This document shows positions 1 to 37,545 of a stretch of DNA of 37,545 nt, piece after piece. Position 1 is the stretch's first letter. The number at the start of each line of letters is the position of its first letter. The stretch lies in NCBI GenBank assembly GCA_003139095.1, contig PLHW01000061.1:1-37545 (forward strand), read 5' to 3'. Source of the stretch: Acidobacteriaceae bacterium (GTDB lineage: Bacteria > Acidobacteriota > Terriglobia > Terriglobales > Acidobacteriaceae). Both the position numbers and the translations under genes were made by a program. The notes below the pieces were generated by a model, which saw only the letters and a list, made by a program, of their open reading frames with translations, was not told where the DNA came from and ran no database searches.

Positions 1-35
1 CCGATCAACTCTGTGACGTCATTGGCAATCTTCAT
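1..35 (-). CDS. cysK: Cysteine synthase, N-terminal fragment cut by the window edge
   Basis: Reading leftwards from the ATG at 35-33, the codons give MKIANDVTELIG and then leave the window. This is the characteristic start of O-acetylserine sulfhydrylase (CysK), whose family opens with an I-x-x-(I/V)-T-E-L-I-G-N-T-P block. The enzyme joins sulfide to O-acetylserine with PLP to make cysteine in the cytoplasm. A GGAGGG sequence lies about 12 bases upstream, somewhat far for a ribosome binding site. Only twelve residues are visible, so the call rests on this short but distinctive block. The gene diverges from the cysteine desulfurase at 682 and has a perfect CRP/FNR-type palindrome upstream at 117-132. 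Confidence 0.72.
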   Translation of the reverse strand, partial: MKIANDVTELI

Positions 36-116
36 AGGCGGTCTGTCCCTCCAGAGATTGGGTAAAGCGGATCCCACTAAACACGAGTAAGTCTACTACA
101 TTACTTGTCTATCGTC

Positions 117-132
117 TGTGACGTAAATCACA
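117..132. promoter_or_regulatory. CRP/FNR-family operator, perfect TGTGA-N6-TCACA palindrome
   Basis: The sequence TGTGACGTAAATCACA is a perfect inverted repeat matching the classical CRP-type core, which is also used by FNR-like and HcpR-like regulators. On the minus strand a possible -10 hexamer TAGACT lies at 95-90, 21 bases beyond the site, the spacing of a class II activator. The start codon of cysK follows at 35. The simplest reading is an activator site for cysK. It could also act on the plus-strand desulfurase, but that start is about 550 bases away. The sequence cannot show which regulator binds. Confidence 0.65.
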
Positions 133-202
133 TTGGATGGAGGCACAGTCCGGCATTTATAGCGGCACCACTTCCATCGATTAAAGCCAAGTCACATTAC
201 CT

Positions 203-218
203 GGTGATCATAATCACT
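203..218. promoter_or_regulatory. Weaker CRP/FNR-type palindrome
   Basis: GGTGATCATAATCACT keeps the GTGA-N6-TCAC core but not the outer T and A of the consensus. It lies 86 bases from the perfect site at 117-132 in the same AT-rich stretch. It may be a second, lower-affinity site or chance. A TCAC-N8-GTGA inverted repeat overlaps it at 192-207. Confidence 0.3.
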
Positions 219-580
219 GCATTGTCTATTCGTTTAGTAGGTAATACTATAAGACGTTAGGCTACGGGGTCGTTCCGCGGTCCGCTTCATGAAGAAATGT
301 AACCGGTCCGCGTGCGAACCACCCTGGACGGCGAGTAGTCCGCCCCGGGGATTCGGCCTATAGGGTCGGGACCAGCGGAATAGATGCCGAAAGGCGCCTG
401 GTTGACCGGGTTTTCTGCCGCTAAGCAGCAACAAGTTGCATACGGGAGAGGCAAACCCGTTCGCTCCACCACGCTAAGCTGAAGAAAAGAGAGACTTAGT
501 TCCCTTCCCCGAGCCGCCGGTCCGATCGGCAAGCCGCTTGCACAGTATGTCCATCAATGTGATAGACATTTATGCTGGAA

Positions 581-697
581 ATGATTATTATTTCCGAAAA
601 GGAACGCGACGTTTCGCGCCAAGCCGCCCAGATGTTTGTGGACGCCGAATTCATAGTGACAGTTCAGCCGGGAGCAAAAATATGCAAAAACGCCTGA
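581..697 (+). CDS. Possible 38-residue leader or remnant peptide ahead of the cysteine desulfurase
   Basis: An ATG at 581 preceded by GGAA opens a 38-codon frame that ends in TGA at 695-697, inside the start of the desulfurase gene (overlap 682-697). The peptide begins MIIISEKERDVSRQAAQ. The overlap would allow translational coupling. The first residues loosely recall the start of NagB-type sugar phosphate isomerases, but far too little is present for an assignment, and it may be a decayed gene end or chance. Confidence 0.22.
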   Translation: MIIISEKERDVSRQAAQMFVDAEFIVTVQPGAKICKNA

Positions 698-1920
698 TCT
701 ATTTTGACAATGCTGCAACGGTGTGGCCCAAGCCCGAGAGTGTATACAAGTTCATGGACCAGTTCTACCGCACCCACGGGGTCAACCCCGGGAGGAGCGG
801 TTACGATCTGGCAATTGAAGCCGGTTCCCTGCTGACGAACTTACGCAAGCGTTTGACCAAGTTCTTCGGCGGCGACGAAGATACGCCAGAGCGGCTCGTC
901 TTCAGCTATAACGTCACGGATGCGCTGAACCTGGCTATTCCGGGACTGGTCGGCAAGGGCGACCATGTGATCACGACCAACCTGGAACATAACTCCGTAA
1001 TCCGTCCGGTCAATCACATGGTTCGCGATCGCGGAGCCGAGGTGACCTATCTACCGTTCACCTCCGAGGGATTTATCGAGCCCGACGATGTGAAACGCGC
1101 GATTCGGCCGAATACGAAAGCGTTGATCGTCAACCACGGATCGAACGTCATCGGGACGGTGCAACCGCTCCGCGAATTGGGGCGCCTTTGTCGTGAGCAC
1201 GACGTAATCTTCCTTGTAGATACCGCCCAAACCGCGGGCATCATTCCGATCAATATGAAAGAAATGAATATTGATGTCGTCGCGTTCACCGGACACAAGG
1301 CGCTGATGGGCAGCATGGGGATCGGCGGCCTTTGCATTCGCAAGCATGTTGAAATCGCCCAGGTGCGCGCCGGCGGTACGGGAGTACGCTCGGTCGATCC
1401 CTACCATCTGGAAGAATATCCGTGGCGGCTCGAATTTGGCACGCCGAACATGGTGGGAGTGGCGGCTCTTTGGGCAGGCCAGGACTGGCTTGACGAAAAC
1501 GGAATTGAAAATGTGTACGCGCATGAGATGAAGCTCGCCAAACAGTTGGTGCAAGGACTGCGCGAGATCGAAGGTGTGCGCCTGTACTGTTGCGACCAGA
1601 TCGAGAACCATCTTTCGACAGTCTTGGTGAACGTGGAAGGCGCCGATCCGGCCGACGTTGGAACCATGCTGGATGTTGACCACGACATCGCCGTGCGCAC
1701 AGGCTTACACTGCGCACCGCTCGTGCACAAACAATTAGGGACAGTGGAAAACCACGGTGGCGTGCGATTCTCGGTGGGCGCATTCAATACCGAGAAAGAA
1801 GTGGCCGCCGCGATCCATGCTGTCTCCAAGGTTGCAGCCTGGGCATGTGAGCGGGCGCGGAAGCCGGAGCGCGATGTCGTGCGGATTGCAGCGCCACAGC
1901 CTGTTGGGCTGACGGCGTAG
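682..1920 (+). CDS. Cysteine desulfurase-like class V aminotransferase (SufS family)
   Basis: A 412-residue PLP enzyme that would release sulfur from cysteine as an enzyme persulfide. The start at 682 is chosen because GGAG lies seven bases upstream at 671-674 and the family sequence begins here (RLIYFDNAAT); residues from in-frame upstream codons look non-coding. The PLP lysine is Lys206 in FTGHKALMGSMG, preceded by the VDTAQTAGIIPI cofactor strand. The catalytic loop RTGLHCAP supplies Cys344, so the sulfur-transfer cysteine is present. The block LEFGTPN and the end RFSVGAFNTEKE fit the cysteine desulfurase subfamily that includes the E. faecalis EF2568 type (established family knowledge). 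It converges on dsrN with only two bases between stop codons. A role in supplying sulfur for Fe-S clusters of the dsr proteins is inference; a selenocysteine lyase or related activity is possible. Confidence 0.87.
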   Translation: MQKRLIYFDNAATVWPKPESVYKFMDQFYRTHGVNPGRSGYDLAIEAGSLLTNLRKRLTKFFGGDEDTPERLVFSYNVTDALNLAIPGLVGKGDHVITTNLEHNSVIRPVNHMVRDRGAEVTYLPFTSEGFIEPDDVKRAIRPNTKALIVNHGSNVIGTVQPLRELGRLCREHDVIFLVDTAQTAGIIPINMKEMNIDVVAFTGHKALMGSMGIGGLCIRKHVEIAQVRAGGTGVRSVDPYHLEEYPWRLEFGTPNMVGVAALWAGQDWLDENGIENVYAHEMKLAKQLVQGLREIEGVRLYCCDQIENHLSTVLVNVEGADPADVGTMLDVDHDIAVRTGLHCAPLVHKQLGTVENHGGVRFSVGAFNTEKEVAAAIHAVSKVAAWACERARKPERDVVRIAAPQPVGLTA

Positions 1921-1922
1921 CG

Positions 1923-3347
1923 CTAGACCCTCGCTTCCCTCGCCGGTGACAGATTTCTGCATGCGGCAAGAGCTGCGAAGCCGCGAGCCGCATCCAGGAA
2001 GCCTTGGGCCCACTCCGGCGTGGCCAGAGCGTGCAGGTGGGTATAGCCTGCCAACACGTTTTGCGTGATGACGAGATCGCGCTCCTCAAAACATCCAACT
2101 CCCCGAACGACGGAAGCGGCGGTTTGCACTGCCTCGTTCTGGCGCGAAATGCGGGAGTAGTGGAACTCATGACCGTGAAGAACGAGCCCGACAGAGAAAA
2201 AGGGGTTCGGCCGGTCTATGCACAACTCGCTGTAGCCGTGTCCTTGGGGCGTTTCGAAGCCTTCCACGTCGAAGGGGAAGACTCCGGCCATTGGATAGGT
2301 TCTGCCATTCCAACGCAAAGTTCGGGCGAGCAGGATAAGGCCTCCGCATTCGGCATAAATTGGCAGACCTCGGAGCGCCGCTTGTTGGATCGACTGCAGA
2401 AAACTCCGGTTTGACGACAATACTTCCGCGTGTTTCTCCGGAAAGCCGCCACCTATATAAAGAGCGTGCAGGTTCTCCGGCAAAGCACTACTCTGAAGCG
2501 AAGAAATTGGGATGAGTTCGGCGCCGGCTTGCTCCAACTGCTCCAGATTTTCAGGGTAGTAGAAGCTGAACGCGGAGTCGCGCAGATAGCCGACCTTGAT
2601 GTCTTTCGCCGCTGGCGTCGAAATCTCGGGCGGGCTGGGAGCCATTGGGGACGCGCTCCGCGCGATCGATAGAATGGCATCCAGATCGAGCCCCTCTGCC
2701 AGTTTCAGCAGGTCCTCCTGGATTTGCTTTGTAGCGGTGTGCTCTTCCGGAGGAACCAATCCGAAGTAGCGCTCAGGCAGCGGGTTGACAGCTGCTCTCC
2801 GAACTACGCCAACTACGGGGACCTCACATGTGGACTCAATCGCCGCGCGCAAGACTTTTTCATGCCGCTGGCCACTGACGTTGTTGAGAATGATGCCGCG
2901 AATCCGAAGCTCAGGATCAAGCGCCTGGCATCCTGCGACAAAAGCCGCTGCGGTGCGCGTGACTTTGGCGGCGTTGAGGACAAGCACGACGGGCGCAGCG
3001 AGGCAGTGACTGAGGACGGCACTGCTGTGCGTGCCGGCAGCGTCGAAGCCGTCGAAGACGCCGCGATTGCCTTCAATGAGGTTGATACCGTCCGTGATCG
3101 CGTTGCGCGTGAACGAGGAGCGGACGACATCCTGTCCCATCAGGTAAGTGTCCAGATTGCGAGCCTGGTGAGATGCCGCCCAACCCAGCCACGCAGCGTC
3201 GATATAGTCGGGGCCTTTCTTGAATGCGCGCACCTGAAATCCGGCGCGGCGCAGGGCGAGCAGGAGGGCGAGCGAAACCAGCGTCTTGCCGGAACCGCCG
3301 GACATCCCGGCAATCAGCAGACGCGGCATGAGACGCGAATCCGTCAC
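1923..3347 (-). CDS. dsrN: DsrN, cobyrinate a,c-diamide synthase-like amidase for siroheme
   Basis: A CobB/CbiA-family glutamine amidotransferase of 474 residues. The P-loop GMSGGSGKT is at residues 14-22 and the ATP-binding domain continues with FKKGPDYID. The C-terminal type I glutaminase domain shows YIGGGFPE, the nucleophile loop AECGGL and a late HGHEFHYS segment. In dsr operons this protein is proposed to amidate siroheme to the siroamide found in some DsrAB. The GTG start at 3347 overlaps the dsrD stop as GTGA and has GGGAA upstream; an ATG at 3329 is the alternative, giving a start more like other CbiA proteins. It is the last gene of the operon. With cobA and the divergent dehydrogenase/ferrochelatase it makes a self-contained siroheme branch. 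Confidence 0.9.
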   Translation of the reverse strand: MTDSRLMPRLLIAGMSGGSGKTLVSLALLLALRRAGFQVRAFKKGPDYIDAAWLGWAASHQARNLDTYLMGQDVVRSSFTRNAITDGINLIEGNRGVFDGFDAAGTHSSAVLSHCLAAPVVLVLNAAKVTRTAAAFVAGCQALDPELRIRGIILNNVSGQRHEKVLRAAIESTCEVPVVGVVRRAAVNPLPERYFGLVPPEEHTATKQIQEDLLKLAEGLDLDAILSIARSASPMAPSPPEISTPAAKDIKVGYLRDSAFSFYYPENLEQLEQAGAELIPISSLQSSALPENLHALYIGGGFPEKHAEVLSSNRSFLQSIQQAALRGLPIYAECGGLILLARTLRWNGRTYPMAGVFPFDVEGFETPQGHGYSELCIDRPNPFFSVGLVLHGHEFHYSRISRQNEAVQTAASVVRGVGCFEERDLVITQNVLAGYTHLHALATPEWAQGFLDAARGFAALAACRNLSPAREARV

Positions 3348-3598
3348 AGTTCGGTTCCCGGCTTGGGCGGAAGCTGAATGTAAGTGCCTCCGAGATAGGT
3401 GTAGACGCAGCGGCCCGAGTCGATCAAAATGCGCAGTGCCTTCTTGCAGTCGTCTTTGGTGCAAGCGGGGCCGTGTCTGGCAATCATCTCTTTGGCGAGA
3501 TCGCCAGGCTTCAAGTTTCTCTTTCCCGCGCAATCCGCAACCAGCTGGTACATATCCTCGGCCAGCGTCTCGATCGGAACTGATGTCGCATCTGTCAT
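3344..3598 (-). CDS. dsrD: DsrD-like small winged-helix protein
   Basis: An 84-residue protein with a predicted helix-helix-helix-beta-hairpin pattern: a lysine-rich helix (DDCKKALRILIDSG) followed by RCVYTYLGGTYIQLP. Length, fold pattern and position match DsrD (78 residues in Desulfovibrio), which has a similar KKILxxL helix followed by a Y-x-x-x-G-x-T hairpin. DsrD is reported to activate DsrAB allosterically and is used as a marker for the reductive direction. The ATG at 3598 overlaps the cobA stop as ATGA, and the end overlaps dsrN by four bases, so all three are probably translated together. Identity to classical DsrD is low by eye, so the call depends partly on context. An unrelated winged-helix protein is the alternative. 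Confidence 0.68.
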   Translation of the reverse strand: MTDATSVPIETLAEDMYQLVADCAGKRNLKPGDLAKEMIARHGPACTKDDCKKALRILIDSGRCVYTYLGGTYIQLPPKPGTEL

Positions 3599-4518
3599 TG
3601 GAGAGTCTCTTTCTCGCAGGGTATGGGGATGACGCAAATTTCCTCTTCCAGATTTAGCGCGTCCAAACCTGGCTCGCCGGCCGCGATCAGTTCGGGGAGT
3701 GGAACAACTGGAATCGAAGTGTCGACGAGAGTAGCGGGTGCGACAGCTTGCGGGAAAATTTGGCCGATGTGCTGTTGATAACCCTTCAGTTTTTGGCGCA
3801 AGGATACGACTTCGCCAATCACCAACGTTGCCGGTGCTTCGACATGCGCCCGGCGCACTTCATCGGCAATGGTTCCGAGCGTCGCCGAGATAACGCTTTC
3901 CCCTGGCCAGAAAGCCCTTTGGACGGCGGCGGCTGGAGTATCAGCGGAACGTCCGGCAGCCATCAAGTGCTGCGCGATGTGGGCGACATTGTGCACGCCC
4001 ATAAGGACCACCAGCGTGTCGACTTTGCTCAAAGCGCACCAATCCAGCCGGTCGTCGTTCCCGTCCGCGTTGTGGCCGGTAACAATGGCGACCGAGGAGG
4101 CGCGGTCGCGGTGGGTGACGGCGATTCCGGCGCTGAGCGGCGCGGACAGGCAGGAAGAAACTCCCGGCACCACTTCGAAGGGAATTCCATGTTCGGCAAG
4201 ATATTCGGCTTCTTCGCCGCCGCGCCCGAACAAGAACGGATCGCCGCCTTTGAGGCGGACCACAGTCTTGCCCTCACGGGCCTTGCGGACCAGCAGATAG
4301 TGAATTTCATCCTGGCGCGAAGCATGCTTGCCCAGCGGCTTGCCCATGAAAATCTTTTCAGCGGTCGGCTTGCACAGGGTCAAGACCTCATCCTGAATCA
4401 GCCGGTCGTAGACAATCACATCGGCGGTCTTGAGCAGCTCGGCCGCCCGGATCGTAAGCAGATCAGGATGACCCGGCCCCGCGCCTACCAAATACACTTT
4501 GCCAGCGTTTGTCATCAA
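3595..4518 (-). CDS. cobA: Uroporphyrinogen-III C-methyltransferase (SUMT)
   Basis: A 307-residue enzyme that uses S-adenosylmethionine to methylate uroporphyrinogen III twice, giving precorrin-2, the first committed step to siroheme. Family motifs are clear: VYLVGAGPGHPDLLT near residues 8-22, the VVRLKGGDPFLFGRGGEE loop, VVPGVSS and GIAVTHRD. The core family is about 250 residues; this protein has about 50 extra C-terminal residues of no clear function. Two adjacent ATG codons (4518 and 4515) are possible starts. Unlike fused CysG it lacks the dehydrogenase/ferrochelatase half, which is encoded separately at 16236. Its place in the dsr operon ties siroheme supply to DsrAB production. Confidence 0.93.
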   Translation of the reverse strand: MMTNAGKVYLVGAGPGHPDLLTIRAAELLKTADVIVYDRLIQDEVLTLCKPTAEKIFMGKPLGKHASRQDEIHYLLVRKAREGKTVVRLKGGDPFLFGRGGEEAEYLAEHGIPFEVVPGVSSCLSAPLSAGIAVTHRDRASSVAIVTGHNADGNDDRLDWCALSKVDTLVVLMGVHNVAHIAQHLMAAGRSADTPAAAVQRAFWPGESVISATLGTIADEVRRAHVEAPATLVIGEVVSLRQKLKGYQQHIGQIFPQAVAPATLVDTSIPVVPLPELIAAGEPGLDALNLEEEICVIPIPCEKETLQ

Positions 4519-4579
4519 TGCTCTCTTTCAATGTTTTCCTGCAAAGATCGCCAAAATGTCGCGATCGCGAACCGCCTAC

Positions 4580-4732
4580 CTATGCAAACCAGCGGCTGAT
4601 GAGCACGAAAATCGCAAGCAGCACGACTCCGGTCGTGAACGTGTACCAAATCAACTTGCGCTCAACCGGAAGCAAAGGCTCGTACTCGCCTTCCATCTTC
4701 TTCAGTTCTTCTGCTACACGGGGTTCAGTCAT
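4580..4732 (-). CDS. 50-residue single-pass membrane protein
   Basis: A short frame, MTEPRVAEELKKMEGEYEPL onward, has a charged N-terminal half and one C-terminal membrane helix (YTFTTGVVLLAIFVLI) ending SRWFA. The GAAAGG ribosome binding site fits the ATG at 4732 with six bases of spacing; an ATG at 4738 overlaps the upstream stop as ATGA but sits against the site. It lies between the YeiH-like transporter and cobA, within the dsr operon. I do not recognise a family. The size and the charged-then-hydrophobic layout suggest an accessory subunit of the adjacent transporter or of a membrane complex (inference). Confidence 0.65.
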   Translation of the reverse strand: MTEPRVAEELKKMEGEYEPLLPVERKLIWYTFTTGVVLLAIFVLISRWFA

Positions 4733-4734
4733 AG

Positions 4735-6237
4735 TCATCCTTTCAATGTCGGCGGCAGCATTCCGTGGAAAAACAGCCACGAGATCAAGAGGCCGACCCA
4801 AATGATGTATCCGAACAGGCAGAGCACATAGACTGCTGCCAATTTGGCGATGCCCTCCTGCCACAACTTGCGGAAATTGGAGAGCACTCCGATGGCGAAG
4901 AAGGTCATCAGAAAGAAGATGGCGCGAAACAGATTGGCTTGCGCCATCGAGGCCTTTACTTTGGGTATCAGGCCCGGAGCGGCGATGCCAATGCCAAGCA
5001 CGATCAGAAACGTGGCTACGTAACCCAGAATGAATTTCGGGAAGCGCTGCCAGATCTCGACGATCCTGACTTTTTCTCCCGGGCGGCGCTCAATCTTAGC
5101 CGACCAAATCCAAGCGAGAATAAACGCCCATACGCCGATGAAAACGTCGATGAACACCTTCACGGTGGCGCTGACGCCGGTGATCCAGCCAGCTTGGTAG
5201 ACCACTCCAGTAGCGGCCAGCGCCTTGGCGCGAATGAGCGCATCGGTGATCGCGCCGCTGGCGACTGCCGCGCCGTCCGTTTTCACGGCCAGTCCCATCC
5301 AGGCCCCCGCGACCAGGGGTTGCCGGTAAAGGTAGTGCTGGGCGGCAAAGGGAAGGACCATCAGTTCAATGACAGCGAAGACCACGACCAGCGACGACAC
5401 CATGATCGGCACAACGGGGCGCGCCCGAATCGCGGAGCCGGTTGCGATCGCCGCGGATACGCCGCAAATAGAAATGCCGGAAGCCAAGGGAGCGGCCCAT
5501 TCGCGGCTGAAACCGAAATAGCGCCTCGAGATGAAGTACACGATCGGCCAGTAAATCAGATAGGCCTCGATGATGGCGCAGATGCCGCGGAAGATGACCG
5601 ACGTCGCCAGTTGCCGTTGCTCGAGCGCGGCAATCCCCAGAAATCCGCCGAGAATCACGATAGCGGTTTTGATATATAACTCAGGGCGGACCGCCTCTTT
5701 GAGCGCCCTGGCGACGCCCGGAAGGAAGTTGCCCACCACCAAGCCCGCCAGTAGAGCGATGATGAATCCTGACTCGTTAGTGAGATTCAGCGACCACGCG
5801 ATCTTCAACGCAGGGCGCTTGTCTGGCGTAGCGGCGATGTATGCCCAGCTTCCGAGAAACCAGCAGGCGTAACTGACGATGAATATCGCTGTGAAGCCCG
5901 CGGCGAAGCGTTTGAGATCGGCTCGCAGAGCTTTCGCCGACACCAGCAGCACGACCAGGAGGAAGAAGTAGGTTGCGATCAGGGAGAGCGCAGCGGGCAG
6001 ATGAGCATAGAACCTGGAAGCGGGAGCCAGAGCTTTCGATGGCGCGGTCCAAACGGAAGTTGTGATCGTCCATCCCAGCAGATCGACTCCGAACAGCAGT
6101 GTCAGCGACAGTGCGAATATAAACAGGCCAATCCACACCGCGAGCCAATCTTCGTTCAGGCGAGTTTGCGCAATCGCAAGTGCTTCGCCCTCGGAAGGGG
6201 CCATAGGTTGATTCGACGTTGTTGTTAGGTTTGTCAT
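4735..6237 (-). CDS. UPF0324 / YeiH-family putative sulfate (sulfite) exporter
   Basis: A 500-residue polytopic inner-membrane protein with about a dozen hydrophobic segments. The family core is recognisable: ALLAGLVVGNFLPG, AIVILGGFLGIA, GISICGVSAAIATGSAI, and VKTDGAAVASGAI in the C-terminal half. The family is annotated as putative sulfate exporter, but the substrate is not firmly proven in general. The N-terminal 90 residues, with two extra membrane helices, make it longer than the usual 330-350 residues. The start at 6237 has GTGGAG eight bases upstream; an in-frame ATG at 6255 is less likely. Lying between dsrP and cobA, it probably moves sulfite or sulfate for the Dsr pathway (inference from position). 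Confidence 0.82.
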   Translation of the reverse strand: MTNLTTTSNQPMAPSEGEALAIAQTRLNEDWLAVWIGLFIFALSLTLLFGVDLLGWTITTSVWTAPSKALAPASRFYAHLPAALSLIATYFFLLVVLLVSAKALRADLKRFAAGFTAIFIVSYACWFLGSWAYIAATPDKRPALKIAWSLNLTNESGFIIALLAGLVVGNFLPGVARALKEAVRPELYIKTAIVILGGFLGIAALEQRQLATSVIFRGICAIIEAYLIYWPIVYFISRRYFGFSREWAAPLASGISICGVSAAIATGSAIRARPVVPIMVSSLVVVFAVIELMVLPFAAQHYLYRQPLVAGAWMGLAVKTDGAAVASGAITDALIRAKALAATGVVYQAGWITGVSATVKVFIDVFIGVWAFILAWIWSAKIERRPGEKVRIVEIWQRFPKFILGYVATFLIVLGIGIAAPGLIPKVKASMAQANLFRAIFFLMTFFAIGVLSNFRKLWQEGIAKLAAVYVLCLFGYIIWVGLLISWLFFHGMLPPTLKG

Positions 6238-6279
6238 TGGTAAGCTCCACAGCACGAATCTTTCTTATTCGTTCTGTCG

Positions 6280-7437
6280 TTAGTTCTCCTTCCAGATTGA
6301 GAGCGTGATCTTGTAGAACACGGTGATCATCAAGGCGCCGACGGCCCAAATCCCAAGGACAATGGTGGACTCGGGCAGCGTGGGCACATAGCGGGTGACC
6401 GCTCCGAGCGGCGAAGGCACCATGCCGCCGACGATCAGCCCAAGACCTTTGTCGAGCCAGATCGAAATGAAAATAGCCGCGCACGCGACCGCCAGCCGAG
6501 GAATGTTGGCTCGCCACCGAGGAACCAGCAGCAATGCCAACGCGACCCACGAAAGCAGGACCGAGAGCCACATCCAGGGAACCAAGCGGTAGTCGCCGTT
6601 GAGGCCGATGAACAGATACTCGAAGTGTTCTTCGTGGGCCGGAATTTCGCTATAGAAAGCGGTGAAGACCTCGGCGAGGATCAGGAAGATATTGATGGCG
6701 AGAGCATAGGTCACGATGACCGCCAGTTTCTGGATGGCTTCTCGTCCCGCATCAAAACCAGTTAACTTTCGCAAAGCGAGGCACAGAAGGATCAACAAAG
6801 CCGGGCCGGATGCGAAAGCGGAAGCCAGGAAACGCGGCGCCAGGATCGCAGTCAGCCAGTAAGATCGGCCCGGCAATCCGCTATAGAGAAATGCGGTGAC
6901 TGTATGAATGCTGATCGCCCATGGAATCGAGAGGATGATGACTGGCTTGATCCAACCGGGAACGGGTACATGTTGTCGTTGCGCGATCAGCGTGACCGCG
7001 GCGATCACTGCGTTCATCAGCAGATAGCCGCCGAGGGCAATCATGTCCCAGAACATTACCGACTGCGGCTGGGGATGAAGCACGATGTTGAAAATCCGCG
7101 AGGGCTGGCCCAGGTCGACGAAGATGAAGAGAATGCACATCGTGACCGCCGTGACTGCCAGCAGTTCGCCGAGGAGAGTGAGGCGGCCAAATTGTTGGTA
7201 ATCGTGCAGGTAGTAGGGCAGAACCACCATGACAGCGGAAGCAGCGATGCCCACAAAGAACGTGAATTGCGCAATGTAGAGGCCCCAACTCACATCGCGA
7301 CTGAGTCCGGTGACGACCAATCCGTGGATCAGCTGCAAGACGTAGCAAAGCGAACCCGCGAGAATTACAAAGAGAAGCGAGGCGATCCAGAGCCAGTATC
7401 TCCGGCTTCGCGTGAGCGTATTTTTAAACATGAGCAT
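6280..7437 (-). CDS. dsrP: DsrP, NrfD-like membrane subunit of the DsrMKJOP complex
   Basis: A 385-residue integral membrane protein with about ten helices, of the NrfD/PsrC type that exchanges electrons with quinones without its own haem. Supporting segments include SWGLYIAQFTFFVGIAASAVM, FVDLGQPSR, the IPWAISIHTVTAFLYSGLPG segment and a late SIWLDKGLGLIVGG helix. DsrP and the periplasmic ferredoxin DsrO form one quinone-interacting module of the complex. The start at 7437 is chosen over upstream frame extension because it places the first helix about 15 residues in; ATG 7431 is also possible. It begins only eight bases after the end of dsrO. Confidence 0.92.
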   Translation of the reverse strand: MLMFKNTLTRSRRYWLWIASLLFVILAGSLCYVLQLIHGLVVTGLSRDVSWGLYIAQFTFFVGIAASAVMVVLPYYLHDYQQFGRLTLLGELLAVTAVTMCILFIFVDLGQPSRIFNIVLHPQPQSVMFWDMIALGGYLLMNAVIAAVTLIAQRQHVPVPGWIKPVIILSIPWAISIHTVTAFLYSGLPGRSYWLTAILAPRFLASAFASGPALLILLCLALRKLTGFDAGREAIQKLAVIVTYALAINIFLILAEVFTAFYSEIPAHEEHFEYLFIGLNGDYRLVPWMWLSVLLSWVALALLLVPRWRANIPRLAVACAAIFISIWLDKGLGLIVGGMVPSPLGAVTRYVPTLPESTIVLGIWAVGALMITVFYKITLSIWKEN

Positions 7438-7445
7438 AAGCGCAC

Positions 7446-8213
7446 TCAGACGATGTAATACACGGACGGTCCCGTGCCTAATTCCGGTTTGCGCTGCACG
7501 GCAAACCGCGAGCGCAGCAACTGGCGTAGCTCGGAGTCTGGCTGCTCGAGATCGCCAAACACGATGGCCTTTTCCTCGCAACTCTCAGCGCACGCCGGCC
7601 CTTGCCCCTTGGCCAGCCGTTCTTCGCAGAAATTGCACTTCTCCACGACGCCTTTCGTGCGGGTAGGGAAATCCGGGTTCACGGTTGCGATGGCGGGCCG
7701 AGGATCTTGCCAGTTAAAGCTGCGCGAGCCATACGGGCAGGCTGCCATGCAATAGCGGCAGCCGATGCAGCGATGAAAGTCGATAGTGACCACACCGTCG
7801 TCGCGTCGCCAGGTTGCGTCGACCGGGCAAACGTCCTGGCAGGGAGGATCGTCGCAGTGATTGCACGCCAGCAACACGGGCAGGCTTCCGTAGAAGTCGC
7901 GCGTATAGTCGGTTTGCGCGGCGGGAAATACGTTTTGGAACGGCTCTTTCCAAATCCACTTGATCTCATGCGCGCGATCAGCGAACTGGGGCACGTTATG
8001 GGTGGAGTGGCACGCCTGGATACAGCGGTTGCAGCCGTCCTTGTGGCGGCATTTTCCAAGGTCGAACGCCATGCCCCAGCGGATGGGCTTTGCGGCCGAC
8101 GCTGAGGTTTGCGCGAACGACCACCCGCTCAGGGCGCGGACAGCTTTCCTTCCCGCCAAGGCCAGCAATCCCAGCCCCGAAAGCCGCAGAAAATCCTTCC
8201 GCGTGATTTTCAT
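7446..8213 (-). CDS. dsrO: DsrO, periplasmic ferredoxin subunit with multiple [4Fe-4S] clusters
   Basis: A 255-residue iron-sulfur protein with four cysteine clusters: CRHKDGCNRCIQAC, CNHCDDPPCQDVCP, CIGCRYCMAACP and CNFCEERLAKGQGPACAESC. The N-terminus KITRKDFLRLSGLGLLALAG resembles a Tat signal, but the second arginine of the twin-arginine pair is lysine (TRKDFL), a rare variant still used by some Tat substrates. The mature protein would lie on the periplasmic face and pass electrons between DsrJ and DsrP. AGGAG six bases before the ATG at 8213 fixes the start. The gene overlaps neither neighbour but is tightly spaced. Confidence 0.93.
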   Translation of the reverse strand: MKITRKDFLRLSGLGLLALAGRKAVRALSGWSFAQTSASAAKPIRWGMAFDLGKCRHKDGCNRCIQACHSTHNVPQFADRAHEIKWIWKEPFQNVFPAAQTDYTRDFYGSLPVLLACNHCDDPPCQDVCPVDATWRRDDGVVTIDFHRCIGCRYCMAACPYGSRSFNWQDPRPAIATVNPDFPTRTKGVVEKCNFCEERLAKGQGPACAESCEEKAIVFGDLEQPDSELRQLLRSRFAVQRKPELGTGPSVYYIV

Positions 8214-8223
8214 GGAACGCTCC

Positions 8224-8628
8224 TCATGAGTTACCCTCGGAAGCCACGTGAGAATCGTTGTGGCAATTCCAGCAGTTCGGATCGGAAACGCCGGCATAGT
8301 TATGGCAGCGTTCACAGAATTCCTTGCGGTCCGTGTGGCATTCGGTGAGGCAAGTGCGGGTGGGATCCTTGTCGTACGTCTTCCCGTTGAATGCGACAAA
8401 CTGCCTCTGCCCATCTCGCACCGCTTCATTTCTCCAGTGTTCCAGCAACTGCATGTGCGAGGTGCGCATGTAGCTCGCGGGCGCCACGCACTGCTTTTCC
8501 CGGGCAGGGAGCTTGATATGGAGAGCGGCCATGGCTGCTTCCCGGTTGAGAGCGCCGTGCCAGATGGGAGTGCTGACCAGTCCGACGAAAAGAGTCAGGC
8601 CCGCGACGATCAGTGGACGGTCACTCAT
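8224..8628 (-). CDS. dsrJ: DsrJ, triheme cytochrome c of the DsrMKJOP complex
   Basis: A 134-residue protein with an uncleaved-type N-terminal membrane anchor (residues 5-24) and three haem-binding sites in the C-terminal part: CLTECH, CERCH and CWNCH. The first is CX3CH rather than the usual CXXCH. The conserved segment QCVAPASYMRTSHM carries the cysteine known in other DsrJ proteins as an unusual axial haem ligand. DsrJ takes part in periplasmic electron transfer; its partner reaction is still debated. It overlaps the end of dsrK by eight bases (8621-8628), consistent with coupled translation. Confidence 0.92.
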   Translation of the reverse strand: MSDRPLIVAGLTLFVGLVSTPIWHGALNREAAMAALHIKLPAREKQCVAPASYMRTSHMQLLEHWRNEAVRDGQRQFVAFNGKTYDKDPTRTCLTECHTDRKEFCERCHNYAGVSDPNCWNCHNDSHVASEGNS

Positions 8629-10279
8629 GCGCTGCGTCCTCGTTTGTCAGTGGTTCGCCGCGCAGGTTTTTGTCGCGCAGATCTTCGCCACGCAGGTCAT
8701 CGCCACGTAAGTCTTCCCCACGCAAGTCGGTGATCCGTTCTTTTTCTCCGGTCATGACGAGCGCGTTTCCGAGCAGTTCATGCACGCCTGCCACTTCTAC
8801 ACCCGGAACCCAGTACTCCATCAGCGTGGGCAGGGTTGCCTTATCGATGGCGCAAATGCAAGCCAGCAGGTTCACGCCGTGTTTTTCCCGTACGTACTTG
8901 ACGGCGTTGGCGCGCGGGAAGCCGCCGCGCAGGCGCATCTCCAGGTTTTCATCCGTGCCTAGTCCGGCGCCGCTGCCGCAGCAGAAGGTTTGCTCGCGTA
9001 TCGTGTTCTCAGGCATCTCGTAGAACTTTCGGCACACGCTTTTCAAGATGTGGCGCGGCTCTTCCAGCAATCCCATGGCGCGCGAAGGATTACAGGAGTC
9101 GTGGTAGGTGACATTCCAATGGTCATTTCGACTGGGGTTGAGCCGCAGTTTGCCGTGATAGATCAGGTCAGCGGTAAATTCGCAAATGTGGACGGCGCGG
9201 GTGGAACGGGCATTTTCGAAACGGGTGCCCGTAATGGGCGAAACGGGCGGCTCCAAGAAATCGGCGGGTCCGTTCATCGTGCCCATGTACTGATGAAACA
9301 CACGCCACATGTGGCCGCACTCACCGCCCAGAATCCATTTGACGCGCAGCCGCTTTGCTTCTTCGTAGATTTTGGCGTTGAGACGCTTGGTCAATTCGTG
9401 CGAGGAAAAGAGACCGAAATTGCCGCCCTCCGAAGCGAACGTGCTGAGCGTGTAGTCGAGGCCGATTTCGTGAAACAACATCAAATAGCCGAGCAGCGTG
9501 TAGTAATGTGGCGTGCCAAAGTAGTCGGCCGAGGGCATGACGAAAAGAACCTCAGCGCCCTTGCGGTTGATGGGAACGTCAATCGGCAATCCGGTGATTT
9601 CCGATGCTTCGTCGCCGGCGAACTGAAGGCTATCTTGAAAGGCGTGCGGCTGAACGCCAAGATGGTTGCCGGTGCGAAAACAGTTGGCCGCCGGTTCCAT
9701 GACCCAGTTGATGTTGCAGCCGATCAGGTCGAGCAGTTCGCGGCCCATCATCGTGATCTCGGCGGTGTCGATCCCATACGGACAAAACACAGAGCAACGG
9801 CGGCATTCGGTACATTGATAAAAGTAGTAGAACCATTCCTTGATGACATCTTCAGTCAGTTCGCGGGCCCCCGCGAGCGAGCCAAGTACACGGCCGGTGA
9901 GAGTGAAGTAACGGCGATAAACAGAGCGCATCAGCTCCGCGCGGAGCACCGGCATGTTCTTGGGATCGCCGGAGCCGATATAGAAATGACACTTGTCGGC
10001 GCAGGCGCCGCAGCGCACGCAGATTTCCATGAAGAGACGAAATGAGCGGTACTTCTGCAAGCGCTCCTTCATGCCATCGAGAATGGTTTGTTTCCAGTTG
10101 GGTGGAAGTTTCCAGTCTGCGTCGAAAGGCTGCCACGGGCGCGGGTTCGGGAGGCCAAGATATGTGAGGTTCTTGGGCGCCGCGGCATAGCACATCGTCC
10201 CTTTGCGAAACTCGACCTTGGCGTCGCGCCAATCGCCTTCCGGGTTGTGCGGTTCAATCGACAGTAATTGTTGCGGCAT
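8621..10279 (-). CDS. dsrK: DsrK, catalytic heterodisulfide reductase-like iron-sulfur subunit
   Basis: A 552-residue HdrD-like protein on the cytoplasmic face that is thought to reduce the DsrC trisulfide. Two ferredoxin clusters are bound by C87, C90, C93, C97 and by C156, C159, C162, C166. The catalytic cluster region has the CCG-type motifs HDSCNPSRAMG and FCCGSGAGLG followed by CICAIDK. The extreme C-terminus, residues 518-542, is unusual: five pentapeptide-like units of DLRGE type before a short acidic end, encoded by a 15-base tandem repeat. The start at 10279 overlaps the end of dsrM by 26 bases. Confidence 0.94.
   Translation of the reverse strand: MPQQLLSIEPHNPEGDWRDAKVEFRKGTMCYAAAPKNLTYLGLPNPRPWQPFDADWKLPPNWKQTILDGMKERLQKYRSFRLFMEICVRCGACADKCHFYIGSGDPKNMPVLRAELMRSVYRRYFTLTGRVLGSLAGARELTEDVIKEWFYYFYQCTECRRCSVFCPYGIDTAEITMMGRELLDLIGCNINWVMEPAANCFRTGNHLGVQPHAFQDSLQFAGDEASEITGLPIDVPINRKGAEVLFVMPSADYFGTPHYYTLLGYLMLFHEIGLDYTLSTFASEGGNFGLFSSHELTKRLNAKIYEEAKRLRVKWILGGECGHMWRVFHQYMGTMNGPADFLEPPVSPITGTRFENARSTRAVHICEFTADLIYHGKLRLNPSRNDHWNVTYHDSCNPSRAMGLLEEPRHILKSVCRKFYEMPENTIREQTFCCGSGAGLGTDENLEMRLRGGFPRANAVKYVREKHGVNLLACICAIDKATLPTLMEYWVPGVEVAGVHELLGNALVMTGEKERITDLRGEDLRGDDLRGEDLRDKNLRGEPLTNEDAAHE
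8655..8729. repeat. Five tandem 15-base units in the 3' end of dsrK
   Basis: The units run 8655-8669, 8670-8684, 8685-8699, 8700-8714 and 8715-8729. On the plus strand each resembles TCGCCACGCAGGTCA with a few substitutions. They keep the dsrK reading frame and encode five (D/N)LR(G/D)x pentapeptides. The second unit is the most diverged. The pattern looks like slipped-strand expansion followed by some drift. Confidence 0.85.
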
Positions 10280-11267
10280 CTTGACTCTCGATTGGAAGTT
10301 TCGCGGCTATTAATTTGTCTCGGAACTCGTGCTCCCACTCCGCATAGGAGTGAGTCTTGACCGGATAATTCCACGGGTTGATGTGGCGCTGGCGGCGATT
10401 GTTATTAGCCAGATTGCGGGTGGGACTGAGAAAAACTCCGCCCATGTGCATGAGCTTGCTGAACGGAAAATATGCAGCCAGGGCGCTGACCAGGAACAAG
10501 TGAACCAGAAAAATCGGGGCCAGAGCGCGTGGGGCAATGGGATGGAAGACAGCCAATCCGAGCGCGAACTGCTTGATGGCGACCACGTCCACCCGGAACG
10601 TAAAACGCATCAGCAGGCCGGAAGCCGCGCTTCCCAGCAGAAGGAACAAGCCCAAGTAGTCAATGGGCAGAGAAATGTAGCGGACCTGCGGGTTACGAAC
10701 TCGCCGCGCGGTTAAGTACACGAGCGCGCTCAAGATAACCACATCGGACAGGTAGAGCGCGGGAGTTGCAACATCAAAGAAGCCGTCAACCCTCTCCATC
10801 CCGCTTAGCCAATTCGGAACCGGCTGAAGAAAGAGGCGCAGATGGCGGAGCAGAATCACCAGCAGGGACCAGTGAAACGCCAGAGCTCCCAGCCATAAAT
10901 ATCGGTCTTCTCCGAGCACAAGCCGCCGATCATCTAATCGAGCGCGGTTGTTGCGGAAGAGCGAGCGGAACAGAAGAACCTCCAATGCCATGCGGCGGAA
11001 TGCGCCCCAACCGGTGCTGGGGTTGTCGAGGGATGCAGGCTTGATCCAGGGCAGGGACCTCTGCTGACCGCACGTGGTGGGAATGCGGAACGGCACCGGG
11101 ACACATGCCCAGCGGGCCACACGGTAACAGAACCCGACGAGAAAAACTGCGAAGGCCGCATAGGGAACAAACACGGCAAGCAAAATAAGGCCGGCATGCG
11201 CGTGTCCGGCCATGGCGACGAATGCAATGATGGCGAGAACGGCCAGCAGCGGAGTAAGGGCCTTCAT
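10254..11267 (-). CDS. dsrM: DsrM, membrane cytochrome b subunit of DsrMKJOP
   Basis: A 337-residue NarI-like protein with several membrane helices and histidines suited to haem b ligation, for example in LGALAFHWSLLVILLRHLRL and in the VHLFLVSALAAYFPFSKLMHM segment. It would pass quinol electrons to DsrK on the cytoplasmic side. The ATG at 11267 has GAGG about eight bases upstream and overlaps the end of the dsrT gene as a four-base ATGA-type junction (11264-11267). In-frame codons upstream to 11354 lie inside dsrT and are unlikely to be used. The soluble C-terminal tail contains KLMHMGGVFLSPTRNLANN, typical of DsrM. Confidence 0.93.
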   Translation of the reverse strand: MKALTPLLAVLAIIAFVAMAGHAHAGLILLAVFVPYAAFAVFLVGFCYRVARWACVPVPFRIPTTCGQQRSLPWIKPASLDNPSTGWGAFRRMALEVLLFRSLFRNNRARLDDRRLVLGEDRYLWLGALAFHWSLLVILLRHLRLFLQPVPNWLSGMERVDGFFDVATPALYLSDVVILSALVYLTARRVRNPQVRYISLPIDYLGLFLLLGSAASGLLMRFTFRVDVVAIKQFALGLAVFHPIAPRALAPIFLVHLFLVSALAAYFPFSKLMHMGGVFLSPTRNLANNNRRQRHINPWNYPVKTHSYAEWEHEFRDKLIAAKLPIESQDAATITVD

Positions 11268-11737
11268 GCGGGTCGCCTCGCGCAGATGCGTTGTTGCACC
11301 TGATTCGCGCGCCGAACTTCGTTCGCCCGGATTCGTGCCAGTTGTTCGCGGCATTGTGCGTACTTGTCAACCGCCATGCGCGCGAGCTGGCCGATCCTCG
11401 CGTCGTCGATCCTGACACCAAGGACTGCCGAGTTTTGTTCCGGCCCGAGTTCACGGAGAAGGGGTTTCAGCAAAGATATGAATCGCACGGCATTGTCGGG
11501 AGAGAAACCTTGGACTACCTGGAGCCGGATGATTGGGTCGAGGGCAGAGTCAATTGCGGTTGCATCCATCTCGCCTGACAACTCACGCAGGAGTCGTGAC
11601 AGGCTTTGACGTAGCAGAGCGCCCACTGGATTGCGAAACGGGTCTTTTTCCTGGCTCAGAAGAGCCGCCGCGTGACGTGGATAAGATTCCGCCGTCCGCG
11701 CAATCCAAAGCTCCAAAATGGTCTCGGCAGCGTTCAT
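11264..11737 (-). CDS. dsrT: DsrT-position protein with an RsbRD N-terminal-type domain
   Basis: A 157-residue soluble, mostly helical protein. The stretch DPFRNPVGALLRQSLSRLL, followed by LDPIIRLQVVQGFSPDNAVRFI, matches the RsbRD_N domain pattern (family knowledge), seen in stress-signalling proteins and in small proteins encoded just before dsrM in sulfate reducers and green sulfur bacteria, where the gene is called dsrT. Its biochemical role is unknown; a sensory or assembly role is possible. The ATG at 11737 lies five bases after the dsrC stop with a poor ribosome binding site, so it may depend on coupling to dsrC. Confidence 0.75.
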   Translation of the reverse strand: MNAAETILELWIARTAESYPRHAAALLSQEKDPFRNPVGALLRQSLSRLLRELSGEMDATAIDSALDPIIRLQVVQGFSPDNAVRFISLLKPLLRELGPEQNSAVLGVRIDDARIGQLARMAVDKYAQCREQLARIRANEVRRANQVQQRICARRPA

Positions 11738-11742
11738 AAAAT

Positions 11743-12060
11743 CTACACGCAGCCCGCGGGTTTCGGCAGTCCCGCCAGTTTGCACGCGCCCTTCGCCGGT
11801 CCGGATGGAAAGAGGTTGTAGATCTCGCTCAGTTTGTGACCGGTCTCCTTGCAAAGTTTCCGGATCATGGGAGCCATCCCAAACTCGAGGTAATAATTGC
11901 GGATGTAGTCAATGACCTTCCAGTGCTCCTCGGTCAGATTGGTAATCGCTTCCGTACCGGCAAAGTCCGTGGCTACTTCGTGATTCCATCGCTCCGGTTC
12001 CTGCAGGAAGCCGTCTTCGTCCACTTCGTAACTTTTTCCATTGATCTCAAATACAGGCAC
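11743..12060 (-). CDS. dsrC: DsrC, sulfur-carrier protein
   Basis: A 105-residue protein that carries the sulfur atom produced by DsrAB as a trisulfide between two C-terminal cysteines. Both are present: Cys93 and Cys104, spaced CX10C in the flexible C-terminal arm ending GCV. This marks a true DsrC rather than a TusE/RspA relative. Other family signatures are EDGFLQEPERWN, LTEEHWKVIDYIRNYYLEFG and RKLCKETGHKLSEIYNLFPSGPAKGACKLAG. The start is a GTG at 12060 with GAGGG upstream. It lies between dsrL and dsrT in the operon rather than as a lone gene. Confidence 0.96.
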   Translation of the reverse strand: MPVFEINGKSYEVDEDGFLQEPERWNHEVATDFAGTEAITNLTEEHWKVIDYIRNYYLEFGMAPMIRKLCKETGHKLSEIYNLFPSGPAKGACKLAGLPKPAGCV

Positions 12061-12079
12061 AGTTCACCCTCGGTGTTCG

Positions 12080-13726
12080 TTAGTTCATCTCGATGTACCC
12101 GCTCGGGCACGCTTCCGCGCACTTTTTGCACCCGTTGCAGATTTCCAGCTTGATCATGCAGTGTTCGCCTTTCGGCAACCTCACAAAGCAGTTGTTGCTG
12201 CAATACATCCAGCAGGTTTCGCAGTCCATGCACATGCCGCAGGACATGCACCGCTGGGCTTCTTCCATCACTTCGTCTTCGGTTAAGCCGCAGTCGACTT
12301 CGGCGCCAAGTTCCCGCCCGGCGACAGAAGTTCGTTGGGCATCGTGTCGCGGCGCCGCCGGATACCAGTCCAGCTTCAGCTTTTCGATTGGGATGACAGC
12401 AAGCGCCGGTGGCTTCTCCAACGCGCGCCCTTGAAAACGCGCCTCGATGGCCTCGGCTGCAATACGACCCTGGGAAATCGCGCCCGTGGCGATACCAAGT
12501 CCCGCACTGTCGCCGCCGGCGAAAATTCCGTCAGTGGTAGTTCGACCCCAGTCGTCAATCTTCATCCAGCCATTGCCGTTAGCCAGAGTCTCCAAGCCCC
12601 GGAAATCCGGTTGTTGGCGGACGGCAACGATGACGCTGCTTGCCTCCAGGTCAAACTCGCTTCCAGCGATGGGCACTGCGTGTGAAGTGTCATCCGCCGT
12701 CGGTTGCGGTCGTACGCGGATAAATCGCACTCCGGCGGCGTGTCCGTTCTGGCGCAGTATCTGTAGCGGGACGGCGGGATACTCGATGCGCACGCCCTCT
12801 TCGCGCGCGCGTTCGATCTCGGACCTCGGGGCGGTCAGTTCCAGGCCCACCAGGCTGACGTCTGCGCCCAGACGCTTGCTGAGGCGGGCCGCATCGCACG
12901 CCGTGCCGCCCGCGCCCACCACCACTACCTTGTCGCCCAGATCGGGCTTTTGACCTGCGAGCACGTTTTTCAGGAAGCCAATTCCGCTGAGTACGTTGGG
13001 AGCATCGTCGCCCGGTAACTCCAGCTCGATTCCCTTGTGCGCGCCGATGCCGGTGAATACGGCGGCAAAGTCCCGTCGGAGTTGCTGCAGGGAAATGCCT
13101 TTTCCCACCGCGCAGTTACACTTCAGTTCGACTCCGAGATCGAGAATGCGGCCGATTTCCGCATTGAGAACTTCACGCGGCAAGCGGAATTCCGGGATGC
13201 CGTAGCGCAGCATGCCCCCGGGCTGGTGCAAGGCTTCGAAAACCGTGACCGCATATCCTCGCCGAATCAATTGATAGGCGCAGGACAAGCCCGCCGGGCC
13301 GGCGCCAATAATGGCGACTTTTTCTACGCGAGGCCGAACCGCGAACCGTGGGAGCCTGAGCTTATGGGCGATACCAAAATCTCCTATCATGCGCTCAATC
13401 GCGTTGAAGGCCACTGGGCCATCCTTGGCGCCACGGTTGCACGCCGACTCGCAAGGGTGCGGGCAAATGCGGCCTGTGACCGCGGGGAACGGATTGCGTT
13501 CGACGATCCGGTTCCAGACCCGTTCGAATGCTTGCTCGCGAGTGAAGCCGTAGTCTTTCGCTTTCGCGATGCTTACCATCAACTCGCGGATTTCGCTGCC
13601 GTTGGGACAAGCCGAGGCGCAGGGCGGCGCCTTCGGGACAAAACGAGGACGCAACGGGCTGATCTCGCTTGCGCCCGCCACCACGCTTCGAATGACCGGT
13701 TTCCTGACTTCCTTGAACAGCCCCAT
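12080..13726 (-). CDS. dsrL: DsrL, NAD(P)H:acceptor oxidoreductase linked to DsrAB
   Basis: A 548-residue flavoprotein of the GltD-like family. The N-terminal Fe-S domain has CASACPNG and CPHPCESACNRG; an FAD-binding motif VAIIGAGPAGLSCAY is followed by an NAD(P)H-binding motif VVVVGAGGTACDAARL and the GGDSAG segment. The C-terminal ferredoxin region contains CMSCGMCMDCETCWMYC and CNGCKKCAEACP. DsrL links DsrAB to the NAD(P)H pool; in oxidisers it accepts electrons from sulfide or persulfide oxidation, and related forms occur in reducers. The start at 13726 has GAGGAAG seven bases upstream. Its placement between dsrB and dsrC shows it belongs to this operon; direction of flow cannot be read from sequence alone. 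Confidence 0.93.
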   Translation of the reverse strand: MGLFKEVRKPVIRSVVAGASEISPLRPRFVPKAPPCASACPNGSEIRELMVSIAKAKDYGFTREQAFERVWNRIVERNPFPAVTGRICPHPCESACNRGAKDGPVAFNAIERMIGDFGIAHKLRLPRFAVRPRVEKVAIIGAGPAGLSCAYQLIRRGYAVTVFEALHQPGGMLRYGIPEFRLPREVLNAEIGRILDLGVELKCNCAVGKGISLQQLRRDFAAVFTGIGAHKGIELELPGDDAPNVLSGIGFLKNVLAGQKPDLGDKVVVVGAGGTACDAARLSKRLGADVSLVGLELTAPRSEIERAREEGVRIEYPAVPLQILRQNGHAAGVRFIRVRPQPTADDTSHAVPIAGSEFDLEASSVIVAVRQQPDFRGLETLANGNGWMKIDDWGRTTTDGIFAGGDSAGLGIATGAISQGRIAAEAIEARFQGRALEKPPALAVIPIEKLKLDWYPAAPRHDAQRTSVAGRELGAEVDCGLTEDEVMEEAQRCMSCGMCMDCETCWMYCSNNCFVRLPKGEHCMIKLEICNGCKKCAEACPSGYIEMN

Positions 13727-13766
13727 CAGCCAGCTTCCTCACAGGGGGAGGATTGGAGAAGGTGCT

Positions 13767-14846
13767 TCAGTACCGAACGTGCGCCGACCGTGCATACGTC
13801 AGCGCTGCGTGCTTAAAGTCGTCAATGTGATAACGCGTGAACTCAAATCCGGTGAGCTGGAAAAAGCGCGGCCAGCCGATGCGTTCAATCCACTCACCCA
13901 CCCGCTCATATTTGCGGGCGTGTTGCGCATAGACCTCCACGATCTTCACTACGGCCTCAACCACCTCGGGCCAGCGCGGCGGATGATTGGGCAGGAACGG
14001 AATCGCAAGCTTGGAGAACTTGGGCGCACTCCGCGCATTGCTCACCTTACCGCCCACCCAGATCGACAAGCCGTCGTTATCGGCATCGTTCATGGGCATG
14101 GCGGAGCATACGGTGTAGCAATTGCCGCAGTACATACACTGTTGTTCGACCACTGCAACGGAATTTTTGCCGTCCACCGTCGCCGGACGAATCGCTCCCG
14201 TCGGGCATGCTGCGATCAGAGTTGGTACCTCGCATACCTTGGTTAGGGTGGGCTGAATCTTTGGTGGGAGACGATGAACACCGAGGATGGCAATGTCAGA
14301 ACAATGTACCGCGCCGCACATGTTCAGACAACAAGCCACGGCAATGCGCAACTTCGCCGGCAGATCCTCGTGCGTGAAGCGATCGTAGACGGCATCCATC
14401 ACGCATTTGACCAAGCCCGAAGCGTCGGTTGCCGAGGAGTGGCAGTGGATCCATCCCTGGGTGTGCACGATGTTGCTGATCGCGTTGTTCGTGCCGCCAA
14501 CCGGATATCCGAGAGCGATAAGTTCCCGTTTCAGCGGCTCGATCCGCGCCGGATCGTCGAGCAGAAATTCCAGGTTATTGCGGCTGGTGAAACGCAAATA
14601 GCCCCCGGAATACTTGTCCGCCAAGCCGGCAAAGATGCGTAACGTCTGAATGCTGAGCAACCGCGGCGTGCCCGCGCGCACTGTATAAATCCGGTCGCCC
14701 GATTCTGCAATATGACAATAGACTCCGGGCGCCAGATTCTCGTGATATCTCCACTGGCCGTAGTTCTTCTTGATCAGTGGATGCAGATACTTCTCGTAAT
14801 GCGGCGGTCCGATGTCGGTGAGGCGAGGTTCAGCGGAGGCGGTCAT
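13767..14846 (-). CDS. dsrB: Dissimilatory sulfite reductase beta subunit
   Basis: A 359-residue subunit that, with DsrA, forms the alpha2-beta2 enzyme reducing sulfite at a siroheme-[4Fe-4S] centre. Visible are the sulfite reductase half-domain [14 protein letters not shown], the cysteine-rich region [16 protein letters not shown] and an inserted ferredoxin domain with CPTGAI and [15 protein letters not shown]. Length is close to the usual 360-385. The ATG at 14846 overlaps the dsrA stop as ATGA, so the subunits are translationally coupled. It is followed after 40 bases by dsrL. Confidence 0.96.
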
Positions 14847-16033
14847 TTCTCACCGTCCTTGCGCGCCTGATAGAAGATGTAGGGATTATCGCGGGGCGCG
14901 GAGATCATTTCTGGGACTGGCTCAAGCCCGATGCCGTCCAGGAATGCGGGCAAGCCAACCCGCTGGATCAGTTCGCCGATCCGTTCGCGGTTGTTGCCGT
15001 ATTCGTCCCAGAAATCCCAGATGCGGCGAAGCAATTCTTTCACCGTATCCAGCAGTTCATCCGCGGCGACAAAAGGAATCAGGACAGAAGAGAGCAGCGC
15101 ACCTTGCATGATGGGCGCCTTGCCCCCAATCATGATGACCGCTCCACGTTCCTTGCCCGGACGGAGGGCTTGGGGCATCACGTTGATACAGTGCATACAG
15201 CGAACGCATTCGTGGTTTTCAATGCTGAGCTTGTGACCGTCCCACGCCATGCACTTCGTGGGACAGAGGTCGCAAACGTCTTTCTGGATGTTGAGGCCAG
15301 AGGACACATACGTTTTCACGGCACTCTCGTCCACCTGAATTTCGTCTTTCCACGTGCCAATAATCGAAAGATCGGCGCGGGCGATGGCGGCCACGCAATC
15401 ATTTGGACAGGCGGCGCACTTGAGTTTGAACTTGTAAGGGAAGGGCGGACGATGCATCTCGTCCTGGTAGGCCATGGTCAGGTCGTAGCACAACTTCATC
15501 GCGTCATAACAGGCCCATTCACAGCGCGCCATGCCGACGCAGCAGGAGGGCGTTCGAAACGACGATCCAGAGCCTCCAAGATCGAAACCAGCCTGCGCTA
15601 ATTCCTGAAATGTCGGCTCCAGTTCAGCGGTGCGAGTGCCGAGCAGAATCAGGTCGCCCGTCGACCCGTGCATATTGGTAAGCCCAGAGCCGTGACGTTC
15701 CCAGATATCGCAGATGGTGCGCAGTGCATCACTCGTATAGAACCAGCCAGCGGGTTGATTGACGCGTATGGTGTGAAAGTGGGCGACGTTGGGGAATTGC
15801 TCCCCGGCATCGCTGTAGCGCCCGATGACTCCACCGCCGTAGCCGAGCACGCCGACCAGACCCCCGTGTTTCCAATGCCCCTTTTTTTCCTGGTAGGAAA
15901 GCTCCAGTTGACGAAGGAGATCCTGGGCGCTGGCGCTGGTCTGCGCCGCCAATTTGACTTCCTTGACGAAACTGGGCCAAGGGCCATTTTCCAGTTCGTC
16001 GAGCAGTTCAGTCTTGGGATTGTCGTCGGGCAT
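14843..16033 (-). CDS. dsrA: Dissimilatory sulfite reductase alpha subunit
   Basis: A 396-residue subunit, slightly shorter than the roughly 410-440 of well-studied DsrA. Siroheme and [4Fe-4S] ligation is shown by [17 protein letters not shown] followed by CAACPNDC, and the ferredoxin domain by [12 protein letters not shown] and [15 protein letters not shown]. The N-terminal part contains the typical [10 protein letters not shown] and [25 protein letters not shown] eight bases before the ATG at 16033 is a strong ribosome binding site. It is the first gene of the operon. A phylogenetic placement (oxidative or reductive type) needs a tree, but co-occurrence with dsrD and dsrN points to the reductive bacterial type (inference). 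Confidence 0.96.
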
Positions 16034-16100
16034 CAGGCTTTTCTCCTGCTACGCCCTGCTGGATCGCATAAAGTGTACGCCCCAATACTCCACATACACG

Positions 16101-16106
16101 ATTAGA
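16101..16106 (-). promoter_or_regulatory. Possible -10 element of the dsr operon promoter
   Basis: On the minus strand TCTAAT matches TATAAT at five of six positions. It lies 24 bases downstream of the TGTGA-N6-TCACA operator and about 67 bases before the dsrA start codon. No good -35 hexamer is seen at the expected distance; the operator occupies that place, as in class II activated promoters. Confidence 0.4.
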
Positions 16107-16130
16107 TTACTAGACATGTTTCAGTCTCGA

Positions 16131-16146
16131 TGTGACACCGATCACA
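16131..16146. promoter_or_regulatory. CRP/FNR-family operator between dsrA and the siroheme gene
   Basis: TGTGACACCGATCACA is a perfect TGTGA-N6-TCACA palindrome in the 202-base divergent intergenic region. It is about 98 bases upstream of the dsrA start and 90 bases upstream of the siroheme gene start, so one site could activate both directions. A CATAAG hexamer at 16170-16175 is a weak candidate -10 for the plus strand. HcpR, a CRP/FNR-family regulator of sulfate reducers, uses a related motif (family knowledge); which protein binds here is unknown. Confidence 0.7.
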
Positions 16147-16235
16147 AATCGGCGTGATACAGCCTCGCGCATAAGTCAAGCTCCACAAAGAACTTATCCC
16201 CGGTCGGCTTTCTGCGATACGATGGCGCGAGGCCA

Positions 16236-16853
16236 ATGACTTCCTTCCCGATCCTCCTCCGGCTTGAAGGTCGCACCTGCGTAGTCGTCGGCGCGGGACG
16301 AATTGCGGCAGCGAAAACGGCAGGGTTGCTGCGCCACGGAGCGCAAGTCGTTGTCGTGGCCCCGAAGGCGGTCTCCTGGATTCGCGACAAATCGCGGTCG
16401 GGCGAACTGGTTTGGCGTCCTCGGACATTTACTGCCCGTGATGTGCGCAGTGCATTTCTCGTCGTAGCCGCTACGAATTCCGTGGCAGTCAACCACCATG
16501 TGTTTCTCGCTTGCCGGACCCACCGCGTTCTCTGCAACGTGGTGGACGACCCCGAGCACTGCGACTTCTTTTATCCCGCCGTGGTGCGACGTGGAGCGTT
16601 GCAGATCGCGATCTCCACCGACGGACAAAGTCCTGCCCTGGCGGCTCGACTGCGCAAGGAAATGGAATGGCAATTCGGGCCGGAATGGGCGCCCTTTTTG
16701 GAGCACATTGGAAGGCTCCGGCAACAGCTTCAGAGTGCAAAGCTGCCTCTGAAGAGAAAGCGTGAACAACTTGCGCAGCTCGCCGGGCCGAGAGCATTTC
16801 TTGACTTTCAACGGCGGCGCCGCGCAGCTCGCCGGGGAAAGCGCCGATCCTGA
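16236..16853 (+). CDS. Precorrin-2 dehydrogenase / sirohydrochlorin ferrochelatase (CysG N-terminal type, Met8p-like)
   Basis: A 205-residue protein with an N-terminal Rossmann fold (VVVGAGRIAAAKTAGLL) that would oxidise precorrin-2 with NAD and then insert iron to give siroheme. The segments FLVVAATNS, VLCNVVDDPEHCDFFYPAVVRRG and IAISTDGQSPALAARLRKEME are family signatures; the aspartate in NVVDD is the residue linked to dehydrogenase and chelatase chemistry. It ends in a lysine- and arginine-rich tail. It is transcribed away from dsrA across a shared operator and complements cobA at the other end of the dsr operon. Confidence 0.9.
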   Translation: MTSFPILLRLEGRTCVVVGAGRIAAAKTAGLLRHGAQVVVVAPKAVSWIRDKSRSGELVWRPRTFTARDVRSAFLVVAATNSVAVNHHVFLACRTHRVLCNVVDDPEHCDFFYPAVVRRGALQIAISTDGQSPALAARLRKEMEWQFGPEWAPFLEHIGRLRQQLQSAKLPLKRKREQLAQLAGPRAFLDFQRRRRAARRGKRRS

Positions 16854-17101
16854 CAGGCAAATTGTCGAACAGACGAATTCTTCGAACCCTCTGATTTCAC
16901 AAATCCCTATATATCTTGATGTCGATTGACAGGGCCGGCAGAAACGCGATCATGTGCAGAAACGGGAATCGCTACGTCCGTTTGTAGGGGATTTTCACAA
17001 GCTGTGCCAACTTTCTCAGCTTATAGTCATGACTGTATCCATTAAGTCAAGAATGCACTTCATGGTTGCGCAAATTTTTCCGCCGGGAGATGAGAAGTTC
17101 C
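16854..17101 (+). other. Intergenic region before the first gas vesicle operon
   Basis: No gene was seen. A TTGACA hexamer lies at 16925-16930 but has no good -10 partner. A TATAGT hexamer lies at 17022-17027 without a -35 at normal spacing. The overlapping sequence AGTCATGACT (17025-17034) is a perfect 10-base palindrome. A promoter for the operon starting at 17102 probably lies here, but I cannot place it. Confidence 0.4.
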
Positions 17102-17572
17102 ATGCCTGAACCCGGCTCGACAAACCGAGTGGTTGTGCAAACTGGCCAGTTGAGCGTGCGCACCGTCCGTACCCTCCCGGGTTCGCCATTGGCGGTGTTT
17201 CGAGCCTGGACCACACCGTCGATTATGAAGAAGTGGTTTCATACGGGGCCGGAGTGGACTACCCCGACGGCGGAGGTGGATCTCCGGGTAGGCGGGCATT
17301 ACCGGATCGCCATGCAAGATGCGGCGGGCAAGACTTACTCCTACAGCGGGCGCTATCAGGAAGTCATCGAGCCGCGGAGCCTGGCTTTCACTTGGGCGCC
17401 CTATGGCGACTTAGTGGTCGAGACGCTGGTGGTTGTGCAGTTTCGCCCGGGTCTGGCCGGCTCGAACACTGAGTTAGGACTCAGCCATTTGGGCTTGCTT
17501 CACGAACAGATGCGCGACGACCATGAGGCCGTGTGGAACATTTACCTTGACCGGCTCGAGGAGACGCTATGA
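17102..17572 (+). CDS. SRPBCC (AHSA1-type) small ligand-binding domain protein
   Basis: A 156-residue helix-grip protein. The pattern SVRTVRTLPGSPLAVFRAWTTP..MKKWF, then VGGHYRIAM and SGRYQEVIEPRSLAFTW, and the C-terminal HEAVWNIYLDRLEETL is that of the activator of Hsp90 ATPase homologue 1-like family, which binds hydrophobic ligands. GAGAAG four bases upstream favours ATG 17102; an ATG at 17090 is also possible. It overlaps the next gene as ATGA. Its inclusion in a gas vesicle operon is unexpected; a sensing or chaperone role is only a guess. Confidence 0.8.
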   Translation: MPEPGSTNRVVVQTGQLSVRTVRTLPGSPLAVFRAWTTPSIMKKWFHTGPEWTTPTAEVDLRVGGHYRIAMQDAAGKTYSYSGRYQEVIEPRSLAFTWAPYGDLVVETLVVVQFRPGLAGSNTELGLSHLGLLHEQMRDDHEAVWNIYLDRLEETL

Positions 17573-18219
17573 GCCCGTCGCCCGAGGGCGCAGTTTCCCC
17601 CGGCAAGAGGGTTCTCATCTGCATCCCGATCATTCATACGCAAGCCGACATGGGGGGACTGAACGAGCCGATCCAGCGCTTGAAGGTCAAGAAGCTGGGG
17701 AAAAAAATCTGGGAGCGGAACCTCGAACTGCTGAACAATTTCTGGACCGAAATCGAGCAGGCCACGGAGAAACTTGCGCCTCCCTTCGAGAAGATCCGAC
17801 TTTATCAGGATGGGTTACCGGTGTGCGACCACGAACGGCAGATCGTTGCCGAGCTGGCGCAGGCGGGGAGCCGCAACCATCAACTGCTGCTGAAGCTGCA
17901 ACAAAAGGGCGCGCTCCTAATGGGCAGCGAGTCGGCCGAACTTTTGGTCGAAGAATATCAACTGGTGAAGCAGGTTTTTGCCGAAGGAATGACCAGAGGC
18001 TCCGCCCAGCCGGCGGCACAGGGGAAGACTTTGCAGGATTCGTTGCTCAAACGCCGTGACCAATTTATCGCCCGCCGCATCAGCCAGACGCTGCTTGCCG
18101 GGGAAACCGGTTTGCTCTTTGTCGGGGTGCTGCATGCCGTGGAGCCCTGGCTCGACAAGGATATCGAGGTGGTTCGCCCGGTTCGCCCCACCCTGAAGAG
18201 CGGCGTGAGACCATCGTGA
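17569..18219 (+). CDS. Unrecognised protein of the gas vesicle regulatory operon
   Basis: A 216-residue soluble protein, KRVLICIPIIHTQADMGGL near the N-terminus, then a long helical middle. The C-terminal segment RRDQFIARRISQTLLAGETGLLFVGVLHAVEPWL resembles the RD-x-x-A-x-x-I ... G-x-x-H arrangement of TraB-like domains, but this similarity is weak and by eye. It overlaps the SRPBCC gene by four bases and the sigma-54 activator gene as GTGA, so the three are co-translated. A Serratia gas vesicle locus also has unknown genes near its NtrC-type regulator; I cannot say whether this is one of them. Confidence 0.72.
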   Translation: MSPSPEGAVSPGKRVLICIPIIHTQADMGGLNEPIQRLKVKKLGKKIWERNLELLNNFWTEIEQATEKLAPPFEKIRLYQDGLPVCDHERQIVAELAQAGSRNHQLLLKLQQKGALLMGSESAELLVEEYQLVKQVFAEGMTRGSAQPAAQGKTLQDSLLKRRDQFIARRISQTLLAGETGLLFVGVLHAVEPWLDKDIEVVRPVRPTLKSGVRPS

Positions 18220-19649
18220 GCGCTGCGGGAAACAAAGTTCTGATCGTGGACGGCCAGGACGGCATTTGCGCCGTGTTATCGGAGTATTTGAAAAGCGAGG
18301 GAATGGTTCCCGTAGTGGCGCACACGGCAAAAGCCGCCCTGGAAAAAGTGCGCACCGGCGCGCCCGACTTGCTGATCGTGGATGCGGAACTGCCGGATAT
18401 GGGCGGCATCGAGGCGATGAAGGCGGCGAAGGATCTGGTCGAGGATCTGCCCACGATCGTGGTGGCGGGCAATCCCAATATCCGGGAGGCGGTCGCCGCC
18501 ATCCAGGCCGGGGCGCACGGCTACCTGGAGAAGCCACTGAAGCACCACGAGGTGCTGCGGGTGGTTTTTCGCGCCTTGAACGAGAGCGCGCTGCAACGCA
18601 AACTGCGGCGGCTGTCGGCGCAGGCGGAAGACGCGGCTTCTCTGCGCGAGTCGATGGGGCCGAGCCAGGCAGTGACGCGCTTGGCGGCCGAGGTGGCACG
18701 GGTCGCCAAGACCAACTTCAGCGTTTTGATTTTGGGAGAAACCGGGTCGGGAAAGGACCTGGTGGCGGGCGCCATCCACCGGCTGAGCGCGCGCGCACAC
18801 GGACCGTTCGTGGCGGTCGATTGCGGAGCCATTCCGGAAACGCTCATCGAGGGCGAATTGTTCGGCTACGAAAAAGGAGCCTTCACCGGGGCGGATAAGC
18901 AGAAGTCCGGTAAGTTCGAAATGGCGGGGGGTGGGACCTTCTTCCTCGACGAAGTCTGCAATATGCCGCTGGCGTCGCAAGCCAAACTTCTCCGCGTGTT
19001 GCAGGATAAAACCATTCACCGCATTGGCAGCACGCGTCCGATCGACGTGGACGTGCGGGTTCTGGCGGCCAGCAATCGGGATCTGCGCGAGTTGACGGAG
19101 GCCGAAGCGGGATCGTTCCGGCGCGACGTTTACTTCCGCTTGAACGAATTCACCATCCAAGTTCCGCCCTTGCGGGAGCGCCGCGAAGACATTTTGTACT
19201 TGGCGAAGCGCTTTGTCGATCTCACCAATGTCGAGTTGCAAAAAGAGGTGCGGAACTTCACTCAGCCGGCGGTCGATCGTCTGCTGGGCTACCCGTGGCC
19301 GGGCAACGTGCGGCAGCTTCGTTCCATGATCCGGCGGGCGGTGCTGCTGACCGAGGACACGATCGGGGAACAGCACCTGGCCTTCGACGATGCCCGGCCG
19401 GCGGCGCCGGGGGAGATCGAGGGCGCGCGGAGTGTCGAGATTCCGCCGCAGCGCGACTGTTCGCTGAAGGAAATCGTGCAGCACAACACGGCGCTCGTCG
19501 AGCGCCAGATCCTGAGCCACGTGTTGCGCCAAACCGGGGGCAATAAAGCCGAAGCCGCCCGCTTGCTGCACATCGACTACAAAACCATTCATCTGAAAAT
19601 CAAGGTGTATGGCTTGCAAACCCCGAGACACAGAAAAGGAGATTTCTAA
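18216..19649 (+). CDS. NtrC-family sigma-54 activator (GvrA-like)
   Basis: A 477-residue response regulator with three domains. The receiver domain has the phospho-acceptor Asp56 in LLIVDAELPD and the conserved lysine in EKPLKHHE. The AAA+ domain has Walker A GETGSGKD at residues 174-181, the sigma-54 contact loop GAFTGA at 221-226, a Walker B region GGTFFLDEVCNMP and R-finger region RRDVYFRLNEF. A Fis-type helix-turn-helix near the end reads GGNKAEAARLLHIDYKTIHLKIKVYGL. It starts with GTG at 18216 overlapping the previous stop. No histidine kinase is seen nearby. It probably activates the sigma-54 promoter at 24189-24204 (inference). Confidence 0.93.
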   Translation: MSAAGNKVLIVDGQDGICAVLSEYLKSEGMVPVVAHTAKAALEKVRTGAPDLLIVDAELPDMGGIEAMKAAKDLVEDLPTIVVAGNPNIREAVAAIQAGAHGYLEKPLKHHEVLRVVFRALNESALQRKLRRLSAQAEDAASLRESMGPSQAVTRLAAEVARVAKTNFSVLILGETGSGKDLVAGAIHRLSARAHGPFVAVDCGAIPETLIEGELFGYEKGAFTGADKQKSGKFEMAGGGTFFLDEVCNMPLASQAKLLRVLQDKTIHRIGSTRPIDVDVRVLAASNRDLRELTEAEAGSFRRDVYFRLNEFTIQVPPLRERREDILYLAKRFVDLTNVELQKEVRNFTQPAVDRLLGYPWPGNVRQLRSMIRRAVLLTEDTIGEQHLAFDDARPAAPGEIEGARSVEIPPQRDCSLKEIVQHNTALVERQILSHVLRQTGGNKAEAARLLHIDYKTIHLKIKVYGLQTPRHRKGDF

Positions 19650-20167
19650 TGGAAAAAGGAAAAGACAAAAGCGCGCAATTTGGCATGGGAGGCAATCTTG
19701 GAGGAATCCTGAAAGGCTTGGGAGACCTGGTGGAAAAACTCGGCGAACTGGAAAAACGCGGCGGGATGTCGGAGACCGGCGAGATTCGCGGAGAGGGCGA
19801 TAAGGTCCGCGGCATCTACGGATTTTCGGTGAAGGTGGGATTGGGTGACCAGGGGCCGCGCATCGAGCCCTTCGGGAACATCCGCCGCGACGCCGATTCC
19901 GGGCGGACCGAGGTCCAGGAAGTCCGCGAACCGATGGTGGACGTGTTCGAGGAAGAGGATCACGTTCTGGTACTGGCGGAGTTGCCCGGCATTGGCAAAG
20001 ACGACGTCAAGATCGAGTTGAAGGACGACGTCCTCACGATTGTGGCCGAACACGGCGAGAAAAAATATCGCAAGGAAGTTCTGCTGCCTTACGCTGTCGC
20101 GAAAGAAAAGACGCAGATTGCGTGCAACAACGGAGTGCTGGAAATCAAGTGCTTTAAACAGCCCTAG
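19649..20167 (+). CDS. gvpH: GvpH, Hsp20-family gas vesicle protein
   Basis: A 172-residue protein whose C-terminal half is an alpha-crystallin domain: EPMVDVFEEEDHVLVLAELPGIGKDDVKI, then LKDDVLTIVA and a closing NNGVLEIKC strand. The N-terminal half has the glycine-rich GGNLGGILKGLGDLVEKLGEL segment typical of GvpH proteins. It is thought to act as a chaperone or regulator during gas vesicle assembly. AGGAG precedes the ATG, which overlaps the previous stop codon by one base (TAATG). Confidence 0.88.
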   Translation: MEKGKDKSAQFGMGGNLGGILKGLGDLVEKLGELEKRGGMSETGEIRGEGDKVRGIYGFSVKVGLGDQGPRIEPFGNIRRDADSGRTEVQEVREPMVDVFEEEDHVLVLAELPGIGKDDVKIELKDDVLTIVAEHGEKKYRKEVLLPYAVAKEKTQIACNNGVLEIKCFKQP

Positions 20168-20185
20168 CGGGTGCGGGGAGGCGCC

Positions 20186-22309
20186 GTGAAAATGGACGCG
20201 AAAACGCTCAAGCTCAAAGTCAGCGAAGCGCTCAGCAAGGATGTGGGCCGGGCCTACGCCCGCATGGGGCCGGAAGACATGTCCGAGCTCGGGGTCGAGA
20301 TCGGCGGCATTGTGGAAGCCGCGGGCAAGACGAAAGCGGTCTGCAAGGCCATGCCGGCTTACAAGGAGATGCGCGGGCAATCTCGGATTCAACTGGACGG
20401 CCTGACCCGCGAGAATGCCGGAGTCGGGCTCGACGAGCACGTGCAGGTGCGCCCGATCGCCTGCCCGGCGGCGGAGCGGGTGGTGCTGGTTCCGACCAAC
20501 GTGGTTCCGTCCGAGCGCGACATGGCATACATTGGCAGCCGTCTGGACGGCCTGCCCGTGGCCGCCGAGAACCGCATCCGGGCGGTGCTGTTTGGAGCGC
20601 GCTGGGCGGATTTCAAAGTGGAAAGCACGGTGCCGAAGGGCCCGGTGATCATCGGCCCGGGGACCGAACTACTGATCTCGAAACTTAAGACGCAGCCGGT
20701 GGCCGAGCGGGCGATTTCCTACGAGGACATTGGCGGGCTGAGGCCGCACCTGATCCGAATCCGGGAGATGATCGAGCTGCCGCTGCGTTACCCCGAAGTT
20801 TTCGAGCGGCTGGGCATCGACGCGCCCAAGGGCGTGCTGCTCTACGGGCCTCCGGGATGCGGCAAGACGCTGATCGCGCGCGCCATCGCGCACGAGACGC
20901 AGGCGAATTTCTTTTCCGTGAGCGGACCGGAAGTGATCCACAAGTTTTATGGCGAAAGCGAAGCCCACCTGCGCAAGATTTTCGAGGAGGCTGGACGCAA
21001 GGCGCCGAGCATTATCTTTCTCGACGAACTCGATGCCATCGCGCCCCGCCGCGACCAGGTTGTCGGCGAAGTGGAGAAGCGGGTGGTCGCGCAGCTGCTG
21101 GCGCTGATGGACGGGCTGGCGAAACGGAACAAGGTGATCGTGATTGGCGCCACCAATCTTCCGAACGTGCTCGATCCCGCCTTGCGCCGTCCGGGGCGTT
21201 TTGACCGCGAGATATCCATTCCGATTCCCGACCGGCACGGACGCCGCGAGATCCTGGAGATTCACAGCCGCGGCATGCCGCTCGAGGAAAAAGTCGATCT
21301 GGTGCGCCTCGGCGACATCACCCACGGCTTTGTCGGGGCGGACCTGGAGGCGCTGTGCCGCGAATCGGCCATGCTCTGTCTGCGCCGCATCATGCCCGAC
21401 GTGGACTTTGGCCTGGCGCGCATCCCCTACGACCAACTGGCCAAGCTGGAAGTCAAGATGGACGACTTCCTCTCGGCGTTGCAAGCCATCGAGCCTTCGG
21501 CGATGCGTGAGGTGTTTGTCGAAGTCCCCAACGTAAGCTGGGAGGATGTCGGAGGGCTCGCCGAGACCAAGGCCCGGCTGATCGAAGCGGTCGAGTGGCC
21601 GCTCGAATATCCCGGCCTCTTCACCGAGGCGGGGATTCGTCCGCCGAAAGGCATTCTGCTCTCGGGACCGCCCGGTTGCGGGAAGACGCTCCTTGCCAAA
21701 GCCATTGCCAGCGAAACGGGCGTCAACTTCATTTCCATCAAAGGCCCGGAATTGCTTTCGAAGTACGTCGGCGAATCGGAGAAGGCGGTGCGCGAAATTT
21801 TCCGTAAGGCGAGACAGGCTGCGCCCTGCATCATCTTCTTCGACGAGATCGACGCGCTGGTACCGAGCCGGAGCGGGGGCGGTTCCGATTCGCACACTTC
21901 GGAGCGCGTCCTCAGCCAGTTTCTTACCGAGCTGGACGGAGTGGAAGAGTTGCGCGGAGTGCTGGTGCTCGGAGCGACCAACCGGGTGGATATGCTGGAC
22001 CCGGCCATTGTCCGTCCCGGCCGCTTCGACGAGATCGTGGAAATTCCGCTGCCCGACGAAACCGGGCGCGGCGAAATTTTCCGCATCCAGTTGCGCGGCA
22101 AACCTGTGAGCGCGGAAGTCAGCGCGCTGAATTTGGGATCGCGAAGCGAAGGCTACAGCGGAGCCGAAATTGCCGCCGTGTGCCATCAGGCGGCGCTGGC
22201 GGCCATTCGGCGCGCGGTTCGTGCCGGCGAAGGGCCGGCGGGCGGACACCACAAAGTCGGGATTGAGGCAGCCGATCTGGACGCGGCGTTCGAAAGCATT
22301 CGCCGGTAA
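20186..22309 (+). CDS. CDC48/p97-like double AAA ATPase in the gas vesicle operon
   Basis: A 707-residue hexameric-type unfoldase. An N-terminal CDC48 N domain (about residues 5-170) is followed by two AAA modules. D1 has Walker A GPPGCGKT at 221-228, Walker B IIFLDELDAIAPRR and RRPGRFDREI; D2 has GPPGCGKT at 494-501, IIFFDEIDALVPSR and VRPGRFDEIVEI. Both modules look catalytically complete. Such proteins are typical of archaea and appear in some bacterial gas vesicle loci. GGGGAGG at 20175-20181 supports the GTG at 20186 or the ATG at 20192. A role in building or remodelling vesicle proteins is inference. Confidence 0.9.
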   Translation: MKMDAKTLKLKVSEALSKDVGRAYARMGPEDMSELGVEIGGIVEAAGKTKAVCKAMPAYKEMRGQSRIQLDGLTRENAGVGLDEHVQVRPIACPAAERVVLVPTNVVPSERDMAYIGSRLDGLPVAAENRIRAVLFGARWADFKVESTVPKGPVIIGPGTELLISKLKTQPVAERAISYEDIGGLRPHLIRIREMIELPLRYPEVFERLGIDAPKGVLLYGPPGCGKTLIARAIAHETQANFFSVSGPEVIHKFYGESEAHLRKIFEEAGRKAPSIIFLDELDAIAPRRDQVVGEVEKRVVAQLLALMDGLAKRNKVIVIGATNLPNVLDPALRRPGRFDREISIPIPDRHGRREILEIHSRGMPLEEKVDLVRLGDITHGFVGADLEALCRESAMLCLRRIMPDVDFGLARIPYDQLAKLEVKMDDFLSALQAIEPSAMREVFVEVPNVSWEDVGGLAETKARLIEAVEWPLEYPGLFTEAGIRPPKGILLSGPPGCGKTLLAKAIASETGVNFISIKGPELLSKYVGESEKAVREIFRKARQAAPCIIFFDEIDALVPSRSGGGSDSHTSERVLSQFLTELDGVEELRGVLVLGATNRVDMLDPAIVRPGRFDEIVEIPLPDETGRGEIFRIQLRGKPVSAEVSALNLGSRSEGYSGAEIAAVCHQAALAAIRRAVRAGEGPAGGHHKVGIEAADLDAAFESIRR

Positions 22310-22331
22310 GCTTCCGGAATCGGCCGACGCG

Positions 22332-23150
22332 ATGGACAACAGCGAACTTGCGCTCTACTTATTCTGCTTTGCGCGCTCGGACCGAGTGCGGGAAGTCCAT
22401 GGGCCGGAGGCGGGCGGCCCCGGCTCTCTGGCGCTGCTTCGCTATGCTCCGGACCTGTGCGCGGTAACGGGCAAAGTCCGGCGCGAGGAGTTCGCCGGGC
22501 CGGAGGCGGAACTTAACCTGCAACAGCTGTCGTGGGTGGGGCCGCGCGCCTTGCGCCATGAGGCCGTGATTGAAGAGGTGATGGCGAGTTCTCCGGTGCT
22601 GCCGGCGCGCTTCGGCACGCTGTTTTCGTCGGCCGAGGCGCTGGCCGAATTCGCCGGCCGGCATCGCGAGACGATTACGCAATTTCTCGATCGGGTAGCC
22701 GGGCACGGAGAGTGGTCGGTGAAGGGCGTATTCGACCGCCCGCAAGCCGAGGCGTCGCTGATCTCCGCCCCGCTGGCCGCGCAACGGGAGCAGCTTTCGG
22801 CGTTGCCTCCCGGCACGCGCCATTTCGCCGAACAGCGCCTGCGCCGCGACATCGAGCGGGAATTGACGGCGTGGCTGGAGAGCGCCTGTCGCGCCCTGGC
22901 AGGCGAACTCGCAAGCCACGCGGCGGATTTCCGCGAATGCGCGGCCGGGCCAGCCGCGCCGTCCGGAAACGACGCCAGCGAAGTTCTGAATTGGGCTTTT
23001 CTGCTGCCGAACTCAGCCGTCGCCCGGTTCCAGGAGTTAGTCGAGCGGGCAAACCGGCATCATGGCTCGCGTGGATTGCGGCTCGAACTTTCCGGTCCCT
23101 GGCCACCCTATCGTTTTGTTCCCGCCTTATCCGCGGCTGGCGCCCCATGA
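22332..23150 (+). CDS. GvpF/L-family gas vesicle protein, first copy
   Basis: A 272-residue protein. Family features are the N-terminal strand ALYLFCFAR, the central block HEAVIEEVMASSPVLPARFGTLFSS and the C-terminal LELSGPWPPYRF. GvpF/L proteins are accessory proteins that bind GvpA and coat or initiate the vesicle. The start at 22332 has no strong ribosome binding site. It follows the AAA gene by 22 bases and overlaps the next gvpF/L gene as ATGA. Confidence 0.87.
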   Translation: MDNSELALYLFCFARSDRVREVHGPEAGGPGSLALLRYAPDLCAVTGKVRREEFAGPEAELNLQQLSWVGPRALRHEAVIEEVMASSPVLPARFGTLFSSAEALAEFAGRHRETITQFLDRVAGHGEWSVKGVFDRPQAEASLISAPLAAQREQLSALPPGTRHFAEQRLRRDIERELTAWLESACRALAGELASHAADFRECAAGPAAPSGNDASEVLNWAFLLPNSAVARFQELVERANRHHGSRGLRLELSGPWPPYRFVPALSAAGAP

Positions 23151-23878
23151 GCTACTTACTCTATTGCATTTTTCGCAGCCCGCCGCAATTGGAACGGGAA
23201 GCAGTTACCGGCGTCGGCGCGCAACCAGTCTCAGTAATCGAACACGATGGCCTGGGCGGCGCGATTTCCGAACTGCGCAAAGCGGACTCCGATCCCGATG
23301 TCGGGAGCGTCCTCGCCTACGAGAGCGTGGCGGAAACTTTCTTCCGCCAGCGCACGATCATTCCCATGCGCTATGGCTGCGCGGTTCACAATCGCCGGGA
23401 CTTCGGTCCCTTGATCGACAAACATCGCAAGGAGTGCGACACGCTCCTGCGGCGCCTCGAAGGCTTGGCGGAGATGGCCATCCAGGTATCAGCCAGCGGC
23501 GGCGAGGAGGACGACGAGATCTGCCTGGCGGCAATCCCGCAAACCCGCTGGCCGGACTCGAATCGGTCGGGCGCTTCGTATCTCTCCGGCAAAAAATTGT
23601 ATTACCGCGGCGCCGACCGCAAAGTCGAACGGCAAAACGAATTCGCGCAGGCCGTCTGCCGCCCACTAGCCGGGTTGTTTGTCGAGCGCAAAGTGGAACT
23701 GCCTTCTCGTGCAACGTCTCTCCTGATGCTTTACTTCCTGGTGCCGCGCTCCTCGGTCGACGCCTTTCGCGAGACCAGCCGCCGCGCTCTTCAGAATCAG
23801 TTCGAAGACGTGCGCATCAGCGGACCTTGGCCACCTTACAACTTCGCCACCTTCTCGGACGACGGGCGATTCTCGTAA
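23147..23878 (+). CDS. GvpF/L-family gas vesicle protein, second copy
   Basis: A 243-residue protein, MSYLLYCIFRSP at the start, with YESVAETFFRQRTIIPMRYG as the central family block and VRISGPWPPYNFATF at the end. It is clearly related to its neighbour and to the third copy at 26847. It has a slightly different N-terminal half and may serve another GvpA-type partner. The ATG overlaps the previous stop codon (ATGA). It ends the first gas vesicle operon; a 379-base gap follows. Confidence 0.88.
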   Translation: MSYLLYCIFRSPPQLEREAVTGVGAQPVSVIEHDGLGGAISELRKADSDPDVGSVLAYESVAETFFRQRTIIPMRYGCAVHNRRDFGPLIDKHRKECDTLLRRLEGLAEMAIQVSASGGEEDDEICLAAIPQTRWPDSNRSGASYLSGKKLYYRGADRKVERQNEFAQAVCRPLAGLFVERKVELPSRATSLLMLYFLVPRSSVDAFRETSRRALQNQFEDVRISGPWPPYNFATFSDDGRFS

Positions 23879-24257
23879 ACAGCCGATCGCCGGGCCGCGC
23901 CGCTTCCCAAACCGGCTGCGATTCCCGGTCCCGAACAACGCGAAGCCCGCAGCCCATAGCCGATTTCAGATACTGCTCCCAGCCACGCACCATTTCCCTC
24001 ATTCTAGAGGCGCGCGCACTATGGAATGAATTCCGCAATGGCCAGCGAAGCGCGGCCCCATCCATTCGCAAAATGACCTTCGTAATGTCCTAAGACGGGC
24101 TGGAACTTGTTCATAAGAATGACTGCCACTTCAGCCGAGTTAGTTAGTCATCCAAAGAACTCCGATATCCACAATCGGGCCGTCCGCTGGGAACCTGACT
24201 TGCACTGTTGTTGGCGGGGAACGGCTATAAGTTCCTTTTCAGAAAAGGAGAAACAAT
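23879..24257 (+). promoter_or_regulatory. Upstream control region of the gvpA operon
   Basis: No gene was seen in these 379 bases. It holds the sigma-54 promoter at 24189-24204. About 165 bases upstream of it lies a GGAAT-GA-ATTCC inverted repeat (24023-24034), a candidate enhancer-like site for the NtrC-type regulator, though a single short repeat is weak evidence. The 5' untranslated part ends with AAAAGGAG, a strong ribosome binding site for gvpA. Confidence 0.55.
24189..24204 (+). promoter_or_regulatory. Sigma-54 (-24/-12) promoter of gvpA
   Basis: GGGAACCTGACTTGCA has GG at 24190-24191 and GC at 24202-24203, exactly ten bases apart as sigma-54 requires. The -12 part TTGCA is a full match and the -24 part agrees at G, G, A and C. 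Transcription would start near 24215, about 43 bases before gvpA. The activator encoded at 18216 is of the matching type. Confidence 0.72.
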
Positions 24258-24476
24258 ATGGCGAAAGTCCAAAAATCGACCGACTCTTCCAGCTTAGCGG
24301 AAGTGGTCGATCGAATTCTTGACAAAGGTATCGTAATCGACATTTGGGCAAAAGTTTCGCTGGTCGGGATCGAGCTGCTGTCAGTCGAAGCCCGGGTAGT
24401 GATCGCCTCCGTCGAGACGTACCTGAAGTACGCGGAAGCCATCGGTCTGACGGCCAGCGCGGCAGCTCCAGCTTAG
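24258..24476 (+). CDS. gvpA: GvpA, major gas vesicle shell protein
   Basis: A 72-residue hydrophobic protein that forms the ribs of the gas vesicle wall. The conserved core [53 protein letters not shown] is almost complete in family terms, with two beta strands flanked by helices. The C-terminal tail is short and alanine-rich. An AAAAGGAG site lies before the ATG. As the first gene after the sigma-54 promoter, followed by a strong hairpin, it would be made in excess over downstream genes, as expected for the shell protein. Confidence 0.97.
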
Positions 24477-24501
24477 CGCATGGTTGGGATGACCAAAAAC
24501 C

Positions 24502-24530
24502 AAGTGGGGGGGGCGGTTCCTGGCCCCCTT
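24502..24530 (+). terminator. Strong GC hairpin after gvpA, possible attenuator
   Basis: A run of eight G (24506-24513) faces CCCCC (24524-24528), with AAG at 24502-24504 and TT at 24529-24530 extending the stem around a bulged T. There is no T-run, so it is more likely an RNA-stabilising or partial termination structure that raises gvpA message over the downstream genes than a full terminator. Confidence 0.5.
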
Positions 24531-24587
24531 CTCCTGGCCAGATAGGGGAACTGTAGGAGCGGTGGAAACAACTTGAGGAGAATCGCA

Positions 24588-24881
24588 ATGGGAAGCTTGA
24601 CGAAAGACATGACTCGGCTGTGCGACGAGATCCAGACGCTGCGAACCGAACGCCACGAACTGAACAAGAGGCTGGCCGACACGACCAAGGCCCGTCAGGT
24701 CGAGGTGCTGGAAACCCGCGCGGCATTTACCGGAGCGCGAAATTGGAAAGCGGAGAGCGCGCACACCTCCCGCCACAACTTTGTGGATCAGCTGAAACAA
24801 ACCGTAGCCGGAGAGGGAAAATCGCTGCGCGACGATCTGGCGGCGGCGCGGCGTGTCTGGGGCAAACTGCGCGCCACCTAG
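24588..24881 (+). CDS. Small helical protein in the gvpC position, copy 1
   Basis: A 97-residue, highly charged, alpha-helical protein. GAGGAG lies eight bases before the ATG at 24588. Its first 45 residues align with those of the next gene: SLT..x..DEI...R.ER..L...L...T..R...VL. The segment RLADTTKARQVEVLETRAAF also recalls the repeat unit of cyanobacterial GvpC (L-x-x-T-T-x-x-R-Q then A-F). GvpC stiffens the vesicle from outside. The homology to GvpC is by eye and not proven; position after gvpA and before gvpN agrees with it. Confidence 0.7.
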   Translation: MGSLTKDMTRLCDEIQTLRTERHELNKRLADTTKARQVEVLETRAAFTGARNWKAESAHTSRHNFVDQLKQTVAGEGKSLRDDLAAARRVWGKLRAT

Positions 24882-24939
24882 CGCAGGCTGTTCCTAACTG
24901 CCGGTCGGAGCAAACCGTGGAAGAAAGACAAATAGGATC

Positions 24940-25380
24940 ATGGCAGACACCGTTTCTAAGAGCCTGACCCGGGTTCGCGACGAGATTCTCGTCTGGCGCG
25001 GGGAACGCGAACGATTGCTTTCGGGCCTGCAACGGAAGACCCAGGATCGCAGGCGCGTCGTGCTTCGGATGCTCGCGCAGTTCGCCCTGGACCTCGCCGA
25101 AATCGCGCGGCGGCGAAGAAACATGCGGAGGCTATTTCCGCTCAGTCCCAGTGTTAAGGGGACGGCGTTCCGGCAAGAGTTCTCCGGCTTCGGTTCGGCG
25201 GCGGCGAAGGGCGACGCTCGATTGCGCCAAGAGCGGAAGGCGGCAACGCAAAAACACCGCGAGGAATATCCCCGCCCAAAACCGGAAGCCGTGGAACCAT
25301 GCCGGGAAACGGCCCCAGTCCATACGAAAATCGAGCGCGGACGGCGGCGCAAAGGCGTCCGCCATCAGCACCGGCCCTGA
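24940..25380 (+). CDS. Small basic helical protein in the gvpC position, copy 2
   Basis: A 146-residue protein that shares its N-terminal helix with the gene before it (SLTRVRDEILVWRGERERLLSGLQRKTQDRRRVVL). The rest is rich in arginine, lysine and proline and looks disordered, unlike copy 1. The pair seems to come from a duplication in which the second copy kept the helix and gained a basic tail. AGGA lies directly before the ATG at 24940, rather close. I do not recognise a family beyond the possible GvpC-like repeat. Confidence 0.6.
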   Translation: MADTVSKSLTRVRDEILVWRGERERLLSGLQRKTQDRRRVVLRMLAQFALDLAEIARRRRNMRRLFPLSPSVKGTAFRQEFSGFGSAAAKGDARLRQERKAATQKHREEYPRPKPEAVEPCRETAPVHTKIERGRRRKGVRHQHRP

Positions 25381-25403
25381 ATTATGAAAGGAGTTCAAAC
25401 CCA

Positions 25404-26474
25404 GTGTCGTCTCCCGAAGTAGCCACCTACCCAATTGCCGATCCCATTCCCGCCGTAAGACCGCCCGCCCCGGACGGCGGTTCGGAAACCGCGTTAGAGG
25501 CCGGGGTGACGATGCCGGCGGAAGATATCGACGTTGTCCCCGAAGCCAGCGACTCGTTCGTTCTAACTCCCTATGTCGAAAGTCTTACCGCCCGTGCGCT
25601 CACTTACATGGACGTGGGCTACGCGCTGCACTTCGCCGGACCGGCGGGAACGGGCAAGACGACGCTGGCCCTGCATGTGGCCAGCAAGCGCGGCCGCCCC
25701 GTCGTTCTCATTCACGGCGACGACGAGTATGCCAGTTCCGACCTGGTGGGTAAGGATTCCGGCTATCACAAATCGAAGCTGGTCGACAATTACATTCATT
25801 CCGTGGTCAAGACGGAAGAGAGCTTGAGCCGAATCTGGGAAGACCAGCGGCTGACTACCGCCTGCGTCAAGGGCTATACGCTCATCTACGACGAATTCAA
25901 CCGCTCGCGGCCCGAAGCCAACAACGTCCTGTTGAGCGTGCTCGAGGGCAAGATTCTCAACTTGCCGAGTCTGCGCCGCTCGGGCGAGGGCAATCTGCAC
26001 GTGCACGAGGATTTTCGCGCCATTCTCACCTCCAACCCGGAAGAGTATGCGGGGGTACACAAGACGCAGGACGCGCTACTCGACCGCCTGATTACCATCA
26101 ACCTGGGGCACCTGGACCGCGAGACCGAGATCGCCATTGCCATGGCGAAGTCGGGCGTCGGGCGCGCCGACGCCGAAGCCATCGTCGATATCATCCGCGA
26201 GCTCCGAGGCGTGGGCGTCAACAACCATCGTCCCACCATTCGCGCAGGCATCGCCATAGCCCGTATTCTCGCCTACCACAAGGGATCGGCCCAGCTTGGC
26301 GACTCGACCTTTGAAACCATCTGCCACGATGTGCTTAACACCGATACCGCAAAAATTACCCACCAGGGCCAATCGCTAATGGTCGAAAAAGTGCAAGAGA
26401 CTATTCGCAACGTCTGCAGTGAACAAGCCGGACGCGGCCGGGAGCGCCGCCGCCGGGAACGCGAAAGGAAGTAA
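25404..26474 (+). CDS. gvpN: GvpN, AAA+ ATPase of gas vesicle assembly
   Basis: A 356-residue MoxR-like ATPase. Walker A GPAGTGKT is at residues 79-86; the GvpN signatures GDDEYASSDLVG, IYDEFNRSRPEANNVLLSVLEGKILNLP and LTSNPEEYAGVHKTQDALLDRL follow. The start is taken as GTG 25404 with AAAGGAG ten bases upstream; in-frame codons further up overlap the preceding gene and have no site. The 50 residues before the ATPase are a proline-rich linker longer than in many GvpN. It ends in a very basic tail (RGRERRRRERERK). GvpN is needed for vesicle growth in other bacteria. Confidence 0.94.
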   Translation: MSSPEVATYPIADPIPAVRPPAPDGGSETALEAGVTMPAEDIDVVPEASDSFVLTPYVESLTARALTYMDVGYALHFAGPAGTGKTTLALHVASKRGRPVVLIHGDDEYASSDLVGKDSGYHKSKLVDNYIHSVVKTEESLSRIWEDQRLTTACVKGYTLIYDEFNRSRPEANNVLLSVLEGKILNLPSLRRSGEGNLHVHEDFRAILTSNPEEYAGVHKTQDALLDRLITINLGHLDRETEIAIAMAKSGVGRADAEAIVDIIRELRGVGVNNHRPTIRAGIAIARILAYHKGSAQLGDSTFETICHDVLNTDTAKITHQGQSLMVEKVQETIRNVCSEQAGRGRERRRRERERK

Positions 26475-26475
26475 C

Positions 26476-26778
26476 ATGCCCATCCCACTTCGAGGTCTGC
26501 GGACCATTCGCACGTTGGCGGGGAAAGTGGATCTGGTCACGGTGCCGCATCGGGCGCACCTGCAGATCGCCTGCCTCGAACTCGAAAAGGCCCGGCGCAC
26601 AACTGAGCGCACGAGCGCCCTTGGCCGATTGGCGGAACTCGACGCCCGGCTGCAGGAAATCGAATCCGAGCAGTCGCACCTGATGCAGGCGCTGGCGGAC
26701 CGAAAAGGGAAAGCCTCGGAACCCAGGGCAGTCCGCCCGTCGCGGCGGCGCGGCCAGCCGTTCAAAATCCGTTACTGA
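26476..26778 (+). CDS. Small coiled-coil protein in the gvpV position
   Basis: A 100-residue protein with a central helical, heptad-like stretch (LELEKARRTTERTSALGRLAELDARLQEIESEQSHLMQAL) between a short basic N-terminus and a basic C-terminus. AAGGAAG precedes the ATG and gvpN ends one base before it. The order gvpN - this gene - gvpF - gvpG is that of the Serratia locus, where the gene is gvpV (from memory). Sequence similarity to that protein is not something I can confirm. Confidence 0.68.
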   Translation: MPIPLRGLRTIRTLAGKVDLVTVPHRAHLQIACLELEKARRTTERTSALGRLAELDARLQEIESEQSHLMQALADRKGKASEPRAVRPSRRRGQPFKIRY

Positions 26779-26846
26779 GAACATGCCGCGGCTGGCATCC
26801 ATTCCGGCTGCCGCCCAGTGGGCCCGTTGCGGCTATGGAGGAAGAC

Positions 26847-27650
26847 GTGAGTACCCCTCGCACCCCGACTATGAAATCCGCCGAGGACCACCCGCTGGCG
26901 CGGGCCGCGGCCCGACAGAAGATCTATCTGTACGCCATCGTGGCCGGCGGCGAAGACAGGCCTTACCCGGCAACCGGCATCAACCAAGGCAAAGTGTATG
27001 CCATTTCGGCTGGGCGAGTTGCCGCCGTGGTGAGCGACGTGGCCGGCGAAAACGTACGTCCGGAACGCGCCCGGCTGGCGGCCCATCACGAAGTCTTGAA
27101 GAAGGTTATGGCGGAGACCACGCCGCTGCCCATGTCGTTTGGCATCGTCGCCGACAGCTCGGCCGCGGTTCGTCGCATGCTCGCGCGCAATGAGGAAGTT
27201 CTTCTCGATCAGCTGGCGCACGTTGCCGGCAAGGTCGAAATGGGACTGCGGGTTACCTGGGATGTGGCCAACATCTTCGAGTATTTCGTGAACGTTCATC
27301 CCGAACTCAGGCTGGAGAGGGACCGGCTGCTCGGCTCCAATTGCCAGCCTACGCAGGAACAGAAAATTGAAGTGGGCAGGATGTTCGATCGCCTGCTGAA
27401 CGACGACCGCGAAGCGCTCGCCGACCTGGCCACGGGAATTTTCGCCAGCCACGAGTGTGAAACCAAGCGCCTGAAATGCCGCAACGAACGCGAGGTGACG
27501 AACCTGGCCTGCCTGGTTAAGCGCGAGGCCGTGCCGAAGTTCGAGGCCGCCGTGTTCGAGATCGCGAAGCAGTTCGACAACAACTTCGCGCTCGACTACA
27601 ACGGGCCGTGGGCGCCCCACAACTTCGTCAGCGTCGACCTGGAGCTTTAG
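26847..27650 (+). CDS. gvpF: GvpF/L-family gas vesicle protein, third copy
   Basis: A 267-residue protein. YLYAIVAGGED begins the N-terminal domain; HHEVLKKVMAETTPLPMSFGIVA is the central block; KFEAAVFEIAKQFDNNFALDYNGPWAPHNF the C-terminal family end. It is less similar to the two copies at 22332-23878 than these are to each other. GGAGGA lies just before the GTG at 26847, while ATG 26835 overlaps that site. GvpF is located at the gas-facing side or initiation complex and binds GvpA. Confidence 0.9.
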   Translation: MSTPRTPTMKSAEDHPLARAAARQKIYLYAIVAGGEDRPYPATGINQGKVYAISAGRVAAVVSDVAGENVRPERARLAAHHEVLKKVMAETTPLPMSFGIVADSSAAVRRMLARNEEVLLDQLAHVAGKVEMGLRVTWDVANIFEYFVNVHPELRLERDRLLGSNCQPTQEQKIEVGRMFDRLLNDDREALADLATGIFASHECETKRLKCRNEREVTNLACLVKREAVPKFEAAVFEIAKQFDNNFALDYNGPWAPHNFVSVDLEL

Positions 27651-27894
27651 AGTGGTTCTCGATTGGCTGGGCCGGGAAAGGCACGAACGGGAGGGGCAGG
27701 CCCCAGCCGTGCCGCCAGACGTGGCGACGGTCTTCGGTTTTACAGGCTGCGAGAAAACTCGATTTTGCGCTTGATTTTGCGTGGTGCAGCGTTTTCGCTG
27801 CGATAACAGTATTGCTTTGAATGCGGCTCTAGGGGCCGAGGGTATGCACTCTACGACATCGCCAGAACCGCTGTAGCCACCGGAAGAGGATGGG
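27651..27894 (+). other. Gap before gvpG with a small hairpin
   Basis: No gene was seen in 244 bases, the only long gap inside the second gas vesicle operon. It contains a perfect 6-base stem GCAGCG-TTTT-CGCTGC at 27786-27801. No sigma-54 element with correct GG-to-GC spacing was found. It may hold a secondary promoter or be the remnant of a lost gene. Confidence 0.4.
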
Positions 27895-28137
27895 ATGTTC
27901 ATCGTCGACGACGTCCTGATGGCGCCCGCGCGCGGGCTGTTGTGGATCTTTCAGGAGATTCATCGCGCGGCGCAGGAAGAGATGGTGAACGACGCGGAAT
28001 CGATCACTGCCGAACTCAGCGCGCTCTACATGAAGCTGGAAACGGGGAAGCTGACCGAAGAAGAGTTTGCCGCGGAAGAGAAAATGCTGTTGGAGCGGCT
28101 AGACAAGATACACAAGCCCGGCAGACGGATCCGATAG
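27895..28137 (+). CDS. gvpG: GvpG, small gas vesicle accessory protein
   Basis: An 80-residue helical protein with the typical GvpG start FIVDDVLMAPARGLLWIFQEIHRAAQEE and the later segment KLETGKLTEEEFAAEEKMLLERLDKI. GvpG interacts with GvpF/L and GvpA during nucleation of vesicles (family knowledge). A GAGGATGGG site precedes the ATG. Confidence 0.9.
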   Translation: MFIVDDVLMAPARGLLWIFQEIHRAAQEEMVNDAESITAELSALYMKLETGKLTEEEFAAEEKMLLERLDKIHKPGRRIR

Positions 28138-28199
28138 CAGTCGCGCAGGCGGGAAGCAGCGGACGGAACTCGGCTGTCAAAACTGGGAAGCGAGGGGTA

Positions 28200-30176
28200 G
28201 TGGAGGGTAACGCGGGAAGCGCGAGTGACGCGGGAGTGCCACGTTTTTTGGCCGCGGCCGGCTTGCAGCTCCTCATCTTCGGCGGTAAAGGCGGCGTGGG
28301 AAAAACTACCTGCGCCACGGCCGCCGCGTTGCGCCTGGCCGCGGGTTCGCCCGAGTCGTCGTTCTTGCTGGTCTCGACCGATCCGGCGCACTCGCTCGCC
28401 GACAGTCTGGCTGGCCTTGTTCCCCCCCGGAACCTGCAAGTCCTTGAACTCGACCCGCAGGAATACCTGCTCGATTTCAAGAAAAAACACAGCGCCAAAT
28501 TGCGCGCGATCGCCTCCCGTGGAACCTTTCTCGACGACGAGGAAATCAACCGCTTCCTCGATCTTTCCCTTCCCGGTCTCGATGAACTTATGGCCTTCCT
28601 CGAAATATCGGCGTGGGTGGAGAAGCGCGTCTACGACTGCATTGTGGTCGATACCGCCCCCAGCGGTCACACGCTGCGGTTGCTCACGATGCCCGAGTTT
28701 CTGCGGAAATGGCTGGCCATGCTGGAGACTCTGCTGGCCAAGCACCGCTACATGAAGTGGGCGTTTGCCCGCTCCCGCGACCCCGACGAACTCGACGCCT
28801 TTCTAGAGGAACTGACCGTCTCCGTAAAACAGATGGAGGCCGTTCTCCAGGATTCGGCCCACTGTAGTTTTGTTCCCGTCATGCTGGCCGATGTTATGAG
28901 CCTGCGCGAGACAGTGGCGATCGTAAAAGAGGCCGACCGCCTTCTGCTTCCCATTGGCGAAATCGTTGTCAACAAACTGCTTCCCGAAAGTCATTGTCCG
29001 GTTTGTTGCGAAGAACGCGGTCTGCAAGGTCGCGAGTTGCGAGATCTCTTTCTCCACACTTCGCTGACCCGGTTCGCGCTCTGGGGAATCCCGCTGCGTG
29101 CCGAGGAAGTCCGCGGTCAGGTTGCCTTACAGTCCTTCTGGGAAGACGCCCGGCAAATCCGCGAGCCGCCCACAGCCACGCCGGCATCAAAGGTGTCTCC
29201 TTCCGTCGAGGTGGATGCGGGTGTTTCCTTGCCTCCGCGCGGCACTACTCTCCTTATCTTCGCGGGCAAAGGCGGCGTGGGAAAAACCACTCTGGCCTGC
29301 GCCACCGCCCTGCATTTGGCCGAGCATTCCCCAAACCGGAAAGTGCTGCTCGTTTCCGTCGGCTCCGCCCACTCGCTCTCCAATTGCCTCGAACTTCCCG
29401 TCGGCCCGCATCTCGCCCGGGTGACCACTGGAGTTACCGCCGTCGAGATCGATTCCGAGGCGGAATTCGAGGCGCTGAAAGAACAGTACGCCGAAGATAT
29501 CGAGAAATTCCTGGAATCGGTTTCCAGCAATTTCGATTTGGCCTTCGACCGCGACGTGCTCGAACGGACTCTCGACCTGTCTCCTCCCGGTCTGGACGAA
29601 GTGATGGGCTTGACCCGGGTGATGGCGTTTCTCGCCTCTGGCGAATTCGACACATTAGTCCTCGATTCGGCCGCCACGGGACATCTCATCCGCCTCCTTG
29701 AGCTTCCCGAAATCATCGACCAATGGCTCAAAGCCTTCTTCGACCTGTTTTTGAAGTATCAGCAGATTTTCCGTCTTACCGGCTTTTCTCAAGAACTGGT
29801 TTCCATGTCGAAGAACCTTAAGAAACTTCGCCAACTGCTGAACAATCCCGAGCAATCTTCGCTCTACGCGGTAAGCATTCCCACCGTGATGGCTTTTGAG
29901 GAAACGCGCGACTTACTAACTGCCTGCGCGCGCCTGAGTATCAACGTGCCCGGCATATTTATCAACCTTATGACGCCTCCCGGCGATTGCGTCTTGTGCT
30001 CGGCGATGAACCGCCGGGAAGCGGCGATCTGCGGGAGATTCAAGCAGAGTTTTGAAGGCAAGATTGGCGTAATCTACCGGCGCGGCGAAATCCGCGGCCT
30101 GCATTGGCTCGCCTGTCTTGGAGACGCGCTCTATCAATGCAAGCACGCTGGAGCAAGAGGCGCCCATGCCCATTGA
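28200..30176 (+). CDS. Tandem ArsA/Get3-like ATPase of the gas vesicle operon
   Basis: A 658-residue protein made of two ArsA/Get3-type halves. P-loops GGKGGVGKTT (28-37) and GKGGVGKTT (356-364) are both intact. The first half keeps the switch motifs STDPAHS and VVDTAPSGHTLRLL; the second has VGSAHS and VLDSAATGHLIRLL, so the catalytic aspartate of the first switch is replaced by glycine. Each half has a Get3-like CxxC (CPVC and CVLC). No arsenical-binding cysteine pattern is evident. Get3 proteins deliver hydrophobic tail-anchored helices, so a targeting role for very hydrophobic GvpA is attractive (inference). The start GTG 28200 is uncertain; GTG 28236 is also possible. The end overlaps the next gene. 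Confidence 0.85.
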   Translation: MEGNAGSASDAGVPRFLAAAGLQLLIFGGKGGVGKTTCATAAALRLAAGSPESSFLLVSTDPAHSLADSLAGLVPPRNLQVLELDPQEYLLDFKKKHSAKLRAIASRGTFLDDEEINRFLDLSLPGLDELMAFLEISAWVEKRVYDCIVVDTAPSGHTLRLLTMPEFLRKWLAMLETLLAKHRYMKWAFARSRDPDELDAFLEELTVSVKQMEAVLQDSAHCSFVPVMLADVMSLRETVAIVKEADRLLLPIGEIVVNKLLPESHCPVCCEERGLQGRELRDLFLHTSLTRFALWGIPLRAEEVRGQVALQSFWEDARQIREPPTATPASKVSPSVEVDAGVSLPPRGTTLLIFAGKGGVGKTTLACATALHLAEHSPNRKVLLVSVGSAHSLSNCLELPVGPHLARVTTGVTAVEIDSEAEFEALKEQYAEDIEKFLESVSSNFDLAFDRDVLERTLDLSPPGLDEVMGLTRVMAFLASGEFDTLVLDSAATGHLIRLLELPEIIDQWLKAFFDLFLKYQQIFRLTGFSQELVSMSKNLKKLRQLLNNPEQSSLYAVSIPTVMAFEETRDLLTACARLSINVPGIFINLMTPPGDCVLCSAMNRREAAICGRFKQSFEGKIGVIYRRGEIRGLHWLACLGDALYQCKHAGARGAHAH

Positions 30177-30468
30177 CACCCCCAACATCGACGTCAGAAT
30201 GAGAGCCGGTGTCGCCGCCGCTCCCCAACTTATGCTCGCCGACTCGCGTCAGCCTTCGATCTGCGAGGTGCTCGACCGCGTGCTGAATAAGGGAGCCGTC
30301 ATCGACGGAGAAGCGACGATCTCGGTCGCCGGCATCGACCTGGTTTACCTGGGACTGAAGCTGATACTCACGTCCATCGAGACGGCGCGCCGCGAGACCC
30401 GGTTCGGAGCGGCGGAATTCGGCCCGCCCGCAAATGTTGCGAAGGAGAACTTCGATGGCGGCTTCTGA
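30166..30468 (+). CDS. GvpA/GvpJ-family minor shell protein, second copy
   Basis: A 100-residue member of the GvpA family. The core SICEVLDRVLNKGAVIDGEATISVAGIDLVYLGLKLILTSIE carries an N-terminal extension of about 30 residues and a longer tail than GvpA at 24258. GvpJ/GvpM-type minor proteins help nucleation. The ATG overlaps the end of the ArsA-like gene by eleven bases, and its end overlaps gvpK. Confidence 0.88.
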   Translation: MPIDTPNIDVRMRAGVAAAPQLMLADSRQPSICEVLDRVLNKGAVIDGEATISVAGIDLVYLGLKLILTSIETARRETRFGAAEFGPPANVAKENFDGGF

Positions 30469-30835
30469 AGCACCGCGCATGGAGAGTGCGACGCAAAGCG
30501 ATTTCGCCCAAGTGATCGGCACCGGCACTCTGCTGCCCGCGTCCGCTACTCCTGAGGGCCTGCAGAGCCGTTCCCGCCGCTTGAACTTCGACGCCAACGG
30601 CCCCAAGAATGGACTGGGCCAACTGGTTCTGACTCTAGTCAAGCTCTTGCACGAATTGCTGGAGCGGCAAGCCATCCGCCGTGTCGAATCCGGTTCGCTT
30701 AGCGAGTGTCAGACTGAAGAATTGGGCCTGGTCCTCATGCAACAGGCACAGGAAATTGAACGCCTCCGAAAAGAATTCGGCTTAGAAGAGAACGACCTTA
30801 ACCTCGATCTGGGTCCGCTCGGAAGGCTTCTCTAA
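30455..30835 (+). CDS. gvpK: GvpK gas vesicle protein
   Basis: A 126-residue protein with the GvpK segment RLNFDANGPKNGLGQLVLTLVKLLHELLERQAIRRVESGSLS and ELGLVLMQQAQEIERLRKEFGL near the end. It is essential for vesicle formation in other bacteria; its mechanism is unclear. GAAGGAG lies seven bases before the ATG at 30455. It overlaps the GvpA/J gene by fourteen bases. Confidence 0.93.
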   Translation: MAASEAPRMESATQSDFAQVIGTGTLLPASATPEGLQSRSRRLNFDANGPKNGLGQLVLTLVKLLHELLERQAIRRVESGSLSECQTEELGLVLMQQAQEIERLRKEFGLEENDLNLDLGPLGRLL

Positions 30836-30844
30836 GGGAACATT

Positions 30845-31168
30845 ATGGTGCAACAGCGCAACATGTCTCACGCGGTCGAGTCTTCCACACTGGCGGACGT
30901 TCTCGAGCGTGTTCTCGACAAAGGAATCGTGATCGCGGGCGACATTCGGGTGAAACTCGTCGACATCGAACTGCTCTCGATTCAAATTCGTCTGGTCATC
31001 TGTTCCGTCGATAAAGCGAAGGAGATGGGGATGGATTGGTGGGTGAATAACCCGATATTCCGTCAAGAGAAGCAGCACGAAATCGCGCCGGCGTCGCTCG
31101 CCAGCCTGGAAGAGAGATTGGCCTCGTTAGAAGCCACTCTGAGCAAAGCCGCAGCGCAGTCGAGTTGA
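30845..31168 (+). CDS. GvpA-family protein, third copy (GvpS/GvpJ-like)
   Basis: A 107-residue protein with the GvpA core [52 protein letters not shown], followed by a 35-residue tail ending in a predicted coiled coil ([15 protein letters not shown]). The tail separates it from the main shell protein and suggests a capping or minor role. AGGGAA precedes the ATG. It is the last gene of the operon. Confidence 0.88.
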
Positions 31169-31224
31169 CGTGCCGACGTCCAGCGTATTGAAAACGGGCT
31201 GGGAGACATCACCACAGCCGGTCA

Positions 31225-31247
31225 GCCCCTCGTCCTACCTGAGGGGC
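31225..31247 (+). terminator. Hairpin between convergent operons
   Basis: GCCCCTC (31225-31231) and GAGGGGC (31241-31247) form a perfect 7-base stem with a nine-base loop, between the end of the gas vesicle operon (31168) and the convergent ligase gene (31261). No T-run follows on either strand, so Rho-independent termination is only possible. Confidence 0.5.
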
Positions 31248-31260
31248 GCGGCGGCGCTCC

Positions 31261-32898
31261 TCACGAATGTGTACCCCGATCTGGATTCGTTTGGATGCTT
31301 TGCTCAAAAAGCTCTCGCAGTTCGCTCTTAAGAACTTTTCCATAGGCAGAGCGCGCCAGAACTTTGACAAACAAGAATTGCCGGGGCAGTTTGTATTTCG
31401 CCAGTTTGCCGGCGAGAAAGCTGACGATCTCATCGGGAGAGGGAGTAGCATTCGCCACAGGAACAACAAAAGCCACTCCGACCTCACCCCAAGTTGGATG
31501 CGGCACACCAATGACAGCCGCGTCGGCCAAATTAGGATGCCTGAGCAACTCCGCTTCTATCTCCGCCGGATAGACATTCACGCCGCCGCTGATGAACATA
31601 TCTTTGGAGCGCCCGACGATGTAGAAAAAGCCGTCGGGGTCGCGGCGGGCGATGTCGCCGGTGTGAAACCAGCCGTGTTCGTCGAGGACGGCGGAGGTCG
31701 CGGCGGGATCCTGCCAATATCCTTTGCAGACGTGAGGACCCCGCAGGCAGAGTTCGCCCTGCTGGGCTTCGGAGGCGCCAGCCAACGCAGGAATCGACGA
31801 TGGGGCGTTGCTTGCCGCACTGCTCCGGCGCCCAGACGGAATTGAGTTGCCATCGGCGTCGATTAGTTTTGCTTCAGTGAACATCATGGGGCGGCCGATC
31901 GAGCCAAGTTTGGTGAGCGCCTCCGCTTCCGACATAGTGAAACAATTCACGCCGACTTCGGTGAGGCCGTAGCCCTGTTTCAAAACAATGCCACGGCGGC
32001 GATAAGCGTCGACTAACTCGATGGGAAGAGGCGCGCCTCCGCTGATGAACCAGCGGATGCTGGTGAGGTTGGCGCTGGCGGCTTCGGGCGCGTCGAGGAG
32101 CATTTTGTAGATGGTGGGAACGCCGAGCATGACGGTGCATTTTTCGCGCTCGAGCGTGCGCCAGACTTCGCTGGCGTCAAAGTCGCGATGGAGGACGCTG
32201 ACGCCTCCGGCGGCGACGATGGGCACAAGGAATGCCGCCAAGCCACCGGCGTGATAGAGCGGCGTGAAGACGGGGCTGATGTCGGAGTCGCGGAGTTGCC
32301 AGTTAATAGCCGTGTTGTAGCCGTTCCAGGCAATCATGCGGTGCGGGATCATTACACCTTTGGGTTTGCCGGTCGTGCCGCTGGTGTAGAGCAGACAGTA
32401 AATGTCTTCGGCATCGCAGTGCGGACGGTCCCAGTCGGTGGGGAACGTTGTTCGCAGTCTGGCGTAGTCGAGTTCGGAGGAATCCGCCGGAGGGTCGAGC
32501 GCAATCCAGTGCGTAACTTGTTGTGATATGGCGGGATCGATCTTAAGGTGAAGGACATTCGCGGCCAGTTCGCCGTCGTAGAGCAGCGCGGTTGCGCCGC
32601 TGCTTTTCAGGATGAGGCTCAATTCGGCCGGGGTGAGGCGCACGTTGAGCGGCACGAGGATGATTCCGGATTTGGCGGCGGCGAAGAAGGCGTCGAGAAA
32701 TTCGAGGCGATTCTTGGCGAGGATGGCGACACGATCTCCCTTCTGCAAGCCGCAATGACTGAGCCAAAGATGAGCGCATTGGATGGCGCGCTGGTTTAGC
32801 TCCCGGTAGGTAAGCCGCTGCCTGGTGGAGACGCAGATCAGTGCCGTTTTTTCGGGGCTGATGCGGGCGCGTTCGCCGAGGATGTCGCCGTGAAGCAT
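31261..32898 (-). CDS. Acyl-CoA ligase (AMP-forming, class I adenylate-forming enzyme)
   Basis: A 545-residue enzyme that would activate a carboxylic acid as acyl-AMP and then as a CoA thioester. Motifs: LYTSGTTGKPKGVM (ATP loop), GYGLTEVG, GWFHTGDIARRDPDGFFYIVGRSKDMFISGGVNVYPAEIE, and the catalytic lysine near the end in RSAYGKVLKSELRELF. About 30 extra residues near RRSSAASNAPSSIPALAGASEAQQGE form a low-complexity insertion. The ATG at 32898 fits the usual family start; an in-frame ATG at 32991 lies right after the ketosynthase stop and could be used through coupling. Last gene of a three-gene operon. Confidence 0.88.
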   Translation of the reverse strand: MLHGDILGERARISPEKTALICVSTRQRLTYRELNQRAIQCAHLWLSHCGLQKGDRVAILAKNRLEFLDAFFAAAKSGIILVPLNVRLTPAELSLILKSSGATALLYDGELAANVLHLKIDPAISQQVTHWIALDPPADSSELDYARLRTTFPTDWDRPHCDAEDIYCLLYTSGTTGKPKGVMIPHRMIAWNGYNTAINWQLRDSDISPVFTPLYHAGGLAAFLVPIVAAGGVSVLHRDFDASEVWRTLEREKCTVMLGVPTIYKMLLDAPEAASANLTSIRWFISGGAPLPIELVDAYRRRGIVLKQGYGLTEVGVNCFTMSEAEALTKLGSIGRPMMFTEAKLIDADGNSIPSGRRSSAASNAPSSIPALAGASEAQQGELCLRGPHVCKGYWQDPAATSAVLDEHGWFHTGDIARRDPDGFFYIVGRSKDMFISGGVNVYPAEIEAELLRHPNLADAAVIGVPHPTWGEVGVAFVVPVANATPSPDEIVSFLAGKLAKYKLPRQFLFVKVLARSAYGKVLKSELRELFEQSIQTNPDRGTHS

Positions 32899-32994
32899 GG
32901 AGTTTATTGAGGTTTTGACGATTACCGTGTTGGCAACAAATTCCGCCCACACGCGCGAAAGCGACAGCTTGGTCCTGCAACTCGACGGCATGGC

Positions 32995-33987
32995 CTACGG
33001 CATGCGAAAAGCCACGCCAGCCTGGTTATAGCCTACGCCGGAGCCGACGATGACGACTAATCCGCCCGAGTGCAGCTTGCCTTTGAGAATCGCATCGTGC
33101 AGCGCCATGGCGGTGCAGGCGGACCCGGTGTATCCGAATTCTTCCATGATCGTGTGCGTGCGCTCGAAGGGCTGACCGAGATCTTTCATCACGAGTTCAA
33201 TGGTCGACTTGCGAACCTGGGTGAAGATGAAGAGGTCGACGTCGGAGAGCGCGAATTGACCGTCTTTGGCGAGGCGGCGAACCAGCGCGGGCCAGCCCTG
33301 CTCGTTGATTTCGGGCGGATAGCGGTCGATGAAGCGGACGCTGGTGCGGCCGGCGCGCACCGCCTCCTCGGTGGCAGGTTCGGCGGTGCCTCCCGCGTAG
33401 ATTCCCCAGTTCCGATGGTAGGAGCCATCGGCCTGCATGGCGGAGACGATGAAGCCGGGCTTGGCGGCGGGTTCAAGCACGGCGGCGCCTGCTCCATCGC
33501 CGTAAAAAAAGATGGTGGGATCTTTTGGATTGGTGAGGCGGTGCATCATGTAGGCGCCGACGACCAGAACGGTTTTCAGGGCTGGATTGGCGGCGATAAG
33601 ACCGGCGGCGGCGGCGAGGCCGGTGGGGAAAGAAGCGCAGGCGCAGCCGACATCGAAAGAGCCGGCATTTTTTGCGCCGAGCTTGTGCTGGAGAACGACG
33701 CTGGTGGCGGGAGTGATAAAGTCGGGCGAATCCGTACCGAGGATGATGAGGTCGAGGTCTTCGGGCTTGCGGCCGGCGCGCTCCAGCGCCTGGCGGGCGG
33801 CTGGGAGAGCGACGTCCGAGGTGGCCCAGTTGTCGGGCACATACCAGCGTTTGCGGATTCCGGTGGCCGCTTCCAGCTTATCGATGGTGTCGGGGAGGTG
33901 GGCAAATTCCTGGCGGAGTTTGTCGTTCGAGATTTCGATTTCCGGGAGGTAGCTGCCGGTTGCGACGATGGTTGCGTAACGGGACAT
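32995..33987 (-). CDS. FabH-like ketosynthase III family protein with altered catalytic residues
   Basis: A 330-residue thiolase-fold protein with the start YATIVATGSYLPEIEISN and the nucleophile loop GCACASFPTG, where Cys117 is the expected active-site cysteine. The positions of the other two FabH catalytic residues read differently: HQAN of FabH aligns with FTQV (Thr256 in place of His) and GNTS with GYTG (Tyr286 in place of Asn). It may therefore transfer acyl groups without decarboxylative condensation, or use other residues. AAGGAA lies six bases before the ATG. It lies between a FabG-like reductase and an acyl-CoA ligase. Confidence 0.82.
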   Translation of the reverse strand: MSRYATIVATGSYLPEIEISNDKLRQEFAHLPDTIDKLEAATGIRKRWYVPDNWATSDVALPAARQALERAGRKPEDLDLIILGTDSPDFITPATSVVLQHKLGAKNAGSFDVGCACASFPTGLAAAAGLIAANPALKTVLVVGAYMMHRLTNPKDPTIFFYGDGAGAAVLEPAAKPGFIVSAMQADGSYHRNWGIYAGGTAEPATEEAVRAGRTSVRFIDRYPPEINEQGWPALVRRLAKDGQFALSDVDLFIFTQVRKSTIELVMKDLGQPFERTHTIMEEFGYTGSACTAMALHDAILKGKLHSGGLVVIVGSGVGYNQAGVAFRMP

Positions 33988-34062
33988 GATAAGTTCCTTC
34001 GCGTGGGCGCCGTTGATCCAGTGACGCTCCTATGAGTTCGAATAGTCCGCCCGCCGTCGAGC

Positions 34063-34800
34063 TTATAGCGTCAAGCCGCCATCGACGCTCAGGACGGCAC
34101 CGTTGATGAAGTCCGCCTCGTTGGACGCCAGAAATAAGTAAGCGTTCGCTACATCGCGCGGTTCGCCGAGTCGCCGCACGGGCGTTTTGTCGCGCATCGC
34201 CTGCAAAACCTTCTCCGGCATCTTCTTGACCATCTCCGTGGCAATGAACCCGGGCGCGACGGCGTTCACGGTCACGCCCTTGGGGCCAAGTTCGCGAGCC
34301 CAGGTTTTGGTCATACCGATGATGCCGGCTTTGGTCGCGGCGTAATTGGTCTGCCCGAAGTTTCCGAACAGGCCAACGATCGACGAGGTGTTGATGATTT
34401 TGCCGCGGCCACGTTCCACCATGTGCGGCGCGACTTGCCGCGTGCAATTGAAAACTCCCGTGAGGTTGACGCCGATGACCTGATTCCACTGCTCGAGCGT
34501 CATCTTCATTAAAGTGGCGTCGCGGGTAATGCCGGCGTTGTTGATGAGGATGTCGATGGCGCCGAAGTGTTCGAGCACGGAGGCAACCATGGCACCCACG
34601 GCATCGAAGTTCGAGACGTCGCAGGAAACGTAATGTGCTTCCGCGCCCTCGGCCGCGATAGCCTCGGTGACTTCATTTCCCTCTGGCGCGAGATCGCAGA
34701 CAGCAACGCGCGCGCCGTGAGCCGCGAAGACGAGTGCCGCTTCGCGGCCCAGCCCATTAAGACCGCCGGTAATCAGCGCGACTTTCTCTTTCAATCGCAT
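34063..34800 (-). CDS. 3-oxoacyl-ACP reductase-like short-chain dehydrogenase (FabG family)
   Basis: A 245-residue classical SDR. The cofactor motif TGGLNGLG is near residues 11-18, followed by NNAG and the catalytic Ser-Tyr-Lys set in NTSSIVG and NYAATKAG. The C-terminal part AYLFLASNEADFINGAVLSVDGGLTL is typical. It would reduce a 3-ketoacyl thioester with NADPH. The ATG at 34800 fits the family start; ATG 34815 is an alternative. It leads the operon with the ketosynthase and ligase. Confidence 0.88.
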   Translation of the reverse strand: MRLKEKVALITGGLNGLGREAALVFAAHGARVAVCDLAPEGNEVTEAIAAEGAEAHYVSCDVSNFDAVGAMVASVLEHFGAIDILINNAGITRDATLMKMTLEQWNQVIGVNLTGVFNCTRQVAPHMVERGRGKIINTSSIVGLFGNFGQTNYAATKAGIIGMTKTWARELGPKGVTVNAVAPGFIATEMVKKMPEKVLQAMRDKTPVRRLGEPRDVANAYLFLASNEADFINGAVLSVDGGLTL

Positions 34801-34909
34801 AAGACCCCATTTCATGGCATTCGCGCCTTCGGCGGCTAAGGCCGTAATGATTGAATGCTCTATCGGCGCGAAAGCGCTACTCCGCCCAATTGCACACTCC
34901 CGTCATCGC

Positions 34910-36890
34910 TCAAAAGCTGTATTTCAGAGCGAACTGAATAATGCGCGGCCCGGCACTGGTGGCCGTGATTTTTCCCAGAGTCTCAGGCACGAATGCGTTG
35001 CTGTTTGGCTGCGCGAAGTTCACGAGGTTAAAGATGTTGAAGAATTCGGCGCGGAATTCCACTTTCGATCTCTCCGAAACGGGGAAGAATTTGACCACGC
35101 TGAAATCGACATTTTTCTGGCCGGGGCCGCGCAGGAAGTTGCGGGGCGACGTGCCGAAGGGCAGAACATTATTCAAGTCGGAACACGCGCCGAACGCGGC
35201 GGCATTGAAATAGTCATTCAGGCGCGAGACCGTTGACCCCGAAGAGTTGACTACCGGCACTCCGGCGACAAGATCTGCGCGATTGTTCAAATCCGAGCCG
35301 TTGCCGCAGACAACAGTAAATGGCAGACCGGTTTGTAGGGAGACGATTCCGTTGGTCTCCCAATCGTTGGCCAGCGACTTCGCAAAACCCGCCGAACCCT
35401 TATACAGATTGGGCACGTCATACACGCCGCTGAAGACAAAACGATGTTTGCGGTCGAAATCCGAACTCCCAAACTGCGTGCGCAGGTCCTGCTGGTTGCC
35501 CGGAAGCGGAGCGAGTTCGCTCTCCGCGCCGACCTGGTTATCACCGGAGGCGTTGTCGATGGAATGCGACCAGGTATAAGAAGCGAGGAACTGGAGGCCG
35601 TGGCTAAAGCGCTTCGTCAGGCTGGTCTGCAAAGCGTTGTAGCTCGATTCGGCTTCGGTCTGGACCTGATCGAATCCGAAAAGAGCTTTGTTGTTGGAAA
35701 AGCCACCGGTCGGGAACGTTGCGTACGTGTAAGGAGCGGTGGACGGTTGTGTACCCTGATTGAAATTGTAGAGATTGATGAGATGGTTGCCGTGATTGCC
35801 GACATAACCAATATCCATGAGCCAGCTCTTCGCGAACGAATATTGCACGTCGAGGTTGTAATCGAATGTGTAGGGAATGCGCATGTTCGGGGCGGCAAAG
35901 AATCCGTTGATCGGGTTGTAACCAATCACCGCGCCATCAAACGTGAGCGGAATTGGAGAAGGCGCTTGCGAGGGCAAGGGGAAACTGACGCCCGCAAGAT
36001 TGGGGAACGGATTGGCGAAGAAATTCAGGCCCGGGAAGAACGTAAACGCGCCAGCCGCGACCGTGTCGTAAGGAAAGTTGAAAACCTGGAGATTGGCAAA
36101 ACGCGAGGAGAAGCGGTCGTGGTACATTCCGAAGCCGCCGCGGATGGACATATCGTTATTCCGATGCGGGCTCCATGCAAAGCCAATGCGCGGAGAGACG
36201 CCGAATTTGCTCGGATTCAGTTGACTTCCCGTGGAACCGAGGCCGAAGCCGTCCGGGCATGGAGCATAGGGCGGGATTAACGAACAGGGCTGAGTGTTCT
36301 TGGCGAAGGCGACAGGATCGAAGGACGAGAAGCGCCCGCGAATCTCGCTGTATCCGCCAAAGTGGTCCACGCGCAGGCCGGCATTCACGGTCAGACTGGG
36401 CGCGACGTGAATATCATCCTGCACGAAGAAACCGCCATCGCTGGCGCGGAAGCCGCGATCGGGAACGCCGGCGCCGAGCAGCGAAGTAGTGAAATTAAAC
36501 AGGCCGAGACCGGGATCGAAGATGCCGCCGCCCGCCAGGAAATCCTGAAAGTTGTCGAAGATGATTTCGCCGCGCGAGAAGGCGTGGAAGTAGAAGTCGA
36601 TATCGTAGCGCCGGAAGTCGCCTCCAAAGCGCAGGAAGTGACGGCCCGCTGTGAACGACACCGTATCTTGTCCCAGCCAGGTTTGGGTCACGGATTTCTC
36701 GTCGGCAAGCGGCGAAGAGCCGATCGTGAACAGCCCATCGACCGAAATCGTTGACATGCCGGGATACTGCGCCGCAAGTGGATTGGTGATGCCGAATTGC
36801 GAATTGGTAAAGGGCTCCTGTGGCGTGGAGATGCCGCGGATGCGGCTGAACCCGAAGCGGGCTTCGTTGACCAGATTGGGGGCTCGCGTG
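34910..36890 (-). pseudogene. Oar-type TonB-dependent receptor, N-terminal part missing
   Basis: About 660 residues of an outer-membrane beta-barrel, ending in the typical aromatic ALKYSF. Segments such as PNLVNEARFGFSRIRG, FFVQDDIHVAPSLTVNAGLRVDHF, PRIGFAWSPHRNNDMSIRGGFGMYHDRFS and VEFRAEFFNIFNLVNFAQPN fit the acidobacterial Oar-like family with about 1000-1200 residues. Carboxypeptidase-regulatory and plug domains and the signal peptide are absent. The similarity stops at about 36885, where an unrelated gene fragment begins on the other strand. No start codon or ribosome binding site at the break gives a credible gene, so I call it a remnant. Confidence 0.8.
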
Positions 36891-37457
36891 CTCGACCTGC
36901 AAGTTTTGGCGGTCGATGCGGTCACCTGCTGCGGTTTCAAGTGGTTGTGCGGACCCTATGCAACAGGCTTCACTTGGCTAAGTCCAGCACTGCGGGAGTC
37001 ATTAACGCCTCAGCACGCTTACTGGCTCGCGATGCAAGCGGGAAAGCCTCTCAGCAGGATGCGGGACTACTCGCTGCGCACTGATCTCGGCGCACGCGCG
37101 TGGGACATATTCTGCACCGCAAACTTCTTCAACTTCATGCCCTGGACAGCAGCAATCGAATACCTTCTGCAGGCTAAACCTCAAAGTGTCACCCGTTACG
37201 ATCAGCACTTAGTCACTCAATTCCTCCAGAATCTGGATGAAGACCGCTTCGAGCTGATCAGCCCTCGTGGGGAACCAGAGCGATCCACTTTAATAGTAAT
37301 GCGCCCGCGAAAGCCCCAAAAGGCTGGAATATGGCAGGAACGCCTTTCCATCGCTGGATTTGACGTGGCAGTGCGCGAGGGTAATCTCCGTATTAGCCCC
37401 CACCTTCACAACAGCCCGGAAGACATTTCGGGCCTGATGAGAGTGCTCTCATCGTAG
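36891..37457 (+). pseudogene. Class V aminotransferase, C-terminal half only
   Basis: About 188 residues of a PLP-dependent class V aminotransferase (isopenicillin N epimerase / cysteine desulfurase-like). The PLP lysine region VDAVTCCGFKWLCGPYATGFTWL is present, as is the end REGNLRISPHLHNSPEDISGLMRVL, a full C-terminus. The roughly 190 N-terminal residues are missing: upstream sequence in this frame is the antisense of the receptor remnant. It therefore cannot be a functional enzyme from this locus. The 88 bases after it hold nothing I recognise. Confidence 0.78.
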
Positions 37458-37545
37458 GCGGCTAACGCGCGAAGAAGCGCCATCGTCTGGAGGCAATTAA
37501 CGACATTTCTGGGGATTGTGCCTGGATGACGCTAGTGCTTTTTCG

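Follow-up and report, generated by a model that had tools for sequence, protein, structure and literature searches.

Why should a gas vesicle (gvp) island lie directly beside a dsr island in an acidobacterial genome, and does this arrangement link buoyancy to sulfite respiration, as an earlier interpretation of the DNA (the sequence-only reading) had proposed? The question arose for contig PLHW01000061.1, the whole of which (37,545 nt) is the window analyzed here; it is one piece of the 75 contigs of assembly GCA_003139095.1 (Acidobacteriaceae bacterium, G000; genome of 5.5 Mb). Protein families were called by Pfam and NCBIfam cut-offs, and GvpA was also compared with the PDB. We analyzed nine gvp islands (that of the window and eight from seven other acidobacterial genomes) and 12 other dsr regions, surveyed 396 acidobacterial genomes for GvpN, and compared 8 gvp-containing with 211 gvp-free Acidobacteriaceae genomes. 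We consider it likely that the window holds a self-contained, Serratia-like (proteobacterial) gvp island, a minority trait in these Acidobacteria, which adjoins a separately conserved dsr island in one genome.

The gvp island occupies 16.94 to 31.19 kb, with homology to the island of G127 spanning positions 16939 to 31192, and is thus slightly longer than the interval of 17102 to 31168 first assigned to it. It encodes the shell protein GvpA, two further GvpA-family proteins, three GvpF/L proteins, GvpG, GvpK, GvpN, and a GvpH-like Hsp20 protein, which confirms by Pfam and NCBIfam the full set named in the sequence-only reading. Pfam cut-offs were passed by three Gas_vesicle (PF00741) and three GvpL_GvpF proteins as well as by GvpG, GvpK, and Hsp20, the last of which also matches Pfam GvpH. 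Genes for an NtrC-type regulator, a CDC48 protein, and a double ArsA, along with the open reading frames (ORFs) at 17569, 24588, 24940, and 26476, come in addition to that set.

All genes of the island are on the plus strand. The first, AHSA1-like by Pfam (17102 to 17572), lies beside a gvp island only here and in G127 among the islands compared. It is followed by a gene for an unnamed gvp-associated protein (17569 to 18219) that shows a weak, sub-threshold similarity to TraB/PrgY/GumN (E 0.0023); a PDB sequence search with this protein gave chance-level matches only, and in 11 other genomes a relative of it lies within or next to the gvp cluster. Pfam identified the next five products as a GvrA-like NtrC-type activator (18216 to 19649) with receiver, sigma-54 interaction (GAFTGA present), and Fis-type domains, the Hsp20/GvpH-like protein (19649 to 20167), a CDC48-type double AAA ATPase (20171 to 22309), and two GvpF/L copies (22332 to 23150 and 23147 to 23878). 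GvpA (24258 to 24476) scored 133 bits against a cut-off of 100 (NCBIfam NF006874); its alignment with the Anabaena shell protein of known structure (PDB 8gbs; E 1.3e-30) covers 69 residues, and that with the Bacillus protein (7r1c; E 7.7e-26) covers 63. No protein of the island matched GvpC in Pfam or NCBIfam; the gvpC place is taken by an unnamed coiled-coil-like protein (24588 to 24881), kept in eight other islands, with a weak profile match to a Methylocella protein in the corresponding place. An unnamed ORF (24940 to 25380), present only in G127, G157, and, weakly, G109, precedes the gene for the AAA ATPase GvpN (25299 to 26474, with homology from about 25404; TIGR02640, 334 bits against a cut-off of 267). 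In the gvpV place is an unnamed protein with a C-terminal FKIRY (26476 to 26778), also kept in eight other islands, and relatives of it are encoded 3' of gvpN in Methylocella (40%, 3e-17) and Spartinivicinus (36%, 2e-8). A third GvpF/L copy (26835 to 27650) and GvpG (27895 to 28137), both by Pfam, are followed by a two-domain ArsA/GET3-type ATPase (Pfam and NCBIfam; ORF from 27942 to 30176), the true start of which is probably located after gvpG. The island closes with a second GvpA-family protein of the GvpA2/J/S type (30166 to 30468; PDB 7r1c, E 2e-7), GvpK (30434 to 30835; Pfam), and a third GvpA-family protein (30845 to 31168); both GvpA-family proteins passed PF00741, with NCBIfam J, S, and M scores all below cut-off.

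Judged by its genes, the island seems to be complete and functional as a set for flotation vesicles. By analogy with Serratia genetics, the regulatory half (NtrC-type activator, Hsp20, CDC48, and two GvpF/L) would direct sigma-54-dependent transcription from gvpA, GvpA would form the shell, the other GvpA-family proteins, GvpF/L, GvpG, and GvpK would be needed for nucleation, GvpN would act in vesicle growth, and ArsA, CDC48, and Hsp20 may serve as ATPases and chaperones of assembly. The host would be expected to make vesicles, and their benefit may lie in the position of the cell in wet soil. It is quite unlikely that the island makes no flotation vesicles in nature or serves another purpose, as has been discussed for Streptomyces coelicolor (PMC4982088). 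That precedent, the origin of named relatives from soil, bog, and palsa, where flotation is of limited use, and the island of the relative G596, which is cut short near a transposase, speak for such a reading. However, 10 genes of the gvp cluster are reported as required in Serratia sp. ATCC 39006 (PMC4982088), and all of these save gvrB are matched here by family or place; GvpN is present, whereas the S. coelicolor set described in the same paper is without it. Moreover, the island is under purifying selection: dN/dS values relative to G127 ranged from 0.02 to 0.53 across the 18 genes measured, all below 1, with 0.02 for gvpA.

A sigma-54-like element (GG-N10-GC, plus strand, 9 of 11 consensus positions) was predicted before gvpA at 24189 to 24204. 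Elements matching at least 8 of 11 positions occurred upstream of gvpA in eight of the nine islands, compared with 7.5% of random 150-mers, the nine upstream regions being related sequences and not independent. The best match in G127 covered 6 of 11 positions, and other sites also scored 8, ahead of the NtrC gene and 242 bp upstream of gvpG, so that the element is not proof of sigma-54 control. No such element was found before dsrA, and the dsr and gvp genes showed no promoter type in common.

The dsr island (538 to 16033) is encoded on the minus strand, apart from a cysteine desulfurase gene on the plus strand (538 to 1920), and its gene order is conserved in relatives. It contains a cobB/dsrN-like gene (1923 to 3533), a SUMT gene (3595 to 4518), a weakly matching YeiH-like gene (4735 to 6255), dsrP, dsrO, dsrJ, dsrK, and dsrM (6280 to 11354), an unnamed gene (11264 to 11854), a dsrL-like NAD(P)-binding gene (12080 to 13726), dsrB (13767 to 14846), and dsrA (14843 to 16033); the products of dsrMKJOP, dsrA, and dsrB all passed NCBIfam cut-offs. 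Divergent from dsrA is a siroheme gene of the CysG N-terminal type (16236 to 16853, plus strand; Pfam NAD_binding_7 and Sirohm_synth_M), which adjoins dsrA in 11 of the 12 other dsr regions and was not found in the remaining one (G124). The host genome also contains aprA, and the host may therefore respire sulfate; the term sulfite respiration used initially may be too narrow. On the cysG side, neighboring genes vary between the closest three dsr relatives (G208, G179, and G207) but are common to G200 and G212 and in part also to G055, G109, and G155, which argues against free mobility of the dsr island in all genomes.

Between the two islands, 248 bp separate the end of the siroheme gene from the ATG at 17102, in agreement with the distance of about 250 bases noted previously. 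Similarity to the G208 dsr region extends up to 16842, and similarity to the G127 gvp region sets in at 16939; the homology break lies between these two positions, and the junction was placed at 16854 to 16938. The terminator scan of this junction found none, and the sigma-70 scan was uninformative (one promoter-like site against 0.7 expected). That two contigs, or two strains, were mis-joined here is distinctly unlikely. As feared in the sequence-only reading, the adjacency has been seen only on this single 37.5-kb contig; the switch between two homologies takes place within about 100 bp, and the contig ends in 23 bases that, when reversed, are identical to the start of contig C50 (its first 23 bases), so repeats do limit this assembly. 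Yet the window contains no N and no 13-mer of the junction is repeated within it, the 131-bp junction is unmatched in the other loci compared (which, in addition to the window, amount to 0.33 Mb of the 5.5-Mb genome), both halves have their closest relatives in one genus, and none of the three parts falls outside the compositional range of other stretches of the genome.

The layout of the gvp island recurs with small changes in G127, G157, G582, G109, G055, G626 (two islands), and G423, so relatives do carry gvp genes. In the phylum the trait is uncommon (GvpN in 10 of 396 genomes), but the statement that gas vesicles are not a known trait of most Acidobacteriota calls for a limit: gvp genes with a two-domain ArsA have been in print for the acidobacterium Ellin345 since 2010 (PMC2963123). 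The gvp and rpoB trees do not conflict where both are resolved, and the neighbors of the island differ in every genome compared. A recent foreign import of the gvp half was rejected: its tetranucleotide correlation with the rest of the genome (0.65) is in the normal range, 15 of the genome's own 14-kb stretches giving 0.47 to 0.86. This argues against recent import and is still compatible with exchange between relatives. Nor did the two island ends point to a transposon-like insertion, their best exact match being 9 bases, and no tRNA gene was found. In the dsr regions read, the genes to the right of the island are not neighbors of cysG, and one of these genes has a homologue elsewhere in the host genome (C41) and in G203, G204, G207, and G208; no clean empty site was therefore found. 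The adjacency would most likely reflect a single landing or rearrangement in the lineage of the host.

A survey of relatives for both islands had been suggested, and it showed co-occurrence above expectation together with a lack of recurring adjacency. In Acidobacteriaceae, dsrA was present in 4 of 8 gvp-containing and 12 of 211 gvp-free genomes (Fisher 0.0011) and, by genus, in 3 of 5 and 3 of 74, respectively (p 0.0024), both tests ignoring kinship. Furthermore, G055 carries, 0.66 kb after its gvp island and on the strand of that island, a module that encodes DUF3373, a PhsA/PsrA-like enzyme, an Fe-S protein, a cytochrome b, an ArsR-type protein, and DsrM-like and DsrK-like proteins; the DsrK-like gene is found next to cysG where G109, G155, G200, and G212 carry their dsr genes. 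Chance alone may thus not explain the neighborhood. These data speak for a selected neighborhood, in which gas vesicles and sulfur respiration would cooperate in vertical positioning at a redox boundary and would tend to be kept or gained together until the islands ended side by side. We hold this to be rather unlikely, since only one of the four genomes with both gene sets has them adjacent (in G055, G109, and G626 they are on different contigs), gvp genes were seen in none of the 12 other dsr regions, no sulfur genes were recognized beside the other gvp islands when 26 of the 60 ORFs on their flanks were scanned and dsr proteins were searched by tblastn, and dsrA is without a sigma-54-like element. 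In addition, 7 of the 10 gvp-containing genomes of the phylum draw were without dsrA, as were all 7 found outside Acidobacteriaceae, the co-occurrence tests ignore the tree, and the PhsA-like and DsrK-like proteins of G055 are below equivalog cut-offs. The proposed link of buoyancy to sulfur is supported in part, with a co-occurrence within this family for which a shared habitat would account. A broader version, that gas vesicles in Acidobacteriaceae go hand in hand with inorganic sulfur respiration, is in our judgment unlikely; in this version, it is chiefly lineages respiring sulfite or sulfate that keep gvp islands, and these islands have settled more than once beside sulfur modules (dsr in G000, the PhsA/PsrA-like and DsrMK-like module in G055), with buoyancy tracking the sulfate-oxygen boundary; if true, soil and peat cells would follow this boundary by buoyancy as the water table moves. 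The locus shows that Acidobacteria can carry a gas vesicle island with complete gene content. Some of their named relatives stem from bog, palsa, and soil records, and the locus offers a hint, open to checking, that buoyancy accompanies sulfur respiration in these bacteria.

The dsr genes resemble the published acidobacterial loci with dsrAB and dsrMKJOP (PMC6018796, PMC10591310), in the main texts of which the words vesicle and gvp are absent. The cluster of Ellin345, as described in PMC2963123, has a two-domain ArsA among its gvp genes, as here, and lists two L/F genes with J, K, and M, a smaller set than that of the window. According to its published description (PMC4982088), the Serratia sp. 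ATCC 39006 cluster has, like the present island, three GvpA-family proteins, three GvpF, and G, K, N, and H, in two gene groups headed by gvpA and by the NtrC-like gvrA. Its gvpA is under sigma-54 control, for which the element predicted before gvpA in eight of nine islands would be a candidate counterpart. The NtrC-like gene heads the second group in both, but here the 17569 and AHSA1 genes precede it, and the order of the groups is inverted, as reported for Desulfomonile tiedjei and Psychromonas ingrahamii (PMC4982088). Unlike the described Serratia cluster, the island has no gvrB or gvrC counterpart recognized by family scans; beyond that set, it adds CDC48, the double ArsA, AHSA1, and the TraB-like unnamed protein, and its GvpC is only putative. 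The plasmid cluster of Methylocella tundrae (NZ_LR536451, L184) shares the sigma-54 regulator, gvpA, the coiled-coil protein, gvpN, the small protein after gvpN, GvpF/L, GvpG, Hsp20, and relatives of the 17569 (38%, 2e-38) and CDC48 proteins; it differs in its plasmid record, its gene order, and a GvpN about 57% identical. The two small unnamed proteins 17569 and 26476 accompany gvp genes in Methylocella as well as in Acidobacteria, and both may have a general role in assembly.

The gas vesicle island of the window is real and constrained, and it is of an already known type. The window makes up one whole contig (37,545 bp) of its genome (G000), which comprises 5.53 Mb in 75 contigs, with a completeness of 98% and a contamination of 2.6%. 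Family scans placed the island on the forward strand, from 17.1 to 31.2 kb, and confirmed every gvp gene named in the sequence-only reading. GvpA is a true shell protein, as judged by NCBIfam and by its alignment with two solved shells. The island additionally carries an NtrC-type activator, a CDC48-type ATPase, a two-domain ArsA and unnamed ORFs, among them a gvp-associated protein (17569-18219) with a C terminus that weakly resembles TraB/PrgY/GumN and that is also present in Methylocella tundrae. To the left of the island, the same scans identified dsrAB, a dsrL-like gene and dsrMKJOP on the reverse strand, and the siroheme gene lies between the dsr and gvp genes, divergent from dsrA.

With small changes, the island layout recurs in G127, a genome of the same genus, and in G157, G582, G109, G055 and two islands of G626, all of the same family; one of the G626 islands ends at a contig end and is hence incomplete. 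The layout is also present in G423, of another family, but without ArsA. Among the islands compared, the AHSA1 gene is common to G000 and G127 only, the ORF at 24940 was found elsewhere only in G127, G157 and, weakly, G109, and the CDC48 gene of G582 is split in two pieces. The dN/dS ratios were below 1 in all 18 genes measured against G127 (gvpA, 0.02; CDC48, 0.07; gvpN, 0.08), the highest being 0.53 for gvpF2, the ORF of which was taken too long, and in all 16 genes measured against G582. In the island tree, G000 and G127 group together, followed by G157 with G582, G109 with G055, and finally G626. No conflict arose with the resolved parts of the rpoB tree; rpoB left G157 unplaced and covered only 12% of the columns for G127. 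Contig C11 of another genome, G596 (L086), contains gvpN, the gene for the small protein after it and gvpF, lacks the later gvp genes and has a DDE transposase nearby; judging from these genes, its island looks decayed.

Homology on the dsr side, with a genome of the same genus (G208), extends to position 16842, and homology on the gvp side, with G127, spans 16939 to 31192. In G127, the island is flanked by an M28 peptidase gene on one side and a CoA-activase-type gene on the other. Neighbors of other gvp islands include trypsin-PDZ, thaumatin-domain, CstA, type II secretion ATPase, TonB receptor, trehalose, glycosyl hydrolase and glycosyl transferase genes; families were scanned for 26 of 60 flank ORFs, and 3 of 20 in one batch matched none. 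The siroheme gene adjoins dsrA in 11 of the 12 other dsr regions read, none of which contained gvp genes. A mis-join during assembly is a possible, though less likely, origin of the dsr-gvp adjacency. The contig contains no N, no 13-mer is repeated at the junction, and both halves have a native-looking composition; besides the window, 0.33 Mb of the genome entered the comparison. The final 23 bases of the window (37523-37545) are the reversed first 23 bases of contig C50 of the same genome; therefore, a repeat shared by the two contigs marks the end of this one. Genes for an AMP-ligase, a ketoacyl-synthase-III-like protein and a short-chain dehydrogenase occupy 31261-34815, and a homologue of the synthase (73% identity) is encoded on contig C41.

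GvpN exceeded the cut-off in 2 of 24 genomes of the genus, in 5 of 200 and 8 of 398 of the family (two draws) and in 10 of 396 of the phylum draw. DsrA was present in 6 of 24 genomes of the genus and, over the cut-off, in 11 of 200 of the family; in the phylum draw, 32 of 396 genomes matched at an E value of 1e-60, 29 of them over the cut-off. Within the genus, only G000 has both gvp and dsrA. The phylum draw contained three such genomes (G000, G055, and G109; 0.8 expected, hypergeometric P = 0.039), and G626 is a fourth in the family. The gvp genes were searched in more family genomes than dsrA; among the 219 tested for both, dsrA was present in 4 of 8 gvp-positive versus 12 of 211 gvp-negative genomes (Fisher P = 0.0011), and by genus in 3 of 5 versus 3 of 74 (P = 0.0024), kinship being ignored in both tests. 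None of the seven gvp-positive genomes that the phylum draw yielded outside the family had dsrA; six have diverged gvp clusters and the seventh is G423. The two sets lie on separate contigs in G109 (458 and 201 kb; more than 100 kb apart even if these abut) and in G055 (44 and 85 kb), and dsrA of G626 is 19 kb from the end of its contig. The latter genome has two gvp islands (L083/L084 and L085). The proposal that buoyancy is linked to sulfite respiration, made from the adjacency, is supported in part: gvp genes are present in relatives and co-occur with dsr in the family, whereas the adjacency is at present unique to this one contig. A looser association of gas vesicles with sulfur respiration in the family merits a larger test.

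In G055, a module runs on the same strand from 0.66 kb after the gvp island (L043, G055:C61:5000-24999, at 1173-10116), the gap holding one short ORF. It encodes a DUF3373 protein, a PhsA/PsrA-like molybdoenzyme (nearest PhsA; 504 bits, below the cut-off of 694), an Fe-S protein, cytochrome b, an ArsR-type protein, a DsrM-like protein and a DsrK-like protein (320 bits, below the cut-off of 400). The DsrK-like gene has counterparts, 77 to 93% identical, that adjoin the siroheme gene within the dsr loci of G109, G155, G200, and G212; it is missing from that place in G055's own dsr region. Sulfur-type modules adjoin gvp in two of the nine genomes with inspected island flanks, a descriptive count made post hoc. 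In two dsr regions, L045 (G212) and L047 (G200), DsrA is about 79% identical to that of the window, versus 90 to 93% in other genomes of the same genus, which suggests two dsr lineages within one genus. Since aprA was found in G000 (G000:C31:72710-74560; 849 bits), the organism may reduce sulfate besides sulfite; aprA was not detected (E value, 1e-40) in nine other genomes, five of which have dsrA.

In eight of nine islands, the 150 bp before gvpA contain a GG-N10-GC element that fits the sigma-54 consensus at 8 or more of 11 positions; the exception is G127 (score of 6), and 7.5% of random 150-mers from the G000 genome reach 8 or more. The assignment of this element as a sigma-54 promoter is tentative, because a score of 8 is likewise reached ahead of the NtrC gene and at a long distance upstream of gvpG. 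The 250 bp before dsrA yielded no such element. About 90 bp upstream of AHSA1 are conserved between G000 and G127, as would be expected of a promoter belonging to the gvp island.

Among the papers listed by literature searches, none dealt with gas vesicles in Acidobacteria that carry dsr genes; the ArsA paper reports gvp genes in the acidobacterium Ellin345 (PMC2963123). The small conserved protein after gvpN (26476-26778), with a C-terminal FKIRY and proteobacterial relatives, is a possible GvpV counterpart, and relatives of it are encoded after gvpN in both Methylocella and Spartinivicinus. In position, this protein and the one at 24588 correspond to gvpV and gvpC, respectively, of the Serratia locus. 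In the genetic study of Serratia, A1, F1, G, A2, K, A3, F2, F3, gvrA and gvrB are required, and gvpN and gvpV mutants form small bicones (PMC4982088).
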